Part shown: positions 1 to 64,000 of the stretch, one piece after another
How positions within the stretch are numbered: position 1 is the stretch's first letter
Layout: the number at the start of each line of letters is the position of its first letter
Assembly (NCBI GenBank): GCA_902781455.1
Contig: CACZJF010000001.1
Coordinates: 244,045-308,044, forward strand
Length of the DNA stretch: 64,000 nucleotides
Reading direction: 5' to 3'
Source: an uncultured Lachnospiraceae bacterium
GTDB taxonomy: Bacteria > Bacillota > Clostridia > Lachnospirales > Lachnospiraceae
Translations under genes and position numbers: made by a program
The notes under the pieces: generated by a model
What the model was told of the DNA's origin: nothing
What the model saw: only the letters and a program-made list of their open reading frames with translations
Databases searched by the model: none

Positions 1-239
1 CGAACCGCTTCTTTCTGAGCCGCCTCGTCGTTGTCGCAGTCGACAAAGCTGAGGTTGTATCCGTTCTCCTCACTGAAGACATCCTGGCAGGACTTCGTGG
101 AAGCAGTTCTCCAGTCAGACTCATGTCCGACCTGAGCGAAACCGATGCTTACCAGATCGTCTGCGGAAGCTGTCATCGCGCCGACAAAAAGACCGGCTGT
201 CATAGCAATCGTAAGACCCGCAACCAATTTCATTTTCAT
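1..239 (-). CDS. Sugar ABC transporter substrate-binding protein (partial, N-terminal end)
   Basis: Only the first 79 codons lie in the window; the gene runs off the left edge. The start is ATG at 239, seven bases after an AGGAGG at 247-252. Residues 1 to about 26 form a signal peptide with a hydrophobic core ending in Thr-Ala-Ser-Ala. The mature protein begins with a VSIGFAQVGHESDWR-type motif, as in YtfQ-like galactofuranose/ribose-type periplasmic binding proteins (family knowledge). It would capture a sugar outside the cell for an ABC importer. There is no lipobox cysteine, which is unusual for a Gram-positive binding protein. The kinase and regulator genes just upstream (462-3623) probably control it. 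Sugar specificity cannot be read from this fragment. Confidence 0.8.
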   Translation of the reverse strand, partial: MKMKLVAGLTIAMTAGLFVGAMTASADDLVSIGFAQVGHESDWRTASTKSCQDVFSEENGYNLSFVDCDNDEAAQKEAV

Positions 240-294
240 AAAGAATCCTCCTTTTCCGGCGGCCAAGCGCCATTCCAATTTATTGGTTGTACAC

Positions 295-323
295 ATTCTA
301 TGTCAGTACTTGTACCATCTCAA
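295..323 (-). promoter_or_regulatory. Candidate sigma-A promoter for the sugar-binding protein gene
   Basis: Read on the minus strand there is TTGAGA (318-323), a 17-base spacer and TAGAAT (295-300), about 55 bases before the start codon at 239. Position and spacing fit a housekeeping promoter; this is inference from sequence only. Confidence 0.5.
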
Positions 324-401
324 TGGAACAATTTCGGAAAAAAGTTCAATATTTTCACGAATCCGAAAGTAGATTCTTTGCATTTTTCGTAAAAAAAGAA
401 A

Positions 402-441
402 AAAGTCGACTTTTTTACGATGTAAAGTCGACTTTTTTACG
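402..441. repeat. Tandem 18-bp direct repeat with palindromic GTCGAC core
   Basis: The sequence AAAGTCGACTTTTTTACG occurs at 402-419 and again at 424-441, a period of 22 bp (two helical turns). The first copy sits within an 18-bp perfect palindrome (399-416). The array lies between the kinase stop (462) and the candidate promoter of the sugar-binding protein gene, about 80 bp upstream of its -35 box. AraC-type response regulators commonly bind direct repeats, so an operator is plausible. The T-rich minus-strand read-through could also act as a terminator for the kinase gene. Confidence 0.6.
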
Positions 442-461
442 CTTCAGGACCCATACCTGTA

Positions 462-1946
462 CTAAAACTCGTCTGACGGGTTGTATACCGTGACCTTCGT
501 GCCCTCCCCATAGGTGCTGTCGATCCGGATGGTATACTTTTCCCCGAAATTCAGGCGGAGCCGTTCGGCGGCATTCGCGATTCCGAATCCGGTATTGTCT
601 TCAGAAGGCTGACGGCTGCCGCTCACAAGCTCTCTGACCTTCTGCAGGTCTTCCTCCTTCATGCCGATCCCGTTGTCGGCCACCTGGATGCATACATACT
701 CGTCCTGGGGCCAGGCCGTGATGGTCAGAAGGCCCATTCCTCTTTTATTCTTGATCCCGTGATAGAGCGCATTTTCCACAAGAGGCTGCAGCGTCATCTT
801 GATCACGGAAACATTCATCAGATTCTCCGGGACATGGATTTCATAGGAAAGAATATCCTGATAGCGGAACTTCTGGATCTGAAGATAGGCTTCTACGTGA
901 GAGATTTCCTCGCTGAGCGGGATAATGTCTCTTCCGCCGGATAATGTCGTGCGGAAGAACCTGGACAGTGCCATGACAAGTTCCTGCACATCTTCCTTTC
1001 GCCCGGCTTCGGACAGCCAGAGAATATTGTCAAGGGTGTTATAGAGAAAATGCGGATTGATCTGCGCCTGCAGAAGCTTCTGCTCCATGTTGCGGTTATA
1101 GATCTGTTCTTCCTTGATGTCAGCGACCAGTACCGTGACCTGCTCGGCCATCCGGTTGAAACTGTCACCGACGATAGAAAGCTCATTGCCTGACGCAATG
1201 TGGATCCTTGTGTCAAAATGCCCCTGCCCGATCTCTTCCGCGCCGTCACACAGCATATGGACAGGACGCGTAATGCTCCTGGTAATCAGCACAACAGCCA
1301 CTGCACTGATCGACAGCACGAGGATCAGAATCACGACGGCAATTCTGACCAGCTTCTGCCGCTTCTCCACCGTCTGTTCGCGGATCTCGCCCATGCTTTT
1401 TGTCTCATAGGAGATGTACTCCGTAATTCTTTCCTGAATCAGTTCCGTGATGATCCGGATATCTGTCTCCAGGCGCTCCATGTTCTCCTCATAGCTTCCG
1501 GTCTGCTTGACAGTGTCGTCAATATCGTCCACATGCCTGCGAAGTGTTTTAAGAAGCTTTCCAAGTCTGGAGGCAGCCTGCGCAGCCTCCGGAGAGGATG
1601 AGCTTTTCTCAAGCATCGTAAAGCTGGCTTCCGCCTGGTCGATCATGGTATCAGGATTCGTCATGCTGACAACCGGGCCGACCTCATTTTTCCCTAAAGA
1701 GCGGGCGATCATCTGATACATGACAGAGTCCATATCCTCTTTGAAATGAATGTTGTAGACATTCGCCCTTGTCACATTCTGCGCAATGGAATCGTAGGAT
1801 TCGCCGACACCGCCTAGCATGACCAGAAGAAAGACAGACAAAAACAGGAATGGGATAAAAATCATTCCTGTCATAATCGCCAGCTGTCCGGTCAGGTTCA
1901 TGTTCTCGATCTGAGCGGACAGCTTCTGAAAAGCTCTCTTTATCAT
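462..1946 (-). CDS. YesM-family sensor histidine kinase
   Basis: A 494-residue membrane kinase. An N-terminal membrane segment (about 23-46) is followed by an extracytoplasmic helical sensor region, a second membrane segment (about 197-221) and a HAMP domain. The His_kinase domain carries the NPHFLYN phosphoacceptor motif near residue 300. The C-terminal ATPase domain has PLVENALYHG, ADNGIGM and GFGIANAAERL boxes. It would sense an extracellular or membrane signal, typically sugar or binding-protein state, and phosphorylate the response regulator whose gene ends three bases upstream (1950). The two form one transcript, followed by a sugar-binding protein gene, so control of carbohydrate uptake is the likely role. 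All catalytic boxes look intact. Confidence 0.92.
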   Translation of the reverse strand: MIKRAFQKLSAQIENMNLTGQLAIMTGMIFIPFLFLSVFLLVMLGGVGESYDSIAQNVTRANVYNIHFKEDMDSVMYQMIARSLGKNEVGPVVSMTNPDTMIDQAEASFTMLEKSSSSPEAAQAASRLGKLLKTLRRHVDDIDDTVKQTGSYEENMERLETDIRIITELIQERITEYISYETKSMGEIREQTVEKRQKLVRIAVVILILVLSISAVAVVLITRSITRPVHMLCDGAEEIGQGHFDTRIHIASGNELSIVGDSFNRMAEQVTVLVADIKEEQIYNRNMEQKLLQAQINPHFLYNTLDNILWLSEAGRKEDVQELVMALSRFFRTTLSGGRDIIPLSEEISHVEAYLQIQKFRYQDILSYEIHVPENLMNVSVIKMTLQPLVENALYHGIKNKRGMGLLTITAWPQDEYVCIQVADNGIGMKEEDLQKVRELVSGSRQPSEDNTGFGIANAAERLRLNFGEKYTIRIDSTYGEGTKVTVYNPSDEF

Positions 1947-1949
1947 AGC

Positions 1950-3623
1950 TTATTCCTGCCCCTGGCTGGACATCCGGTATTCTCTCGGTGTCATGCCCTG
2001 CATCTTCTTGAATGTGGAACTGAAGTAATGCGGATCCCTGTAGCCGACTCTGTACGCAACCTCGGAGCTGCGCATCTGCGTTGTCCTGAGCAGTTCCTTC
2101 GCCTTCTCCATCCGCTTTCCGATCAGGTATTCGATAAAGGTGGTTCCCATTTCCTGGGAAAAGATGGAAGAAAAATGATTCGGGCTCATGCCGACCCGCT
2201 GCGCGACACGGTTCAGAGAGATCTCCTCGCTGTCATAGTTCTCATCGATATATGCGACGGCCTCCCTGAGGATCTTTCCATATCGCTTTTCCGTATTGTG
2301 ATCTCTCAGAAGAATCAGTTCCTTGAGATACAGCGCAAGATAGTTTCTGATCTCATCGACTGTCACATGATTCTTCAGAAGTGAATTGATATCACCGCAT
2401 TTTTCATCCACCTCATCCACTCTCCTGCCCAGTCCCCGCAGGAAACGCACCATCGTAAAGTACATGTCCATGGAAAGATAGGTCAGAAACAGTCTGGATT
2501 TCAGGTTGTTTTCTCCGATCGACCGGAAGACACCTTCCAGAAACGGCTCCGCCTCCTCCAGCGTACCGGTCCGCAGGAAGTTTTCGAGCATCTCCCTGGA
2601 GCTGTCATCTGTGACAGCCCTGGACAGATCAAGTGCCGGACCGTCGCCTGCAGATCCGGGAGAAGCAGCGTCCGCCTGGTCCGCAGTCAGACGTGTGCTG
2701 TACAGGTCCGCTCTCACGCTGTCGCTCTCCGCCGACGTCACCACACGGTTCAGCTGCGTGATAAACCGGCACGAGAACGCTTTATTCGCCGAATAATATG
2801 CTTTCCCGATATCACTGATCCTGCCTACGGTCTCCCCTGCTCCGATAAACCAGGTATGATCCGTTTCCTGCCCGACAGTCTCTTTCAGCCGGCGGATCAG
2901 CTGATCCTTTGTACTGTCCAGTTCCTCTTTCGAATTCGCCATCCCGATCATGGCAAATCCATTTTCATTCCGGTCAAAAAAGATCCATCCGGGAATCTGT
3001 TCCGGGATCTCCGAAAGCGCGCTGCGCAGGTCTTCGGAAGGCATCGCGTTGTCCTTCCCGCGAACGGTCATCAGCATCACTGCATAATACCGGGCAGAGA
3101 TGGGAATGCCAAGATGATCGGACATTGCCAGGATCTCTTTCAGCGGGCGGTCGTTCGTCACCAGTGCGCGGAACAGCAGATTCTTCTCTGCGTCCTTCTG
3201 TTCCCTTGCCAGCTCATCGCTCCACACGCTGCCCTGCTGCGATCGCTCCTTTTCGATCTTATCCTGTACACGCCGGATGCACTCCAGGAGTTTTCCCGGC
3301 GGCAGAGGTTTGAGCAGGTAATCTGTCACGCCGAGTGACACCGCCTGCTGGGCATAGGAAAATTCATCGTATCCGGAGAGGATGATAATCGATGTGTCAG
3401 GAAGCTCCTTTCTGACAAGCGCAGAAAGCTCCAGCCCGTCCATGAAAGGCATCTTGATGTCTGTCAGCACGATGTCAGGCTTTGTTTCCAGAATCATGGG
3501 CCAGGCCAGTTCACCGTCGCTTGCCTCACCGACGAATTCGATGTCTTCCTTTTCCCAGTTGATCTGTTTTTTGATGCCGTCGCGCATGACGATTTCGTCT
3601 TCGACAAGGAATAGTTTGATCAT
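1950..3623 (-). CDS. YesN-type response regulator, receiver plus AraC DNA-binding domain
   Basis: A 557-residue regulator. The N-terminal receiver (1-120) shows the acidic pocket VEDE, the phosphoacceptor Asp in LTDIKMPFMDG and the conserved Lys in YLLKPL. A long middle region (about 150-440) of unknown fold links it to an AraC-type double helix-turn-helix at about 452-550 (GMSPNHFSSIFSQEMG and RVGYRDPHYFSSTFKK). It is the partner of the kinase at 462-1946. The start codon at 3623 has no clear Shine-Dalgarno sequence and follows the azlD stop (3633) by only nine bases, so it may be translated by coupling to azlD. Confidence 0.92.
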   Translation of the reverse strand: MIKLFLVEDEIVMRDGIKKQINWEKEDIEFVGEASDGELAWPMILETKPDIVLTDIKMPFMDGLELSALVRKELPDTSIIILSGYDEFSYAQQAVSLGVTDYLLKPLPPGKLLECIRRVQDKIEKERSQQGSVWSDELAREQKDAEKNLLFRALVTNDRPLKEILAMSDHLGIPISARYYAVMLMTVRGKDNAMPSEDLRSALSEIPEQIPGWIFFDRNENGFAMIGMANSKEELDSTKDQLIRRLKETVGQETDHTWFIGAGETVGRISDIGKAYYSANKAFSCRFITQLNRVVTSAESDSVRADLYSTRLTADQADAASPGSAGDGPALDLSRAVTDDSSREMLENFLRTGTLEEAEPFLEGVFRSIGENNLKSRLFLTYLSMDMYFTMVRFLRGLGRRVDEVDEKCGDINSLLKNHVTVDEIRNYLALYLKELILLRDHNTEKRYGKILREAVAYIDENYDSEEISLNRVAQRVGMSPNHFSSIFSQEMGTTFIEYLIGKRMEKAKELLRTTQMRSSEVAYRVGYRDPHYFSSTFKKMQGMTPREYRMSSQGQE

Positions 3624-3632
3624 GGTTTTTAT

Positions 3633-3941
3633 CTAGATAATAAAAAATTCCGAAATCAGAACCACCACGCAGCACAGGCTTGCGACCTGCAGCAGGCTGC
3701 GGCCGAACCATGCGGCGAGGATGCCAGCGGCGAGGGCGAGGATGCCTGAGACAGGCGTCTGTGTGGATTCGATGATTGCGGGAAATGTCATCACCGCAAG
3801 GGTGACATACGGTACATAGTACAGAAAGGATCTCAGGAAAGGAGAACGGATCTTTCTGCGGATCAGGGTGACAGGCAGTGCGCGGATCAGATAGGTCACC
3901 GCAAACATAACCAGAATATAGAGATTGATGTTTTTGCTCAT
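3633..3941 (-). CDS. azlD: AzlD-family branched-chain amino acid exporter small subunit
   Basis: A 102-residue protein with three or four hydrophobic segments and the typical start LYILVMFAVTYLIRALP of AzlD proteins. AzlD works with AzlC, encoded 28 bases upstream, as a two-component exporter of branched-chain amino acids and analogues in the cytoplasmic membrane (known from Bacillus subtilis 4-azaleucine resistance and from BrnFE of Corynebacterium). Length agrees with the family. It is the third gene of the larB-azlC-azlD run. Confidence 0.85.
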   Translation of the reverse strand: MSKNINLYILVMFAVTYLIRALPVTLIRRKIRSPFLRSFLYYVPYVTLAVMTFPAIIESTQTPVSGILALAAGILAAWFGRSLLQVASLCCVVVLISEFFII

Positions 3942-3969
3942 ATCATCTGTCCTTATCAGCTGCTGTCAG

Positions 3970-4713
3970 TCACACATTTTGTTCAAGTGGTTCTTCGTCT
4001 TCCTCCTCCGGATGCGGAAACAGAATCGCCGCGCAGGCAGACAAAAGAATGGTCAGAAGGATGATCCGGTTTCCTGTGGACAGAAGATTCAGATATGGAA
4101 GCCTGGAGGCGGCAAAGCTTGCGGCGAAGCTTATGATGACAAGCACCAGGATAATCCGGTCTTTCCTGGCCGGAGGTATGATCACCGCAAGGAACATGCC
4201 AAAAAGGGCAACGCTCAGAGCGCTCACCAGACGGACAGGCATCAGGTTGCCGACGAGTATGCCAAGCGCGGTTCCGATTGCCCACAGCGGTGCGGCGACC
4301 GTACCTGCGCCATAGGTGTAGAAGGGATTCAGGTTCCCCTTCTGCCACATCTCGATCGCGAAGATCTCATCCGTGATAAAGTATGCCACCCCGAAGCGGT
4401 GGACCGGCCTGATCTTTTCAGACAGCTTCTGGCTGACCGCTGTGCTCATCAGCAGATAGCGGGCATTGATAATCAGAGTGATCAGCACCATCTCAAACAT
4501 GGGAGATGCTGCGGCGATCACGGTGAATCCCGCGTATTCTCCGGCAGAAGCCAGACAAAGAATACTCGCGATAAAACCCTGCACGGGGCTCAGCCCGGCA
4601 TCCCGCGCTGCCACACCAAGCGCGAAGGCCACTGCGAAGTATCCCAGCCCGATGGGTACGCCGTCTTTCATTCCTTCACGGAATGCTTCCTGATTGCTTC
4701 TCATCTTTCTCAC
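3970..4713 (-). CDS. azlC: AzlC-family branched-chain amino acid exporter large subunit
   Basis: A 247-residue integral membrane protein. The N-terminal stretch with GVPIGLGYFAVAFALGV and the later LMSTAVSQKL and YFITDEIFAI motifs are typical of AzlC. Several transmembrane helices are visible, with an acidic cytoplasmic tail rich in Glu. It forms the exporter with AzlD. Its ATG at 4711-4713 overlaps the larB stop in an ATGA arrangement, so translation is probably coupled to larB. Transported substrate is inferred from the family only. Confidence 0.88.
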   Translation of the reverse strand: MRKMRSNQEAFREGMKDGVPIGLGYFAVAFALGVAARDAGLSPVQGFIASILCLASAGEYAGFTVIAAASPMFEMVLITLIINARYLLMSTAVSQKLSEKIRPVHRFGVAYFITDEIFAIEMWQKGNLNPFYTYGAGTVAAPLWAIGTALGILVGNLMPVRLVSALSVALFGMFLAVIIPPARKDRIILVLVIISFAASFAASRLPYLNLLSTGNRIILLTILLSACAAILFPHPEEEDEEPLEQNV

Positions 4714-5477
4714 TTCCGGTTTATCATGGCTGCCTGGTACCCTGCGCCGAATCCATTGTCGATGTTGACGACCGACACACCGCTGGCACAGGAATTGAGC
4801 ATCGCAAGAAGGGCACTCACACCGCCGAAGCCTGCGCCGTATCCGACCGAGGTCGGCACAGCGATCACCGGACAGTCTGCCAGTCCTGCTATGACACTGG
4901 GCAGAGCGCCTTCCATGCCGGCAACCGCGATGATAACGGTTGCGCTCATGATTTCATCCAGATGGGACAAAAGCCTGTGAAGTCCGGAGACGCCCACATC
5001 AGTCAGACGCACAACCTTGTTTCCCAAAGCCTGGGCCGTCAGGGCCGCTTCCTCACTGACCGGCAGATCTGACGTTCCGCCGGAAGCCACCACGATGGTG
5101 CCCCGTCCGGCCGGTTCCGGAACCGGGCCGATGATAGCAAGCCTGGGAATCTCGTGATACTGAAAGAACGGCTTTTCCACAGCAAGCCCCAGGCCCTTCC
5201 CGATATACGATGCCTTTTCTTCAGAAAGTCTGGTAATCAGGATGGTCTTTACGCCGCTTTCGAGCATCTTCTTGGTGATTCCGAGAATCTGATCCTTCCG
5301 CTTTCCTTCCCCGTAGATCACCTCCGCAAACCCCTGACGGAGCTGGCGGTGATTGTCTATCATGGCATACCCCAGATCCGTGTAGGGTTCCTCACGGATT
5401 TTAAGCACCGCGTCATCCAGGCTGAGCTCTCCATTCTGAACCAGCGCAAGTATTTTTCTCAGATAAGACTGCTCCAT
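4710..5477 (-). CDS. larB: Nickel-pincer cofactor biosynthesis protein LarB
   Basis: A 255-residue protein with the LarB signature GYAMIDNHRQLRQGFAEVIYGEGK near the N terminus and a PurE-like carboxylase domain after it (IVVASGGTSDLPVSEEA, PVIAVPTSVGYGAGFGG). LarB carboxylates and hydrolyses nicotinic acid adenine dinucleotide as the first step to the nickel-pincer nucleotide used by lactate racemase-type enzymes. I start it at ATG 5477, which has AAAGGA seven bases ahead; a longer frame to 5537 lacks support. No larC, larE or larA is in the window, and the gene is translationally coupled to azlC, an unusual neighbour. Confidence 0.9.
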   Translation of the reverse strand: MEQSYLRKILALVQNGELSLDDAVLKIREEPYTDLGYAMIDNHRQLRQGFAEVIYGEGKRKDQILGITKKMLESGVKTILITRLSEEKASYIGKGLGLAVEKPFFQYHEIPRLAIIGPVPEPAGRGTIVVASGGTSDLPVSEEAALTAQALGNKVVRLTDVGVSGLHRLLSHLDEIMSATVIIAVAGMEGALPSVIAGLADCPVIAVPTSVGYGAGFGGVSALLAMLNSCASGVSVVNIDNGFGAGYQAAMINRK

Positions 5478-5518
5478 ATGAAATCCTTTACTTATGCATG
5501 CTGTGAAACAGAAACGTC

Positions 5519-5577
5519 CAGCGCCCCTTCCCTCCACTTACAAGCAAGCTTGCGTGGAGGTCAGGCCTTTGGCGCTG
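5519..5577. repeat. Nested inverted repeats between ddh and larB
   Basis: Three arms are nested around one centre: CAGCGCC (5519-5525) with GGCGCTG (5571-5577), CCTCCAC (5531-5537) with GTGGAGG (5554-5560), and the palindrome GCAAGCTTGC (5544-5553). The minus-strand transcript would fold into a long interrupted hairpin just upstream of larB. No T run follows, so it does not look like a simple terminator. It may be a processing element, a regulatory leader or a dispersed palindromic repeat. Confidence 0.6.
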
Positions 5578-5588
5578 TAATCATCATA

Positions 5589-6563
5589 TTATAAATAATG
5601 CGCTCTCAGCCATTCGTCTGTCTGCGGGCTGAGATACTTCGGCGCGATATCGAACATCGTCCTTGCGCCGGTCTGGCCTTCCTTGTTCATGCGGTACGCC
5701 GCCCGCGCGACAGCCGCGATGACACTTCCGGTGAATTCCGGGTTGGAATCCAGCTTCAGGCTGTACTCAATGACATGCTTTTTGTCTCCGGTCCGTCCGG
5801 AATACATAACCACGCCGCCGTGCGGAAGCTCACTGTGATTTGCTTTCATCTCTTCCGCGGAAATGAACTCCACGCTCGTATCATAGTCCGCGAAGTAGTT
5901 CGGCATCTCCTTAATCTCTTTCTCGATTCTCGCAAGATCAGCGCCTTCTTCAGCGACGACGAAGCATTCCCGGGTGTGCTTCTGGCGGGTCGTGAGCTCA
6001 GGATTTGCTCCGGAGCGGACCTGCTGCATCGCTGCTTCGACCGGGACAGTGTACTGGCGCGCGTCCACAACTCCCTCAATCCTGCGGATGGCATCGGAAT
6101 GCCCCTGCGAAACACCTCTTCCCCAGAAAGTATAGTCCTTCCCGTCCGGAAGAATCGAATGTGCGTAGATCCGGCTCAGGGAAAACATGCCCGGATCCCA
6201 GCCGCAGGAGATCACACCGATCTTCCCGGCATCTCCGGTTGCCTGGTCCACCGCGGCGAAATGCTCCGGAATTCTTGCGTGCGTGTCAAAGCTGTCCACG
6301 ACATTGAACAGGGACGCATACCTGGGCGTCTGCTCCGGCAGATCCGTCGCGCTTCCACCGCACAGGACAAGGACATCAATCTCGTCCTTCCACTTCGGCA
6401 GATCCTCCACACTGCATGCCGCGGCACCGGATGCAGGCTTCACGCTTGCGGGATCTCTCCTGGTAAATACCGCTTTCAGCTCCTGGTCCTCGTTCTGCGT
6501 CACCGCTTTCTCAACGCCTTTTCCAAGATTTCCATAGCCAAGAATTCCGATTCTGATACGCAT
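5589..6563 (-). CDS. ddh: meso-Diaminopimelate dehydrogenase
   Basis: A 324-residue NADPH enzyme that makes meso-diaminopimelate directly from tetrahydrodipicolinate and ammonia, feeding lysine and peptidoglycan synthesis. The N terminus has a Rossmann motif ILGYGNLGKGVEKA. The signature regions LVLCGGSATDLPEQ, VISCGWDPGMFSLSR and FWGRGVSQGHSDAIRRIEGV are those of Ddh, and length (about 325) fits. I chose ATG 6563, with GGGAG eight bases upstream, over the longer frame to 6641. It is separated from larB by the nested palindrome. Confidence 0.95.
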   Translation of the reverse strand: MRIRIGILGYGNLGKGVEKAVTQNEDQELKAVFTRRDPASVKPASGAAACSVEDLPKWKDEIDVLVLCGGSATDLPEQTPRYASLFNVVDSFDTHARIPEHFAAVDQATGDAGKIGVISCGWDPGMFSLSRIYAHSILPDGKDYTFWGRGVSQGHSDAIRRIEGVVDARQYTVPVEAAMQQVRSGANPELTTRQKHTRECFVVAEEGADLARIEKEIKEMPNYFADYDTSVEFISAEEMKANHSELPHGGVVMYSGRTGDKKHVIEYSLKLDSNPEFTGSVIAAVARAAYRMNKEGQTGARTMFDIAPKYLSPQTDEWLRAHYL

Positions 6564-6669
6564 AGATACACTCCCTTCTCCATTGGCATACGGTGTCAGG
6601 AAAACCTGATCCCAATGCCCTGATGCCATGCCATATGACAATTACCACAAATACTGTAATGAATTTTAT

Positions 6670-7389
6670 TCAATTCTGCAGGGCATTGTCAATCATTCCC
6701 AGCGGCACGCGGATCTGGTCCGCTGTATCCGCCAGATAATCCGCCCCGTTCTCAACCAGTTCCTCCCTGGTTCCGTAGCCATAGGTCACACCGATACTGG
6801 CACAGCCGGCTTCCTTTGCGCCGATGATGTCAAACCGCGAATCCCCGACCATGATCACTTCATCGGCTGAAAGATGCAGCATGTTCAGCGCTCTTTTGAT
6901 CAAGGCGCTCTTCTTGTTGGAAGGATCATACGGATCCGGTCCGACAATCGCGTCGAAGTACTGCGTCATATCAAAATGCTCCAGAATCTGCTTTGCCATC
7001 CCTTCCGGCTTGGAGGTGACGACAGCACTGGCGATCCCGGCTTTCTTCAGGTCCGCGAGCAGTTCCCTGATACCGTCATAGATGAACAGGTTATAACACT
7101 CACCGGCATGATAACACTCCCGGTAAACCTCCACAGCTTTCCATGCAGTCTCCTCATCCAGCCCGCAGAACGTTGTGTAAGAATACACCAGAGAAGGACC
7201 GACAAATCTGCGCAGTGTTTCTGTTCCCGGGACGGGATAGCCCATTTTCTCAAGAGAATAGCGGACTGAATTCATGATGCCCGGACCGGAATCATTGATG
7301 GTTCCGTCCAGGTCAAACAGAACAGCCTTGAACATGACATGGTCTTTCCCAGAACGATCTGCATTCCTCTTGTTCCCCTCAGGCATCAT
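6670..7389 (-). CDS. HAD-family phosphatase, phosphoglycolate phosphatase-like
   Basis: A haloacid-dehalogenase hydrolase of 239 residues. Motif I is FDLDGTINDSG, motif II the TSK segment in AVVTSKPEGM, the conserved Lys lies in DPSNKKSALIK, and motif IV is MVGDSRFDIIGAKEAG. Resemblance is to Gph/PpaX-like phosphatases that clear phosphoglycolate or pyrophosphate; the substrate is not certain. ATG 7389 (or 7386) has a strong AGGAGG close upstream and overlaps the stop of the alcohol dehydrogenase gene, so the two are coupled. A later ATG at 7335, where most relatives begin, has a weaker site. Confidence 0.85.
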   Translation of the reverse strand: MMPEGNKRNADRSGKDHVMFKAVLFDLDGTINDSGPGIMNSVRYSLEKMGYPVPGTETLRRFVGPSLVYSYTTFCGLDEETAWKAVEVYRECYHAGECYNLFIYDGIRELLADLKKAGIASAVVTSKPEGMAKQILEHFDMTQYFDAIVGPDPYDPSNKKSALIKRALNMLHLSADEVIMVGDSRFDIIGAKEAGCASIGVTYGYGTREELVENGADYLADTADQIRVPLGMIDNALQN

Positions 7390-8507
7390 GATCCCTCCTG
7401 CTTTCTTGCATAGAACGCAATCCGGCGGATCGTATCCTCATCGCACGGATACGGTGCCTTGGCGCATCTGGCCGGATTGGAAGAGACGTCTTTGCAGCTT
7501 TGCTCAATCACAGGCAGCAGTTGATCATCTTCTATTTCAAGATCATGGCAGCACAGTCTGTAGGCTGTGTGGAATTCCTCTGCGGAAGAGAATCCGGACA
7601 GCTCCAGAATCCTGGAAGCATCCTGCTGATCCGCCTCCTTCAGGTAGCCTGCCAGGAAGTAGCAGACCGCTTTGCCATGCGCCACATGCAGATGATATGT
7701 CAGCGCGTAACTGAGTGCGTGCGGAATGCTCGTCCCGGTGTGCGCGATCGCCATACCGCCCAGCATCGCCGCGCGCATCAGCGTATCATAGTCATCCGGA
7801 TCCGGCTGCTTTTCCTTTTTCAGGACAGGCAGGCACTTCTTCCATTCTCTGAGACCGTCCTCCGCGATCAGCCTGGAGATGGGGCCGGCATCCGCGTTCA
7901 GCCAGCTTTCATAGAGGTGAGCCAGCGCGTCAAACGCCGTATTGCACAGGACCTGGCCGCTCGCTCCGGCAAGATACTTCCCGTCGATCAGGGCAAGATC
8001 GGGAAAAATCTTATGCGGAATAGATCCCTTGGTATGTTTCACTTCATTGGTCAGAACAGAAACAGCGGTCACCTCAGATCCGGTTCCGCAGGTGGTCGGA
8101 ATGCATACCACCGGGACAGTACTGCTGTCAGCGTCTTTCGTATAAAGATAATCCCTGCCCTCGGAAGCATGCCGGATCATCAGCGCGATCGCTTTCGCCG
8201 CGTCCATAGGCGAGCCGCCGCCCGCGCCGATGACAAAGTCTGCCTTCTCCTGCACGCCAAAATCCCGCGCCTTCATGACAGTAGCGGCGGAAGGATTCTC
8301 CTCGACACCGTCAAACAGCGCATGTCCAATCCCGTACTCATCAAGCGCCGCGCAGATATCATCATACACGCCGCACGCCTTCGCGGAATGCCTGCCGGTC
8401 ACAATCAGCGCCTTCTTCCCCAGCTTCGCCAGATCCTTCGCATGTGACCTGACCACTTCCCGGCATGAGAATACTCTGACCGGCATATAGAAACGATCTT
8501 CTTTCAT
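7386..8507 (-). CDS. Iron-containing alcohol dehydrogenase
   Basis: A 373-residue group III dehydrogenase. The dinucleotide-binding part shows VIGAGGGSPMDAAKAIA and the metal site is provided by Asp in TAFDALAHLYESW and the histidines of HTGTSIPHALSYALTYHLHVAHGKAV. Such enzymes reduce aldehydes (butanol dehydrogenase-type) or other carbonyls with NAD(P)H in the cytosol; the substrate cannot be assigned. It lies 91 bases downstream of hydF on the same strand. A possible -10 (TATAAT, 8546-8551) suggests it may also start its own transcript with the HAD gene. Confidence 0.88.
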   Translation of the reverse strand: MKEDRFYMPVRVFSCREVVRSHAKDLAKLGKKALIVTGRHSAKACGVYDDICAALDEYGIGHALFDGVEENPSAATVMKARDFGVQEKADFVIGAGGGSPMDAAKAIALMIRHASEGRDYLYTKDADSSTVPVVCIPTTCGTGSEVTAVSVLTNEVKHTKGSIPHKIFPDLALIDGKYLAGASGQVLCNTAFDALAHLYESWLNADAGPISRLIAEDGLREWKKCLPVLKKEKQPDPDDYDTLMRAAMLGGMAIAHTGTSIPHALSYALTYHLHVAHGKAVCYFLAGYLKEADQQDASRILELSGFSSAEEFHTAYRLCCHDLEIEDDQLLPVIEQSCKDVSSNPARCAKAPYPCDEDTIRRIAFYARKQEGS

Positions 8508-8598
8508 CTTCCCTTCCTCCAGAACGTGAACTATGTCCCTGTTTCATTATATTCAGAAAGACCCGCTTGTGCTGTGACTAACGCCATAGAAGCGCCTG

Positions 8599-9831
8599 TC
8601 AGGGTTCCTTTGCTTCCGGAATCGGCTGCAGTGCCCGGTCCAGGATCCCGTGGACCTGGGCAATCACCATACCATAATTCGTGATCGGGATCCCGCGCCG
8701 TGCAGCCTTCTCATTGCGTGCGATGACTTCCTTCTCATTCAGCATACAGGATCCGCAGTGAATAATCACTGCATATTTCTCCAGGTCATCCGGAAATGAC
8801 AGCCCGGATGATGTCTCAAACACGGGCGCTTTCCCGGTGTATGTCCTGATCCACGCAGGCAGCTTCACCGTCCCGATGTCGCCGCACTGTCTGTGGTGGG
8901 TGCACCCTTCCGCGATCAGGATCCTGTCACCGTCTTTGATCTGCCGGAGCGCTGAGATCCCTTTCAGCTGTGCCTTCAGAACGCCTTTGTACCTTGCCAT
9001 CAAGATGGAGAAGGAGGTCATCGGGACATCCTCCGGAACCACTTTCGCAACCAGGCCAAATGCCTGGCTGTCCGTGATCACGAGCGACGGTTTCCGGGAA
9101 AGACCCTCCAGAACGCTCGCCAGTTCTTTCTCTCTGACACACAGGACCTGGCAGCCGTGATCCAGCAGATCCCTGAGAACCTGCTGCTGCGGAAGAATCA
9201 GCCTTCCCTTCGGTGCAGACTCATCGATCGGTATGACCAGAATCACAAGGTCCAGCGGTTGGACAAGATCAGCGGCAATCGGCTTTTCACGCGTCTTCTC
9301 CATCGCCCTGGCTGTCTGCCCAATCATTTCACGAAGCGGAGTCAGGTTTTCGCCGGTTTTGGCACTGACCCTGATCTGACGGACATTTTCCCCTACTTCA
9401 TGCCGGAAACCGACGCCCTCCGGTGCCTGCTCTGTGACAAGATCCGTCTTGTTCCAGGCGATGATGCAGGGCGTCTTCTGCTCCTGGAACAGACCAAGAA
9501 GTTCCCTGTCAAAATTGTTCAGTCCTTTCCGGGCGTCCACAACCAGAACCGCAAGATCCGTTCTGCCCAGAATCTCCCTGGTCTTTTCCACGCGAAGCTC
9601 ACCCAGTCCCCCTTCATCGTCGAATCCTGGCGTGTCGATGATGACAACCGGCCCGGCCGGAAGGATCTCCATGGACTTTGATACCGGGTCTGTCGTCGTT
9701 CCCGGAACGTCCGATACAACGGACATCTTCTGCGAAGTCAGCGCATTGACAAGACTGGATTTCCCGGCGTTGCGGCAGCCGAAAAAGCCGATGTGAAGCC
9801 GTACACTGCGCGGCGCGTCATTCATGCTCAT
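8599..9831 (-). CDS. hydF: [FeFe]-hydrogenase H-cluster maturation GTPase HydF
   Basis: 410 residues. The N-terminal GTPase domain has G1 GCRNAGKSS, G2 PGTTTDP, G3 DTPGFDD and G4 NKTD. The C-terminal part carries the HydF cluster ligands, CTH in EGCTHHRQCGD and HCGSC further on, matching the CxH...HCxxC pattern. HydF is the scaffold on which the 2Fe subcluster of [FeFe]-hydrogenase is built before delivery to HydA. Here it is the last gene of the nifH-like/hyp operon; its start (ATG 9831, AAAGGA upstream) overlaps the preceding gene by 14 bases. Its usual partners hydE and hydG are not in the window, so its client may be elsewhere or may be a product of this operon. Confidence 0.92.
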   Translation of the reverse strand: MSMNDAPRSVRLHIGFFGCRNAGKSSLVNALTSQKMSVVSDVPGTTTDPVSKSMEILPAGPVVIIDTPGFDDEGGLGELRVEKTREILGRTDLAVLVVDARKGLNNFDRELLGLFQEQKTPCIIAWNKTDLVTEQAPEGVGFRHEVGENVRQIRVSAKTGENLTPLREMIGQTARAMEKTREKPIAADLVQPLDLVILVIPIDESAPKGRLILPQQQVLRDLLDHGCQVLCVREKELASVLEGLSRKPSLVITDSQAFGLVAKVVPEDVPMTSFSILMARYKGVLKAQLKGISALRQIKDGDRILIAEGCTHHRQCGDIGTVKLPAWIRTYTGKAPVFETSSGLSFPDDLEKYAVIIHCGSCMLNEKEVIARNEKAARRGIPITNYGMVIAQVHGILDRALQPIPEAKEP

Positions 9832-11038
9832 AACTATATCCTTTGTTTCCTTTCATCGCATCAAACAGTGGACGGATCCGGTTAAGGTACATTCTGCCCG
9901 AAAGAGCAAAGTGCGGCATCTCCTCAAACCTGCAATCGCTCCGGCATGCTCCTCTCAGCATCGGATCCGCTGTCACTTCCTCATAACGGCCAAGGACATC
10001 CCGAATCTGCTGCTCTCCCGCCGGATGCGGCGCTCTGTCCGGAACAAGGCTCTGAACGGTCTCTGTCAGCGGAATCAGACTGCATGGTTTCCCATCTCTC
10101 AGAATCTTGTCCGCCGCGATGGATCCCATGATCACGGGTTCTCCGGCTGTACACCTGGCGTACTGCACATCTGTGTCTGCTGTCTGATTCTCTTCCAGCA
10201 GCTCCAGGTAGGCGGCTTTGCTCACCTGCTCTTCGGCGCACTGCCTGAGTGACCGGAACAATACTTCAGAAAATGCGCCGACGGGAATTCCTGCTGTATA
10301 GGGAATCCTGTACATCTCTTCCATCCATCTGGCAGTTTCGATTCCTGTCGAAGAAACAACGAGATTGACGTCCGTTTCCGGAAAGCCGGAAAGCTGTGTC
10401 AGGGAATCGCCTATCGCCCAGGTACTGACGACTTCAAACCCTTCCTTCTCCAGCATCTGCCGAAGCCGGTACGCGTCACTTCTTACGGTAAAGTCCAGCG
10501 GTGTCATTCCGAGAATATTGACCCTCAGTTTTCTTCCGTCTGCAGCAGGTCTGGAACGATGCTCCTTCCCAACTGTATCAGAAAGCATCCTCGCCAGCTG
10601 CAGTAAAGCGCTGCCCGCACCTTTCGTATAGTCATGCATCGCGTTCGTCTCTACATGAAATGTCCTGATTCCGCAGCTCTTTTCAACCTTCCGGCAGACT
10701 GCGTCGAAGTCTGTACCGATCAGCCATGGGATAGGGGAATTCGCGATCGCGATGAACGCGGGACGAAACCGCTCTGCCGCTGACACGATATCATCGACCA
10801 GCTTCTGGTCATTTCCGGTGATCGCGTCAAGCTGGGTCAGGCCGGACAGAAAGATCAGGCTTTCCATGTCCGTCCACCGGACCTCATCGTGGGTATTGTA
10901 GGTGGAATTGCAGCCGGAAGGATCGTGCATGACGACCATGCCGCCCAGTTCATACAAAGCGGAGCATACGCCGGAAACATCTCCGGTGTATACCGGCAGG
11001 CTCCACCATGTCTGTGTTTTCCAGTATTCTGGTGCCAT
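9818..11038 (-). CDS. Nitrogenase component 1-like protein (NifK-like, second pair)
   Basis: 406 residues with the oxidoreductase/nitrogenase component 1 fold: an N-terminal domain with SGVCSALYELGG and DPSGCNS (Cys25 and Cys43), a PIPWLIGTD motif near 110, and later Rossmann-like segments (RVNILGMTPLDF, VNLVVSSTGIETARW). It is paralogous to the protein at 17721-18893: both share SGxxSxxYxLGGMVVxxDxxGC and DExRW. Of the cysteines, only Cys43 lines up between the two. It would pair with the product of 11180-12580 and bind an interface Fe-S cluster (inference). The ATG at 11038 follows a GGAGAAGGGAG. The third P-cluster cysteine of true NifK/NifD is missing, so nitrogen fixation is unlikely. 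Confidence 0.85.
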   Translation of the reverse strand: MAPEYWKTQTWWSLPVYTGDVSGVCSALYELGGMVVMHDPSGCNSTYNTHDEVRWTDMESLIFLSGLTQLDAITGNDQKLVDDIVSAAERFRPAFIAIANSPIPWLIGTDFDAVCRKVEKSCGIRTFHVETNAMHDYTKGAGSALLQLARMLSDTVGKEHRSRPAADGRKLRVNILGMTPLDFTVRSDAYRLRQMLEKEGFEVVSTWAIGDSLTQLSGFPETDVNLVVSSTGIETARWMEEMYRIPYTAGIPVGAFSEVLFRSLRQCAEEQVSKAAYLELLEENQTADTDVQYARCTAGEPVIMGSIAADKILRDGKPCSLIPLTETVQSLVPDRAPHPAGEQQIRDVLGRYEEVTADPMLRGACRSDCRFEEMPHFALSGRMYLNRIRPLFDAMKGNKGYSYEHE

Positions 11039-11114
11039 GCTTCTCCCTTCTCCTTTGTATCCTGCAGGTAATTCCCAGACATAAAACCTGCAAACGCGCC
11101 TCAGCCGGCAGCTA

Positions 11115-11207
11115 CTTCGTTCTGGTCCGCGTATACGCTTCTACCGACAACCGCTTCGTTCTGGTCCGCGTATGCGTTTCTATCGGCAGCCGCTTTGTTC
11201 TGATCCG
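11115..11207. repeat. 39-bp tandem repeat, about 2.4 copies, at a gene junction
   Basis: Units start at 11115, 11154 and 11193 (the last partial), each beginning CTTCGTTCTGGTCCGCGTAT or a close variant. The array spans the 3' end of the NifD-like gene (stop at 11180-11182) and the 142-base gap before the next gene, the largest gap in this operon. The unit length is a multiple of three. No secondary role is evident. Confidence 0.8.
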
Positions 11208-12580
11208 GGAACCGCGCACAAGCTGGGCCAGCCCATTCCTTTTCTGGGGATGATCTCTCTGTAGTCGAGCTCCCTGGCGCACGCTTCCTCGATCAGGCCG
11301 CAGAGTTTTTGGATGCCCTGGTATCCCCACAGGCCGCCGCCTTCAATCATGTTGACAAAATGACCAGTCTGGCAGAACCATGCTGCCTTCTGGCCGATCG
11401 CGATGACATCGCGGCTGATGCCGTCGGGCCCCTCTTCCAGAATCTCTCTTCCCCTTCCGAACAGTGCCATCTGCGGGTGGACCGTCGCGACCATCATCAG
11501 GCCGGGACAGTGCATTTTAAGCCAGGAAAAGGCCTCCTCTTCCTCATCCAGGATTATATCCAGAAGGACACACTCCACCCGGATCCCATGCTCGATCAGC
11601 AGTCTGGCAATGCCTAGCGGTCTCGAGTGAGCCGTGTAATCGATCACGACAACTTGCCCGTCCAGGACATGGGCAAGATGGCGCAGTGATTCTTCACAGG
11701 CCTCCTCCTGCTCTATGATCCACGCCTCCGGCACAGGATCAAACCCGCAGGCCTCTGACAGGGACTGCAGCTGTGAACGGATCTCTCCATAGGAAACTGC
11801 GGCAGAAAGATACAGATACCTGCTTCCTGTCCGCTCAGACAGATTCCTGAGTGCGTCCTGCCCGTTCGGATAGGTACAAAGGTTCACCGCCGCATCGCCA
11901 AGTGCCAGAAACTGCTCAAAGGTTGAGCAGTCAGTGATCTGTCTTACGTCATACCCACGCGAAGATAGCAGAGTCACCAGCTCACTGTCCTTCTCAAACG
12001 GGACATCGCCTCCAAGGATATTGACCCTCTCCGGCTTCAGAGGCAGCGGCTCGATGATTGTGAATTCCGCCATCCGCAGTTTCATGTCGGGGCTGGGGCC
12101 TTCCTTCTGCCGGATGCAGTCCATATAGCCCTTCACAAACCGGATCTGCGGCCACCGCTTTCCAAGTTCGCGGAAGATATACGCCTCATCACTGCCGGTA
12201 AAGATATGCAGGCACACCAAAAACACGAAGACAACCGGCGGCTTGTCCGGAAGATGCGCGATCACATCCGAGACGCCCTCGATCGTAATGGTCTCCAGGT
12301 TGTCGACCTGCACATCGCGCTCCTGGATCGTTACGCTGTGAAAACGGTCACTGCAGCCCATCTCGGCAGCCGTCATCACAACGCCTCTCAGACAGTTGTC
12401 CGAGCATACATAGATGCTGTGCGACTCAGGGACTGCCATCCCGATATGGACGATATTCCACGTACCGTGTGCCGGCGCGTTGTACTCCAGCGTCCGGGGG
12501 AAGGGAAGCGGAAAGGAAGCATCAGCGATGCGCACTCCTTCCGGAACCATAGGATTCGACTTGGTTACTCTCTTCAGCAT
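11180..12580 (-). CDS. Nitrogenase component 1-like protein (NifD-like, second pair)
   Basis: 466 residues from ATG 12580, chosen because AAAGGA precedes it; a GTG at 12607 overlaps the previous stop but has no proper ribosome site. The protein aligns by eye with the product of 18905-20197: shared features are YNxP near 33, GxAxPES near 48, a cysteine in VCSDNCLR (Cys63) and a cysteine before a TGSD/GTD motif (LVCLHIFTGSD, Cys123). Extra cysteines are Cys59 and Cys76. A long Rossmann-rich C-terminal half follows. It is probably the alpha-type subunit of a heteromer with the next gene's product. The C-terminal end runs into a 39-bp tandem repeat. Confidence 0.85.
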   Translation of the reverse strand: MLKRVTKSNPMVPEGVRIADASFPLPFPRTLEYNAPAHGTWNIVHIGMAVPESHSIYVCSDNCLRGVVMTAAEMGCSDRFHSVTIQERDVQVDNLETITIEGVSDVIAHLPDKPPVVFVFLVCLHIFTGSDEAYIFRELGKRWPQIRFVKGYMDCIRQKEGPSPDMKLRMAEFTIIEPLPLKPERVNILGGDVPFEKDSELVTLLSSRGYDVRQITDCSTFEQFLALGDAAVNLCTYPNGQDALRNLSERTGSRYLYLSAAVSYGEIRSQLQSLSEACGFDPVPEAWIIEQEEACEESLRHLAHVLDGQVVVIDYTAHSRPLGIARLLIEHGIRVECVLLDIILDEEEEAFSWLKMHCPGLMMVATVHPQMALFGRGREILEEGPDGISRDVIAIGQKAAWFCQTGHFVNMIEGGGLWGYQGIQKLCGLIEEACARELDYREIIPRKGMGWPSLCAVPGSEQSGCR

Positions 12581-12603
12581 GCTTTTCCTTTCGTAGCGGG
12601 TTT

Positions 12604-12861
12604 TCACGCTCCGTCTGACATGACGTCCGAATATGTCGTACGGGTGGCAACGCCTTCCAGCTTCCCGATCTTTCCGGACAAAGCGGAGATCAGGTCCTGC
12701 GGCGCGTCAACCGCCACGCTGATGATGTTGATGTTTCTCTCTCTGTACGGAATGCCCATTCTGCCGATGATATAGTCAGAAGCTTCATGCAGATATTCGT
12801 TCAGCTTCTGGGTCTGAGACATGTCGGATACGATAATAGAGATCAATGCTACGCGTTTCAT
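12604..12861 (-). CDS. TM1266-family small ACT-like protein (iron-only hydrogenase system putative regulator)
   Basis: 85 residues beginning MKRVALISIIVSDM and continuing with GIPYRERNINIISVAVDAP, the hallmark of the TM1266 family. Members have an ACT/NikR-C-like fold and are usually encoded beside [FeFe]-hydrogenase maturation genes, hence the family name; a biochemical role is not established. Here it sits between hypE and a NifD-like gene. With hydF it gives the operon a second link to [FeFe]-hydrogenase biology. Length and sequence look complete. Confidence 0.88.
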   Translation of the reverse strand: MKRVALISIIVSDMSQTQKLNEYLHEASDYIIGRMGIPYRERNINIISVAVDAPQDLISALSGKIGKLEGVATRTTYSDVMSDGA

Positions 12862-12920
12862 GTGGCAACTCCTTTCGTTTATGATTTCACTTGCAGACTG
12901 CTTTCAGCCATTCACCCGGT

Positions 12921-13934
12921 TCAGCAGATCCTCGGAAGCAGCTCATTTCCCGGCTGGGGAAGGTAAGTCTGTGTCCCGAACGCAGTGCGCATCACCACAC
13001 GTCCCGGTTCCGTGTCTGTCACGGTTCCGATGACTGCGGCATGACGGCTGTGTTCCTGGGTGTGCAGAATCTGAAGCACCTGCCTGGTCTTCTCCTGCGG
13101 CACGATCATGACGAGGGTTCCTTCACAGGCAAGATACAGAGGATCCAGGCCAAGCAGGCCGGTGACACCGCTCACCGCCAGATCGATGGGAATCGCTTCC
13201 TGGTCCAGCAGAAAACCGACATTGCTTTCTCCTGCGATCTCATACAGGACCGTACCGACACCGCCTCTGGTGGCATCACGGATCACATGCACGTCGGGAA
13301 CTTCGCGAAGCACTGCCTCCACGCTGTTCCATAGCGGCGCGCAGTCGCTGGATACTTCTGCTTCGATGCCGAACTCGTCCCGCTCCAGGAGAATGCAGCA
13401 GCCATGCCTTCCGATATCGCCTGTCACCAGAACAGTGTCTCCCTTCTTCGCAAGGCTCCCGGAGGTATGGACACCGTCCATGATCTGTCCTACGCCGGTC
13501 GTCGTGATGAATACACCGTCTACCTGGCCTTTTCCTGCCACCTTGGTATCTCCGGCGACGATCACAACGCCTGCTTCCTTCGCTGTCTTCTCCATCGCGC
13601 AGACGATCTCTTCGAGCTGGTCCATCGGAAAGCCTTCCTCGATGACAAAGGCACAGGTGAGGTACAGAGGCTTTGCGCCCATGCAGGCAAGGTCATTGAC
13701 CGTGCCGCAGATGGAAAGTTTGCCGATGTTGCCGCCCCGGAAAAAGCGGGGGGATACGATGAATCCGTCTGTTGTCATGGCAATCCTGCCATCCGGCTGC
13801 GGAAGTGTGGCGGCATCATCCGCTGTGAAATATGGATTGGCAAAATGCGCCTTGAATACCTGCCCGATCAGCTCCGCTGTCTGTTTTCCGCCCGCACCGT
13901 GCGCGAGCGTTACTGTCTTTCCTTTCAGGTCCAT
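12921..13934 (-). CDS. hypE: Carbamoyl-dehydratase HypE
   Basis: 337 residues of the AIR-synthase/PurM-like family. HypE accepts the carbamoyl group from HypF on its C-terminal cysteine and dehydrates it with ATP to a thiocyanate, the source of the cyanide ligands of [NiFe]-hydrogenase. The N-terminal HGAGGKQTAELI and the C-terminal Pro-Arg-Ile-Cys are both present, so the swinging-arm cysteine is intact. IVAGDTKVAGKGQVDG and IRDATRGGVGTVLYEIA are typical family motifs. It lies 30 bases after hypD in the same operon. Confidence 0.95.
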   Translation of the reverse strand: MDLKGKTVTLAHGAGGKQTAELIGQVFKAHFANPYFTADDAATLPQPDGRIAMTTDGFIVSPRFFRGGNIGKLSICGTVNDLACMGAKPLYLTCAFVIEEGFPMDQLEEIVCAMEKTAKEAGVVIVAGDTKVAGKGQVDGVFITTTGVGQIMDGVHTSGSLAKKGDTVLVTGDIGRHGCCILLERDEFGIEAEVSSDCAPLWNSVEAVLREVPDVHVIRDATRGGVGTVLYEIAGESNVGFLLDQEAIPIDLAVSGVTGLLGLDPLYLACEGTLVMIVPQEKTRQVLQILHTQEHSRHAAVIGTVTDTEPGRVVMRTAFGTQTYLPQPGNELLPRIC

Positions 13935-13964
13935 GCCTGCCTCCTTATTGTTTTCCTGTTTTCC

Positions 13965-15038
13965 TTACCTCTGATACAGATAGAATGCCGAGCAGGCGCC
14001 TTCCGAGGACACCATGCAGGCACCCACCGGATGCTCCGGGCTGCAGCCCTTTCCGAACAGTGGGCAGTCCTTCGGCTTGATTCTGCCCTGAAGCACTTCT
14101 CCGCACCGGCAGCCTCTGGCTTCCTTTCCTTCGATCTTCGGCAGGTCATATTTCTTCCGGGCATCATAGGCGGCATAAGCGTCTCTCAGCTGCAGGCCGG
14201 AATGCTCCATCACACCGATCCCCCGCCATCTGGTGTCACAAGGCTCCATGTATTTCTCCACCAAAGCTCTCGCTTCCGGACTTCCCTCTTCCGTGACGAC
14301 CCTTGGATAGCAGTTTACAAGGAACGGCTTTCCTTCCTGTGTCTTTTTGACGATCACCGCGAGAGCGGTCAGAAGTTCCGCAGGCGTGAACCCGGCAACA
14401 ACACCGCTCATCCCAAGCGCAAGCATATCACGGCAGTCGCCAAGACCTGAGATAGCGCAGACGTGCCCGGGATAGAGATAAGCGTCAGTCGTGTTCATCA
14501 GGGCGCGGTACGCGGCCGGCATGGTCTTGTTTGCGCACAGCAGGCTGAAATTGTCCAGATTGTCATCAATCGCCTGCTCCAGGGCAATACAGGACGAAGG
14601 GGTTGTCGTCTCAAAACCGACAGAGAGAAATACCACCTGTTCTTCCGGATGTTCTCTGGCATAAACCTCCGCGTCCAGCGGAGAATACACCACCTGAATC
14701 CGGCCGCCCTTTCCCCTTGCTGTCTGCAGGCTCAGCAAAGATCCCGGCACCCGCACCAGATCACCGAAGGTCAGAATCGTACAGCCTTTCTCCAGCGCGA
14801 GGAATACCGCTTCATCGATAAAGGAAACCGGCGTCACACAGACAGGACATCCCGGCCCTGAGATCAGTTCGATGTCCTCTGGCAGAAGGCTGCGGATTCC
14901 CTGGCGGAAGATTTCATGCGTATGTGTCCCGCAGACCTCCATGATCCGGATCTTCGGTCCACGGTAGGAGGAGATAATCCCGCGCGCTTTCTCGATCGCA
15001 CTCTGTTCGCTGCTCTTTTCCACCTGATCTGTCATCAC
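13965..15038 (-). CDS. hypD: Fe(CN)2CO assembly protein HypD
   Basis: 357 residues. HypD holds the iron on which cyanide and CO ligands are placed, in complex with HypC. Motifs include IMEVCGTHTHE, GPGCPVCVTP and FLSVGFETTTP; the C-terminal cysteine-rich region (GCRCGEVLQG, DCPLFGKGCSPEHPVGACMVSSEGAC) supplies the 4Fe-4S cluster. The start (ATG 15038, a second ATG follows) overlaps the hypC stop. All the family cysteines I can check are present. Confidence 0.96.
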   Translation of the reverse strand: MMTDQVEKSSEQSAIEKARGIISSYRGPKIRIMEVCGTHTHEIFRQGIRSLLPEDIELISGPGCPVCVTPVSFIDEAVFLALEKGCTILTFGDLVRVPGSLLSLQTARGKGGRIQVVYSPLDAEVYAREHPEEQVVFLSVGFETTTPSSCIALEQAIDDNLDNFSLLCANKTMPAAYRALMNTTDAYLYPGHVCAISGLGDCRDMLALGMSGVVAGFTPAELLTALAVIVKKTQEGKPFLVNCYPRVVTEEGSPEARALVEKYMEPCDTRWRGIGVMEHSGLQLRDAYAAYDARKKYDLPKIEGKEARGCRCGEVLQGRIKPKDCPLFGKGCSPEHPVGACMVSSEGACSAFYLYQR

Positions 15039-15244
15039 AAAAGCTCCTCCATCAGACTGTTGGCCTCTTTCTCTTCATTTCCGGAGATCTTCGCGATGGC
15101 TGCTCCTGCATGCACCATCACATAATCACCCGGTACAAGGTCAGTCAGAAGCCGTGAGGATACCTCCCTGCGTGCGCCGGAAGCATCCACAATCGCCGAT
15201 CCTCCATTCACCCTGACTACTTTTGCTGATAATCCTACACACAT
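15035..15244 (-). CDS. hypC: Hydrogenase maturation chaperone HypC
   Basis: 69 residues. The start is ATG 15244, seven bases after AGGAGG, giving the required N-terminal Met-Cys (MCVGLSAKVV). HypC uses this cysteine to bind HypD and carry the Fe(CN)2CO unit to the hydrogenase large subunit. The small beta-barrel pattern with VPGDYVMVHAGAAIAKI is typical. The longer reading frame to 15367 overlaps hypF and would bury the essential cysteine, so it is rejected. Confidence 0.94.
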   Translation of the reverse strand: MCVGLSAKVVRVNGGSAIVDASGARREVSSRLLTDLVPGDYVMVHAGAAIAKISGNEEKEANSLMEELL

Positions 15245-15275
15245 AACTGTTTCCTCCTGTTCTGTAAACGTCATC

Positions 15276-17696
15276 CTATTCAGACGTTTTTGCCTGTATT
15301 CTTTCCGCCTCCCGCCGCAGGATTTCCTGCGCTGCGAGTGCCTGTCCCAGGCTGATGCCGCCGTCATTGGGCGGAATCAGATGATGGGTATAAACCTTCA
15401 TCCCGCCTTCTTCCAGTTTTCTTATCGTCAGTTCCAGAAGCAGCGTATTCTGGTACACGCCTCCGGTCAGCACAGCGCTTTTCAGCGCATATTTTTCAGA
15501 TGCCTCCAACAGCGCCTGTGCGATCAGAAACGCCAGCGCCTCATGGAACAGATACGCAAGTTTCTCTGAGCTGTTTCCTTCCAGATACGCCTCTATGATC
15601 CTGCGGACCAGAAGATCCGTCGGGAGGGTCATGAACCCGGCCGGGTCCGTATGCAGGACCAGTTGATCCCGGAATCTGTCCGCAGCGGTTTCAACCACAT
15701 CCAGAGCGCTGGTCTTTCGCCAGTGCTGCGCCGCGAACATCAGCGCGGTGGACGCTTCCCCTTCAAAGGTTGATGCCCGGCAGATGCCGAGAATGGCGCT
15801 GACCGCGTCATACAGCCTGCCGGCGCTGGTGGATGCCACGGTATTGATCCCCTTATCCGCCATACGTGAGATGGTCCTGATCTGGCTTTCTTCGCACAGG
15901 GATAAACGTCCGGCAATCTCCTGTGCTCTGGATTCTTCCGGATACAGCGCATGGATCATGGACGCAGCGACACGCCAACCTTCCTTCGAGGCCAGATCGC
16001 CTCCGACCATCTGAAAAGGTTTGATGCTGCCGATCCGCTCGAAGCCCGCCCGGTCCGCACGCATCAGCTCACCGCCCCAGATGGTGCCGTCCGTTCCCCA
16101 GCCGGTGCCGTCAAAGGACGCACCCAGAACCTCCTCGTCCAGATCATTTTCGGCCATGCAGGACGCTATGTGCGCGTAATGATGCTGGATCTGTATCAGG
16201 CGGATGCCCCGCTTTTTGGCAAGGTCCTGCGCAAACTGCGTCGACTGGTATCCCGGATGCAGATCACAGGCGATGATCTGTGCCTTGCGCTCCAGCAAAG
16301 CTTCCATCCGCATGACCGACTCGTCCAGTGCCCGGACTGACCTGGGATCCGCCAGATCTCCCACATAGGCGGAAGGATAGAACATCGATCCGATCCCGAT
16401 ACAGAACGTATTCTTCAGTTCCCCGCCGACCGCAAGAACGGTCTGGTTATAGCTTCCGCCGGTCAGAACCGGAAGCGGCGCGTATCCGCGGGATCTTCGG
16501 ATCATGTAAGGCTGTCCCTGGTAAAAGTCCATCACCGCATCATCGCAGCGGATCCGGATCTTTCTGTCATGGCTCAGGATCGCGTCCACGAAGCCGCCAA
16601 GCTCCCTGACCGCTTCCTCCTCATCGCGGCAGATCGGTGCGCCGGAAACATTGCCGCTCGTCATGACCAGTACTTCCGGCATGCTGACATCATCCGGATA
16701 GTCAAACAGCAGCATGTGCAGCGGCGCATAGGGAAGCATCACGCCGATCTTCGGATTGCCTGGGGCAACCGCCTCACAAAGGGGGGAATCGTCTCTTTTG
16801 TCCAGCAGCAGGATCGGTTTCTGGTATCCTGTCAGAATATGGCGCTGCTCTTTATTCAGATAACAGGAGTGCCTTACCGCCTCCTCATCCCGCATCATGA
16901 CGGCAAATGGCTTGACCGGGCGCCGCTTACGCCGGCGCAGCTGCGTCACCGCCTCCTGCGAGGTCGCGTCGCAGCACAGGTGGAATCCCCCGATCCCTTT
17001 CACCGCAAGAATTTTGCCCTCGCTGAGCATGCGCCTTGCAGCGCGGATCGCGTCTGCGCCTCTTTCCTTTCTTCCCACCAGAAATACCTGCGGGCCGCAG
17101 TCATTGCAGCAGACAGGCTGCGCGTCATATCTTCTGGACTGCGGATCTTCGTATTCCCGGGCGCACTCCGAACACATGGGAAACTCTTTCATGCTTGTCC
17201 TTGCCCGGTCATACGGCAGCTCGTCCAGAATCGTCAGCCTGGGACCACACTGCGTACAGTTGATAAAAGGGTGCAGGTATCTCCGGTTGCCGGGATCAAA
17301 GAGCTCTCTTCTGCAGTCAGGACAGGTCGCGATATCCGGTGAGATAAAGATCTCTCCTTTTTCTTTCTCACTCTCAACAATCTGAAAAGAGTCCATCTGC
17401 GGCAGATCTTCCGCGTCCTTCACGTCAATCTTCAGGATGACAGACCGTTCCGGCGGATCGTAACGCAGCGTATCGATAAAGTGCTCCAGCCCTTTCTCCG
17501 TTCCCCGCGCGATCACTTCGACATAAGAGCCTCTGTTGCAGACAGATCCCAGAATTCCCTGTTCCATGGCAGCTCTGCTGACAAATGGGCGAAATCCCAC
17601 CCCCTGCACAATACCGTACAGCCTGATTCTTTTGGTCTTAGTCAGTTCCGGCATGAAGCCCTGGCCCCCTTCTCTGTCTGCTAAGCGTTTTTTCAT
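15276..17696 (-). CDS. hypF: Carbamoyltransferase HypF
   Basis: 806 residues with the full HypF architecture: acylphosphatase domain (about 24-110, LYGIVQGVGFRPFV), two zinc-finger pairs (CPDCRRELF..CTQCGP and CSECAREYE..CCNDCGP), a YrdC-like domain (AIRAARRMLSEGKILAVKGIGGFHL) and a C-terminal Kae1-like domain (QHHYAHIASCMAEN, GASFDGTGWGTDG, LTGGVYQN, DGGISLGQA). It makes carbamoyl-adenylate from carbamoyl phosphate and transfers the carbamoyl to HypE. ATG 17696 gives 14 residues before a second Met; either could start. It lies 24 bases after the first NifK-like gene. Confidence 0.95.
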   Translation of the reverse strand: MKKRLADREGGQGFMPELTKTKRIRLYGIVQGVGFRPFVSRAAMEQGILGSVCNRGSYVEVIARGTEKGLEHFIDTLRYDPPERSVILKIDVKDAEDLPQMDSFQIVESEKEKGEIFISPDIATCPDCRRELFDPGNRRYLHPFINCTQCGPRLTILDELPYDRARTSMKEFPMCSECAREYEDPQSRRYDAQPVCCNDCGPQVFLVGRKERGADAIRAARRMLSEGKILAVKGIGGFHLCCDATSQEAVTQLRRRKRRPVKPFAVMMRDEEAVRHSCYLNKEQRHILTGYQKPILLLDKRDDSPLCEAVAPGNPKIGVMLPYAPLHMLLFDYPDDVSMPEVLVMTSGNVSGAPICRDEEEAVRELGGFVDAILSHDRKIRIRCDDAVMDFYQGQPYMIRRSRGYAPLPVLTGGSYNQTVLAVGGELKNTFCIGIGSMFYPSAYVGDLADPRSVRALDESVMRMEALLERKAQIIACDLHPGYQSTQFAQDLAKKRGIRLIQIQHHYAHIASCMAENDLDEEVLGASFDGTGWGTDGTIWGGELMRADRAGFERIGSIKPFQMVGGDLASKEGWRVAASMIHALYPEESRAQEIAGRLSLCEESQIRTISRMADKGINTVASTSAGRLYDAVSAILGICRASTFEGEASTALMFAAQHWRKTSALDVVETAADRFRDQLVLHTDPAGFMTLPTDLLVRRIIEAYLEGNSSEKLAYLFHEALAFLIAQALLEASEKYALKSAVLTGGVYQNTLLLELTIRKLEEGGMKVYTHHLIPPNDGGISLGQALAAQEILRREAERIQAKTSE

Positions 17697-17720
17697 TTTC
17701 TGTCTTCTTCTCGAACCGGG

Positions 17721-18893
17721 TTATCCTGTGATTTTCCCGGAATCTTCCCTCTTCTTTCGGATCCGGTCGATTGCCGCCTGCCCGGACACCGCGAAGTGAA
17801 AAGCGTCGATCCATTTTCCCTTCCAGTCTGCAGCCATCGGCCGGAGGGTCGGATCCGCGATGATCAGATCCCAGTTTGCTTCTCTTACAAGGGTGGTGAA
17901 ATCATCTTCTTCCTTCAGTCTTACGTCTGTGTCCTGCGCAAGTTCCTCTCTCATCTCAAACCAGGAAGCAGCCGTGATCTTTCCCTGCATGCCGGCTTCA
18001 GTCAGTCTTCGGCGGATCGCATTGGCCAGAACCTGCTGATGCACGACAAGGATTCTGGTATCCGGGCCATAAGAAGCCGCCTCACAGACAGGATTCTCCT
18101 CCAGCAGAATCATCGGGTCTGCCGGAAATGTGATTTCGTACGGTGTCCCATACTGCTTCTTCAGATATTCTGCCGCTTCGATCCCTGCAGGAGAGACCAC
18201 GTAATTACACACGGAGAGCGGACACTTTCTCAAAGCGTCCACCCCCGGATCCATCCCGGGAAGCAGCACTTCCTCATAACCTTGCCCCAGAAGGGAAGTC
18301 CGGATCGCAGCCGTCCACGACGGGTCGAACAGATCCAGCGGGTTCAGTCCCAGAACAGAGCAGATTCTACTGTCCTGCCCGGCACCAGCCGGTCTTTCCG
18401 AAGCAAACGCCTTCATCAGCGCAAGCAGCGTCTGCTCCATCCCTTTGTCATACAGATGCATCCCGTCCGTCGGAACCGCGATGCAGGGCAGATGCAGCGC
18501 CTTGCGCAGGATCGTGGCATCCGCGAAAAGATCCGTCCCGATCACGGCAGGAACCGGTGTACCCACCAGCGCAATAAAGTTTGCGTCGATCTTCTTCGAC
18601 GCTTCCTCCACCTTTTGGATCAGGAGGTCGTCCCTTCCCAGAATGGCATCCATATCCCGAAGACCGGCGCTGAACACAGCCTCCACATGAGGCGCCGTTT
18701 CCATGACAGCGTTCTGGCCATTGAAAGTCGACAGATAATCCGGCTGCCATCTGGGCTCGTCAAACCCGCAGATGTTGCCCGCGCAGCCGCCTGCGTCCAC
18801 GATGACCACCATCCCGCCAAGCGCATAACACATCGATACCGCGCCGGACTGATCCGGCGCAAACGGTGTCAGATATTTCCGTAGTCCTTTCAT
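17721..18893 (-). CDS. Nitrogenase component 1-like protein (NifK-like, first pair)
   Basis: 390 residues, paralogous to the product of 9818-11038. Shared positions are SGAVSMCYALGGMVV, the DAGGC cysteine (Cys37), DEPRW and PVPAVIGTD; extra cysteines are Cys22 and Cys42. Later segments (ICSVLGLNPLDLFD, NYVVSPAGIEAAEYL, WDLIIADPTLRP) look like the stacked Rossmann domains of the component 1 superfamily. It is encoded 11 bases after its likely partner at 18905-20197. Substrate unknown; absence of a full P-cluster ligand set and of nifB in the window argues against dinitrogen reduction. Confidence 0.85.
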   Translation of the reverse strand: MKGLRKYLTPFAPDQSGAVSMCYALGGMVVIVDAGGCAGNICGFDEPRWQPDYLSTFNGQNAVMETAPHVEAVFSAGLRDMDAILGRDDLLIQKVEEASKKIDANFIALVGTPVPAVIGTDLFADATILRKALHLPCIAVPTDGMHLYDKGMEQTLLALMKAFASERPAGAGQDSRICSVLGLNPLDLFDPSWTAAIRTSLLGQGYEEVLLPGMDPGVDALRKCPLSVCNYVVSPAGIEAAEYLKKQYGTPYEITFPADPMILLEENPVCEAASYGPDTRILVVHQQVLANAIRRRLTEAGMQGKITAASWFEMREELAQDTDVRLKEEDDFTTLVREANWDLIIADPTLRPMAADWKGKWIDAFHFAVSGQAAIDRIRKKREDSGKITG

Positions 18894-18904
18894 CTTCCTG
18901 TCCT

Positions 18905-20197
18905 TCAGATCACCTGATCCATTTCTTTGAGCAGCGAATCAAGCGCCGCGTATCCGTAAGGCTGTAAATCACTGTTCCAGAAGACATGTGCCGCCTGCGG
19001 GTGGTAATACGCCGCATCCTTGCCAATTGTCAGCCGGACCGGATCTGTCTTCTCTTCATAGTAAATCATCGATGGATCCTGATTGCAGTAAACTTTCGTA
19101 TCCGGACTGATGGCGGAGAGCGCCTTCAGGAACCACTGGCTCTCTTCCGTTACCGTCGCAAAGATCTCCTTTACCAGAAGGCCGCCGGAAGCAAGCGTCA
19201 GCGCCAGCTCGAAAGGATCCGCGTTGGCGCATTCTCCGATCGATACCTCCAGCCCCCTCCTGCTGCCGCAGAACGCGTCAAACTGCCTGACAGCACTGAG
19301 ATAATCCTGTTCATCATCGATGCGGATACCAGTGGCATGTGAAAATGCGCCGTACTGCCTGTGTATGCGTTCCGGGTCATAGAACCGGCGAAGCGCGACA
19401 TAAGGAATCTCCAGTCTTGCAGCCAGGTCTTCCGCCGCAGGCGCGCACTCCGGATTCAGCACGATGTTGAAATTCGCTTCTGCCATCTCCAGAAATTCCG
19501 GATAAGTCCTGCATGTCGAAAGCTGACGGATCTGCCGGATCCCCGCCTGTGTCAGGTAACGAAACAGTTCACAGTCATCGGACAGGGGTGAGAAGAATCC
19601 CAGCAGATTCACAGATGTACTTACTCTTTCTCTCTTTTCCAGAAGAGAATACAAAGACTGCCTGACATGAACCATCGGAGGACGGATGCCCTCTCTCGTC
19701 AGCGCATACATGTAGCAGGGACGGACCTTCACGCCGCTTGTCTCTTCTGCCTTCCGGCACACACGGTCCCAGTCTGTTCCCAGCAATGCGTCCGCGCAGG
19801 TCGCGCAGATCATGACCAGGGCCGGCTTTACTTCCAGAAAGTCGACAATCTCACAGACCGCCTGCGGGATACTCTTCAGGTGGCGTCCGGTGACAAGATC
19901 TGTCTCATCCATCTGGAGATAGAAGAAACGGTTCTGATACTGCGGCATGCTGCTGATCTGTGAGGTATTGCGGCCGCAGCAGCCGGGCGACACGATCAGC
20001 ATAACTGATTCAGGGATCGCAAGGCCTGCCCTCTTTACGCCGAATCCTTCCGCGCCGGGGGAATTGTACGCAAGCGTCGCAGGGCTGCTGAAGACCAGAT
20101 GCTTTGTCACCTGATAAAGATCCGGTATTCTGTCCGCCCCGGCAAGCGCTTTCACAGTATAGCAGGAAGGAACTCCTGGTTTCGTACTGATCGTCAT
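18905..20197 (-). CDS. Nitrogenase component 1-like protein (NifD-like, first pair)
   Basis: 430 residues of the nitrogenase component 1 superfamily. Visible anchors are LAYNSPG near 43, GLAIPES near 58, [10 protein letters not shown] (Cys73 and Cys74) and [14 protein letters not shown] (Cys131 and Cys134). Cys74 and Cys134 align with Cys63 and Cys123 of the paralogue at 11180-12580. These probably ligate a 4Fe-4S cluster at the interface with the partner subunit (inference from nitrogenase and protochlorophyllide reductase structures). Its ATG overlaps the stop of the nifH-like gene by four bases, so reductase and this subunit are made together. Confidence 0.87.
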
Positions 20198-20937
20198 AAC
20201 AGTCTCCTTGCCAGATCCATGAAGGTCTTGCTGACCTCCAGACTGATGTCACCTTCGATCACCGTTTTTCCTTCTTCCTCAAAACGGATGATGTCATCAC
20301 TGCGCGGAATCTCTCCTACAATCTCCAGGTTTCTTTCCTGCGCGAACGCACGCACCTTCTGTGTCTCATTCTCCACATTCCTGTGGTTCAGGATCAGTCC
20401 CAGAACCCTGGCGTAGCTGCGGTCCTCGAAGTTCTTCACAGCACGGTTGATGTTGTCTGCCGCGTACAGGGCCATCTTCTCCCCGCTCGTCACAATCAGG
20501 ACATTCTGCGCATAGCCCTCCCGGATCGGTGCAGCGAAGCCGCCGCAGACGACATCTCCCAGGACATCATACAGAACCACATCCGGCTTCCAGGTCTCAA
20601 ACAGCTTCAGTTCCTCCAGCAGCTGGAAGGTCGCGATAATACCGCGGCCCGCGCAGCCAAGCCCGGGCGTCGGCCCGCCGGTCTCGATGCACAGAACGCC
20701 TTTGTACCCCTCTGCGCTGATCTCATGATAGTCCGTGGGATACGTATCCTTGTCACGGAGGTAATCCATCACCGGCTCCACAGCCTTCCCGCCCAGCAGG
20801 TTGATTGTGGAATCCGCTTTCGGATCGCAGCCAATCTGAATTACCCTCTTTCCCAGCGACGCGAATGCCGCCGAGAGATTCGCGGTCATCGTTGACTTAC
20901 CGATTCCGCCCTTCCCATAGATCGCAAGCTTTATCAT
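20194..20937 (-). CDS. NifH/BchL-family ATP-dependent reductase (nitrogenase iron protein-like)
   Basis: 247 residues. The P-loop [10 protein letters not shown], switch region CDPKADST, and the two cluster cysteines (GLGCAGRG near 97 and VVCGGFAAP near 131) are all present, so the homodimer should carry the bridging 4Fe-4S cluster and deliver electrons on ATP hydrolysis. Close in kind to NifH, but shorter at the C terminus than true NifH (about 270-296). It is the first gene of the operon and presumably feeds one or both component 1-like pairs downstream. The start follows a duplicated AGGAG-containing 15-mer. Confidence 0.93.
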
Positions 20938-20946
20938 ACCTTCTGA

Positions 20947-20976
20947 TGCTCCTGTATAAAATGCTCCTGTATAAAA
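20947..20976 (-). repeat. Perfect 15-bp tandem duplication carrying the ribosome binding site of the nifH-like gene
   Basis: On the minus strand TTTTATACAGGAGCA occurs twice in direct succession, then ATCAGAAGGT and the ATG at 20937. Each copy holds an AGGAG; the nearer one is 11 bases from the start. Such a duplication can alter translation efficiency. Confidence 0.8.
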
Positions 20977-21008
20977 CGCTGTCTGCCCGGCAAAGATGCT
21001 GCCTGCGC

Positions 21009-21042
21009 AAAAAGACTGCGCGCTCCGGAAAGCGCGCAGTCT
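21009..21042 (-). terminator. Intrinsic terminator in the leader of the nifH-like operon
   Basis: AGACTGCGCGCT (right arm on the plus strand 21013-21024) pairs perfectly with 21031-21042 around a 6-base loop, followed on the minus strand by TTTTT. It lies about 90 bases after the candidate promoter's start region and 70 bases before the first gene, the arrangement of a transcription attenuator. It could alternatively terminate read-through from the 2-hydroxyacid dehydrogenase gene, 200 bases upstream. Confidence 0.8.
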
Positions 21043-21133
21043 GGTGTCAGTCTTTTCTATGCCAGATATCAGCCGCTATTCCGGTTCGGAAACTTCCTTA
21101 CCGTCAGAGCGATATAGTGTTCTGATCAACGAT
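21043..21133 (-). promoter_or_regulatory. Structured leader RNA before the attenuator, possible riboswitch or protein-binding leader
   Basis: Between the -10 box and the terminator lies about 90 bases with alternative pairings: ATATCGCT with AGCGGCTGATAT as an outer stem, and GGAA-GT-TTCC or TTCCG-AAC-CGGAA as mutually exclusive inner hairpins. I could not match it to a riboswitch class I know, including the molybdenum-cofactor motif. The region 20938-21246 has no gene. Confidence 0.4.
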
Positions 21134-21162
21134 ATTGTACCTTATGTTGTTCTTTTATTCAA
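21134..21162 (-). promoter_or_regulatory. Promoter of the nifH-like/hyp/hydF operon
   Basis: Minus-strand TTGAAT (21157-21162), 17-base spacer, TACAAT (21134-21139): a good sigma-A-type match about 200 bases upstream of the first gene. Transcription from it passes through the structured leader and terminator. Confidence 0.65.
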
Positions 21163-21246
21163 GAGCCTGGTCCCCATCACTGCCCTGCTGTCAAGCATGG
21201 CAGTCTGCCTGCTCAGTGGCATCGATGCCTAGATGGTAACCGCGAC

Positions 21247-22221
21247 TCAGTATCCAAGCTCGCGGTTCACAACATGCGTGAGTGGGTTTCCCTCGGAGAA
21301 CGCCTTGAGGTTTTCACCGCAGATTTTTACGACACGGTTCAGGGTCTCATCCAGCTGCCACCATCCCGCGCTGTGCGGCGTAATCAGGACATTCCGGTAA
21401 TCCCAGAGCGGGTGGTCTGCCGGAAGTGGTTCCGGCTCGGTTACATCAAGCGCGGCGCCGCGGATCTTGCCGCTGTCAAGCGCACGCATCAGCGCGTCGG
21501 GATCAATTGCGTTGCCCCGCCCGACATTCAGGATGCAGGCGCCCTCCTTCATCAGCGCAAATGCGCTGTCGTCGATGATGTGCTCCGTCGCTTTTCCGCC
21601 CGGAAGGACCATCGCAATGATGTCTGCTCTCGGAAGGACCTCGTCCATACGGTCAACCGTCACAACCTCGTCCAGCTCCTCCGGCTTCGGTCCCTCATGC
21701 CGGCGCACGCCGATGACATAAGCGCCCAGAGCCTTCATCTTTCTGGCATAGAAACTCCCGATATCTCCTGTACCGAGTACGACAGCAACCGATCCCTCGA
21801 TCGCCAGGACGGGGCGCAGCGGTCCCCAGACATGATTCTGCTGGTCACGCGCGTACTCCGGAAGATTACGCGTCATGGACAAGGTCAGAGCCAGCATATG
21901 CTCTCCGACTGACAGGGAAAATGCGCCTGATGAATTCGTCAGGACACAGGAGTCAGGCAGGATCCCTTTCGCCGCAAACATGTCCGCCCCGGCTGACGCA
22001 AGCTGCACCCATTCCAGATGAGGAGCCTTGTTCAGCATGGAAGGCGGGAAGAAATTAATTGTCGCAACCGCGCTTTCCAGATCTTCTTTTGTCATCTCTT
22101 CCGGCGCGCGGAAAACAAGCTCCAGCTTTCTGGGACCGGCACAGGCACACTCTTCCAGGTAGCGAAGATGATCCTGCGTAAGCGGGAAGATACGGGTACT
22201 GACATAAACCTTATCTGACAT
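21247..22221 (-). CDS. D-isomer-specific 2-hydroxyacid dehydrogenase
   Basis: 324 residues. The nucleotide-binding motif is VVLGTGDIGSFYARKMKALG, and the catalytic residues are Arg in NVGRGNAID, Glu in DVTEPEPLP and His in ITPHSAG. Members reduce 2-keto acids (pyruvate, glyoxylate, hydroxypyruvate, phenylpyruvate) with NAD(P)H; the exact substrate is not deducible. It has its own promoter and a 130-base leader with a small hairpin (22308-22330). It lies upstream of the nitrogenase-like operon but is separated from it by a promoter and terminator. Confidence 0.9.
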   Translation of the reverse strand: MSDKVYVSTRIFPLTQDHLRYLEECACAGPRKLELVFRAPEEMTKEDLESAVATINFFPPSMLNKAPHLEWVQLASAGADMFAAKGILPDSCVLTNSSGAFSLSVGEHMLALTLSMTRNLPEYARDQQNHVWGPLRPVLAIEGSVAVVLGTGDIGSFYARKMKALGAYVIGVRRHEGPKPEELDEVVTVDRMDEVLPRADIIAMVLPGGKATEHIIDDSAFALMKEGACILNVGRGNAIDPDALMRALDSGKIRGAALDVTEPEPLPADHPLWDYRNVLITPHSAGWWQLDETLNRVVKICGENLKAFSEGNPLTHVVNRELGY

Positions 22222-22351
22222 ATTCCTTTCCTTTCCAGTGTACTGACCGGATCCAGCCTCGTCTGCGCGAAGATCTTTCCGGATTCCGGCGTATTGAATG
22301 ATGTGATCTGCTCTGCTTGATCAAGAGCAGTCCTTCCTGTATTGTGCCGGT

Positions 22352-22380
22352 ATTATAGCATGGAATCATCGCTGTTCACA
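22352..22380 (-). promoter_or_regulatory. Extended -10 promoter of the 2-hydroxyacid dehydrogenase gene
   Basis: Minus-strand TGTGAA (22375-22380), 17-base spacer, TATAAT (22352-22357) preceded by TGC, an extended -10. The remaining stretch of the 304-base intergenic region (22222-22525) contains the hairpin CTGCTCT/AGAGCAG at 22308-22330 and presumably the plus-strand promoter of the next gene, which I could not place. Confidence 0.6.
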
Positions 22381-22525
22381 CCGTATATTTCGACCACACT
22401 CATGTGATCTGTTGCTAAGATTTGCATCTTTTGCCTGTTTCATGTATGATTGCATGCGATATAAGTCTGCCATGGTGCGGCTTACGAAATATACATTTAC
22501 CATGATTGGAGAACAAATTTAGAAT

Positions 22526-23545
22526 ATGAATATTTACTATATTGACTATGAAAACGTATCGAGCCAGGGACTCAAGGGAATCGAACTTCTGACCGGAGAG
22601 GATGAAGTCATCCTGCTTTACAGCAAGAAGGCTGACAATGTAAAGATTGACACACTCACCATGATGATGGAATCCAAGGCAAGGATCCGCTTTATGCCGG
22701 TTCATGTAGGCACGCCGAACGCGCTGGATTTCCAGCTCGTCACACTGCTCTTTCTGAACTACAAGGACGAGGACTATTGCTATATCATCAGCAAGGACAG
22801 CGGTTATGACTGCTGTATCAAGACAGCTGCCGAGAACGGCGCGGCCCATGTGGCACGTTATCCGAATATTGAGAGCGCTGTTAACAAGCTTCCCGTCAAA
22901 AAAACACGAAGAGGCAGCCGTGCGAAAGACCAGGCGGAAAGCCCTGCACAGGCTCAGGCCGCTGAACAGCCAAAGCAGAATCTCTCTCCGGATCTTTCCG
23001 GAACAGGACAGGAACAGGAGAACGCACCAGTCAGGAGTACATCGGAAGATACGTCTGTGACTTTGCCAGATTCCAGGAATGAAACCACCCCACAGTCAGC
23101 TGCCTTGCAGAGTGATTCCGCTTCCCAGGCAGCAGAGGACGGTACAAAGAAAAAGTCCTCCAGAAGACGAGGCAGAAAGAAATCCTCTTCCACGGAGACA
23201 GAGCAGAAAAATCAGGTACCCGTCACCGGCATCAAGCCGCAGAACACGAATTCCGGTATGAAGAATCAAAGCGCGAATTCCGGTGCGAAGAATCAGCCCT
23301 CGTCTTCCTCTGTGAAGATTGATCCGGACAAGCCGGTGTCGATTCTGTCAGTGGTACGCCGAAGGAATGACGTCCAGCTGGATATGCACCAGATCGACCT
23401 GATCCGAGACGCTTTGAAGAACTCCGGCAACAAGCAGCAGTTTTACAATTATTTTGTAAAAAAGCTTGGACAGAAGCAGGGCATCGAGCTCTACCACTCT
23501 ATCAAGAGCTCCTACACGGATCTGGTGAACGCAAACCTGATCTGA
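22526..23545 (+). CDS. PIN/NYN-like domain protein with long disordered linker and conserved C-terminal tail
   Basis: 339 residues. The N-terminal 1-125 starts NIYYIDYENVSSQG and continues with acidic residues in ALDFQL and ISKDSGYD, the arrangement of metal-binding aspartates in NYN/PIN-like nuclease folds. A 150-residue linker rich in Gln, Ser, Lys and Glu follows, with basic patches (KKKSSRRRGRKK) and an NSG-containing repeat. The last 65 residues form a separate helical domain (QIDLIRDALKNSGNKQQFYNYFVKKLG). An RNA-related nuclease or RNA-binding role is inferred, not shown. It is one of few plus-strand host genes and ends at a strong terminator. Confidence 0.75.
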   Translation: MNIYYIDYENVSSQGLKGIELLTGEDEVILLYSKKADNVKIDTLTMMMESKARIRFMPVHVGTPNALDFQLVTLLFLNYKDEDYCYIISKDSGYDCCIKTAAENGAAHVARYPNIESAVNKLPVKKTRRGSRAKDQAESPAQAQAAEQPKQNLSPDLSGTGQEQENAPVRSTSEDTSVTLPDSRNETTPQSAALQSDSASQAAEDGTKKKSSRRRGRKKSSSTETEQKNQVPVTGIKPQNTNSGMKNQSANSGAKNQPSSSSVKIDPDKPVSILSVVRRRNDVQLDMHQIDLIRDALKNSGNKQQFYNYFVKKLGQKQGIELYHSIKSSYTDLVNANLI

Positions 23546-23585
23546 ACCACCAAAGCCGCCGAAGTATCACAGATGATTGATCACA

Positions 23586-23619
23586 AAACCGCGCAGACGC
23601 CTGATGGTCTGCGCGGTTT
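23586..23619 (+). terminator. Bidirectional intrinsic terminator
   Basis: AAACCGCGCAGAC (23586-23598) pairs with GTCTGCGCGGTTT (23607-23619), 13 bp around an 8-base loop. It sits between converging genes (stops at 23545 and 23641). T-rich sequence follows on both strands, so it can serve both. Confidence 0.85.
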
Positions 23620-23640
23620 CTCTCATTCTGAATTTCTCAT

Positions 23641-24894
23641 TTACTGATCAAACTGATCCAGATTATACTTCTCGATGACATTAACAAGGGCATCTACATA
23701 ATTCGGCGCTGTGGCATAACCACCCTTCTTGATGATCTTTGCCGTCTTCTCATAGCTCTTACAGCCCTTGATCCCTGCGTACCTGAGCACACCCTTCCTG
23801 ATTTCCGACCCGAGCAGATAGGCAGAATGATCACTGACACTTTGCTGGATCGTCTTATACTTCCGGAAAGAGTCTGTGATGGTTACATATCTGCCATTCA
23901 GATATTCCTGCGTCTTGACCTTATACTTCTTGCCATCCCATTCACTCTTCCAGGAACCTCCAATGTTGGCCTTCATGCCAAACAGATTCTTCGCTTTTTT
24001 CGCAAGCGTCGATGTTCCCCACGCGCTTTCTATGATCGCCTGCGCAACCGTGACAGAAGCAAGAACACCGGTCTTTTTCATGTCAGCGTTGGCAAGCTTA
24101 CCGATCTTATCGATGAATTTCTTCTGAGCTTTTGTCAATGCAACCTTCTGTTTTGTAAGAGATCCGTCCTTACCGAACTCATAGGTGATTCCATTGATCT
24201 TTACTTTTTTGTTCTGATAGGCTGAGCCATAGCGCTTTCCGACCTTGCCGGTCGAACGGAAATAATACTTCTTTCCGCTGATCGTCTTCCACCCGGTCTT
24301 GATCATGCCGACCTTTTTCGGTCCACCCTTTTTCGCGAAGAAGTACAGCTTGCCCTTGATCTCCTGCAGCCCCTTCAGCTTCTTGCCGTCCTCGTCATAA
24401 TAGAAGACCATCTTCTTTACTTTTACCCAGCCACGTTCCTGTCTGCCAAACTTCCCCGCTTTGTTTTTGTCGGAGAACAGATAGTATTCATCGTCGACCT
24501 TCACGTAGCCGCTTTTCAGGGAACCCTTCAAAGCACCGACTTTTCCTCCACGCGTGGCAAAATACCGCTCTCCATTCTCTTCAAACCAACCAAGAGAGAG
24601 ATACCCTTCCTTGTCAAAGTGATACCATTTCTTCTTCAGTTTTTTGAAGCCGGCTGCCGGCGTCTTGCTGTCGACAATATAAGTGATTTTTCCTCCAGGC
24701 AGAGTCTGCCACCCCGTTCCGGAGACAGCCTCCTTCTCTTCATCCGTCAGCGCCCATGTGGTGATCGGAAGAACCATCACCAGACTCAGCACAAAAAGTA
24801 CAAGCATTGGAATCAAAACCGACTGTTTTCCATTCCTCTCAGTGATCATAATCTGAAACCTTTTCTCCTTCCGCAGGATCTGATCCTGCATCAT
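23641..24894 (-). CDS. Secreted N-acetylglucosaminidase with cell-wall-binding repeats
   Basis: 417 residues. An N-terminal signal sequence (VLIPMLVLFVLSLVMVLP, cleavage near TTWA) leads into about five glycine/aromatic cell-wall/choline-binding-type repeats (GWFEENGERYFATRGG, KKMVFYYDEDGKKLKG, GWKTISGKKYYFRSTGK). The C-terminal domain (about 255-410) is glucosaminidase/FlgJ-like, with AQAIIESAWGTS bearing the catalytic Glu, NLFGMKA and YATAPNYVDALVNVIEKY. It should hydrolyse peptidoglycan. ATG 24849 (MITERN...) is an alternative start giving a more ordinary signal peptide. The attL core of the adjoining element begins only 34 bases upstream of the longer start. Confidence 0.87.
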   Translation of the reverse strand: MMQDQILRKEKRFQIMITERNGKQSVLIPMLVLFVLSLVMVLPITTWALTDEEKEAVSGTGWQTLPGGKITYIVDSKTPAAGFKKLKKKWYHFDKEGYLSLGWFEENGERYFATRGGKVGALKGSLKSGYVKVDDEYYLFSDKNKAGKFGRQERGWVKVKKMVFYYDEDGKKLKGLQEIKGKLYFFAKKGGPKKVGMIKTGWKTISGKKYYFRSTGKVGKRYGSAYQNKKVKINGITYEFGKDGSLTKQKVALTKAQKKFIDKIGKLANADMKKTGVLASVTVAQAIIESAWGTSTLAKKAKNLFGMKANIGGSWKSEWDGKKYKVKTQEYLNGRYVTITDSFRKYKTIQQSVSDHSAYLLGSEIRKGVLRYAGIKGCKSYEKTAKIIKKGGYATAPNYVDALVNVIEKYNLDQFDQ

Positions 24895-24927
24895 GAATTT
24901 ACCTGTTTCTTTGATAATCGTCGATAT

Positions 24928-24955
24928 TTTACAGGATTTTCATATTTCTGTACAG
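24928..24955. other. attL core site
   Basis: Begins TTTACAG and ends TTTCTGTACAG, with central TTTCATA. It matches 24 of 28 positions of 33539-33566 in the same orientation. The 7-bp TTTCATA (the likely strand-exchange region) is identical and flanked by imperfect inverted arms TTTACAG/CTGTA, as expected for tyrosine recombinase cores. Confidence 0.7.
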
Positions 24956-25057
24956 TCTTATCGTTTTATATCATCGGATATCGCTCAAGTCCAGTATATA
25001 AGCGTCTTCCGGGTATTTTCAATCTGTAAAGATGTATCGTCTTTGTTCGCCTGATAT

Positions 25058-25107
25058 TGTCGTAAATCAGGGCTGTTTGTCGTAAAATCTGTCGTAGGAA
25101 TGTCGTA
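25058..25107. repeat. Four TGTCGTA repeats, probable integrase arm-type sites (left end)
   Basis: TGTCGTA occurs at 25058, 25078, 25090 and 25101 in the same orientation, between attL and the integrase stop. The pair at 25078-25096 is matched at the other end of the element (33467-33485) at 17 of 19 positions. Confidence 0.7.
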
Positions 25108-26229
25108 TCAAAATGCGAATTTGATTTTCTGCATCTCTTCCTGTTTCTGGTCTTCGCTGGTGTGGTAGTACAGGTCCATTGTCATTGCCAAGGTCTTATG
25201 TCCAAGAATCTTCTGGAGGGTCTGGGGCTTCATTCCCTGATTGACGCACTGTGTAGCAAATGTGTGCCTGAATGCGTGAGGAGAAAAACGATCAATCTGA
25301 TTGCCCTTCTGATTCAGTTTTCCGATGAAATAATAGATGGTGGAATTGATCAGGTTACTTGTAATCAAACCGCCCCCATTCTTGGGGAAGATACGCGCCT
25401 CTTCTCTCAGTGCGCTCCCTCCATATAACATCATAAGTCTTTTCTTCTGGTCTGCAAGCACTTTCTGCGCTTCGGTGCTGAGTGGAACATACCTGACAGA
25501 TGAATCTGTTTTCGGGGTCTGATTGATTACTGGCTTTCCATCGACTATTGATGTTGTCTTGGTCACATGGGCTTTATCGCTCTCGATGTCTCCCCATGTC
25601 AGAGCCGTTGCTTCTCCGCATCTCATTCCAGTATATGCCATAAACCTCATTACGCTCACATACTCGCTGTCTTTTGCTTTAGAAAAGAAGGTACTGAGTT
25701 CTTCCGGGGTGAGTGCTCTGTGCTCTCTGTCTGCAATCTTGGGCTCTGCTCTTTTCAGTCTCTTAATGCCTGACATCGGATTATAAGCGATCATCCTTCG
25801 ATCTGAGGCAAATTGCAGCAGGCTGCTCAGTATGTTGAGTCTGGAATTAATCCCGGTTGATGATAGCTTTTTCCCTGTCTCTGCACCCTTTCGAACAATC
25901 TTCTGATTCCTGAGCTTGTTCTTTACCTTCTCGCAGACTTCTTCATTGATGTCCTTTATCTTCATGTTCCCGATGTAACCAGATACATGAGCATAATTCC
26001 GTTTATAGTTGCATATGCTGCTCTCTTTGGCTTCCTTGCTCTCAATCCATAAATCAAACAGATCATCAAGAGTTATGTTCTTATCAGCCTTGATGCCCTG
26101 TTCAGCGTCTTCCTTCAGCTTCTTGATCTTCTCATCGATCTCATCAACTGAATGACCGTATACGCTGATCCGCTTGCCGTTGATGGTGACTTTCCGTTCT
26201 CGAAGCCCGTCCTTGCGCTTCTTTGGCAT
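25108..26229 (-). CDS. int: Tyrosine-type site-specific integrase
   Basis: 373 residues. The N terminus (1-60) is a small basic arm-binding domain, followed by a SAM-like core-binding domain (about 65-165) and the catalytic domain. Catalytic residues: Arg in TGMRCGEATAL, His-x-x-Arg in HAFRHTFATQ, His in LGHKTLAMT and the nucleophile Tyr in MDLYYH. It would integrate and, with the excisionase-like protein, excise the element through the TTTCATA cores. Transcribed toward attL. Its upstream region holds CACAAAA-type repeats shared with the excisionase operon. Confidence 0.95.
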   Translation of the reverse strand: MPKKRKDGLRERKVTINGKRISVYGHSVDEIDEKIKKLKEDAEQGIKADKNITLDDLFDLWIESKEAKESSICNYKRNYAHVSGYIGNMKIKDINEEVCEKVKNKLRNQKIVRKGAETGKKLSSTGINSRLNILSSLLQFASDRRMIAYNPMSGIKRLKRAEPKIADREHRALTPEELSTFFSKAKDSEYVSVMRFMAYTGMRCGEATALTWGDIESDKAHVTKTTSIVDGKPVINQTPKTDSSVRYVPLSTEAQKVLADQKKRLMMLYGGSALREEARIFPKNGGGLITSNLINSTIYYFIGKLNQKGNQIDRFSPHAFRHTFATQCVNQGMKPQTLQKILGHKTLAMTMDLYYHTSEDQKQEEMQKIKFAF

Positions 26230-26286
26230 ATCGTCTGCCTCCCTTCCGTTTTTTGATAGTTTCTGTACTTAGGCATACACAAAACT

Positions 26287-26304
26287 CACAAAATACACAA
26301 AACC
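26287..26304. repeat. 18-bp motif upstream of int, exact inverted copy upstream of the excisionase operon
   Basis: CACAAAATACACAAAACC here is found as its exact reverse complement at 31986-32003. Both copies lie in clusters of further CACAAAA units (here also near 26278 and 26360-26380; there also 31903-31930). Sharing by the two recombination-gene promoters suggests a common regulator or replication protein. Confidence 0.7.
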
Positions 26305-26382
26305 CTGTTTTTCCTTGTGGTTGACGGATTCTTGAATCAAAATGTGCTTCGCACACATTTACACAAAACCACACAAAACCTA

Positions 26383-26958
26383 TTATTGTGCAGCCGCCTG
26401 GGCTTCATGTTCCCGGATGAGCTTGTCGAGAGTGGGTCTGGAAATGTGGAGCTTTTCAGCCATTTCCTTCTTGTTGATCTTGCGGCTCATGTATTCCTGA
26501 TAAGCCTTATCCCACATTTCAGGATCGATCTGCTTCACCTGACCGCCTCTGTACTTCCCTTGCTGCTTGGCAATTGCGATGCCCTCACGCTGTCTCTCCA
26601 GCAGGTTTTGACGTTCAAATTCTGCGATAGCTCCAATCATTGTCAGCATGAGCTTGCCTGTTGGGGTGTTGCTGTCAACATTCTCCTTGTTGGATATGAG
26701 GCGAACACCCTTCTCATTCAGCAGCTCCACAATCTCAAGCAGGTCCTTGGTGCTTCTGGCAAGCCTTGAGAAGTCGTGAATGTAAATGGTGTCACCCTGT
26801 CGAACAAAATCAAGCATCTCTTGGAGCTTCGGTCTGTTGGTGTCCTTTGCGCTGACCTTCTCGATGTACCACTTCTCAATATCATGCTTCTGAAGGGCTT
26901 CCGTCTGCCGGGCTTCGTTCTGCTCGACAGTGCTTACACGAACATACGCTACTCTCAT
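26383..26958 (-). CDS. Serine recombinase (resolvase/invertase family)
   Basis: 191 residues from ATG 26958, which has AAAGGAG seven bases upstream; the longer frame to 27087 is unsupported. The catalytic Ser lies in AYVRVSTVEQNEARQ, and the conserved Arg residues in HDFSRLARST. GKLMLTMIGAIAEFERQNLLERQREG forms the dimer/E-helix region. The C-terminal helix-turn-helix reads KKEMAEKLHISRPTLDKLI. It resembles Tn3-type resolvases and DNA invertases, so it may resolve dimers or invert a segment of the element. Presence beside a tyrosine integrase suggests separate roles. Confidence 0.93.
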   Translation of the reverse strand: MRVAYVRVSTVEQNEARQTEALQKHDIEKWYIEKVSAKDTNRPKLQEMLDFVRQGDTIYIHDFSRLARSTKDLLEIVELLNEKGVRLISNKENVDSNTPTGKLMLTMIGAIAEFERQNLLERQREGIAIAKQQGKYRGGQVKQIDPEMWDKAYQEYMSRKINKKEMAEKLHISRPTLDKLIREHEAQAAAQ

Positions 26959-27404
26959 CGGTGGTCTCCTTTCTGTTTCTGTGTATACTTCGGGTACATG
27001 ATCAGTATAGCTGAATGTAAATCTCATGTCAAGCATCTCCTTTACATTTATGGAAATAAATCGATAACAGATTTTGTTTTTACTCAATCAGGCATAATTC
27101 CTGTGTAAATCCTGAGTATACCCTAATTTACATGGTGCGCTTGTTCATTATCGTCCGGGTCTGCGATCTTCTGAGAGTGATACACCCCTCGCACAGTGCT
27201 TACTGGTACACTTGGAGGGGTGTTATAGGATGCCAGGTATCCGCTGCCTCAGTGCACAGTGATTGTGTGCGTGGGCAACGTCCTGAATCTGTCTGATTCT
27301 GATTTTGCAAATAGATATAATGCATGAATGTGGGTGGGGTGGGTATCTGCATACATTTTAGCGGACGGGGATAGTGCCATCACCAACTTTTTGATAAAAA
27401 GGGG
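26959..27404. other. Non-coding region of 446 bases within the element, with hairpin
   Basis: No credible gene. It contains the inverted repeat ACACCCCTC (27182-27190) / GAGGGGTGT (27215-27223) with a 24-base loop, two CACAGTG copies, and G-rich stretches around 27330-27375. The position next to a resolvase and upstream of small genes suits a resolution site or replication/transfer origin, but nothing proves it. Confidence 0.4.
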
Positions 27405-27629
27405 TCACAATTCCGATACAACGACGATATGATCTGCACCTTCTACCTTCACCTTCTCTGCAAGTTCCCTCAGATAGTCCAGTGCAGCCTGTTTATCCCG
27501 GAAACTCTTCAGATCGATTGTCCGCATGGTCTGTGCACTGACTTTGTAAAATGTCCTGTTCAATCCGTCAGTGATCTTTGATGCCTTTATCATCTGGATG
27601 GCATCTGTATTAACGGAATCAATAATCAT
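27405..27629 (-). CDS. Small protein of unknown function (element)
   Basis: 74 residues, starting MIIDSVNTDAIQMIKASK, with a pattern of alternating strands and a helix (SFRDKQAALDYLRELAEKVK) that suggests a compact alpha/beta domain. I do not recognise it. It is preceded by a spaced AAAGGA-like sequence and lies at the downstream end of the element's main operon, just before the long non-coding region. Confidence 0.6.
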   Translation of the reverse strand: MIIDSVNTDAIQMIKASKITDGLNRTFYKVSAQTMRTIDLKSFRDKQAALDYLRELAEKVKVEGADHIVVVSEL

Positions 27630-27728
27630 AGTATTCCTTTCTTAACAGGCGGTCATGCTACAATGAACATAACCGCCCTCACTCATGGCTATTATGCAAC
27701 ACTGTGAGCATAAGTTCACAGGGGTTGC

Positions 27729-28010
27729 CTAAAAATATACTTCGGGAGCACCCCAGTCATCGGAATAATCCACACGCTCAAAAGGATCACGTTTGCTATG
27801 CTTATTGTGTCCAACGATCAGGATGCTCCCCGGTGGCGGTTTAAGCCATGCCTTGGCTCTTCGGCTGAGACTCCGGGCGGTCTTGCTATCAACCTTTGCC
27901 AGACTGATAACAGTGCTCCGTCCGAAGTACACCCGGATAACCTCACCCTGTTTGAGAGTTACCCCAGAAAGGGGATCACTTATCTGAAGCGGCTGCTTTC
28001 TTCTGCTCAT
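27729..28010 (-). CDS. Small basic protein of unknown function (element)
   Basis: 93 residues if read from ATG 28010; a longer frame to 28073 overlaps the preceding gene more deeply. It overlaps the end of the gene at 27976-28950 by 35 bases. A basic N terminus is followed by LKQGEVIRVYFGRSTVISLAKVDSKTARSLSRRAKAWLKP, suggesting a beta-barrel-like or nucleic-acid-binding domain. No family is recognised. Confidence 0.5.
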   Translation of the reverse strand: MSRRKQPLQISDPLSGVTLKQGEVIRVYFGRSTVISLAKVDSKTARSLSRRAKAWLKPPPGSILIVGHNKHSKRDPFERVDYSDDWGAPEVYF

Positions 28011-28950
28011 CTGCCTCTGCCTTCTTCTTGTTGATGAGTTCAAGCTCCTGAACCTCTGCCACAAGCTGTGCATATTTCGACTTCATCATTTTGTCGATGT
28101 CTTCGGGGTGCTTGTGAAGGATCTTCTGCACGGATCTGAGTATAGTTACAGAATCCTTTTCAGGATCGAGCTCATCAATATCTGAGAAGTAGGAGCTTAT
28201 CATTGCCTCATCAGCAGCACTGAGTCCTTTTGAAACAGTAAAGTCTTGAAGCTGAACAGCAACGTCAAAACTATCGATATACTTCTGAAACTCTGGATCT
28301 GCGTTTCCGGGTGCTTGAGGGTTATCATAGAAAAAAGCTCTGTGCAGATGGATGTCCTGTTTCCCGACACTGTTCACGCACTCAAGTAGATACTTGCCGC
28401 CCTCATCTAACAATGCGTACATATCGCAAATATCTCCATCAAGTGGAATTGAAACTGAATATCCGGCTGACTGTGAGAGATTTTCAAAAATCCGCATTGC
28501 CTGATAGTTTCGCATGAATGCCGGGAGCATCTTCATCAGTTCGCCTCGGCTGATGTTCTTGCCGCGCATCTTTATCGAATTAAGCAATGCGACCTGGTCG
28601 GGTGACGGAGCTGTCACAAGCATTTTATCGAGCCGTACAAACTTGTCAGAGATCATATCTCGCACTGCTTCTTCAAGCGTAGAGATAACTTTGTTTTTTG
28701 CTTTTTGGTATCGCTCATCAAGCTCTTTGCGCCTCCGCCCGATATATGCCGGGGTGAGTTTTCCGTCTTCCTGAATTTTCCTGTATTCTGATTCGCGATC
28801 TGCCTGCTCATTCAAAAGAAATGTGTGCATAGCCTTAATCTGACTCTGGAGTCCAGTAAAGCTCCTCCGGGTATCTTCCTTTGCGGCTGTCTTGTTCCAT
28901 TTTTCCTGTAATGAATCTGTAAACCGCATAAGTGCCTCAAAATCATTCAT
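27976..28950 (-). CDS. Coiled-coil protein of unknown function (element)
   Basis: 324 residues, mostly helical. An N-terminal region with EYRKIQEDGKLTPAYIGRRRKELDERYQKAKNK points to coiled coil, and the C-terminal end is Lys/Glu/Ala-rich (KKKAEADEQKKAAA). The middle holds a possible beta-rich segment (GYSVSIPLDGDICDMYALLDEGGKYLLEC). It has no membrane segment or signal. It overlaps its neighbours on both sides, so it is an integral part of the element's operon. It could be a structural or DNA-associated protein; I cannot name a family. Confidence 0.6.
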   Translation of the reverse strand: MNDFEALMRFTDSLQEKWNKTAAKEDTRRSFTGLQSQIKAMHTFLLNEQADRESEYRKIQEDGKLTPAYIGRRRKELDERYQKAKNKVISTLEEAVRDMISDKFVRLDKMLVTAPSPDQVALLNSIKMRGKNISRGELMKMLPAFMRNYQAMRIFENLSQSAGYSVSIPLDGDICDMYALLDEGGKYLLECVNSVGKQDIHLHRAFFYDNPQAPGNADPEFQKYIDSFDVAVQLQDFTVSKGLSAADEAMISSYFSDIDELDPEKDSVTILRSVQKILHKHPEDIDKMMKSKYAQLVAEVQELELINKKKAEADEQKKAAASDK

Positions 28951-29221
28951 TTGAATCTCCCTTCTGCGCGATTGCCTCGCGCTCTGCCTGTCTTAGTGCT
29001 TTCTGCTTTGCTCTATACCTTCGAGCTTTTTCTCGATTGATTTCTCGCCACCGTTCCGGGTTTTTCTCGACAAAAGACCGCCAGTCCTTCAGCCGTTGTG
29101 CCCTTGTCTCTTCAGGATGGTTTGCCCTATACCACTGACGGTATAGCCTGAGAAACTCCCTGTGCGATATGTTCCAATCACGTTTTAAATCCTGCAATCG
29201 TTGTTTCTGATATGCCCACAT
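28943..29221 (-). CDS. Small Arg-rich helical protein (element)
   Basis: 92 residues, very rich in Arg, Lys, Trp and Gln. The segment around 10-75 alternates basic and aromatic residues (LKRDWNISHREFLRLYRQWYRANHPEE, then RWREINREKARRYRAKQ), as in small DNA- or RNA-binding proteins. Its stop overlaps the start of the next gene. No family recognised. Confidence 0.6.
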   Translation of the reverse strand: MWAYQKQRLQDLKRDWNISHREFLRLYRQWYRANHPEETRAQRLKDWRSFVEKNPERWREINREKARRYRAKQKALRQAEREAIAQKGDSNE

Positions 29222-29224
29222 TTC

Positions 29225-29308
29225 GCCCTCCCTGTTGTGGTATAATAAGTGTTAAGTAAACGGAGAGGGCACGCACCCGGCAGCCGTGTAAGAGCGGTTT
29301 TGCCGGGT
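29225..29308 (+). promoter_or_regulatory. Extended -10 box and inverted repeats between two element genes
   Basis: Plus-strand TGGTATAAT (about 29237-29245) is followed by the inverted repeat ACCCGGCA (29275-29282) / TGCCGGGT (29301-29308). GCCCTC (29225-29230) and GAGGGC (29265-29270) form another pair. It could encode a short antisense RNA to the next gene's 3' end or act as a hairpin in the minus-strand message. Confidence 0.35.
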
Positions 29309-29315
29309 GTTCGTC

Positions 29316-29708
29316 TTAGATACAAGGGGTGTTGTAGATACGGTCACCCTCGATCCTGAGAGCAGGTTCAAAACCTCTTTCTTCTGATATGGGCTTGCTG
29401 AGTGTCTTGTTAATAGCAGACAGCCTGTTCTGAATCTTGTTGAGGGTATCATCTGACATGGTTACCATCTGGGCAATGCCAGTGCCGTGGATGTCGTGCA
29501 GTCCGTCTTTTACTCCCTCGACCTGATTAGTAAGTTCCGTGATTGCGTCTGTGAGTTGAGAAACCTGCAGTCCGATGTTACTGATAACAGAGTTTAATTC
29601 AGTTACCATATACCCGATGGTAAGTCTGATTTCTGCCATGTCAGAGGATTCCTGACCGCCCTGCAAGTGCTGTGTATCCTGTTCCTGAATAATCTTATCG
29701 TTTGCCAT
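29316..29708 (-). CDS. Small coiled-coil protein (element)
   Basis: 130 residues from ATG 29708, eight bases after AGGAGG; the longer frame to 29747 overlaps the DUF3987 gene stop and lacks a site. The segment about 22-95 is a strong heptad pattern (IGYMVTELNSVISNIGLQVSQLTDAITEL). It ends with a short Cys-containing tail. Coiled-coil proteins of this size near primase genes occur in many elements; no specific function is recognised. Confidence 0.65.
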   Translation of the reverse strand: MANDKIIQEQDTQHLQGGQESSDMAEIRLTIGYMVTELNSVISNIGLQVSQLTDAITELTNQVEGVKDGLHDIHGTGIAQMVTMSDDTLNKIQNRLSAINKTLSKPISEERGFEPALRIEGDRIYNTPCI

Positions 29709-29747
29709 TGTAAAACCTCCTAATGCAACATAGTTTATGTGTGACAT

Positions 29748-31556
29748 TTATTCTAAACCGGGGGCATCTGGGAATGCTTCCGGGTTGAAGATAAGAAGAG
29801 TGCTCGGTCTTCCTGACTTGCCGTCATTTACTTCGATCTGGGCAATGTAACCATTCTTAGCAAGCTCATCAAGCCCTTTCTCAAGTGAGCGGACATCCTT
29901 GAAGCGGCTTCCCCGAATTTTGGCGAACAGATCACGCCTCTTGATGAATCCGCTTTTGCGGTATTCCTTAAAGCTGTCTCCTGACAGTCTCTTCAGCAAG
30001 AACACTGCATCCCTTCGTGCCTGGCTGTCCTGTGTGAATCCCAATGCGTACTCGGACATAATGGTGAAGTATTTTCCAAGCTCGATTGCGCCACGCATGC
30101 TGTCTGCGCCAATTTCGCCAACAATTCCCTTGTTCTTTGCCAGATAGAGCAGAGCAGCGATCCTGACAACACCGCCCTCGAGCTTTCCACTCCATGCTTG
30201 CATGACTTCCGACATTTCCGGGCGGCTGGGCTCGATGCTGTCGTGGTACTGTTCAAGGATTGTGGAGGCTTCCGGGCTGACCGTCAGTATGGTGTCTTGC
30301 TGATCCCAATCAAGTGCATACTCCGTCAGCCTTTTGACGCTGTTCTCATAGTCTGCCCTTACTTCTTCGGGCACTGGTTCGGACCTGAATGCTCTGTTGC
30401 CGACCTGAGACTTTGGGAAGCAATACAGGAAGCGCGCGCACAATCCGCGACCGCTGAAACTGTCGTTGCTGACAAAATCCTGAAGCAATGAGGGCTGCGC
30501 CATCAACAACACTGTCAGCCGTGGGTGCTTCAGGGTTACGGTCTGCCGTCCGATCCTGTGAATCATGGTTGGTTCTACACTGTATCCCTTCAGAAAAATG
30601 TCGATGTTAGCACCGCTGCCGGGTGCACTGTAACGTCCGGCAAGTATGCCCAGAATGCTTCCACCTTCTCCGCTGAGTAGGGCGGCGGTCTCTGCATTGT
30701 CTCTGAGTACAAGTGCCAAGGCTTCAGGGGTGGTATCGTCAACAAGCCATTGTTCTGGGGTGAGCATTTCCTTCTCGGCTTCTCTGAGTTCAGCCTGTGC
30801 CGCTTTTAGGTCCGCTTCCGTCACCTTCGCATTTCGTTTTGCTATGGAAGTGGTAATATTGTCGGCTTTCTTCTTGAGCACCTCGATCTTCTTCTTTTGC
30901 CACTCGATCTGTTCAGCCTTGGTTTCATTCCAAGAATCAAGGGCTTCAGTTAATGGGGTCATTGCATCCCGGAGTACTGGGCTCTTCCGTTCCGATGGGG
31001 CGGCTGTAATCATCGTGTATAGATTGATGGGCTCTCGCCAATCGGGGGAGACTTGCACCCAGTAACCACACTTCTGAAAGACCGCTGAGAGCACTGACAA
31101 GACGCAGCAACCGACCATTGCCTCATCTACCTGATAAGACGTAGCAGCAGCCTTGCAGTACGCTCTGAAGGTCTCAGGAAGGGCTTCAACGGGGAATTGT
31201 GCAACTGGTGCTTCAGCGTCCACAAAAGGGGTGTAAGGGGCAAATTCGGCTTTCTCCATGACCTTTGGATTAAGACCATCGCCTTGGACAAGCCACTTGT
31301 TTGATGGGTGATAGAATGCGATCCTTGCATCCTTGTCCTTGTAGTAGCTGAGTGCCATTCTTGCATCATCAAAAGGAACAAGTGCCTCTCTGATCCTGTC
31401 CACTGCGTCTGCGCCTGTTCTCGGAAGCTGAACCCCGTTCAGATCATGATAGGTAAACTTGCCGGGTTTGTTCGGAATCGGGAACGCAAGTGCACAGATG
31501 GGATTCTGAAGGTTTTCCTGTGCATACTTGAAAACATCTTGCGCTGTCAGACTCAA
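29748..31556 (-). CDS. DUF3987 family protein (primase/helicase-like replication protein)
   Basis: 602 residues. The N-terminal 110 residues contain a partial primase-like module (DVFKYAQENLQNPICALAFPIPNKPGK). The central DUF3987 domain shows the P-loop-like TAAPSERKSPVLRDAM, a coiled-coil insertion (about 220-270), GGSILGILAGRYS and FSGRGLCARFLYCFP. A C-terminal winged-helix segment (FAKIRGSRFKDVRSLEKGLDELAKNGYI) follows. Relatives occur in plasmids, phages and integrative elements and are thought to act in replication. ATG 31556 overlaps the stop of the excisionase-like gene. Confidence 0.85.
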   Translation of the reverse strand: MSLTAQDVFKYAQENLQNPICALAFPIPNKPGKFTYHDLNGVQLPRTGADAVDRIREALVPFDDARMALSYYKDKDARIAFYHPSNKWLVQGDGLNPKVMEKAEFAPYTPFVDAEAPVAQFPVEALPETFRAYCKAAATSYQVDEAMVGCCVLSVLSAVFQKCGYWVQVSPDWREPINLYTMITAAPSERKSPVLRDAMTPLTEALDSWNETKAEQIEWQKKKIEVLKKKADNITTSIAKRNAKVTEADLKAAQAELREAEKEMLTPEQWLVDDTTPEALALVLRDNAETAALLSGEGGSILGILAGRYSAPGSGANIDIFLKGYSVEPTMIHRIGRQTVTLKHPRLTVLLMAQPSLLQDFVSNDSFSGRGLCARFLYCFPKSQVGNRAFRSEPVPEEVRADYENSVKRLTEYALDWDQQDTILTVSPEASTILEQYHDSIEPSRPEMSEVMQAWSGKLEGGVVRIAALLYLAKNKGIVGEIGADSMRGAIELGKYFTIMSEYALGFTQDSQARRDAVFLLKRLSGDSFKEYRKSGFIKRRDLFAKIRGSRFKDVRSLEKGLDELAKNGYIAQIEVNDGKSGRPSTLLIFNPEAFPDAPGLE

Positions 31557-31771
31557 ATCACATCACCCCTCTGCAATGCGCGGTCAATAACGCTTTTGTC
31601 ATTTATGACTCGCCGCCCGATTTTTCTTCGGCAACCGATCTGCTCGGCAAATTTCCTGAATGTCGTTCGCCCGACTCCAACATAAGCAGCCGCCTCAAAA
31701 TCATTCAGGAACGCCCGGTCTGTAAGTGTTGCCGATTCCGCTTGCAATGCTTCTCGTTTGAAATTGCTCAT
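31553..31771 (-). CDS. Excisionase-like helix-turn-helix protein
   Basis: 72 residues with LNDFEAAAYVGVGRTTFRKFAEQIGCRRKIGRRVINDKSVID, the winged-helix pattern of MerR/Xis-like and DUF6462 proteins that serve as recombination directionality factors or small regulators. It heads the operon with the DUF3987 gene. The family and position make an excisionase likely; the alternative is a transcription regulator. Confidence 0.75.
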   Translation of the reverse strand: MSNFKREALQAESATLTDRAFLNDFEAAAYVGVGRTTFRKFAEQIGCRRKIGRRVINDKSVIDRALQRGDVI

Positions 31772-32019
31772 TTCTCGCTCCTTTCTACTTTCACAGATGA
31801 ATTAACTCGCACTTCCCTGACCTCAGAGGGTACTTTACAATATTTTGGAAAGTCGTTTTGCGTAAAAAGAGCGTTAAATTTATAACGTTTTTGGAGAAGG
31901 GTTTTGTGTGATTTTGTGATATTGTGTGCAGACGATTCTGCCTTTCAAGAATGCCCTGTCTATGAGGCTTTCCGTGGTATTGTGCGGTTTTGTGTATTTT
32001 GTGGGAGGGTGTAAACACA
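31772..32019 (-). promoter_or_regulatory. Promoter region of the excisionase operon with repeats
   Basis: No gene. Contains the exact inverted copy of the int-upstream motif (31986-32003), more TTTTGTG units (31903-31930) and a palindrome CGTTATAAATTTAACG read on the minus strand near 31873-31888. A weak promoter TTTACG-18-TATTGT may overlap. This region is a good candidate for binding of an element-encoded regulator. Confidence 0.45.
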
Positions 32020-32024
32020 AAAAC

Positions 32025-32056
32025 AAAAAAAAGACCGCCCCCATCTCTGGGAGCGG
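32025..32056 (-). terminator. Intrinsic terminator after the SprT-like gene
   Basis: On the minus strand CCGCTCCCA pairs with TGGGGGCGG, followed by a run of T (plus-strand A at 32023-32032). It lies 19 bases downstream of the stop at 32075 and ends the operon from 33452. Confidence 0.85.
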
Positions 32057-32074
32057 CTAAGATGTTTGGTGGAA

Positions 32075-32581
32075 TCATTCCATCATCCATGATTCAAGTG
32101 GGAAGTATGTTATCAGGTGAGTGTCAGAAAATCCGATTCTGCCGTTGGTTCTTTTGCAAGATTGTCCATGCTCAATAGCAGCTTTCTTAAAATACTTGTT
32201 ATGATACCCGAATACGGTAAATTTTCCATCTTTGAACACGCTGTTTACATCTTGTATGTCGTGGATTCTGTTAAACAGATGTACCATTTCATGTGCCATA
32301 GTATTTTCAAGGAAGCAAGGCCAGACTCGATAGTCAGTATATGGGCTTTCATTTATAATCAACTGGTTAAACTCGATGCGATGATGTAGCTTAATCGGAT
32401 TAATCGTCATGCATCGAGCTACGGTGCTCGAAGATATAATATTAATGCGTATAGTTGTATCAAGCGGCAATTGAGAATCATAATAAGTGTTGTTTATGAC
32501 ATCATACATATAGCGGAGAATACGGTTCTGCTCCTCATACGGGAATTCATTGAAATCCTTACTTGCTACAATCTCAGCCAT
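32075..32581 (-). CDS. SprT-like zinc metalloprotease domain protein (element)
   Basis: 168 residues. The zinc-binding motif HEMVH occurs in ENTMAHEMVHLFNRIH, the HExxH of SprT/Spartan-like proteins, with a third candidate ligand further on in FGYHNKYFKKAA. The N terminus has NNTYYDSQLPLDTTIRI, typical of the fold. SprT-like proteins degrade or handle DNA-bound proteins; elements and phages often carry them. The gene starts three bases after the next upstream gene ends, so it belongs to the FtsK-like operon. Confidence 0.72.
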   Translation of the reverse strand: MAEIVASKDFNEFPYEEQNRILRYMYDVINNTYYDSQLPLDTTIRINIISSSTVARCMTINPIKLHHRIEFNQLIINESPYTDYRVWPCFLENTMAHEMVHLFNRIHDIQDVNSVFKDGKFTVFGYHNKYFKKAAIEHGQSCKRTNGRIGFSDTHLITYFPLESWMME

Positions 32582-32584
32582 TGT

Positions 32585-32806
32585 TTACCCCTTCCTGTGC
32601 CTCTCTTGGTATTTTAGACCTCGCTGAAATCCCATGCAATAGGTTGCGAGTGTTGCCCAGAATACCGCGCTGGTCATCTCTGCGCTGTGATCTTGGCTCT
32701 GCTTCTGGACGTATTCCATCACAGCACTAAGGTCTTCCTTGCTCAGTCCGCAACGATCAGGCATATCTTTGATAATCTTCTCAATGGTTTCTGCTGTGTA
32801 CTTCAT
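32585..32806 (-). CDS. Small protein of unknown function (element)
   Basis: 73 residues: an acidic helical N terminus (IEKIIKDMPDRCGLSKEDLSAVMEYV) and a moderately hydrophobic segment (SAVFWATLATYCMGFQRGLKY). It lies between the FtsK-like and SprT-like genes with spacings of 19 and 3 bases. No family recognised. Confidence 0.6.
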   Translation of the reverse strand: MKYTAETIEKIIKDMPDRCGLSKEDLSAVMEYVQKQSQDHSAEMTSAVFWATLATYCMGFQRGLKYQERHRKG

Positions 32807-32825
32807 GTTCTCTTTCTCCTTTCAT

Positions 32826-33452
32826 TCATCTGTTAATTGCTTCCCATACTTTTTCTGTATCTATCTTTTCGGGCTCACACATCATCGGGGTGTAGACATA
32901 TGCCTTGCCGATCATGGGCAATTTACCCGGAAAGCTCCCCAGAAGGTAACGGTACTTACCTGCATCCCTCTGCCTCAAGCAGACGATGTTCGTCATGTTA
33001 TCCCTGATGCATGCCGGGATCACGTCCTGAGTTGCTACCTGCGTGCACAGAATCAAGTGGATTCTCGCAGCCCTTCCCATTAAAGTGACCTGTGACATCA
33101 TGCGGACATATTCTTTCTTTCGGCTGCCCTGCATCAGGAATGCCATTTCATCGACAAACACGAACACATGGGGCTCAGTGCTGACTGTCTGCTCATTGGC
33201 GCGCATATCGTCAAACCTGCTCTGCATGAGCTCATAGACAAAACACAGGGCTTCATAGATGCTTTCCTCATCGTCTGCATACTGCAATACACCTACATTG
33301 TTGCGGTACTGGTGCAGCTCCACCTTCTTAGGGTCAATCAGCACATACATGTTGCCGCCCTGGCTGATCAATGCATCGATGATGCGCTTTTCACAAAAAC
33401 TCTTTCCAGATCCGATAACTCCGGCAATGAGTGTGTTATAGCTTCCGTTCAT
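32826..33452 (-). CDS. FtsK/SpoIIIE-like DNA translocase ATPase (short)
   Basis: 208 residues from ATG 33452, six bases after AAGGAG. Walker A is AGVIGSGKSFCEK, Walker B VFVFVDEMAFLM, and there is LILCTQVATQDVIP, the conserved strand of FtsK/HerA ATPases. DPKKVELHQYRNN is the typical FtsK segment after Walker A. Compared with chromosomal FtsK it lacks the N-terminal membrane part and the gamma domain. In Tn916-like and actinomycete elements such ATPases move DNA during transfer; here it is the first gene next to attR. TGTCGTA repeats precede it. Confidence 0.9.
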   Translation of the reverse strand: MNGSYNTLIAGVIGSGKSFCEKRIIDALISQGGNMYVLIDPKKVELHQYRNNVGVLQYADDEESIYEALCFVYELMQSRFDDMRANEQTVSTEPHVFVFVDEMAFLMQGSRKKEYVRMMSQVTLMGRAARIHLILCTQVATQDVIPACIRDNMTNIVCLRQRDAGKYRYLLGSFPGKLPMIGKAYVYTPMMCEPEKIDTEKVWEAINR

Positions 33453-33466
33453 GGTGTTCTCCTTCC

Positions 33467-33485
33467 TGTCGTAAAACGTGTCGTA
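33467..33485. repeat. TGTCGTA repeat pair, probable arm-type sites (right end)
   Basis: TGTCGTA at 33467 and 33479 with the same 12-bp spacing and orientation as the pair at 25078-25096; 17 of 19 bases match. It lies 54 bases inside attR. Confidence 0.7.
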
Positions 33486-33538
33486 ATTTGTTCTTAAACA
33501 CCCGGAAGACTGCATAAATAAAGGGAAAATCAAAAAGA

Positions 33539-33566
33539 TTTACAGCACTTTCATAATTCTGTAAAG
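33539..33566. other. attR core site
   Basis: TTTACAG (33539-33545), identical central TTTCATA, and CTGTAAAG at the right end; the arms TTTACAG and CTGTAAA form a perfect 7-bp inverted repeat. 24 of 28 bases match attL. The DNA to its right is host sequence leading to the VWA gene. Confidence 0.7.
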
Positions 33567-33580
33567 GTGATGTAAAGTAT

Positions 33581-33604
33581 AACCCCTGAAGGGTTGCTTT
33601 TTCT
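33581..33604 (+). terminator. Small intrinsic terminator just outside attR
   Basis: AACCC-CTGAA-GGGTT followed by GCTTTTTCT. The stem is only 5 bp. It may mark the end of a host transcript that formerly continued from the left of the insertion site. The rest of 33605-33786 shows no gene; it should hold the VWA gene's promoter. Confidence 0.55.
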
Positions 33605-33786
33605 ACCCCAAGGCGTTACAGTATAGCCAGTGGTATTTCTCTTATGCCGCAGTCTCATAACACATCTTCAGTACCAGTTTTATTACCATTCTCAGCATCT
33701 TTCTGCTCTGGAATCATCATTTCTGTATCCAACCGTTTCTTTGTTTCATTTCTCATCATCTATCTTTCATTTCAGGAGGTGTCTTT

Positions 33787-35523
33787 ATGCGCAGATCCAT
33801 TCTGTTCCCTGTCGTACTATGCGTTGCTTCTCTGTGTTTTTCTTCCGCTTCCCTGCCTGCGGAAACGGAGTCCGAACCGGTCATGTTTCAGACTATTGCG
33901 GCTGACTCTCTGGAGGCTGCCGGCACTGACGCAGTACTTGTGATTGATGTATCAGGTTCCATGAAGCAGTCCGATCCGGATTATCTCTGCCGCTCGGCGG
34001 CACTGAAATTCCTGGAGGATCTTGGAAGTTCATCTGACTCCAGGGCTGGTCTGATCACGTTCTCCGATACGCTCCAGGAAGTCGTTCCTCTGACAGCACT
34101 CGATTCTCTCTCAGATGACAATGAGATCATCTCGAAGCTTCACCATCTTTCCTATACGGCAGGCGACACAGATATCGGAACCGCTGTGGAGCGTGCGGTT
34201 GCCTTTCTGACAGAGGACGGAAATGACCGCGCCAGGAGTATCTTCCTTCTGACTGACGGGGAGATTGATCTTCCTGCCGCACCTGATGAAGAGGCCGCGG
34301 AAAAGGAATCGCTGACACGTGCTCTGGTGGCTGTTGAGAAGGCAAAGGCAGCAGGAATCGTGATCCACTGTGTCGCGCTGGATCTGTCCGGAGGAATCGA
34401 TAAAAACCTGCTGAACTATATGGCAGACTCCACCGGAGGAACCTCCAGCGTGGTAAACTGTGCCTCTGCCCTGAAGAAGGTCTTTGGCAGGCTGTCAGAA
34501 TATGCCGCAAGACAGGCTGTGCCGGAAACCGAAGCAGAGATCCTTCCTGAAGAAACCGAGACAGAGACGGAAACGGAAACAGAGACAGAGACAGAAACGG
34601 AGGAGCCGGTCAGATGTTTCGTTCAGACCATCGGTTCTGTCGACGGGCCGGTCCATCTGAAAGGGCTCCTTCCAGGCCTGTGCAGTGCCCGGCTGACACT
34701 GTCCGATCTGTTTCGTCTGGAAGGTGGAATGTCCGGATTCACCGATTCCCTGCAATACACCGCCTATCCGGATGACAATTCCCTGCTCTCCTGTTCCATA
34801 GAAGGCGGCACATTGCTGCTCTCAGGGCTGGAGAACGGTTCCTGCACCGTTCATGTCATCGCTGAACCTGCGAGTGACAACACATTGGGCGGCTTCGGTG
34901 AGAACAGCATGCTGAATTACGGCGGCATTCTCTATGACGGAAGAAACGAGGAAGGAACCCCTGTCTCGAACGCGTCTGACCAGGCACAGCTCTCCTTCAC
35001 TGTCACAATTGACGCGCTGATTCCTTCTGTCCGCTATCTTGCCCTGATCCCGGCTGTGGCAGCACTTGCCGGCATCCTCATCATCTTCTTCCTTCACCGG
35101 CCGGAAAGCGCGTCCGCGCATCTGTCCGGTACACTTCAATGGTACGTCCGCGGAGAAAATGAAAAGATCTTCGGCATGCCGCCCAGAACCATGGCCGATC
35201 TGAGTGATTACGGAAACAAAGTCCGGCTCGGTGAGCTGGTGCAGGACGAACTGCTGTCAGACGCTCCCCTTAATAAGGTAACGATCAGCGGCACGCAGCA
35301 GGGGATTGCACTCACCAGCAAAAGTCCCGGTATCCTGATCGCTGCATCCGGCAAAGAAGCACAGCGTCGTGTGGAGCTGCCTTGCTCCGGACAATTCAAG
35401 GTTCTCTGTGAAACCGGAAACGGTCATGCTGCTGTAATTGCATCCTATACGGCTGAGGGAGCATATAAAGCGGAGCCATCCTATGAGGATGACTCCGGTG
35501 AACGTACAAGACTTCTTGTATAA
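33787..35523 (+). CDS. Membrane-anchored VWA-domain protein
   Basis: 578 residues. A signal peptide (1-25) is followed by a von Willebrand A domain (about 47-240) with a complete MIDAS start, DVSGSMKQS, plus DTDIGTAV and LLTDGEI. A Thr-Glu dipeptide tract (about 254-273) links to a beta-rich extracellular domain. One membrane helix (about 418-436, YLALIPAVAALAGILIIFFL) leads to a cytoplasmic tail of about 140 residues resembling an FHA-like or beta-sandwich domain. It probably binds a ligand outside the cell. AGGAGG lies eight bases before the ATG. It is the first host gene right of the element. Confidence 0.85.
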   Translation: MRRSILFPVVLCVASLCFSSASLPAETESEPVMFQTIAADSLEAAGTDAVLVIDVSGSMKQSDPDYLCRSAALKFLEDLGSSSDSRAGLITFSDTLQEVVPLTALDSLSDDNEIISKLHHLSYTAGDTDIGTAVERAVAFLTEDGNDRARSIFLLTDGEIDLPAAPDEEAAEKESLTRALVAVEKAKAAGIVIHCVALDLSGGIDKNLLNYMADSTGGTSSVVNCASALKKVFGRLSEYAARQAVPETEAEILPEETETETETETETETETEEPVRCFVQTIGSVDGPVHLKGLLPGLCSARLTLSDLFRLEGGMSGFTDSLQYTAYPDDNSLLSCSIEGGTLLLSGLENGSCTVHVIAEPASDNTLGGFGENSMLNYGGILYDGRNEEGTPVSNASDQAQLSFTVTIDALIPSVRYLALIPAVAALAGILIIFFLHRPESASAHLSGTLQWYVRGENEKIFGMPPRTMADLSDYGNKVRLGELVQDELLSDAPLNKVTISGTQQGIALTSKSPGILIAASGKEAQRRVELPCSGQFKVLCETGNGHAAVIASYTAEGAYKAEPSYEDDSGERTRLLV

Positions 35524-35541
35524 TTCTATTTTCAGGGTATC

Positions 35542-36942
<1,401 letters not shown>

Positions 36943-36944
36943 TT

Positions 36945-36974
36945 ATTATATATCGAAGTAAATTTTGTTTGCAA
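36945..36974 (-). promoter_or_regulatory. Promoter of gdhA
   Basis: Minus-strand TTGCAA (36969-36974), 18-base spacer, TATAAT (36945-36950), about 70 bases before the start codon. Strong -10. Confidence 0.65.
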
Positions 36975-36988
36975 CACTTTTGTGCAAA

Positions 36989-37021
36989 AAATTTCCGAAA
37001 TCGAAAAGATTTCGGAAATTT
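36989..37021 (-). terminator. Intrinsic terminator downstream of the patatin gene
   Basis: AAATTTCCGAAATC (36989-37002) pairs with GATTTCGGAAATTT (37008-37021), 14 bp around GAAAA. T runs follow on both strands. It separates the long upstream minus-strand operon from gdhA. Confidence 0.85.
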
Positions 37022-37066
37022 TTATGGTTAAGGTCAGTTTTGGGTTAAATAATTTGTTTGCACATG

Positions 37067-37942
37067 TCAGTTTTCCGGTTCCACATGATCCTCACAGAAC
37101 GCGAGCAGTTTCTCCCTGATGTGCGGATACTCTTCAATCGCCGTATCATAAAGCTTCTGGAGCGGCTTCGGGTCCCGTGTATAGGTCGTGATATCCAGGT
37201 GTTTTTCCGGAGCAATGATCAGTGCATGTCCCTTCTCTTCCAACTTTCTGATCGCCCGCAGTGTCGCATTGTACCGCTCATGCCGCACATCCAGATTATG
37301 GACGAGTCTCGGGTATTTGTGCAGCAGCGGACGGTACAGGCCCTGATGCTTCTCCGGTTCTCTGACCGTGTCCTTCGGACGGCACAGGATCACGATCACC
37401 TTGTCGCAGCCCGCTTCAAGGGCGCGTCTCACCGGAACAGAATCACTGCAGCCTCCGTCATAATAAAGCCGGCCGTTCATCTTCACCGGCCTGCAAGCGA
37501 CAGGGATCGCGCAGGTTGCCATATAGACGGAGTAATCATGCGGATCCAGATCATTCTTATTGAAATAGTAAGGTTCTCCCGTTTCCGCATCCGTCGCGAC
37601 TGCCCAGAGCTCACAGGGATTTTTCATGATCGCGTCATAGTCCAGCGCGTCCTCTCCGTCCGCTCCTGTCATGTCCTGATAGATGTATTCCAGATTAAAG
37701 AAATTGCCTTTGCTGCGGACAAATGCGCTCCATCCCATATATTCGGGTCTTTCGACATAATCAACGAAAAACCTACGGTTTCTGTCCCTCTGTCCTGCGA
37801 CAAAAGAAGCTCCGCAGGCTGCTCCTGCGGATACACCGATCACATAATCCGGTTTGATTCCGTCATCCAGCATCAGGTCCAGAATTCCTGATGTATAGGC
37901 GCATTTCATACCGCCGCCTTCAATTACCAGTCCAAGTTTCAT
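37067..37942 (-). CDS. Patatin-like phospholipase
   Basis: 291 residues from ATG 37942. The oxyanion loop is EGGGMKCAYTSG, the nucleophile elbow GVSAGAACG (Ser of GxSxG) and the catalytic Asp in YYDGGCSDSVP. It belongs with the RssA/YjjU-type esterases of bacteria; the lipid substrate is unknown. It is the last gene before a strong terminator and may be part of the transcript from prs onward, as gaps are small. Confidence 0.88.
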   Translation of the reverse strand: MKLGLVIEGGGMKCAYTSGILDLMLDDGIKPDYVIGVSAGAACGASFVAGQRDRNRRFFVDYVERPEYMGWSAFVRSKGNFFNLEYIYQDMTGADGEDALDYDAIMKNPCELWAVATDAETGEPYYFNKNDLDPHDYSVYMATCAIPVACRPVKMNGRLYYDGGCSDSVPVRRALEAGCDKVIVILCRPKDTVREPEKHQGLYRPLLHKYPRLVHNLDVRHERYNATLRAIRKLEEKGHALIIAPEKHLDITTYTRDPKPLQKLYDTAIEEYPHIREKLLAFCEDHVEPEN

Positions 37943-38023
37943 GATGCTGTTGTCTAACCTTCCCTTTGCTGAAATGATGTTACAATCCACAGCTGCCAGA
38001 ATTGGCAGACTGATCATTTCTGA

Positions 38024-38890
38024 TTAATCCATAAAAGATCTTCTGTTCTGTCTCTCACAGGCTTCCACTGTATGTCTCACAAGTATGGACGTTGTCACGG
38101 CACCGACGCCTCCGGGTACCGGCGTGATTGCCGCGACAATTGGCTCTACTTCTTCGAACGCAGCGTCTCCGCAGAGTTTATGATCCGGGCCTTCGTTAAT
38201 TCCGACATCGATCACAGTCTGTCCTTCCCTGACACACTCTGCCCTTACTGTCCAGGCATGCCCTGCGGCTGTCATAATCAGATCAGCTTCCCGGGCAACT
38301 GCGGGCAGATCTATGGTTTTCGTATGGCAGACGGTGACGGTTGCGTTGCGGTCTGTCAGCATCAGCGCCGCCGGTTTTCCGAACACAAGGGACCGTCCGA
38401 TGACCACGGCTCTCTTTCCGGTACAGTCAATTCCATAGTATTCCAGGACTGCCATCGCAGCCTCAGGCGTGCATGGAGCAAATCCGTTCTTTCTCCCGCT
38501 GAGCAGGCCGCTCATGGACAGATCCGTCATTCCGTCCACATCTTTTTCCGGGCGCAGGCTGTTCACCACCTTTGCCTCGTCCATATGCCGGGGCAGCGGA
38601 CGCAGCAATAGAACGCCATGGACAGACGCATCTTCGTTCAGCGCCTGAATCGATGTAAGAAGTTCCTCCTGCGAAACATCTGCAGGAAATGAAACCGTCC
38701 TGCAGCTTACGCCTGTATTTTTGCACCTTGCAAGAGCGCCTCTCTCATAGGCCATATCACCGGGGTTCTCACCAATCCGAATGATGCACAGGCATGGCTG
38801 AATGCCCTTTTCCTGCAGTACGCGTACTCGGTTTTTGTTGTCTTCGTTGAGATGACTGGCCACTTCTTTTCCTGACAGCAGTTTTGCCAT
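38024..38890 (-). CDS. folD: FolD-like methylenetetrahydrofolate dehydrogenase
   Basis: 288 residues. Folate-binding N-terminal domain, RPLPRHMDEAKVVNSLRPEKDVDGM signature and the NADP motif VVIGRSLVFGKPAALML are present. FolD normally has Tyr-x3-Lys-x-Lys (Tyr50, Lys54, Lys56 in E. coli), with Lys56 needed for cyclohydrolase activity. Here the segment reads AYERGALARCKNTGV, with Ala at both Lys positions. I infer that this enzyme acts mainly as a dehydrogenase and leaves hydrolysis of methenyl-THF to FchA encoded 97 bases upstream. Confidence 0.9.
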   Translation of the reverse strand: MAKLLSGKEVASHLNEDNKNRVRVLQEKGIQPCLCIIRIGENPGDMAYERGALARCKNTGVSCRTVSFPADVSQEELLTSIQALNEDASVHGVLLLRPLPRHMDEAKVVNSLRPEKDVDGMTDLSMSGLLSGRKNGFAPCTPEAAMAVLEYYGIDCTGKRAVVIGRSLVFGKPAALMLTDRNATVTVCHTKTIDLPAVAREADLIMTAAGHAWTVRAECVREGQTVIDVGINEGPDHKLCGDAAFEEVEPIVAAITPVPGGVGAVTTSILVRHTVEACERQNRRSFMD

Positions 38891-38987
38891 AGTTCTTCTC
38901 CCTGCACACAGGCACAGGCTGTCAGCGAAGCTGACGAAATCCTGGTGTCATTGTCCGTTATGATTGTCAGACTGCTTCTGACATGAC

Positions 38988-39620
38988 TCATACTACCAAC
39001 TGCCCGGCCACCTGATGGTAGATCCGGTCTGCAAGCGGAACATACTCCTGCAGCATCCGGTTCGCGCGATCGTTGTAATCTTTTGCAGCTGCGCGGTCTT
39101 TCATCAGCTTTGTGTTGATGAATACATTCAGTGACGCGCCCTGCAGTGCTGCTTTGCAGAATACGGCGGCGTCACCGGCATCCGAGACGGCCAGGGAACT
39201 GCCTTTCTCAGCCGCAGTCCGGATCAGGTCCAGCGCCGCGCACATTTTCTCCATAATCTGAAGCGGAGCCTGACAGGCACCGTTCAGCGCCTCCTTCATA
39301 GCCTCGTCCCGTTTCGCAATCTCTTCCGGGGTGCTTTTCGGCATGGAGTAAGTTTTTGACAGAGGCGCGAACATCTCCGCGTCACGATCAATGAGGGCAA
39401 GAAGTTCCTCTCTGAGCGTTCGGGTTTTCCGGATGAGTTCCTCCATGTCTTCCTGCGCGTCTGCGTACTTCTTCTTCCCGACTGTCAGGTGCGCTACCAT
39501 GCTTCCAAGGCAGGTCCCCAGACAGCCGGCAAGCGCGCTGGCACCTCCGCCACCCGGTACCGCGTCAGATGACGCAAGACGGTCAGTAAATTCTGCCAGT
39601 GTCATATCTGAAAAGTTCAT
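38988..39620 (-). CDS. fchA: FchA-family methenyltetrahydrofolate cyclohydrolase / formimino-THF cyclodeaminase
   Basis: 210 residues, mostly helical, beginning NFSDMTLAEFTDRLASSD and with the GGGGASALAGCLGTCLGSMV motif of the cyclodeaminase/cyclohydrolase family. Clostridial members (FchA) hydrolyse 5,10-methenyl-THF to 10-formyl-THF. That fits the altered FolD next door. ATG 39620 overlaps the stop of the fumarase beta gene. Confidence 0.88.
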   Translation of the reverse strand: MNFSDMTLAEFTDRLASSDAVPGGGGASALAGCLGTCLGSMVAHLTVGKKKYADAQEDMEELIRKTRTLREELLALIDRDAEMFAPLSKTYSMPKSTPEEIAKRDEAMKEALNGACQAPLQIMEKMCAALDLIRTAAEKGSSLAVSDAGDAAVFCKAALQGASLNVFINTKLMKDRAAAKDYNDRANRMLQEYVPLADRIYHQVAGQLVV

Positions 39621-40180
39621 ACTTGATTCCTTTGTTCGAGGTAATTCTTCCTGCCGATTTCGTACAGGTCATTTCCCTCACAGTCGATGATGACGACGGC
39701 AGGGAAGTCTTTCACGGTCAGCTTCCGGATCGCCTCCGGTCCCAGATCCTCGTACGCAATCAGCTCGCTTTTGAGAATATGCTGCGACAGAAGCGCGCCC
39801 GCGCCTCCGATCGCGCCCAGGTATACGCCCTGGTGTTCGCGGATTGCTTCCACCACCTCACGGGAACGCTTTCCCTTTCCGATCATCCCACGGGCTCCAA
39901 GCGCGATCATCTGCGGTGCCCAGCGGTCCATGCGCCCTGCAGTCGTCGGTCCGGCCGATCCGATCACCTGTCCCGGTTTTGCCGGGCTTGGCCCCATATA
40001 GTAAATCACGGCATCCATCAGATCGAAGGGAAGCGGTATCCCTTTCTCCAGCTGCTCTTCCATTCTCTCATGAGCAGCGTCTCTTGCCGAATAAATGACA
40101 CCGGACAGCAGAACCTGATCTCCTGCGTGCAGCTTTGAGGCAGTCTCTTTCGTCATAGGAAGCTGTATCACATGCTCCAT
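39617..40180 (-). CDS. Fe-S hydro-lyase beta subunit (fumarate hydratase/tartrate dehydratase type)
   Basis: 187 residues containing GSAGPTTAGRMDRWAP, GKGKRSREVVEAIREH and YLGAIGGAGALLSQHI, typical of the C-terminal (beta) half of class I fumarases. It forms a two-subunit enzyme with the next gene's product, hydrating fumarate to malate or acting on tartrate. Stop and start codons of the two genes share a base (TGATG). Confidence 0.92.
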   Translation of the reverse strand: MEHVIQLPMTKETASKLHAGDQVLLSGVIYSARDAAHERMEEQLEKGIPLPFDLMDAVIYYMGPSPAKPGQVIGSAGPTTAGRMDRWAPQMIALGARGMIGKGKRSREVVEAIREHQGVYLGAIGGAGALLSQHILKSELIAYEDLGPEAIRKLTVKDFPAVVIIDCEGNDLYEIGRKNYLEQRNQV

Positions 40181-41022
40181 CAGATCACCTCCGTCTCATG
40201 CCTGGTGACATGGCAGCTGATATTGACCGCGCACGGCATCCCCGCGATATGGGTGGGCAGTGTCTCGATATTCACACCCAGCGCTGTTGTCCTGCCGCCA
40301 AAGCCCTGTGGACCGATTCCAAGCGCATTGATTCTGTCAAGAAGTTCTTCTTCCAGCGCAGCATAGAACGGATCCGGATGGCGGATTGTAACCGGCCGGA
40401 GCAGCGCTTTCTTTGCAAGAAGCGCGACATGGTCAAAGTTTCCGCCGATCCCGACACCTACGACAATCGGCGGACAGGGATTCGGACCGGCCTGCTCCAC
40501 GGTCTCAAGGATAAAGTCCTTGATTCCCTCCAGTCCGGCAGACGGTTTGAGCATCTTCAGCGCACCCATATTCTCGGAGCCAAAGCCCTTCGGTGCCACG
40601 GTGATCCTGATCCGGTCACCCGGAACGATATCCGTTGTGATCATGGCAGGTGTATTGTCCCCGGTGTTTCCTCTGCGGACAGGATCTCTTTCAACGCTCT
40701 TGCGCAGGTACCCTTCCGTGTAGCCCTGGCGCACGCCTTCATGAACCGCATCGTACAGGTTTCCTCCCGTGAGATGTACGTCCTGACCCACCTCCAGAAA
40801 AACACAGGCCATGCCGGTATCCTGGCAGATGGGAACCTCTTTTTCGGAAGCCATCTTTTCATTTTCGACCAGCTGCTGAAGAATGCCGCGTGCGATCGAT
40901 CCGTCCTCCTTCTCCAGGGCAGTTCCGATCGCCTGCCGGACGTCCTCAGGAAGATGATAGTTGGAAGAGATACACATCCGTCTGACTGCTTCTGTGATTT
41001 TGTTTACTTTAATCTCTCTCAT
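40180..41022 (-). CDS. Fe-S hydro-lyase alpha subunit (fumarate hydratase/tartrate dehydratase type)
   Basis: 280 residues from ATG 41022 (CGGAG seven bases upstream). Cluster cysteines lie in VPICQDTGMACVF, GPNPCPPIVVGVGIGGN and, near the end, GMPCAVNISCH. QMQ-like folds and the NTGDNTPAMI segment match class I fumarase alpha chains. With the beta subunit it is an oxygen-sensitive 4Fe-4S dehydratase. It sits inside a folate gene run, an unusual mixture. Confidence 0.92.
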   Translation of the reverse strand: MREIKVNKITEAVRRMCISSNYHLPEDVRQAIGTALEKEDGSIARGILQQLVENEKMASEKEVPICQDTGMACVFLEVGQDVHLTGGNLYDAVHEGVRQGYTEGYLRKSVERDPVRRGNTGDNTPAMITTDIVPGDRIRITVAPKGFGSENMGALKMLKPSAGLEGIKDFILETVEQAGPNPCPPIVVGVGIGGNFDHVALLAKKALLRPVTIRHPDPFYAALEEELLDRINALGIGPQGFGGRTTALGVNIETLPTHIAGMPCAVNISCHVTRHETEVI

Positions 41023-41107
41023 ACGATTCTCCGGAACCAATTCTGCCACCGGCAAAAACCAGCAGCAGACCTTCAAAGGAAAGCTATCATGCGAATTGAC
41101 TGTCTGC

Positions 41108-42028
41108 TCATAACAATGCTCTAAACCGATCGCCAAACCCACTCCGGATCAGTACCTCCCTGACATCTGCCGCGCGGTTCAGCGCATACAGATGAATCCC
41201 ATTGATTCCGAGCGGAAGATATCTGTTCAGGAGATCCGCGGAGTAGGTCAGTCCTTCCTCACGGAAAGCAGCCTTCACTTCCGGTATCTCATTGCCGTCC
41301 GGATCCTTCTGGAACCAGTGATGCGTCAGGACCAGCGCCAGATCCCGCGGAACAGCACATGCATTGTGCGAGAAACACTGCGTCAGGATGCCATGCTTCG
41401 TCGTAACCGGCATGATGCCTACATCGATCGGCATCGTGATGCCGGCCTTGTCCACCTTGTCTCTCCAGACTTTAAACTGTTCCAGGTCATAGCACAGCTG
41501 TGTGATGATATAGTCTGCGCCGAGATCCTGTTTCATCTTCAGGTACGAGATATCGACGTCCTCACTGACACAGTCAACATGTCCGCCTGGTGCCGCGGCA
41601 ACCGCGATCTCGAACCTGTCTCCGAATTCTTTCCGGATATATGCGATCAGGTCTGTCGCGTGGTCAAACTCTCCCCCGGTTCCGGTCCAGCCCCTGGGAT
41701 AGTCTCCCCGGAGCGCAAGGACGTGTTCCACTCCTTCATCCAGATAACTCTGAAGCTGCTCCCTGACCTGATCCTTAGTTACGCCGATGCAGGTAAAATG
41801 TGTGCACGGAACGGTCTTCTTTGCGATGATGCGGAGCACCTCACGGTTCGGACCCGTGTTGGACCCGCCTGCCCCGTAAGTGCATGAAATATAATCCGGT
41901 AGGAATTCTTTCAGTTCGTCAATAACGGAAGGCAGATTCTGCATCCCCTTCTCCGTCTTTGGCGGAAAAACCTCAAAAGAGAGCGTCAGGCGCTCCCTCA
42001 TCCTGTCAGAAAAACATATCTCAGCCAT
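41108..42028 (-). CDS. metF: 5,10-Methylenetetrahydrofolate reductase
   Basis: 306 residues of the MetF TIM-barrel flavoprotein family: LSFEVFPPKTEKGMQNL at the N terminus, SCTYGAGGS, LALRGDYPRGW and FGDRFEIAVAAAPGGHVD. It reduces methylene-THF to methyl-THF for methionine synthesis or acetogenic carbon flow. Together with FolD and FchA it gives a methyl-branch one-carbon set in a single transcript. Confidence 0.95.
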   Translation of the reverse strand: MAEICFSDRMRERLTLSFEVFPPKTEKGMQNLPSVIDELKEFLPDYISCTYGAGGSNTGPNREVLRIIAKKTVPCTHFTCIGVTKDQVREQLQSYLDEGVEHVLALRGDYPRGWTGTGGEFDHATDLIAYIRKEFGDRFEIAVAAAPGGHVDCVSEDVDISYLKMKQDLGADYIITQLCYDLEQFKVWRDKVDKAGITMPIDVGIMPVTTKHGILTQCFSHNACAVPRDLALVLTHHWFQKDPDGNEIPEVKAAFREEGLTYSADLLNRYLPLGINGIHLYALNRAADVREVLIRSGFGDRFRALL

Positions 42029-42065
42029 GGCATACCCCTCTCCCGTACATTAGCCAGTCGCCTTC

Positions 42066-42719
42066 TTATCCTTTTTTGTGGAACAATGATGTCTTTCGTT
42101 CTGTCCCGTTCATCAGCCGGACAATATTTTCCCGGTGTTTCCACCAGCACAGCGCCGTCAGCAAAAACGCAAGGATGTCCGTCTCGATCAGGAGCGCCTG
42201 TGTCATATGGAGCTGTCCCGTCAGTCCCATCACCACTGTTCCGATGAAGAACGCGGCATAGCAGGCTAAAGATCCGGCGGAGACATACTTTGTCGGAATC
42301 GCAACACCAAGAAAGATTGCAAGGCCGATCGCGAGCAGAATAGGCCGGAATCCCATTGCCATGCCGGCTGACGCGGCAACGCCCTTTCCGCCCTTGAAAT
42401 TCATGTAAAATGGGAAATCATGCGCGACAACAGCGCCGGCGCCGGCGTACAGTCTCAAAAGCAGGATACAGTCAGCATACCGGGCTCCGAACAGCCAGCC
42501 TACAACGCATGCAGCAAGGAAACTCTTGAGAAAATCCCCCGCGAAGGTGATCAGTCCCCACTTGGTTCCCATCTTGCGGATCATATTCGTTGTTCCCGCG
42601 TTTCCGCTTCCGAAATTGCGAATATCAAATCCATGCAGAATACCGATGATATAGCTCGTCTGGAACAATCCAAACAGGTATCCGATTCCAAAACATACAA
42701 TTCTGATCATAAGAAGCAC
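42066..42719 (-). CDS. plsY: Acyl-phosphate glycerol-3-phosphate acyltransferase
   Basis: 217 residues, five membrane segments. The conserved loops are GSGNAGTTNMIRKMG, AHDFPFYMNFKGGKGVAASAGM and, near the C terminus, RHRENIVRL-type (KHRENIVRLMNGTE). PlsY makes lysophosphatidate from acyl-phosphate in phospholipid synthesis. Located immediately after der, a common Firmicutes arrangement. Confidence 0.95.
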   Translation of the reverse strand: MLLMIRIVCFGIGYLFGLFQTSYIIGILHGFDIRNFGSGNAGTTNMIRKMGTKWGLITFAGDFLKSFLAACVVGWLFGARYADCILLLRLYAGAGAVVAHDFPFYMNFKGGKGVAASAGMAMGFRPILLAIGLAIFLGVAIPTKYVSAGSLACYAAFFIGTVVMGLTGQLHMTQALLIETDILAFLLTALCWWKHRENIVRLMNGTERKTSLFHKKG

Positions 42720-42752
42720 TTCCTTCCGCTTCCACTGTTATCCATGAAGCCG

Positions 42753-44084
42753 TTATGGCTGGTCTTTTCTTGCTCTTTCCCTGGTGAGGATCCGGATGGC
42801 AGTTCCCTTGAATCCGAATGCCGTCCGGATCTGATTCTCGATATAACGCTCGTAGGAAAAATGCATCAGCTTTTTGTCATTGACAAACAGAACAAAGGTA
42901 GGCGGCGCCACACTGACCTGCGTCATGTAATAGCACTTGAGGCGCTTGCCCTTATCCATCGGCGGCTGCTGGAGCGCGACAGCCTCAGACAGGATCTCAT
43001 TCAGTACGCCGGTCGCGACACGCCTGTTCGCGCTCTCGATCACTTCATCAATCATCGGGTACAGCTTCAGAAGCCGCTGCCCGGTCTTCGCTGAGATGTA
43101 AATGATATCCGCGTACTGCATGAAGGACAGCGTGGAACGGATCTTGGCCGTAAACTTGGAAACAGTATGGTTATCCTTCTCAATGCTGTCCCACTTGTTG
43201 ACTGCTATGATAATGCCCTTGCCGCGCTCATGAGCGATTCCGGCTACCTTCGCGTCCTGCTCCGTGATACCCTCGACGGCATCAATCACAACAACAACCA
43301 CATCCGAGCGCTCGATCGCTGCCACCGCGCGGACGATCATATAGTGCTCCAGGTTTTCCTTGATCTTGTTCTTCCTGCGTATGCCCGCTGTATCGATAAA
43401 GACATACTCTTTTTTATTATACGTGACAACCGTATCCACCGCGTCTCTCGTAGTACCCGCGATGTCCGATACGATCAGCCTGTCCTCCCCCAGAAGACGG
43501 TTGATAATCGAGCTCTTTCCGACATTCGGTTTGCCGACGATGGCAACCTTCGGCCTGTCATCCGTCTCCTCATCCGCTGACTTGGGCGGAAGCAGACGCA
43601 GCACTTCGTCAAGCAGGTCACCGATTCCGGTACGGTTCGCCGCGGAGATCGGATACGGATCCCCGATCCCGAGATTATAGAACTCATAGACGGCAGCCTC
43701 ATCCCGCTGCCAGCTGTCTACCTTATTTACAACCAGAAGAACCTTCTTATGGCTTCTCCTGAGCATATCCGCAACCTTCGCATCCGCATCGACCAGACCC
43801 TGCTTCAGGTCAGTCAGGAACAGGATCACATCCGCCGTGTCAATCGCGATCTGTGCCTGCTCACGCATCTGCGCCAGGATGACGTCGCTCGTATCCGGCT
43901 CAATTCCGCCTGTATCAATCAGTGTAAAGCTGCGGTCAAGCCATTCTACGTCCGCGTAGATCCTGTCCCTGGTCACGCCCGGGGTATCTTCAATAATCGA
44001 TATTCTGGAGCCGGCCAGGGAATTGAACAGCGTCGACTTCCCTACATTCGGTCTTCCTACGATTGCTACAATTGGTTTACTCAT
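42753..44084 (-). CDS. der: Ribosome biogenesis GTPase Der
   Basis: 443 residues with two GTPase domains in tandem (GRPNVGKSTLFN, DTPGVTRDR, then GKPNVGKSSIINRLLG, DIAGTTRDAVD and NKWD) and a KH-like C-terminal domain. Der acts in 50S subunit assembly. The start is ATG 44084; ten extra residues would be added by a frame from 44114 but the ATG 44084 protein begins at the family-typical place. Confidence 0.96.
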   Translation of the reverse strand: MSKPIVAIVGRPNVGKSTLFNSLAGSRISIIEDTPGVTRDRIYADVEWLDRSFTLIDTGGIEPDTSDVILAQMREQAQIAIDTADVILFLTDLKQGLVDADAKVADMLRRSHKKVLLVVNKVDSWQRDEAAVYEFYNLGIGDPYPISAANRTGIGDLLDEVLRLLPPKSADEETDDRPKVAIVGKPNVGKSSIINRLLGEDRLIVSDIAGTTRDAVDTVVTYNKKEYVFIDTAGIRRKNKIKENLEHYMIVRAVAAIERSDVVVVVIDAVEGITEQDAKVAGIAHERGKGIIIAVNKWDSIEKDNHTVSKFTAKIRSTLSFMQYADIIYISAKTGQRLLKLYPMIDEVIESANRRVATGVLNEILSEAVALQQPPMDKGKRLKCYYMTQVSVAPPTFVLFVNDKKLMHFSYERYIENQIRTAFGFKGTAIRILTRERARKDQP

Positions 44085-44147
44085 GGAATCTGTTTCCTTC
44101 TTATCAAATCTCACCGCCTGTAAAGGCGGGAATCTCCCCCACTGAGA

Positions 44148-45527
44148 TTACGTCGTCCCGGTGATGGCGTCCACCAGGCTCCGACCGTCCGATTCTACAA
44201 TAACGATTTTTGTTTGTAAAGTTTCCTCAATCTGGCTGACAGTCATATCGTCCAGGAATACCTGCTCATTGCTGCGGAGCATATTGACCGGGATCAGAAG
44301 ATTCTCCCCCAGATCTTTCCCCTGAAGCTGACCCACCAGATCCTGGCCTGTGATCAGGCCGGATACCGTGATCTTTTCTCCGAAGAAGTCATTCCGGATC
44401 GGGGCCACATCGACTGTGACATCAGGAAAGACAGCGGTAATTTCGTCAGCCAAAGACCGCAGCGTGCGCGCGGCCAGCATACCGGTCGCGACCGTCACAC
44501 GGCGCTTCTTCCCGCATGGCGTCCGCACAGGAGCATCAGTCTGCTCCAGCGTTTCCCGCACCTGCTCTGTCAGAAGGCGGATCATACCGACCCCGTTCTC
44601 CAGCTGCAGGTATCCGTCATACCGCTCCGCCTCCGGCAGTTCGCGTCCGGCCAGCAGATACCACTCATCGCTGGCATGCACCAGATGGATCCCATAACGC
44701 TCCATATAGTAATTCTGCCAGCGCTCGATCATTTCGATCACTTCACAGGCAGACTCTCTGTCAAAGGATTCCAGCTTCGGGAGATGCTCCCGGTATTTTG
44801 TCAGACCGACGGGAACCACCGATACACTCCGAAGCTGCGGCAGATACTGCTCGAACGCTTTCAGGGAATACTCCAATTCAGCCTTGTCATTGATCCCCCT
44901 ACACAGGACGATCTGGCCGTTCATCTCGATTCCGGCTTCTTTCAGACGCTTTATCTTGTCGAAGACTTCCCCTGCAAACCGGTTGTGCAGCATGCGGCAG
45001 CGAAGCGCAGGATTCATTGTGTGAAATGAGATGTTGATCGGTTCCAGATGATAACGGATAATCCGGTCGATATCATGGTCCGACATATTGGTCAGTGTGA
45101 TGTAATTGCCCTGCAGAAAACTCAGCCTGGCATCGTCATCATGAAAATACAGTGTTTCCCGCATCCCAGCCGGCATCTGATCGACAAAGCAGAAAATACA
45201 ACGGTTTCTGCAGGAGCGGTACTCGTCCATCAGACCGCTCTCAAATTCCAGACCCAGATCCTCCGACGGATCTTTCTCGATCTCCAGTTCCCAGTCCTCC
45301 GGCTCATCGGGGGAAAGATTCATCGCAAGGAACTCCTCTGAATGCTTCTCCTTCCGGATCACAATCGTCAGATCTTCCACCCTGGTCAGGTAACGGTAGT
45401 CAAAGACATCCTCTACCTCACTTCCGTTGACCGACAACAGGCTGTCGCCCGGTTCAATGCCGTATTCTTCGGCGATCGAACCGGGCGCCACCTGGATAAT
45501 CTTATGGATGCTGCCGTTCTTCCTCAT
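44148..45527 (-). CDS. DUF512 radical-SAM protein with N-terminal PDZ domain
   Basis: 459 residues. An N-terminal PDZ-like domain (about 1-70, IAEEYGIEPGDSLLSVNGSEV) precedes a radical-SAM core with CRNRCIFCFVDQMP (Cys-x3-Cys-x2-Cys) and a C-terminal DUF512 domain (about 240-400). The family is widespread in Clostridia next to der, and its function is not established. ATG 45527 follows the prs stop by ten bases; a GTG at 45533 is the alternative. No good ribosome site is visible, suggesting coupling. Confidence 0.9.
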   Translation of the reverse strand: MRKNGSIHKIIQVAPGSIAEEYGIEPGDSLLSVNGSEVEDVFDYRYLTRVEDLTIVIRKEKHSEEFLAMNLSPDEPEDWELEIEKDPSEDLGLEFESGLMDEYRSCRNRCIFCFVDQMPAGMRETLYFHDDDARLSFLQGNYITLTNMSDHDIDRIIRYHLEPINISFHTMNPALRCRMLHNRFAGEVFDKIKRLKEAGIEMNGQIVLCRGINDKAELEYSLKAFEQYLPQLRSVSVVPVGLTKYREHLPKLESFDRESACEVIEMIERWQNYYMERYGIHLVHASDEWYLLAGRELPEAERYDGYLQLENGVGMIRLLTEQVRETLEQTDAPVRTPCGKKRRVTVATGMLAARTLRSLADEITAVFPDVTVDVAPIRNDFFGEKITVSGLITGQDLVGQLQGKDLGENLLIPVNMLRSNEQVFLDDMTVSQIEETLQTKIVIVESDGRSLVDAITGTT

Positions 45528-45537
45528 GGTCACATCA

Positions 45538-46701
45538 TTATGTATTCAGCTGCTGCAGCAGCTGATTAATCTTGGCCGTCGGTGACTGTATTCCACTGAT
45601 CGAAGCATCATGGTTCATATGATCGATGATCGTAGCCAGATATTCCGTCATATCCGCCTCCGCGTACCACTCTCTTTCCAGCAGTTCGGGCGGACGGTAA
45701 TTCAGATTCGTGGTTACGACCTTTTCCAGATAACCCTTCTCATAATACTCATCAAACTGCTCGAGCCCGTCCGTGAAAAGGCCGAAGGTCGTACAGACAA
45801 AAACGCGGTTCGCGCCTTGTTCCTTGATCTGTCTGGCGACATCAAGCATGCTGCCGCCTGAGGAGATCATGTCATCGATCACCAGGATATCCTTCCCCTT
45901 GACCGGGGCGCCGATGAATTCATGCGCTACGATCGGATTCTTCCCGTTTACAATCCTTGTATAATCTCTTCTCTTATAGAACATGCCAAGTTCCAGTCCC
46001 AGAATGTTCGCGAAGTACACGGAGCGCTCCATCGCGCCCTCATCCGGGCTGACCACCATGGCAGTATCCTTATTCAGATGAAGGTTGGGAACCGTCTGTA
46101 CCAGCGCTTTCAGAAACTGGTAGGTCGGCATGAACGAGTCAAATCCGGACAGTGGAATCGCGTTCTGCACCCTTGGGTCATGCGCGTCAAATGTCACGAT
46201 GCCGGAGATCCCCATGGATTCCAGCTCTTCCAGAAACACGGCACAGTCTAAAGACTCTCTCTTCGTCCTCCTGTGCTGGCGGCCCCCATAGAGAAATGGC
46301 ATGACGACTGTGATGCGCTTTGCCTTGCCGTTCGCGGCGGAGATCACCCTCTTCAGGTCTTCATAATGGTTATCCGGGGACATGTGGTTCTCTTCCCCGA
46401 AGACAGTATAGGTAATGCTGGAGTTCAGCACATCAACCAGAATGAAAAGGTCAACGCCGCGGACGGAATCATTGATGATTCCCCTTCCCTCACCGGTCCC
46501 GTAGCGCGGACACTTGCAGTCGATCAGATAGCTGTCCTCGATGTATCCCTTAATCGGCAGATTCTCAAAATGCACAAGCGGGGACTTCCTGCGCATCTCG
46601 ACCAGGTACCTGTCCACTGCCGCGGCAAAATCGTCGCAGCCAAGCGCAGCAATCTTTAAAGGGCCCGCGGGCAACGTTTCAGACTGTATATCGATCGGCA
46701 T
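45538..46701 (-). CDS. prs: Ribose-phosphate pyrophosphokinase (long variant)
   Basis: 387 residues from ATG 46701 (AGGAGG seven bases ahead). PRPP-synthase features include RRTKRESLD, FDAHDPRVQN, VSPDEGAMER and the PRPP loop DILVIDDMISSGGSMLDVA. It makes phosphoribosyl pyrophosphate from ribose 5-phosphate and ATP. It is about 70 residues longer than classical Prs, with an extra N-terminal part and insertions, as in a clostridial subgroup. It has its own promoter. Confidence 0.93.
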   Translation of the reverse strand: MPIDIQSETLPAGPLKIAALGCDDFAAAVDRYLVEMRRKSPLVHFENLPIKGYIEDSYLIDCKCPRYGTGEGRGIINDSVRGVDLFILVDVLNSSITYTVFGEENHMSPDNHYEDLKRVISAANGKAKRITVVMPFLYGGRQHRRTKRESLDCAVFLEELESMGISGIVTFDAHDPRVQNAIPLSGFDSFMPTYQFLKALVQTVPNLHLNKDTAMVVSPDEGAMERSVYFANILGLELGMFYKRRDYTRIVNGKNPIVAHEFIGAPVKGKDILVIDDMISSGGSMLDVARQIKEQGANRVFVCTTFGLFTDGLEQFDEYYEKGYLEKVVTTNLNYRPPELLEREWYAEADMTEYLATIIDHMNHDASISGIQSPTAKINQLLQQLNT

Positions 46702-46760
46702 ATATGTCCTCCTGAGCATATGCAAGTAGTTCGAATGCTGGTTTTTTCGCTCTTGTTAAG

Positions 46761-46789
46761 ATTATAACCAACCTGATGGCGTCCTGCAA
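46761..46789 (-). promoter_or_regulatory. Promoter of the prs-led operon
   Basis: Minus-strand TTGCAG (46784-46789), 17-base spacer, TATAAT (46761-46766), 60 bases before prs. It abuts the stop of the preceding gene (46791). The close gene spacing from 46701 down to 38024 suggests a long transcript. Confidence 0.65.
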
Positions 46790-46790
46790 G

Positions 46791-47696
46791 TTATCTCAGC
46801 ATCAGAACCGCGCCTTCATTGCCGCGGCTCCCATGGCTGGCTCTGTGGGAAAACAGAACGTCCACATTGCATGACGTGCACAGGTCCGGCAGGGAGATAT
46901 TCTGCTTTTTCATGCCGGCCAGCAAGAAATTCTCCATGCAGGCGCGCTGCAGATCCACATGGTACTTCTGCTCCCCGGTCTCTGTCAGCCGGCCATACCT
47001 GACCAGTTCTTTATGCAGGGAAGGATCATATTTATCCATAAATGCATCCGCGACATTCTTGCTGACTTCAAAACAATCCATACAGATAGAAGGTCCGATG
47101 GCAGCAACCAGCTGATCAGGCGCGGAGCCATAGACCTCATGCATCATCCGGACAGCCTTGGACCCGATCCCCTTGATCGTTCCTCTCCAGCCGGAATGCA
47201 CGCAGGCGATCGCCCTGTGTACCGGATCCACAATCAAAAGAGGAACACAGTCCGCATAGAAGGTCATCAGTGCCTGACCGGTGATGTCCGTCATAAGCCC
47301 GTCGACATCATTGAACGCATTCGGCTTCGTGATGCCGTTCCCGCGGTCTATGTCCTGCAGGATACGAATGTTGTCCGTGTGTGTCTGGTTCGAGAACACC
47401 AGGGACTCATACGGATACCCGACTGCCTGACTCAGTCTTTTATGATTCTCCAGGAAGTTGGCTCTGCACTGTTCCTCTGTCAGATGCATGTTCATCGCGA
47501 CTTCACGCGCAAGGCTCAGATTCATGGTGCCTGCCCCGCCGGTCGATACACCTCCCTGGCGCGTGCTGAATCCGTTTACGATAAACGGAAACTGGTCCAG
47601 GATCGGAAAGGAAAACCACTCAACCCCATCCTTGCAGTGATAGGTCAGATGGTCCATCTTCCGTCTGGTTTTTTTCCTGATATAGTTTTCTTCCAT
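46791..47696 (-). CDS. YfiH/LACC1-family purine nucleoside phosphorylase/multicopper oxidase-like protein
   Basis: 301 residues from ATG 47696 (AAAGG ten bases upstream). Typical motifs are NGFSTRQGGVS, NQTHTDNIR, YADCVPLLIVD and ACVHSGWRGT, with the zinc/copper-site His and Cys residues. Members are now known as purine-cleaving nucleoside phosphorylases/deaminases in several organisms; older annotations call them polyphenol oxidases. The longer frame to 47825 would run through an 18-bp tandem repeat and is rejected. Confidence 0.9.
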   Translation of the reverse strand: MEENYIRKKTRRKMDHLTYHCKDGVEWFSFPILDQFPFIVNGFSTRQGGVSTGGAGTMNLSLAREVAMNMHLTEEQCRANFLENHKRLSQAVGYPYESLVFSNQTHTDNIRILQDIDRGNGITKPNAFNDVDGLMTDITGQALMTFYADCVPLLIVDPVHRAIACVHSGWRGTIKGIGSKAVRMMHEVYGSAPDQLVAAIGPSICMDCFEVSKNVADAFMDKYDPSLHKELVRYGRLTETGEQKYHVDLQRACMENFLLAGMKKQNISLPDLCTSCNVDVLFSHRASHGSRGNEGAVLMLR

Positions 47697-47738
47697 GATT
47701 GTGATACCTTTCGTTCTCAGCAGAACGTGTGCCATCAG

Positions 47739-47809
47739 CAGGACTGATTCCTCAACAGGACTTGTTTTCCCGGCAGGACATGTGCCCTCACCAGGGCATG
47801 TTTCCCCGG
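47739..47809. repeat. 18-bp imperfect tandem repeat at the yraN-yfiH junction
   Basis: Units start at about 47739, 47756, 47774 and 47792, each beginning CAGGAC or CAGGGC and ending in CCGG or similar. The array covers the 3' end of yraN and the gap before yfiH. It resembles in position the 39-bp array at 11115. Confidence 0.7.
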
Positions 47810-48168
47810 TACAAAAACGCGTCACGGATCAGCCGGATCTGCCCACGGTCGATGGACACAACATCAAAGCGTACCGGCGTATGCGGATCCACATGGTTTT
47901 TATACAGATAGTAACGCACTGCCATACAGATTCTGGCCTGTTTCCTGCCATCAACGGCTTCCGCTCCCAGCCCGAGAGACCGGGTGGAACGCTGTTTGAC
48001 CTCCACGAATACCAGGTACTTCCCTTCACGGGCCACCACATCGATCTCTGCGTGTCTGCTCCTGAAATTGGATTCCAGTATGCTGTAGCCCTGCGTTTTC
48101 AGATACGTCCGGGCCAGGTTCTCATACCTGGCTCCTTCTTTTCTTTTATTCAGATTATTCTGATTCAT
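47788..48168 (-). CDS. yraN: YraN family (UPF0102) endonuclease-like protein
   Basis: 126 residues with the family order: GARYENLARTYLKTQGYSILESNFRSRHAEIDVVAREGKYLVFVEVKQR in the first half, which resembles the PD-(D/E)xK nuclease core (E-I-D then V-E-V-K). Function is not established. It follows rnhB in the conserved rplS-to-yraN cluster. The last residues are encoded by the tandem repeat. Confidence 0.9.
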   Translation of the reverse strand: MNQNNLNKRKEGARYENLARTYLKTQGYSILESNFRSRHAEIDVVAREGKYLVFVEVKQRSTRSLGLGAEAVDGRKQARICMAVRYYLYKNHVDPHTPVRFDVVSIDRGQIRLIRDAFLYRGNMPW

Positions 48169-48222
48169 CCCCTCAACCGGGGTACTCTCTCCGACTTCCG
48201 GCCTGTCAGTGCTTCGGAAGGT

Positions 48223-49002
48223 TCAATGCTCCGACAGATTCTTCAGGAAACTGAGTCTGTGAATCGGGCAGGGACCGTACTTTCTGATCGCGGCATAGTG
48301 ATCCGCCGTCCCATACCCCTTGTGACGGGCAAAGCCATATTCCGGGAACAGCCCGTCATACTCTGTCATAATCCGGTCTCTTGTGACCTTCGCTACGATA
48401 CTTGCAGCCGCGATCGATAAACTCTTCGCGTCCCCGTGAATGATGTTCTTCTGCGGAATCCTGACCTGCGGAATGGTCACCGCATCGTTCAGAAGGATCT
48501 GCGGCATGACGCTGAGTTTGCCGATTGCCTCGCACATCGCCTCATAGTCCGCCTGCAGGATATTGATCTCATCAATCCTTCTGGAGCCGACGATTCCCGC
48601 GCCGGCAGCCACTGCTTTCTCCATCACTTCCTCATACAGTTCTTCTCTTCGCTTCTCGGATAGCTTCTTGGAATCGTTGAGGTAGAGAATCTCACAGTCT
48701 TTCGGAAGAATAACAGCTCCGGCAACCACCGGTCCGGCGAGCGGCCCCCTGCCCGCCTCATCGATCCCGCAGATATAAGTAAAACCTTCCTTCTCACATG
48801 CACGCTCGAAGATCCGCATCTTTTCCAGGCGCTCTCTCTCCAGTGACAGTTTCTCAGCGTCACGGAGCGCCCGCCCGGCGATCTGCTTCACTGCAGCTCT
48901 TTCATCAGCCATGAGTGATTCTGCAAATGACCGGAGCAGAGTGTCATCTGTCTTATCCAGCCTGCGGTATTTTTCCTGTATCGCGGAAATCGTCTCTTTC
49001 AT
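48223..49002 (-). CDS. rnhB: Ribonuclease HII
   Basis: 259 residues. The catalytic acids lie in CGIDEAGRGPLAGPVVAGA (Asp-Glu) and later in ILLNDAVTIP and ASIVAKVTRD-type segments (SIAAASIVAKVTRDRIM). A helical N-terminal extension of about 70 residues is usual in Firmicutes. It removes ribonucleotides from DNA. ATG 49002 shares a base with the stop of the upstream signal-peptidase-like gene. Confidence 0.95.
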   Translation of the reverse strand: MKETISAIQEKYRRLDKTDDTLLRSFAESLMADERAAVKQIAGRALRDAEKLSLERERLEKMRIFERACEKEGFTYICGIDEAGRGPLAGPVVAGAVILPKDCEILYLNDSKKLSEKRREELYEEVMEKAVAAGAGIVGSRRIDEINILQADYEAMCEAIGKLSVMPQILLNDAVTIPQVRIPQKNIIHGDAKSLSIAAASIVAKVTRDRIMTEYDGLFPEYGFARHKGYGTADHYAAIRKYGPCPIHRLSFLKNLSEH

Positions 49003-49601
49003 CAGGAAGCTCCTATCAGTCCAAAATGTTCAAATGGCTGCAGCCTCACCCAGACCTTTCCGATGATTTCAGATCCCTGAACAGGTCCCAGGGTGGAATC
49101 ACGGCTGTCAAAATTATTGGATCGGTTATCTGCCAGTACAAAATACTCATCACTGTTGAGCGTCAGGGCAGACGCGGCGGTTCCGCCGTAAGTCATCTCA
49201 CCGGAACGATAATTCTCCTCCAGCGGATAACCGTTGATATATACGGTTCCGTCCATAATCTGTACGGTCTCACCGGGCAGCCCTACGATCCTGCGCATCG
49301 ACGCAGACTGATTGCCCGAAAGATCTCCGCTCTCGCCTCTTGCGGTGCGGAACAGGATAATATCTCCTCTTCCCGGCGGAAGCAACAGATAGGCAAAATG
49401 ATTCACGCCGACCAGATCTGTAATCGCGATCGAAGGACTCATGGCACCGCTCTCCGCCTTGACAGGTTCCGCAATAAAAGGAGACAGGGCAAGGACAGCC
49501 AGCGAGAGGATCAAGATTACCATGAGTATGGTAAGGACAATCCTTACGGGCAGCTTCTTTTTGCGTTTTCCGTATTCCTCCACCCTTGTCTTTCCAGCCA
49601 T
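49002..49601 (-). CDS. Signal peptidase I-like protein lacking catalytic Ser and Lys
   Basis: 199 residues: a basic N terminus, a membrane segment (about 17-42) and a LepB-type extracellular domain with RRIVGLPGETVQIMDGTVYING and EYFVLADNRSNNFDSRDS. In active enzymes Ser precedes Met-x-Pro; here the segment is SGAMSPSI, Ala at that place. The catalytic Lys before Arg-x-x-Gly-x-Pro-Gly is Arg (SMRRIVGLPG). Both dyad residues are thus replaced, whereas the neighbour at 50494-51147 is intact. It is probably a non-catalytic homologue that binds or assists other proteins, as described for SipA-type proteins of streptococcal pili. Confidence 0.85.
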   Translation of the reverse strand: MAGKTRVEEYGKRKKKLPVRIVLTILMVILILSLAVLALSPFIAEPVKAESGAMSPSIAITDLVGVNHFAYLLLPPGRGDIILFRTARGESGDLSGNQSASMRRIVGLPGETVQIMDGTVYINGYPLEENYRSGEMTYGGTAASALTLNSDEYFVLADNRSNNFDSRDSTLGPVQGSEIIGKVWVRLQPFEHFGLIGAS

Positions 49602-50494
49602 CAGACCTTCTCCAGCGTAATCGTTCCAAGTCTCCCGGACCGAAAGTCATCAATCAGCGTTTTAGCCGCTTTCTCAGGATCCGCTTCGCCTCCTGCTTTC
49701 AGGCAGCCTCTTCTCAATGCAATCTGTCCCAGTGTTTTTACAGCCTGATCCACTTCCTGATCCCTTGCGATGCCGAAAATCGCGGTTACATCAGTCTTGT
49801 CCTCGATCTGCGACAGCTGATAGCGGTTCTCCAGAACATCGGGATATTCCTTCTCCAGATACCGGATCAGCCATACGGCAAGCTCCTGCGCGTCTGTGAT
49901 CTCATCCCGGATGGAACCGATCAGAGCAAGCTTTTTCCCGATCTCCTGATCATCAAATTTCGGCCAGAGAATGCCGGGTGTATCCAGAAGCTCCACATTC
50001 TTATTCAGGCGGATCCACTGCTTTCCCTTCGTCACGCCGGGTTTGTCCCCTGTTTTGGCCGCAGCCCTGCCCGCGAAGGAATTGATGAAGGTTGACTTCC
50101 CGACATTCGGAATCCCTGCGATCATAGCCCGCACCGGACGGTTGACAATCCCTCTTCTTTTGTTCCGCTCGATTTTCTCGGCACAGGCTTTGTCAATCAA
50201 GGGTTTCAGCTGCCTGACACCGGAGCCCTTGCGTGAATCAATCTGAGCGGTAAGAAAGCCCTTTTCTTCAAAAAAACCGCACCACTTCTTCGTTGCGTCC
50301 GCGTCTGCCAGATCTGCCTTATTCAGAACAACAATTCTGCTCTTGCCCTTCGCAAGCGTATCGATGTCAGGGTTTCTGCCGGCCTGCGGCGCGCGCGCGT
50401 CTGTCAGTTCGATCAGAAGATCGATCAGCTGTATGTTTTCCTGCATCATTCTCCGGGCTTTTGTCATATGCCCGGGATACCACTGATAGTCCAT
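49601..50494 (-). CDS. rbgA: Ribosome biogenesis GTPase RbgA/YlqF
   Basis: 297 residues from ATG 50494. Circularly permuted GTPase: NKADLAD (G4) first, then GIPNVGKSTFIN (G1) and DTPGILWPKF (G3). The N-terminal QWYPGHMTKARRMM is the family signature. It acts in late 50S assembly. Overlaps both flanking signal-peptidase genes by one or a few bases. Confidence 0.95.
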   Translation of the reverse strand: MDYQWYPGHMTKARRMMQENIQLIDLLIELTDARAPQAGRNPDIDTLAKGKSRIVVLNKADLADADATKKWCGFFEEKGFLTAQIDSRKGSGVRQLKPLIDKACAEKIERNKRRGIVNRPVRAMIAGIPNVGKSTFINSFAGRAAAKTGDKPGVTKGKQWIRLNKNVELLDTPGILWPKFDDQEIGKKLALIGSIRDEITDAQELAVWLIRYLEKEYPDVLENRYQLSQIEDKTDVTAIFGIARDQEVDQAVKTLGQIALRRGCLKAGGEADPEKAAKTLIDDFRSGRLGTITLEKV

Positions 50495-51147
50495 TACATG
50501 AATCCTCTGTGCTCTGCCGGGCTTAACACGAACCACACGCGGCCTTCGAGCATTTCACTTGTAACGATTCCGATCTCAGGATTGCGGGAGTCTTCTGAAT
50601 TATTCCGGTTGTCCCCCAGGACAAAGTATTCGCCCTCACCAAGCTTCACCGGGTTCTCCGCAAGACCGGCTCTGGTGATCGCCGGATAATCTTTTCCTTC
50701 CAGATAGACCTGGTCATTGATGTAGATCATGCCATCCTTGATCTGGATCGTCTGTCCGGGAATGGCGACAACCCGCTTGATATCAGGTCTGGCACTGGAG
50801 CTCCCGTTCGGACGGTAAGATACGATATCCCCTGTCTTCGGCGTTGAGACCTGATAGGCCAGTATGTTCACAAGACACACATCGCCGCCTTCGAGGGTCG
50901 GATCCATCGAATGACCGATATTGGTTCTCTGCTGTCCGAACGTATAGACAGACACATAGCCGAACAGGACGGCAATCAGGATAAGAAAAGCCCACTCAAA
51001 CAGAAGCCTTGGAAGAAACTTTTTCTTCTTCCGTCTCTTCTGGGCATCCTTGCGCTGCAGCGCCTCGATTCTGGCACGTTCCCTGGGGGTATGTGTCTTC
51101 CAGTCTTCATTCGTGAAATCAATCGGTGTTTCATTCACGTATCTCAT
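50494..51147 (-). CDS. lepB: Signal peptidase I
   Basis: 217 residues from ATG 51147. One membrane segment (about 57-77) precedes the catalytic domain. The nucleophile Ser is in GHSMDPTLEGGD and the general-base Lys in DIKRVVAIPGQT; GDNRNNSEDSR is the conserved third box. It cleaves signal peptides at the outer face of the membrane. It follows rplS by 132 bases. Confidence 0.95.
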   Translation of the reverse strand: MRYVNETPIDFTNEDWKTHTPRERARIEALQRKDAQKRRKKKKFLPRLLFEWAFLILIAVLFGYVSVYTFGQQRTNIGHSMDPTLEGGDVCLVNILAYQVSTPKTGDIVSYRPNGSSSARPDIKRVVAIPGQTIQIKDGMIYINDQVYLEGKDYPAITRAGLAENPVKLGEGEYFVLGDNRNNSEDSRNPEIGIVTSEMLEGRVWFVLSPAEHRGFM

Positions 51148-51234
51148 ACATACAGCTCCACGATAAACTTTCGATTCTGCCGGATTCACCCGTCTTAGTG
51201 GGATACATCCGGTATCACTCCATACAGAACAACA

Positions 51235-51266
51235 GGGGCTGTCGCACCATCAGATGCGGCAGCCCC
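51235..51266 (-). terminator. Probable terminator after rplS
   Basis: GGGGCTGTCGCA (51235 onward) pairs with TGCGGCAGCCCC (ending 51266) around an 8-base loop. On the minus strand the sequence after the stem is TGTTGTTCT, a modest T-rich tail. It lies 14 bases beyond the rplS stop and may allow partial read-through into lepB. Confidence 0.6.
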
Positions 51267-51279
51267 CCGATCAACACAT

Positions 51280-51627
51280 TCAGCGTACCCGTTCCTTGAC
51301 CTTTGCCCTCTTACCGACACGGCCTCTGAGATAATTCAGCTTCGCACGTCTTACCTTACCGGCTCTGACGACGACAACCTTCTCTACGGACGGGGAATGC
51401 AGCGGCCAGGTCTTCTCAACTCCGACTCCGTTGGAATTCTTCCTTACGGTAAATGTCGCGCGGTTGCTTCCACCCTGCTTCTTCAGGACAACCCCTTCAA
51501 ATACCTGGATTCTTTCCTTCTCGCCTTCCTTGATCTTCGCATGAACCCTGACGGTATCACCAACGCGAAACTCCGGTACTTCGGCCTTCAGCTGCTCTTC
51601 TTCGATCTGTTTAATGATCTCGTTCAT
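51280..51627 (-). CDS. rplS: Ribosomal protein L19
   Basis: 115 residues, typical in length and sequence: [51 protein letters not shown] and the basic C terminus [22 protein letters not shown] component of the 50S subunit at the interface with 30S. AGGAGG precedes the ATG. Confidence 0.97.
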
Positions 51628-51710
51628 TGTATCAATCCTCCTGTATTACGGATGTTCTTAATGCATACTATTCTGCAGCAGAGGACCATCTCGTTTTTCA
51701 CACGACGAAG

Positions 51711-51739
51711 ACTATATCATGTTTTTCTTCGTGTGGCAA
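51711..51739 (-). promoter_or_regulatory. Promoter of rplS
   Basis: Minus-strand TTGCCA (51734-51739), 17-base spacer, TATAGT (51711-51716) with an upstream TGA giving an extended -10. The leader of about 80 bases starts with a small TCGT/ACGA hairpin, reminiscent of the L19 leader of Firmicutes, though I cannot confirm that. Confidence 0.6.
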
Positions 51740-51777
51740 GAGGAAAATGACCATTCCAGGCTTTCAATCATGACCCG

Positions 51778-53361
51778 TCACAGCTTAAACAGGGTTCCCA
51801 GCAGGCTTCTGCCCAGCTGTGCGCCCAGGTTGCCGCCGAGTGTCTTTCCGAAAGAGCCGCCGACTGTCTTTCCGATGGTATTGCCGATCTGTCTGCCGAC
51901 CGTTCCTGTGACAGACTTGGCAACACGTCCGATCTCCGTCTTCTTCTTCTGCGCTGCACGATCCGCTTCTCTCTGCGCTGCGGCAGCTTCCCTGTCCGCG
52001 ATCTTCTGTGCTTCCAGCGCAGCCTTCTCATCGGCTGCTTCCTGCGCTGCCCTGTCGATCTCAGCCTGTCTCTCCAGACCCATTCTCTGCAGGAACTCAT
52101 AGGCGCTGTCCCGGTCAACCGCATTCGCGTAACGCGCATACAGAAGGCTTCCCTTGATCAGGGAATCACGCAGCGCGTCATCAGCCGCGCCGTTAAAGGA
52201 CTGCGGCGGAAGAATAAAGCAGCGCTCCACCATAGCCGGAACCCCATCCGCGTCCAGGGTCGAGATAATCGCCTCACCTGTCGCCAGGTTCTGGATCGCG
52301 TCCGCCGTGTTAAACGCAGGGTTGGCACGGTATGTATCCGCAGCCGCCTTCACCTGGCGAAGCTCGTTCGGCGAGTAGGCATGAAGGGCATGCTGGATCT
52401 TGTTGCCCAGCTGGCTCATGATGCCATCCGGAATGTCGCCCGGATTCTGGGTGACAAAGAAGATGCCGACGCCCTTCGAACGGATCAGCTTCACGGTCTG
52501 CTCGATTCTGGACAGCAGATCCTTCGATGCATGGTCAAACAGCATATGCGCTTCATCAAAGAAGAACACCATCTTCGGCTTGGCACAGTCACCGACCTCC
52601 GGAAGCATCTCATACAGCTCAGACAGCATCCACAGAAGGAAGGTCGAATACATATCAGGATTCATGATCAGCTTCCGGCAGTCCAGCAGGCTGATCACGC
52701 CCTTCCCGTTCTCGGTCTGGAGCATATCCAGGATATTCAGCGCCGGCTCACCGAAGAACTGGTCCGCACCCTGCGTTTCCAGCGAAACAACCGCGCGCGT
52801 GATCGCCGCGATCGATGCAGGTGCGATGTTGCCGTACTGCGCGGCAAACTCTTTCGAATTCTCGTCCGCGTAATTCAGCATCGCCTTCAGATCCTTCGTG
52901 TCGATCAGAAGCATCTGCTGATCGTCCGCGATCTTGAACACAACACTGAGAATATCGGTCTGCAGCTCATTGATGCCAAGCACACGGGAAAGAAGAAGGG
53001 GACCCATCTCGGAAATGGTTGTTCGAAGAGGCATTCCCTTCTCTCCGTATACATCCCAGAAACTGACCGGATACTGACTGTATGTCCACCCGTCCGCGGT
53101 AAGATTCATGGACTGTACACGCTCTGTTACATGCTCCTCATCACAGCCCATCTGTGCCAGGGAACCAAGGTCTCCCTTGATATCCGCGAGAAAAACTGGA
53201 ACGCCGGCGTCCGAGAAGGACTCGGCCAGCACCTTCAGGCTGACCGTCTTACCGGTTCCGGTAGCACCCGCAATCATACCATGACGGTTCGCCATCGCAG
53301 GATCCAGAAACAGCTCTGTCTCACCGCTCTTTCCGATCAGTATCTTACCATCTTTCAGCAT
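51778..53361 (-). CDS. HerA-like DUF853 ATPase
   Basis: 527 residues. Walker A is AGATGTGKTVSLKVLAE, Walker B MVFFFDEAHMLF, and FFVTQNPGDIPDGIMSQLGNKIQHALHAY is typical of DUF853. The C-terminal 130 residues are a charged Ala/Glu/Arg-rich coiled coil followed by a Gly-rich amphipathic tail (GNTIGKTVGGSFGKTLGGNLG). The family is HerA/VirB4-related, with unproven cellular role. It stands alone with a 175-base region upstream that shows no gene. Confidence 0.9.
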   Translation of the reverse strand: MLKDGKILIGKSGETELFLDPAMANRHGMIAGATGTGKTVSLKVLAESFSDAGVPVFLADIKGDLGSLAQMGCDEEHVTERVQSMNLTADGWTYSQYPVSFWDVYGEKGMPLRTTISEMGPLLLSRVLGINELQTDILSVVFKIADDQQMLLIDTKDLKAMLNYADENSKEFAAQYGNIAPASIAAITRAVVSLETQGADQFFGEPALNILDMLQTENGKGVISLLDCRKLIMNPDMYSTFLLWMLSELYEMLPEVGDCAKPKMVFFFDEAHMLFDHASKDLLSRIEQTVKLIRSKGVGIFFVTQNPGDIPDGIMSQLGNKIQHALHAYSPNELRQVKAAADTYRANPAFNTADAIQNLATGEAIISTLDADGVPAMVERCFILPPQSFNGAADDALRDSLIKGSLLYARYANAVDRDSAYEFLQRMGLERQAEIDRAAQEAADEKAALEAQKIADREAAAAQREADRAAQKKKTEIGRVAKSVTGTVGRQIGNTIGKTVGGSFGKTLGGNLGAQLGRSLLGTLFKL

Positions 53362-53535
53362 AATTCTTTCCCCTCCTCCTTGATGACTTAAAGAATAGGA
53401 ATTGTATCAACAATCTAAATTGCATTTTAGCATAGAACCAAGGGAATTGGCATTATTATTGTGATGAAATCGCCAAAAACCGATATGATTTCCTCACAAT
53501 AACCGGATCTTCTTCCGTGATTTGCCGCAGCACGA

Positions 53536-55785
53536 TTATACTTTCTTTATCTCGTACATCAGCGCCTGGTAGTCACCGCGCACACGCGGCACGATGATCC
53601 CGTGCTTCATCAGCGTGTCTCCGTTGAACCGGCCCAGGTGATGAGAAGCCTCCGGTCCCATGCTCATCTCACCATTGTGTGCTGCCATGGCACCCTTATA
53701 GTCACAGATGACCTCATATGCTGCATCGGGATCAAGCCCCTGCATGCGTACAGGCACACCCGGTCTGTTCGCCGCGGCAAGCACCTGCACATATGTCATA
53801 TAGGCCAGTGAGCGGTCTTTTGTGACAACCATCCAGCAGTCAGAATGGTGATTCTCCCTGAAGGACGCTATCCGGTAATAATCCCCCTCTCGCACCACCG
53901 GGTGAACCTTCCTGAACAGCGCGACCTGTTCCGGAATCATCGCCTTCTCCTCCGGATCCATATTGCGCACGTCCATCTCATAGCCAAATGTGCCAGCCAT
54001 GGCGACTTTGGCCCTGGTGTTGAAGGGTACGTCCCGCCCCGTCTGCAGGTTCGGACAAACCGAGACATGAGCGCCCATCGTGGAAACCGGGAACACAAGC
54101 GCTGTGCCTTCCTGGATCGAGAGTCTTTCGATTGCGTCCGTATCATCACTGGTCCAGATCTGCGGGCTGTAGAACAGCATGCCTGCGTCAAACCTGGCAC
54201 CGCCGCTGGAACAGTTTTCCAGAAGAAGATCCGGGAAATCCTTCAGCAGTCTTTCCTGCATCCGGTAGACCGCCAGTACATACTGGTGCAGGATCTGGCC
54301 CTGGCATCCCGGCTCTCTGACCATGGACCCGACGTCCGACAGATACCGGTTCATATCCCATTTCACATAAGCGATATTGGCTGAAGCGAGCGTGTCATGG
54401 ATCTGGCTGTACACGCCTTCCCAGACTTCTTCCCTGGTCAGGTCCAGCACATACTGCTGGCGCAGCGCGCCCGGTTTTCTGTCCGGCAGCTGGAACCGCC
54501 AGTCGGGGTGCGCACGGAACAGCTCAGAATCTTCGTTGACCATCTCAGGTTCCACCCAGATGCCAAACTTCATGCCCATCTCATTGACCGCGTCTGTCAG
54601 TTTCTTCAGACCGCCCTTCAGCTTTCTTTCATCGACAAACCAGTCACCCAAGGAGGACGTGTCATCATCACGGTGTCCGAACCAGCCGTCATCCATGACC
54701 AGCATGTCCAGCCCGGCCTCCTTCGCAGCCTTCGCGAATCCGATCAGGACGTCCGTGTCAAAGTTCATCATCGTCGCTTCCCAGTTATTGACCAGGACCG
54801 GTCTGTCCTGCGTCAGCCAGCGCTTTTCGATGAGATGACTGCGGTACAGGTCATGGTACGTTCGGGTCATCTTCCCGAGGCCTTCTCCGGAATAGACCAG
54901 TGCCACTTCAGGAGACTGGAATGTGTCGCCGGGCACCATCGGCCAGGAGAATCCCTCCGGATGGATGCCCATCACGCAGCGAAGACGTCCGGCCTGATCG
55001 ATCTGCGCCTTCGCCAGGAAATTGCCGGAATAGATCAGGCTCATGCCCCACACCTCACCCATCGTCTGTGTGGTCCCGGGTGACAGGATGGCAAGGAACG
55101 GAGAATCCTCCGCGCTTGAAACACCGCGCAGAGACTCCGCGCTGACAGAGCCGGTCATCAGCGGCTGCCTTGTGATAGTGCGCTCTCTTCCCCAGGATCC
55201 GTGCAGCGTCAGGACTTCGCACTCCTCCGGTTCCTGGTTCAGCTGTCCGGAAAGGACTCGCTTCAAGGTAACAGGAGCATCTGAACGGTTCACGACCTTC
55301 ACACTCTTTACGATGACGTCCAGATCTTGATAGACGGTATACAGCAGATGCACGTCCAGGCCGAGCACATCGTCCGCCATGAGAAGATCCAGCGTATCAC
55401 AGCACGCCTCATCTCCTCTCGTGTGGGGAAGTCCCTCCGGTATGACCTTGCCGGGAATGATCTCAAAGGAACGGTAGGTCAGCTCCACACCGTTCATACC
55501 ATATTCATTTTCCACACTCAGGCAAGGCTCACGGTAGTCACCCATTCCGAAGAATGAATACTCAAACGGGAACAGCTGTGTGAATCTGACTTTGTCCCGC
55601 TCATTGACAGCAGGAGAAAACGGGAATTCATTCAGGCGGAATGCCTTCTCCATCCCGGTTGTATCTGCCAGCTTCGGCCCGTAATACAGATGGCCCAGCC
55701 ATTCACCGTCCGCAACTGCCATCACATAGCTGGATTGTGGTGTCGTCAGATGAAACAGCTGCTGTTTCTCAATAAACTGAATCAT
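53536..55785 (-). CDS. Alpha-galactosidase, glycoside hydrolase family 36
   Basis: 749 residues from ATG 55785 (GGAGG six bases ahead). The nucleophile Asp lies in YVKWDMNRYLSD, the acid/base Asp in IWTSDDTDAIERL, and DGWFGHRDDDTSSLGDWFV is a family signature. N-terminal beta-sandwich, central barrel and C-terminal beta domain are implied by length. No signal peptide, so it would cleave imported raffinose-family sugars or melibiose in the cytosol. Last gene of the transport operon. Confidence 0.96.
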   Translation of the reverse strand: MIQFIEKQQLFHLTTPQSSYVMAVADGEWLGHLYYGPKLADTTGMEKAFRLNEFPFSPAVNERDKVRFTQLFPFEYSFFGMGDYREPCLSVENEYGMNGVELTYRSFEIIPGKVIPEGLPHTRGDEACCDTLDLLMADDVLGLDVHLLYTVYQDLDVIVKSVKVVNRSDAPVTLKRVLSGQLNQEPEECEVLTLHGSWGRERTITRQPLMTGSVSAESLRGVSSAEDSPFLAILSPGTTQTMGEVWGMSLIYSGNFLAKAQIDQAGRLRCVMGIHPEGFSWPMVPGDTFQSPEVALVYSGEGLGKMTRTYHDLYRSHLIEKRWLTQDRPVLVNNWEATMMNFDTDVLIGFAKAAKEAGLDMLVMDDGWFGHRDDDTSSLGDWFVDERKLKGGLKKLTDAVNEMGMKFGIWVEPEMVNEDSELFRAHPDWRFQLPDRKPGALRQQYVLDLTREEVWEGVYSQIHDTLASANIAYVKWDMNRYLSDVGSMVREPGCQGQILHQYVLAVYRMQERLLKDFPDLLLENCSSGGARFDAGMLFYSPQIWTSDDTDAIERLSIQEGTALVFPVSTMGAHVSVCPNLQTGRDVPFNTRAKVAMAGTFGYEMDVRNMDPEEKAMIPEQVALFRKVHPVVREGDYYRIASFRENHHSDCWMVVTKDRSLAYMTYVQVLAAANRPGVPVRMQGLDPDAAYEVICDYKGAMAAHNGEMSMGPEASHHLGRFNGDTLMKHGIIVPRVRGDYQALMYEIKKV

Positions 55786-55859
55786 ATACTTCCTCCCTGC
55801 TTTGCACCACCTGCGCCGGCGCACTTACCCTGTCCGGGAGCATGGTGCAGTATCAAACT

Positions 55860-56534
55860 TTATTCCATATCTGCTTCCTCGTCCTCGCTGATATCGAGGC
55901 TTGGAAGGTACTGTTCAAAATCCTTCAGCAGCATGCCCGAGCAGATCATGGCGATCGATGAGAACCCAAAAGTTGCCCACAAAAATGCATACAGGGGCAT
56001 CCTGACCACATCGTAATAGGTCCAGACCATCGGTCCGACGTTCAGCGCCAGAATCAGAATCGCGCGGACCGGGTTCTTCGCGGCGAAATAGATACCGTTG
56101 CGGATCAGGCCTTTCAATGTATCCGCAAAAGCCGCCATAACCGGAATCACATGAAACAGGATCAGCAGCATGATGCCTGATACAACATAGACCGGGTAAC
56201 GAAACAGACGCATGGAGCCCTGCGTCCTGGCGACAAACATGATATCCAGAATCAGGATCGCAGCAATCACAAGAAAGCCAAGAAAGCCGAGAAATGCCTG
56301 TTTGAAGTTCATGCGGAACCCGTTCCAGAATTCCCTGATCGGATTCAGTGTACTGTCTACACGAAGCGTCTTCAGGCAGACATAATACATTGCCACCCAT
56401 GCTGGTCCTGCCGTTACAATCGGGAGACTGAACAGGACAAACAGCACATTTGCCCCAAACAGAATCCACAGCCTGGACGTGATCCGTCCAAGCAGGCTCT
56501 CTTCACTTAGTATTCCCCAGATTCGTTCCTTCAA
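55860..56534 (-). CDS. DUF624/YesL-family membrane protein
   Basis: 224 residues with about five membrane segments, beginning with a short cytoplasmic part and LWILFGANVLFVLFSLPIVTAGPAW, typical of YesL-like proteins. These occur beside carbohydrate ABC transporters in Firmicutes, function unknown. It lies between the transporter genes and the alpha-galactosidase gene, so it belongs to that system. Confidence 0.85.
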   Translation of the reverse strand: MKERIWGILSEESLLGRITSRLWILFGANVLFVLFSLPIVTAGPAWVAMYYVCLKTLRVDSTLNPIREFWNGFRMNFKQAFLGFLGFLVIAAILILDIMFVARTQGSMRLFRYPVYVVSGIMLLILFHVIPVMAAFADTLKGLIRNGIYFAAKNPVRAILILALNVGPMVWTYYDVVRMPLYAFLWATFGFSSIAMICSGMLLKDFEQYLPSLDISEDEEADME

Positions 56535-56580
56535 AGTCCGTACCTGATCTTTCGTCCGAAGCCGATGGCGCCCCGATGTC

Positions 56581-57348
56581 TTATGTCATAGGTTCCGTCA
56601 GTTCTGTCTCCGTCTCAGCCGCAAGTGTTTCAGCGTCTACGGCTCCTGTTTTTCCATCCAGGATCCAGTCAAGAAACTCCAGACACGCGTCCACATGCCG
56701 GCTGTTCGTCCCGATCGCAAAGACACAGCTGTTTTCATAGATGTGATACTTCGTCAAAAGGATGCTGTCACTGACATCTATCCCGATCGGCACCGGATCC
56801 CTGCTGTATGTTTCATCATAAGGAATGCTGTACACCAGGCGGTTCTGATACTTCTCATAGATCTCAACCTGCGGCGCAGCGGACAGATCAAGGAATCTGC
56901 CGCTCTTTCCGAGCGCCTCCATCTCATCCCTTCGCATGGTCACGGCGTCCATCTGGCCTGTCTCTATCATCGCGACGAAGGCTTCATAATAGGAGTTGGC
57001 CGTTCCGCCGGGTCTGGTCGGATCAAAATACAGCTTGTCTTCAAAGAGAACGTTCTTCTTCTTTGTATCATACCCTGTATATTCCAGATAATCCTTCCAA
57101 AGCTGTGAATCGTTCCCTGCCTGCGTCATAGCGTTCGGAAATGCGATACCGATCCAGTTTTCACGGATCGCAGTCGTACTTCTCCAGACGAACCATATGC
57201 CGAACACAAGGAAGAACCCGATCCCGACAATCCAGAGCCAGTAATAGTTCCAGATATACTGAATCTTCCCCTTCCGATCAAGAGCGGCAATCTTCTCCCG
57301 CTCCCGCGTCCACCATGTTTTGCTGTCCGTATTCTTCGTCCTGCTCAT
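56581..57348 (-). CDS. Membrane-anchored solute-binding-like protein of unknown function
   Basis: 255 residues from ATG 57348 (ATG 57381 possible). One membrane helix near residues 33-53 (WLWIVGIGFFLVFGIWFVW) and an extracellular domain of about 200 residues with patterns like ABC substrate-binding proteins (YYEAFVAMIETGQMDAVTMRRDEMEALGKSGRFLDL). The tail is Thr/Glu-rich. Found between the sugar permease genes and the DUF624 gene. It could be an accessory to the galactoside transporter; no ligand is evident. Confidence 0.65.
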   Translation of the reverse strand: MSRTKNTDSKTWWTREREKIAALDRKGKIQYIWNYYWLWIVGIGFFLVFGIWFVWRSTTAIRENWIGIAFPNAMTQAGNDSQLWKDYLEYTGYDTKKKNVLFEDKLYFDPTRPGGTANSYYEAFVAMIETGQMDAVTMRRDEMEALGKSGRFLDLSAAPQVEIYEKYQNRLVYSIPYDETYSRDPVPIGIDVSDSILLTKYHIYENSCVFAIGTNSRHVDACLEFLDWILDGKTGAVDAETLAAETETELTEPMT

Positions 57349-57482
57349 CTGATCTTTCGAAAATGAGCCGGAACGGATCATCGTTCCGACTCATTCCATA
57401 CAATATTGAATTGAATGACACAATGCCCGGACTGCTCCGCATCCATATGCTTCACGCAATCCTGCGGCCAGTCTTTCTCTTC

Positions 57483-58337
57483 TTACAGCTTACCGCCGGA
57501 AGTCGCGATACCTTCCACGAACTGCTTCTGGAAGATCACGTAGATGACAACCATCGGTACAACCGCAAGCGTTGCCGCCGCCATCATCGCCGGATAGTCG
57601 TTACCGTACTGTCCCTGCATCTTGGCAAGGCCGGCTGAAAGCGTCGTCGTATCTGCATTCGTGCAGACGATCATCGGCCACATCAGATCCTTAAACGCGA
57701 ACACTGCTGTGAAGATACCGAGGGAAACCATCGAGCTCTTCGTCAGCGGCATCAGGATCCGGGCAAATCTCTGGAAGACGTTGCAGCCGTCAATCGCAGC
57801 CGCTTCTTCCAGTTCCTTCGGAAGTCCCTCATATCCGATCTTCAGAAGATAAGTACCGAACGCTGTGACAAGACCTGGAAATACAAGGCCGAACGTCGTA
57901 TTCAGCATACCGATCTTGGAAACCATCAAAAACTGCGGAATGATAAAGATCTGGGCCGGAACCATCATCTGGATCAGAACCAGCGCGAACAGCACGCTCT
58001 TTCCGCGGAACTTCAGTCTGCCGAACGCATAGCCTGCCATCGTAGCGGTCAGAACCGCGCAGACCACACGGAAGAAAATCAGCAGCAGCGTGTTCTTATA
58101 CAAAACAATAAAGTTATAACTCTTCCATACCGTCCCGAAATTCTCCCAGTGCCACCCGTTGTGCGGGAAGATGTAGAAAGGATTCACGGAGATCGCTTCC
58201 TGGTTTGTCTTCAACGCAGTCAGGATCATCCACGCGAACGGCACGATCATGATAAATGCCATAATGATCAGGAAGACATGCTTCAGGACCCGGCGGATCC
58301 TGTCTTTGGTCTGAGCACTTTCAATCATAGACTTCAT
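57483..58337 (-). CDS. Carbohydrate ABC transporter permease, MalG type
   Basis: 284 residues with six membrane segments and the EAA loop EELEEAAAIDGCNVFQRFARILMPL that contacts the ATPase. Partner of the permease at 58349-59239 and the binding protein at 59413-60723. The ATPase subunit is not in the operon; Firmicutes sugar importers often share one encoded elsewhere (MsmX/MsmK). Confidence 0.93.
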   Translation of the reverse strand: MKSMIESAQTKDRIRRVLKHVFLIIMAFIMIVPFAWMILTALKTNQEAISVNPFYIFPHNGWHWENFGTVWKSYNFIVLYKNTLLLIFFRVVCAVLTATMAGYAFGRLKFRGKSVLFALVLIQMMVPAQIFIIPQFLMVSKIGMLNTTFGLVFPGLVTAFGTYLLKIGYEGLPKELEEAAAIDGCNVFQRFARILMPLTKSSMVSLGIFTAVFAFKDLMWPMIVCTNADTTTLSAGLAKMQGQYGNDYPAMMAAATLAVVPMVVIYVIFQKQFVEGIATSGGKL

Positions 58338-58348
58338 CCTCCTTCCGA

Positions 58349-59239
58349 TCAGTTATGGTATACGATCTTCTTCTCCACTCTCTGCAGGATGACCGTCAGG
58401 ATCATGATGAAGATGAGCAGAAGAACAACGAGTGTCGCACCGTAGCCTTTGTTGTTCTGGACAAATGCGTACTGGTAAAACAGGTAGACAACTGACTGAA
58501 CCTTCGGCAGAGCCACGTTCGTCTTATCCATGACCATGAACATCAGGTCAAAGATGGTAAGCGCACCGATGATTCTGGTCTGGACAATGAAGAATGTGGT
58601 CGGGCTCAGGAGCGGGACCGTGATCGACAGAAACTGACGGAACTCACTCGCGCCGTCAATCCTGGCGGCTTCATAGAAGTCCCCGGGAATATCCTGCAGA
58701 CCACCGATGAACAGAACCATGTTGTAACCGATGATCGACCACACACCGATGATACCGACAAAGATCCAGGCGATCTTCGGATCGGAGATCCAGGCGATGT
58801 TCGTGTGGAAGACATTGTTCAGAAGACCGAACTGTGTGTTGTACATCCACTTCCAGACCATGGCGACCGCAGCCGGAGCGCAGACCATCGGCAGGAAGAA
58901 AATCGTACGGTATACAGAACGGCCGGCACACTTCTTATTCAGGAGAACCGCCAGGATCAGAGCAATGACAATTCCGAACGGCACTTCAATCAGTGCATAC
59001 TTGATCGTATTCCAGAAGGACTGCCACGTTTCCGCAGCCTGCGTGACGGTCTGATAATTGGCAAGGCCGACAAAGATATTGCCCTTGCCGAAGTCTCCTG
59101 TCTTAAAGAAGGACTGGTAGATCGTCTGGAAGATCGGATAAAAGTTCAGGATTATCAGGCCGATCATCGTAGGTGCGACAAACAGCCATGCCCAACGCTC
59201 CTCATTCTTCTCCTTCGGAGACATTCTTTTCTTATTCAC
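58349..59239 (-). CDS. Carbohydrate ABC transporter permease, MalF type
   Basis: 296 residues, six membrane segments, and the EAA loop YEAARIDGASEFRQFLSITVPLLSP. The N-terminal segment (AWLFVAPTMIGLIILNFYPI) is typical of sugar permeases of this class. It starts 174 bases after the binding-protein gene and ends 11 bases before the MalG-type gene. Confidence 0.93.
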   Translation of the reverse strand: MNKKRMSPKEKNEERWAWLFVAPTMIGLIILNFYPIFQTIYQSFFKTGDFGKGNIFVGLANYQTVTQAAETWQSFWNTIKYALIEVPFGIVIALILAVLLNKKCAGRSVYRTIFFLPMVCAPAAVAMVWKWMYNTQFGLLNNVFHTNIAWISDPKIAWIFVGIIGVWSIIGYNMVLFIGGLQDIPGDFYEAARIDGASEFRQFLSITVPLLSPTTFFIVQTRIIGALTIFDLMFMVMDKTNVALPKVQSVVYLFYQYAFVQNNKGYGATLVVLLLIFIMILTVILQRVEKKIVYHN

Positions 59240-59412
59240 TATGCTGCTCCCTTCTCATTATTCATTACAGGGAAGTTGTGTCTGACAGGAACCGTTCCGG
59301 TTCAGTTTCCGGAAACCGTTTCTGCCTTCAAAGCAGCGCTCCCGCCGGCTGCAATGCCATTGAGAGCGCTGCATCTATCCGATGTACTTAACTATATGAT
59401 ATCCTGTCAGGA

Positions 59413-60723
59413 TCACTCAGCCGCAATTGCGTCCTCGATGATCTTCGCGCAGTTATCGCAGGCAGTGGCCATGGTATCCGGGTTGGTCGGATCAAGCCAT
59501 GCATCGAGCATGCCGCCCTGCTGCTGGATCGCATCTTCCCAGACAGTGGTCTTTCTGGTGTACGGACGGAAGTACAGGCTTCCTTCATCCTCGATCTTGG
59601 TGAACGCGGAAACATCCATACCCGGGAATGCATTCGCGAAATCTTCGGAGATTCCCTTGTAACCGGCCATCGTGACACCAAGCTCAGCCTGCTTCTTCTG
59701 CTGCGGCTCCTGGCAGAACCAGCTGATCAGATCGTAAGCAGCCTGCGGATCCTTGACCTCAGACTTCGCAGCCCAGCCAAGTCCGTTGTAGCAGGACCAT
59801 CTCTCACCGTCATCGCAGGCACCGTTTCCGTTCACGTCTGCGTACGGAAGCATCGCCCATGCGTAATCGTCATGAGACTCAGCAGTGTAGAAGCTGTTGA
59901 TCATCCAGGAACCCTGTGTGATCATACCGATGACGTTCGACTGGAACAGAGAATCGGTACCGGTCTCGGCAACCATGGTCTGCGGTGCAGCATACTCAAG
60001 GATCTGACGCATCATCTCCATGCCGGCCTTTGCTTCGTCGCTTCCAAGAGCAGTTGTCTTGTGGTCTTCGCTTACGATATTTCCGCCGTAATCATAGACG
60101 AGGTTGTACCAGCCGTCCTGGTTGTTGGAGGTGTTGATCGCATAGCCATAGACGCCATCCGCCTCGCCGGCCTCGGTGATCGCCTTCGCCGCGTCACGGA
60201 CATCCTCCCATGTCCAGTCGTCAGTCGGATAGTCTACGCCATACTTGTCAAAAATCGCCTTGTTGTACAGAAGAGCGATGGTGTCATGATCCTTCGGCAG
60301 CGCGTAGACAGAACCGTTGTCCTTGCGCGTGAACAGCTCGGTAACACCCTCATAGTAGTTCGCAAGATCGATCTGATCATCCGCCTCGATATACTCGTCG
60401 AGCGGCAGAAGAATGTCGTTCTCCATATACATCTGCGCTACGTTGGAATGCATCCAGAAGACATCCGGCATACCGGACTGATCCGATGCACCAGCCTCAA
60501 GGAGCGTCCAGTAGTTGTCCCAGTTGACAACATCGATCTGAACCTTGACGCCGGACTGCTCCGACCACTCATCAGCGATTTCCTGAATGCCTGCCAGCTG
60601 GTTGTTATCCCAGATCGCGACCTTCAGCTCATCTACTTCATAAGCGGAAGCAGTGAAGCTCATGCCTGCAGTCATGCCGATCAGCATGGAAGCTGCGGCG
60701 ATCAATGCAATACTTCTTCTCAT
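59413..60723 (-). CDS. Extracellular sugar-binding protein, ABC family 1
   Basis: 436 residues from ATG 60723, preceded by AAGGAGG. The signal peptide (1-26) ends in SFTASA and the mature protein starts YEVDELKVAIWDNNQ, typical of family 1 binding proteins; other landmarks are YALPKDHDTIALLYNKAIFDKYG and DAWLDPTNPDTMA. It would bind a raffinose-like oligosaccharide given the alpha-galactosidase in the operon. There is no lipobox cysteine. Confidence 0.93.
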   Translation of the reverse strand: MRRSIALIAAASMLIGMTAGMSFTASAYEVDELKVAIWDNNQLAGIQEIADEWSEQSGVKVQIDVVNWDNYWTLLEAGASDQSGMPDVFWMHSNVAQMYMENDILLPLDEYIEADDQIDLANYYEGVTELFTRKDNGSVYALPKDHDTIALLYNKAIFDKYGVDYPTDDWTWEDVRDAAKAITEAGEADGVYGYAINTSNNQDGWYNLVYDYGGNIVSEDHKTTALGSDEAKAGMEMMRQILEYAAPQTMVAETGTDSLFQSNVIGMITQGSWMINSFYTAESHDDYAWAMLPYADVNGNGACDDGERWSCYNGLGWAAKSEVKDPQAAYDLISWFCQEPQQKKQAELGVTMAGYKGISEDFANAFPGMDVSAFTKIEDEGSLYFRPYTRKTTVWEDAIQQQGGMLDAWLDPTNPDTMATACDNCAKIIEDAIAAE

Positions 60724-60915
60724 ATTCTTTCCTCCTTGATATTGAAAGATACTTAAGAGATCTTGTGGACCCGCTGTCATGAGTTGTCTGCACAACAGGC
60801 CCGGATTCTTATATAGTTTACTCCCTTTTTCCTTTGATTTACAAGTCGATATGTTTGCACAAATTGGCAAAATGTCATATTTGACGAAATTCATTTCCCA
60901 GAAGCCGGCAAATGC
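60724..60915 (-). promoter_or_regulatory. Promoter and operator region of the alpha-galactoside operon
   Basis: A weak promoter TTGTAA (60839-60844), 18-base spacer, TAAACT (60815-60820), with an inverted repeat TTTGC-N8-GCAAA (60854-60871) directly upstream, and GTCATATTTGAC close by. An AraC-type activator usually binds just upstream of -35, so these are candidate sites for the regulator at 61065-61973. The region from 60947 to 61064 shows no gene. Confidence 0.5.
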
Positions 60916-60946
60916 AAAACACTGCACAAAAAATGTGCAGTGTTTT
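60916..60946 (-). terminator. Intrinsic terminator after the AraC-type regulator gene
   Basis: AAAACACTGCACA (60916-60928) pairs perfectly with TGTGCAGTGTTTT (60934-60946) around five A. On the minus strand the tail is TTTTGC. It separates the regulator gene from the operon it probably controls. Confidence 0.8.
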
Positions 60947-61064
60947 AAATGTATGGCGCTACATTGCTATTATAAACACATTATCGGGTTCTCCGGCATA
61001 CATGCATTTCGTCAATTCACCGAATCGCTGCCGTTCTCCTCGTCAGGACCGGTGTACAAAAACA

Positions 61065-61973
61065 TCAGGTTTTCCCTTCTGCAGAACCCGGGAAACGCGG
61101 ATCAGCCAGAATGACGATATCAGGCGGCTCCAGTCCGGTTTTCATGCGCTCCCGGATCTCCTTGCGGAACTTTCCGGGCGGAATTCCGAACATCTTCCTG
61201 AAAGCCTTGGAAAAGGTCGCGGTATCCTGATATCCGCACTCCACCGTTATCTTGTCAATCGACAGATCCGTGTGATTCAACAGGTCGGACGCCTTGGTCA
61301 GCCGGAATCTGAGCAGGTATTCCTGCGGGGACACCCCCAGATTCTTCATGAACAGCGTATAAAGATACCCACGCTCGACATTCACTCTCTTCGCGATCTC
61401 CGCCACACGGATCGAAGGATCACTGTAGCATTCCTCAATATAATGAATCGCTTCTCCGACAATCCGGTTTCTTGATGTATGCGTCCCGATCCGTACCTCG
61501 ATATCATCCAGCAGTACAGAGAAAAAACGGTACAGCAAGCTCTGGTTCAGATACTGGTTTGACCGGGTTATCTCACGATTCTGGAACATCATGGAAACGA
61601 TTTCCTGAACCCTGGCCGGCCTGCACCCGTGAAAGATCGGATTCTCTCTTGACAGACCGATATCCCGAAGCACATCCTCCGCCCTGGTTCCCAGAAATGC
61701 AACCCAGCAGTAGGTCCAGGGATCTTTGTCATCTGCCCTGTAATAGGTCTGCATCTCCGGAACAATCAGAAAACCATCTCCCTCCCCAAGGCGGAAGGTC
61801 TGCTGGTTGGCCATGAAGGTTCCGTGCCCTCTGATAATAATATGAATCAGATAAACGCTCCTGACCGCAGGTCCGTAACTGTGTCCGGGAACGCATTCCT
61901 CATAACCGCAATGCCTGAGTGTCAGATCCGGAAAGCGGTCAGATTCCGGATAAAATAAGATATAGTCGTCCAT
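61065..61973 (-). CDS. AraC-family transcriptional regulator (MsmR/RafR-like)
   Basis: 302 residues: an N-terminal cupin-like sugar-binding domain (about 10-160, with SVYLIHIIIRGHGTFMANQQTFRLGEGDGFLIVP) and a C-terminal AraC helix-turn-helix pair (KRVNVERGYLYTLFMKNLGVSPQEYLL and CGYQDTATFSKAFRKMFGIPPGKFRKE). Position before the alpha-galactoside operon suggests sugar-responsive activation of it. It begins 15 bases after the barstar gene, so read-through from there is possible. Confidence 0.92.
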   Translation of the reverse strand: MDDYILFYPESDRFPDLTLRHCGYEECVPGHSYGPAVRSVYLIHIIIRGHGTFMANQQTFRLGEGDGFLIVPEMQTYYRADDKDPWTYCWVAFLGTRAEDVLRDIGLSRENPIFHGCRPARVQEIVSMMFQNREITRSNQYLNQSLLYRFFSVLLDDIEVRIGTHTSRNRIVGEAIHYIEECYSDPSIRVAEIAKRVNVERGYLYTLFMKNLGVSPQEYLLRFRLTKASDLLNHTDLSIDKITVECGYQDTATFSKAFRKMFGIPPGKFRKEIRERMKTGLEPPDIVILADPRFPGSAEGKT

Positions 61974-61987
61974 AGACTGTCTTCCAT

Positions 61988-62281
61988 TCAGAATAGTCCT
62001 TCGAAATACAGGTGCAGATGCGGATTCTCCTGCGCCGCTCGGGAGATCACCTTAAGTGCCTTCTTTGGACGGCCTTCCGCGTAGAAGGCCGGCAGCGAAG
62101 TGATCTCGACCACAAACGCTGTTTCTTCCGAAATCTCACTCAGCACATCAGCGAGCGCGTCCAGATTCCCTCCGAACCATGCGGGAAGATCCAGTTCCTT
62201 CTTCAGATACAGCGCCATGGATTCCTTGTCGAAAAGAACCTCCGGATCCAGCCGGACCAGTCTCAAGATCGTCTTACTCAT
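61988..62281 (-). CDS. Barstar-family ribonuclease inhibitor
   Basis: 97 residues from ATG 62281, which overlaps the barnase gene stop by eight bases. LPAWFGGNLDALADVLSEI corresponds to the helix of barstar that plugs the barnase active site; the two Asp residues are present. It would protect the cytosol from the neighbouring ribonuclease. The longer frame to 62389 overlaps the partner and is not supported. Confidence 0.93.
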   Translation of the reverse strand: MSKTILRLVRLDPEVLFDKESMALYLKKELDLPAWFGGNLDALADVLSEISEETAFVVEITSLPAFYAEGRPKKALKVISRAAQENPHLHLYFEGLF

Positions 62282-62825
62282 CCTCGTCTTCTCCCCACAG
62301 CAGTGTAAAGGTTTCATAATGATCATCCGTGTAATAGATGTTCCACTCTTCATTCGAATCATCACCGGAATAGATGATCCGCTTCGCACCGCGGCCTGAA
62401 CCGCTCAGCGTATCGATATCGCATTCGTGGTAATCACGCCCGCTGATTTCAGGAAGCGTTCCCTCATAGTTTCCGAAGTAATCCCCGCCGATGCATTTTC
62501 CGGAAATGACATTGTGCAGCGCGCCGCCTTCCCATCCTTCCTTCCGCGCTTCCTTCTTCGTCATATAGTTGGACGGAAGGCGGTGGAACTGAACCAGGTA
62601 GGCACAGACTTCATCCTTCGTGTCATAGGACGCATCCTCATCAAGCTCAAGTGTCTCATAATCAATCTCGCCCTGACCGGAGCCGGCCTGCACAGGCGAC
62701 GATCCTGATGACTTGCCTGATGTCTTCTCCTTACTGAATGCACATGCCTGCAGCATTCCCGCCAGCAGGGCAAAAACAAGGAAAAGAAATGCAATCCGGA
62801 TCCCTTTGTTTCGCTTCATCATCAT
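62274..62825 (-). CDS. Secreted barnase-family ribonuclease
   Basis: 183 residues. A signal sequence with a lipobox-like end (LAGMLQAC, Cys near 28) leads to a linker and a complete barnase domain from about residue 70: VQFHRLPSNYMTKKEA, KCIGGDYFGNYEGTLPEISGRDYHECDID, SGRGAKRIIYS and DDHYETFT. Residues matching Lys27, Glu73, Arg83, Arg87 and His102 of barnase are all there, so it should be active. It may be a lipid-anchored or released toxin. The cognate inhibitor follows with translational overlap. Confidence 0.94.
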   Translation of the reverse strand: MMMKRNKGIRIAFLFLVFALLAGMLQACAFSKEKTSGKSSGSSPVQAGSGQGEIDYETLELDEDASYDTKDEVCAYLVQFHRLPSNYMTKKEARKEGWEGGALHNVISGKCIGGDYFGNYEGTLPEISGRDYHECDIDTLSGSGRGAKRIIYSGDDSNEEWNIYYTDDHYETFTLLWGEDEDE

Positions 62826-62837
62826 TGCAAAAGTACC

Positions 62838-62995
62838 TCTCAGACGAACTTATATTGACAAGCTTGTGGTACTGTCTGACGGAACAGTGACCGAACAAGG
62901 CAGCCCGAAGAATATGCTTTTCCAAAAAGACAGTGCGTTTCATCGAATGGCTACGCTGCAGGCAGCCAGCGCTGACTGGAGTATACAGAAGTTGA
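62838..62995 (+). pseudogene. Remnant of an ABC exporter ATPase (C-terminal end only)
   Basis: The plus-strand frame reads YIDKLVVLSDGTVTEQGSP and then FHRMATLQ, matching the D-loop to C terminus of an MsbA/LmrA-type ATP-binding domain (usual form ADKIVVLKDGKVVEQG). Nothing upstream in this frame looks like the rest of the protein; the barnase gene occupies it. A terminator follows at 63015. So a larger gene has been lost, leaving its tail. Confidence 0.75.
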
Positions 62996-63014
62996 TACTG
63001 GAGCAATTTGAGAA

Positions 63015-63047
63015 CTACCGACGGACAAACAGTCCGTCAGTAGTTTT
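63015..63047 (+). terminator. Intrinsic terminator of the lost ABC exporter gene
   Basis: CTACCGACGGAC pairs with GTCCGTCAGTAG around AAACA, one mismatch, followed by TTTTCTG. No intact plus-strand gene uses it now. The remaining 63048-63245 shows no gene. Confidence 0.8.
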
Positions 63048-63245
63048 CTGTTGTTCTCAACACGTGCTTTTTCACGAACTCATCGATATCAACCATATCC
63101 TTCGCCCCCTCTTCCACCATTATCTGCTGCTCATTTCCATCTATGGAAAGCAGCCTGATGAGAATCGGCCCCGGTCTTCTTCTCACCGTTCACGCCACAC
63201 CAGGTCCGGGTTTCACCGTTTGGCGGAATTGAATTGCCAGAGAAA

Positions 63246-63908
63246 TTAATACCCCTGTGTTTCCCAGCCCCCGTCCGCTTTACCTTCTACTATGTTTCCT
63301 TTATCATCTGTTAAAACAGCCGTTGTATGCCCAACCATGTCCAGATTATAACTGGCGGTAACGCCGTTTCCTTTACATCTGTAACGATTTGTTCCTACCC
63401 CGTAATAATACTTGTAATAGGGCGTACCTCCCAGATCTCTGCATACCCATGCCAGTATCGTTGCTCCGCCTTTGCAGTCTAATTCTTCGTATGGATACTC
63501 ATTCGTAATATACCTTGCTATCAGCTCATAGCGATGCTCAAAAGACAAGGTTCCATTTTTCAGTTCCTGTCCGACCGAATACCACCAGGCTTCCGGCTGA
63601 TCTGGGTAAAATGGTTTATCAGAGCGAACAATGCCTTTTCTTGAATTGCGCACATATCTGGTGGTCAAGTCTTCGCCCTTAGACTCCCAATAGCTGTACG
63701 TCCAGGCCTGCGCCTCAGCCTTATCTACGATCTTCCTGAAATACATATTACTCAGATAATCAGAAGACAGCTTGCGAACGGAATATACATGGCTGAAGAT
63801 CAGTTTCCCGTGATAGTAAAACGACTCTTTAAATTTCCCAGTTCGAACGCCTGGTACATGGCTGATACAGAATTCATATTTGCCGTCTTCCTTGAATAGC
63901 GGGTAGTG
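63246..63908 (-). pseudogene. Transglutaminase-like protein gene, 5' end lost at an insertion boundary
   Basis: The reading frame is open from 63908 to 63246 (220 codons) but begins at an in-frame stop, not a start; the first ATG at 63746 lies inside a coherent protein (LFKEDGKYEFCISHVPGVRTG precedes it). The C-terminal part has the Cys in ELDCKGGATILAWVC and the His in MVGHTTAVLTDDKGN, the dyad of transglutaminase/papain-like proteins. The N-terminal portion seems removed where an IS end begins. A short product from ATG 63746 (166 residues) could still be made. Confidence 0.7.
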
Positions 63909-64000
63909 TCAAACACACCACCTGTTTTTTGTTCAAAAACCTTGATTCTACGGGAGGTTGCAGCAAAAAGAGCATTGCCTCCCCTTTTTTGGTATAATGT
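63903..64000. mobile_element. Probable end of an insertion sequence (runs off the window)
   Basis: The coding match stops at TAGTGTCAAACAC near 63904. The following sequence has an inverted repeat GGGAGG/CCTCCC (about 63950-63978) and an extended -10 TGGTATAATG at the very edge, which would drive a plus-strand gene beyond 64000, plausibly the transposase. The family cannot be named from this. Confidence 0.5.

Follow-up and report, generated by a model that had tools for sequence, protein, structure and literature searches.

The locus lies in a 64,000-nucleotide stretch of DNA (the window) from an uncultured Lachnospiraceae bacterium of the order Lachnospirales. Open reading frames and curated profile models place 11 tightly packed minus-strand genes between positions 8599 and 20937 (Table 1). 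An earlier reading of the letters alone (the sequence-only reading) had listed eleven such genes, and all are found where it put them; the curated models also agree with the families it had named, namely NifH-like, NifDK-like, HypF-C-D-E, TM1266 and HydF. The spacing is as tight as it had claimed, with overlaps of 4, 4, 4 and 14 bases and gaps of 11, 24, 30 and 59, but the one large gap is 141 bases and not 142; the HypF-HypC gap is 31 when the HypC start is set at its MCVG (window position 15244). Both NifDK-like pairs are present, but the tree corrects the roles within the second: the protein at 11180-12607 is alpha-like and that at 9818-11038 beta-like. The window locus has only one NifH-like gene (H), which scores 298.9 bits against TIGR01287 (nifH), under the nifH equivalog cut-off of 394. 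Over window positions 8000-22000 there is no Rfam match, and promoter and terminator patterns around the operon are near chance level.

Table 1. Genes of the operon, with window coordinates and profile matches.
Gene and product	Coordinates	Strand	Profile match
H, NifH-like ATP-driven reductase (component 2)	20194..20937	-	PF00142, 293.7 bits
alpha-1 ('D1'), nitrogenase component-1-like alpha subunit	18905..20197	-	PF00148, 87.8 bits
beta-1 ('K1'), nitrogenase component-1-like beta subunit	17721..18893	-	PF00148, 53.8 bits
HypF carbamoyltransferase	15276..17696	-	TIGR00143, 751.9 bits (cut-off 466)
HypC, start at conserved MCVG	15035..15244	-	PF01455, 73 bits
HypD	13965..15038	-	PF01924, 438 bits; TIGR00075, 377.8 bits
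HypE, C-terminal PRIC	12921..13934	-	TIGR02124, 414.3 bits
TM1266-family protein (putative [FeFe]-hydrogenase system regulator)	12604..12861	-	TIGR03959, 111.7 bits (cut-off 60.8)
alpha-2 ('K2'), second alpha-like component-1 protein	11180..12607	-	PF00148, 65.1 bits
beta-2 ('D2'), second beta-like component-1 protein	9818..11038	-	PF00148, 104 bits
HydF GTPase, scaffold for [2Fe] precursor	8599..9831	-	TIGR03918, 541.8 bits (cut-off 325.6)

The nitrogenase-like proteins would form two complexes, complex 1 (alpha-1/beta-1) encoded beside hyp and complex 2 (alpha-2/beta-2) encoded beside HydF. In nitrogenase, NifD Cys275 is the cysteine ligand of FeMo-co, and NifD Cys62, Cys88 and Cys154 together with NifK Cys70, Cys95 and Cys153 are the P-cluster cysteines. 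The position of Cys275 is a gap in all 18 aligned alpha-1 and alpha-2 rows, which also sets the cluster proteins apart from NifE. Of the six P-cluster cysteines, NifD Cys88, Cys154 and NifK Cys95 are retained, and NifD Cys62, NifK Cys70 and Cys153 are lost; in the window's own proteins the alignment finds Cys88 and Cys154 kept and Cys62 and Cys275 missing in alpha-1, and Cys95 kept in beta-1. Each complex retains cysteines of the NifEN/DPOR type, which would bind an iron-sulfur cluster at the interface. Nitrogen fixation is ruled out, as nif cofactor genes are absent from the operon and the FeMo-co ligand is missing.

Fold modelling covered alpha-1 and beta-2. The AlphaFold model of alpha-1 (pLDDT 80.9) has the component-1 fold and matches 4wes_B best in Foldseek (E 1.3e-17), while that of beta-2 (pLDDT 75.1) matches 2ynm_D best (E 2.5e-13), with the DPOR B subunit and NifEN as its top fold matches; the methylthio-alkane reductase (Mar) structure 9fmg is also among the fold matches. 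The sequence-only reading had proposed placing the component-1-like proteins among the known groups, and our tree does so for Nif and Bch: it has 57 rows, with two Nif and two Bch sets taken from plasmids and no Cfb or Mar sequences, and the cluster rows, together with Treponema-type relatives, form separate 100/100 groups outside both included clades. Within it alpha-2 clusters with alpha-1 and other alpha-like rows, and H is placed apart from NifH and BchL; the deep order, including the branching among alpha-1, alpha-2 and the outgroups, is weakly supported. Matches to the curated CfbC/CfbD models all stay below cut-off (NF033200, 293.5 bits against 402; TIGR03282, 27.9 and 18.8 bits against 268). 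Uncharacterised nitrogenase-like H-D-K sets lie beside iron ABC transporters on a Treponema plasmid (L277) and a Sporomusa plasmid (L282, whose rows are long branches of unsure placement); those of the Treponema type are the nearest relatives of the component-1 proteins in the tree. Unlike the cluster, these sets have a single pair and transporter neighbours, and their stretches contain neither hyp nor hyd genes. With NifEN and DPOR (BchNB/BchL) the cluster shares a NifH-like reductase, the alpha/beta component-1 fold, the interface cysteines and, with NifDK/NifEN, a duplicated alpha/beta pair in the operon; it differs from them in its separate clades and in its partners, which are Hyp and Hyd proteins.

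How widespread is this arrangement? In contigs from one genome per species, 465 stretches encode a relative of alpha-1, and the 80 best of them were used for locus comparison. Among these 80 a recurring order emerges, with a NifH-like gene, two nitrogenase-like alpha/beta pairs, HypF-C-D-E, TM1266 and often HydF and HydE, and HypF, HypD and HypE are present in all 58 loci that have at least 7.5 kb downstream. HydF is found at 25 and HydE at 13 of the 80, many of which end at contig edges; a second NifH-like gene is found at 21, and at 21 alpha-1 and beta-1 are fused into one reading frame of 771-877 aa, a feature that we also count as shared with NifEN/DPOR. The cluster occurs in Lachnospiraceae (Blautia, Roseburia and Coprococcus carry it) and elsewhere in Clostridia; record titles add Sharpea and Coriobacteriia, so that synteny is kept across titles from different phyla. 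In Sharpea a single stretch reads HydA-H-a1-b1-HypFCDE-a2-b2-HydF-HydE, and in one genome (G238) the cluster genes are spread over about 17 kb, with HypE not seen in the stretches examined. The layout is thus not unique to the source genome, a question that the sequence-only reading had raised, and its recurrence rules out a window-specific artefact. In the flanks of the best 80 loci no other recurring gene appears at more than 13; the most recurrent family resembles an ABC transporter ATPase, as judged by eye, and with no unlabelled family beyond 13 loci, a target gene hidden in the flanks is ruled out.

The Hyp proteins carry what we take to be the functional ends of Hyp maturation: in the best 80 of 465 loci, MCVG starts 59 of 59 HypC, and the HypE proteins that reach 300 aa end in PRIC in 60 of 60 cases. 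With these ends and its HypF, HypC, HypD and HypE, the cluster resembles [NiFe]-hydrogenase maturation by HypCDEF. It differs in that neither HypA nor HypB is among the operon's 11 genes and that most examined cluster genomes show no [NiFe]-hydrogenase. HypB passes its cut-off in 23 of the 56 cluster genomes but not in that of the window; 16 of the 23 have no [NiFe]-hydrogenase. A standard [NiFe]-hydrogenase as the client of the hyp genes was a point on which the sequence-only reading could have failed. Usually no such enzyme is found: of 56 distinct cluster genomes 10 have the gene, and the search gave none in the other 46, the window's own (81% complete) included, so Hyp is usually left with no classical client.

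Of the 15 cluster genomes that belong to the order, 14 have HydF (E <= 1e-60), the one in which it was not found being G281 (90% complete). HydE was checked in 7 proteins, all of which exceed the TIGR03956 cut-off; the one from the window's genome scores 552.9 bits. All 15 have [FeFe]-hydrogenase family genes, with H-cluster motifs in 13 (11 genomes carry all three and 2 carry two of them); G281 and G287 (71% complete) have hydrogenase-family proteins with degenerate motifs only. What is missing is HydG, which makes the CO and CN of the H-cluster from tyrosine. No HydG over cut-off occurs in any of the 15, including G269, a one-contig, 100%-complete genome, nor in any of 42 further cluster genomes. 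Among 295 genomes of the order, 139 have HydF but no counted cluster, and 128 of these have HydG; of the 14 with both HydF and the cluster, 0 do (Fisher p 1.9e-13 over the 295 genomes, kinship ignored). Eleven HydF-bearing genomes have neither HydG nor a counted cluster, and five of these are unexplained (G008, G053, G082, G129 and G156). The absence of HydG had gone unnoticed in the sequence-only reading.

Lesser matches to the HydG model do occur. Those examined, the window's genome included, are ThiH (2 of 2) or HydE (7 of 7), and of the matches at about 1e-49 to 1e-66 both checked are ThiH. Matches of this strength in cluster genomes reach no further than position 401 of the 470 in the profile and so lack the C-terminal part. 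On these two observations an overlooked HydG is rejected. Two of the 42 further genomes (G667 and G668) have no match at all to the model and hence not even HydE. Compared with HydEFG maturation, the cluster genomes keep HydF and HydE above curated cut-offs where checked, the same target enzyme and the TM1266 companion; they differ in having no HydG, the place of which in the operon is taken by Hyp and nitrogenase-like proteins. Replacement of HydG by the cluster is well supported by the genomics.

We consider it likely that the operon matures the [2Fe] subcluster of [FeFe]-hydrogenase by a route that does not need HydG. The support comes from the conserved synteny, the absence of HydG with HydF, HydE and HydA present, the usual absence of [NiFe]-hydrogenase, the intact end motifs of the Hyp proteins, and the hydrogenase activity published for two species that carry the cluster. 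In PMC12773636, Blautia luti is an H2 producer with hydrogenase activity of up to 644 mU/mg, and Blautia schinkii has about 23,000 mU/mg. Both genomes are cluster-positive and HydG-negative, and their strains may differ from those assayed.

We infer that the operon brings about maturation, that Fe(CN)2CO is handed over, and that each nitrogenase-like complex acts as follows. Cyanide would come from carbamoyl phosphate via HypF and HypE, with the iron held and ligated on HypC/HypD, both steps following the pattern known from [NiFe]-hydrogenase. The product, an iron-cyanide-carbonyl unit that is most likely Fe(CN)2CO, would pass to complexes 1 and 2, which, with electrons from the ATP-driven NifH-like protein, would reduce and rearrange it and may also supply CO. 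The resulting synthon would be dimerised by HydE and delivered to HydA by HydF. We lean, with caution, towards a stronger statement, in which the H-cluster has a second biosynthetic route that is independent of the first: cyanide would derive from carbamoyl phosphate via Hyp and not from tyrosine via HydG, and the two complexes would run ATP-driven organometallic chemistry on the Fe(CN)2CO unit (candidates are CN/CO exchange, CO2-to-CO reduction or Fe(II) reduction), possibly yielding an H-cluster precursor not seen before.

The stoichiometry of the hand-over is awkward and counts against the pathway: because Hyp makes Fe(CN)2CO and HydE takes Fe(CO)2CN, a ligand exchange or CO addition is needed. 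Also on this side, PMC9431212 gives HydE and HydF without other maturases as activating HydA to about 1% in vitro, and its authors propose atypical radical SAM candidates for the role of HydG. Several genomes described above weigh on this side too: those with HydE and HydF away from the cluster, G238 with its scattered genes, G281 and G287, G667 and G668, the eleven HydF-bearing genomes with neither HydG nor a counted cluster, the ten with a [NiFe]-hydrogenase gene and the 23 with HypB. A search of open-access PMC papers found no published description of the pathway, which is weak evidence of absence.

The same genomic evidence also fits a division of the ligands, in which Hyp gives the CN, one or both nitrogenase-like complexes are CO2-to-CO enzymes and not scaffolds, and assembly takes place directly on HydE/HydF. 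Nitrogenase proteins are able to reduce CO2 to CO, the NifEN/DPOR-type interface cysteines are retained, and the operon has no other obvious CO-making gene. However, HypCD in the known system already bears one CO, and two paralogous complexes with different neighbours (hyp for one, HydF for the other) look more like two successive steps than a single source of CO; we regard this division as possible but rather unlikely.

It is improbable that the operon makes a CN/CO-iron cofactor for another enzyme, possibly the nitrogenase-like protein itself, with HydG replaced otherwise or unneeded. Two full component-1-like pairs are indeed unusual in a maturation pathway, several genomes (for example G269 and G135) have HydE and HydF away from the cluster, and some HydF-bearing genomes without HydG also lack the cluster. 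Weighed against this, the absence of HydG goes together with the cluster across several families, the operon includes HydF, HydE and TM1266, plus HydA in Sharpea, and the flanks hold no other family above the limit given earlier. The sequence-only reading had left two options, of which a new route to a CN/CO-iron cofactor is favoured; a reductase with such a cofactor of its own is less likely, because the FeMo-co cysteine is missing from the alpha-like proteins and their genes keep company with those of maturases. A role of the hyp genes in maturing a standard [NiFe]-hydrogenase, with the nitrogenase-like genes as incidental neighbours, is hardly credible: Ech-like large subunits with both metal motifs occur in 8 of the 15 cluster genomes of the order and a PF00374 match, by profile alone, in 2 of the 42 further ones, but the synteny is maintained across record titles of different phyla and the idea is contradicted by the other 7 (complete and near-complete genomes among them) and 40, which have the cluster and in which no [NiFe]-hydrogenase (PF00374) was found.

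Returning to the HydG-independent pathway, its consequences would reach beyond this locus. In PMC9431212, five of eight Clostridium acetogens have no recognised HydG, yet HydE, HydF and HypCDEF are present; species there without a recognised HydG include C. ljungdahlii, C. carboxidivorans, C. ragsdalei and C. coskatii. This speaks in favour of the pathway, and if the operon replaces HydG, the puzzle of these hydrogenase-bearing acetogens may be explained. The Sharpea stretch, from HydA through HydE, is a ready gene set for tests of heterologous hydrogenase production. If the pathway is true, the human-gut genera Blautia, Roseburia and Coprococcus build the cofactor of their H2 enzyme by this operon, and genome surveys that demand HydG would miscall them, since the cofactor would be made without it. 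The Hyp pathway of [NiFe]-hydrogenase and the nitrogenase family would then be joined in one organometallic pathway, informing what nitrogenase-like proteins are capable of, and many hydrogen producers of the gut would have nitrogenase-family proteins whose substrate is an iron-carbonyl-cyanide species.

The sequence-only reading described eleven tightly packed minus-strand genes, and all of them are present in the window as described. The operon is headed by a NifH-family protein (H), and its genes overlap or lie 11-59 bases from their neighbours, with a single gap of 141. HydF, TM1266, HypE, HypD and HypF of the window score above the cut-off with curated models, and HypC and four nitrogenase component-1 proteins are assigned by Pfam. 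In both component-1-like pairs the tree makes gene one alpha-like and gene two beta-like. A 39-base tandem repeat (2.4 copies, window 11115-11207) covers the alpha-2 3' end and the spacer before beta-2.

Reductase and component-1-like genes of the operon, in window positions
Gene	Position	Strand	Assignment
H	20194-20937	-	NifH-family
alpha-1	18905-20197	-	component-1, alpha-like (Pfam, tree)
beta-1	17721-18893	-	component-1, beta-like (Pfam, tree)
alpha-2	11180-12607	-	component-1, alpha-like (Pfam, tree)
beta-2	9818-11038	-	component-1, beta-like (Pfam, tree)

When the neighbourhood is searched for more widely, as that reading had proposed, we find that the order of hyp and component-1-like genes recurs across many genomes. 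Searching alpha-1 in 295 genomes of the order gives a match at E <= 1e-10 in 39 of them, and 15 genomes, the window's own among them, reach the E <= 1e-100 that we use to define a cluster genome. Neighbourhoods were read in 13 of these 15 (G281 and G293 left out), some ending at contig ends; in G238 the cluster genes are split across ~17 kb with alpha-1 and beta-1 fused, and no HypE was seen in the neighbourhood as read. Seven of the 24 genomes with weaker matches were read (L047-L052, L140), six of them having H-D-K sets with no hyp genes within the stretch. The seventh, G151, shares its genus with two cluster genomes and has alpha-2/beta-2 at the edge of a contig. The 391 genomes of the class give 21 alpha-1 matches at E <= 1e-25, and the ten that reach E <= 1e-170, not including the window's, are counted as cluster genomes by this score alone.

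The named collection contains 465 stretches that encode an alpha-1 relative, and our locus counts refer to the best 80 of these, many ending at contig ends; they include Roseburia faecis, Coprococcus comes, Blautia luti, B. massiliensis, B. schinkii, Faecalicatena contorta, Eubacterium uniforme, Sharpea azabuensis and Atopobiaceae. The genes run H, alpha-1, beta-1, HypF, HypC, HypD, HypE, TM1266, (second H), alpha-2, beta-2, and HydF and HydE often follow. Among these 80 often contig-cut loci we count HypF in 71, HypD in 63, HypE in 61, alpha-2 in 54, beta-2 in 46, TM1266 in 40, HydF in 25, a second H in 21 and HydE in 13; HypF, HypD and HypE are present in every one of the 58 loci that extend at least 7.5 kb downstream, and no unlabelled gene family is shared by more than 13 of the 80. 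In the Sharpea locus the operon follows an [FeFe]-hydrogenase gene and ends in HydF-HydE. In the tree, alpha-1 of the window has as its sister the alpha-1 of Sharpea, a member of another family (support 100/99), and this suggests that the operon was horizontally transferred.

According to PMC11736057, HydG converts tyrosine to CO and CN and supplies Fe(CO)2CN to HydE, and the presumed HydE product then goes onto HydF. Among 34 genomes examined, none of the 15 with the cluster, one of them a single-contig, 100%-complete genome, has a HydG match above the cut-off, and 6 of the 19 non-cluster genomes do. Another 42 cluster genomes (32 from the best 80 named loci plus the ten class genomes) likewise have no HydG match above it; since B. 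schinkii is in both sets (G684 = G173), these make 56 distinct genomes, as far as can be told. Lesser matches to the HydG model occur in 40 of the 42 (none at all in G667 and G668). The lesser matches that were checked are ThiH (2/2) or HydE (7/7). Of the 295 genomes, 153 have HydF (E <= 1e-60) and 133 have HydG (E <= 1e-100): both in 128, HydF only in 25, HydG only in 5. Given HydF, HydG is present in 0/14 genomes with the cluster versus 128/139 without a counted cluster (Fisher p 1.9e-13, too optimistic given related genomes).

Eleven HydF-bearing genomes have neither HydG nor a counted cluster. G151 and G174 share a genus with two cluster genomes, and G008, G053, G082, G129 and G156 are unexplained; G156, rated 100% complete and 5% contaminated, has HydA-HydE-HydF together (L138:5805-9678), and neither HydG nor a Nif/Hyp cluster match. 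The other four, G017, G252, G260 and G268, likewise show neither of these, and have TM1266-HydE-HydF with a B12/radical-SAM gene close by (scanned in one of the four). They are of one genus (L132:7047-11298, also L133, L134, L135); the nearby gene is of 580 aa, and the scanned L132 copy is a B12-binding radical SAM DUF4080 protein. This arrangement may be a third substitute for HydG.

The probable client of the operon is [FeFe]-hydrogenase. All 15 cluster genomes of the order have matches to its family, PF02906, which alone proves little because 274 of the 295 genomes do, including ones in which neither HydF nor HydG was detected. When 30 of the 36 matches are scanned for the patterns TSC[CS]P, MPCxxK and MxCxxGC, 11 genomes have proteins with all three H-cluster motifs; G238 and the window's genome have proteins with two of the three, and G281 and G287, both incomplete, only ones with degenerate motifs. 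The window genome's protein scores above cut-off with the curated model for monomeric (group B) [FeFe]-hydrogenase. Four f11 genomes (L156, L166, L167, L171) encode proteins of the hydrogenase family with the altered motif LSCEFGC, which are perhaps sensory and group C-like, and the gene immediately ahead of TM1266 and HydF in L037 (2599-4275) encodes a 558-aa protein of the hydrogenase family. For a [NiFe]-hydrogenase client, no large subunit (PF00374) is detected in 7/15 cluster genomes of the order and 40/42 further ones, or 46/56 distinct genomes, some incomplete (the window genome is 81% complete, G287 71%, and most named genomes have no stated value); the eight positive genomes of the order encode an Ech-like protein with both metal motifs. 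HypB exceeds its cut-off in 23/56 and so does not look like a regular part.

Published physiology fits an [FeFe]-hydrogenase client. PMC12773636 describes B. luti as an H2 producer with two [FeFe]-hydrogenases and H2:methyl viologen activity up to 644 mU/mg, and gives ~23,000 mU/mg for B. schinkii. The genomes we searched for both species, whose strains may differ from the paper's, have the cluster, with HydG and the [NiFe] large subunit not detected. HydE and HydF without HydG give ~1% activation in vitro, according to PMC9431212; the high activity reported for B. schinkii argues against such leakage as the explanation.

The Hyp proteins keep MCVG in HypC (59/59) and the PRIC end in HypE (60/60 proteins of at least 300 aa) among the best 80 of 465 loci, so that cyanide synthesis looks intact from sequence. 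The component-1 proteins retain NifD Cys88 and Cys154 and NifK Cys95, lack NifD Cys62 and Cys275 and NifK Cys70 and Cys153, and have an additional cysteine adjoining Cys88 in alpha-1 and four residues ahead of it in alpha-2. These cysteines suffice to hold a [4Fe-4S] cluster between alpha and beta in each pair, in the manner of NifEN or DPOR, but do not support FeMo-co. A C-terminal CxxC is full in 7/8 other aligned alpha-2 rows, and window alpha-2 is without both cysteines. AlphaFold models of alpha-1 (pLDDT 80.9) and beta-2 (75.1) have their structural matches in nitrogenase, NifEN and DPOR. Since alpha-1 and beta-1 are a single ORF in 21 of the best 80 loci, they very likely form one complex. 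The component-1 phylogeny, also proposed from sequence alone, places the four families outside Nif and Bch, grouped with nitrogenase-like sets, one of them beside an iron ABC transporter; the nearest relatives are Treponema-type H-D-K sets. Sets of unassigned role occur in L047-L052 and on two annotated plasmids, of Treponema saccharophilum (L277) and Sporomusa termitida (L282), where they adjoin iron ABC transporters.

We consider it highly probable that the operon replaces HydG. Whereas HydG takes cyanide from tyrosine, the Hyp proteins would make it from carbamoyl phosphate and, by analogy, build an Fe(CN)2CO unit; that this is itself the intermediate we put at even chances. Reaching the HydE substrate would still need CO, or exchange of CN for CO, plus reduction, for which the two nitrogenase-like complexes and the ATP-driven reductase are the evident candidates. 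Complex 1 is encoded beside hyp and complex 2 beside HydF, which suggests two successive steps; CO supply seems a rather doubtful main job for the nitrogenase-like part.

We found no description of this gene set in the open PMC literature searched. The closest printed trace is the acetogen study (PMC9431212), in which 5/8 Clostridium acetogens have HydE, HydF and HypCDEF with no recognised HydG and no straightforward explanation, and whose authors also name atypical radical SAM candidates for the HydG role. Each component comes from a known family; what is new is their combination and the chemistry it implies.
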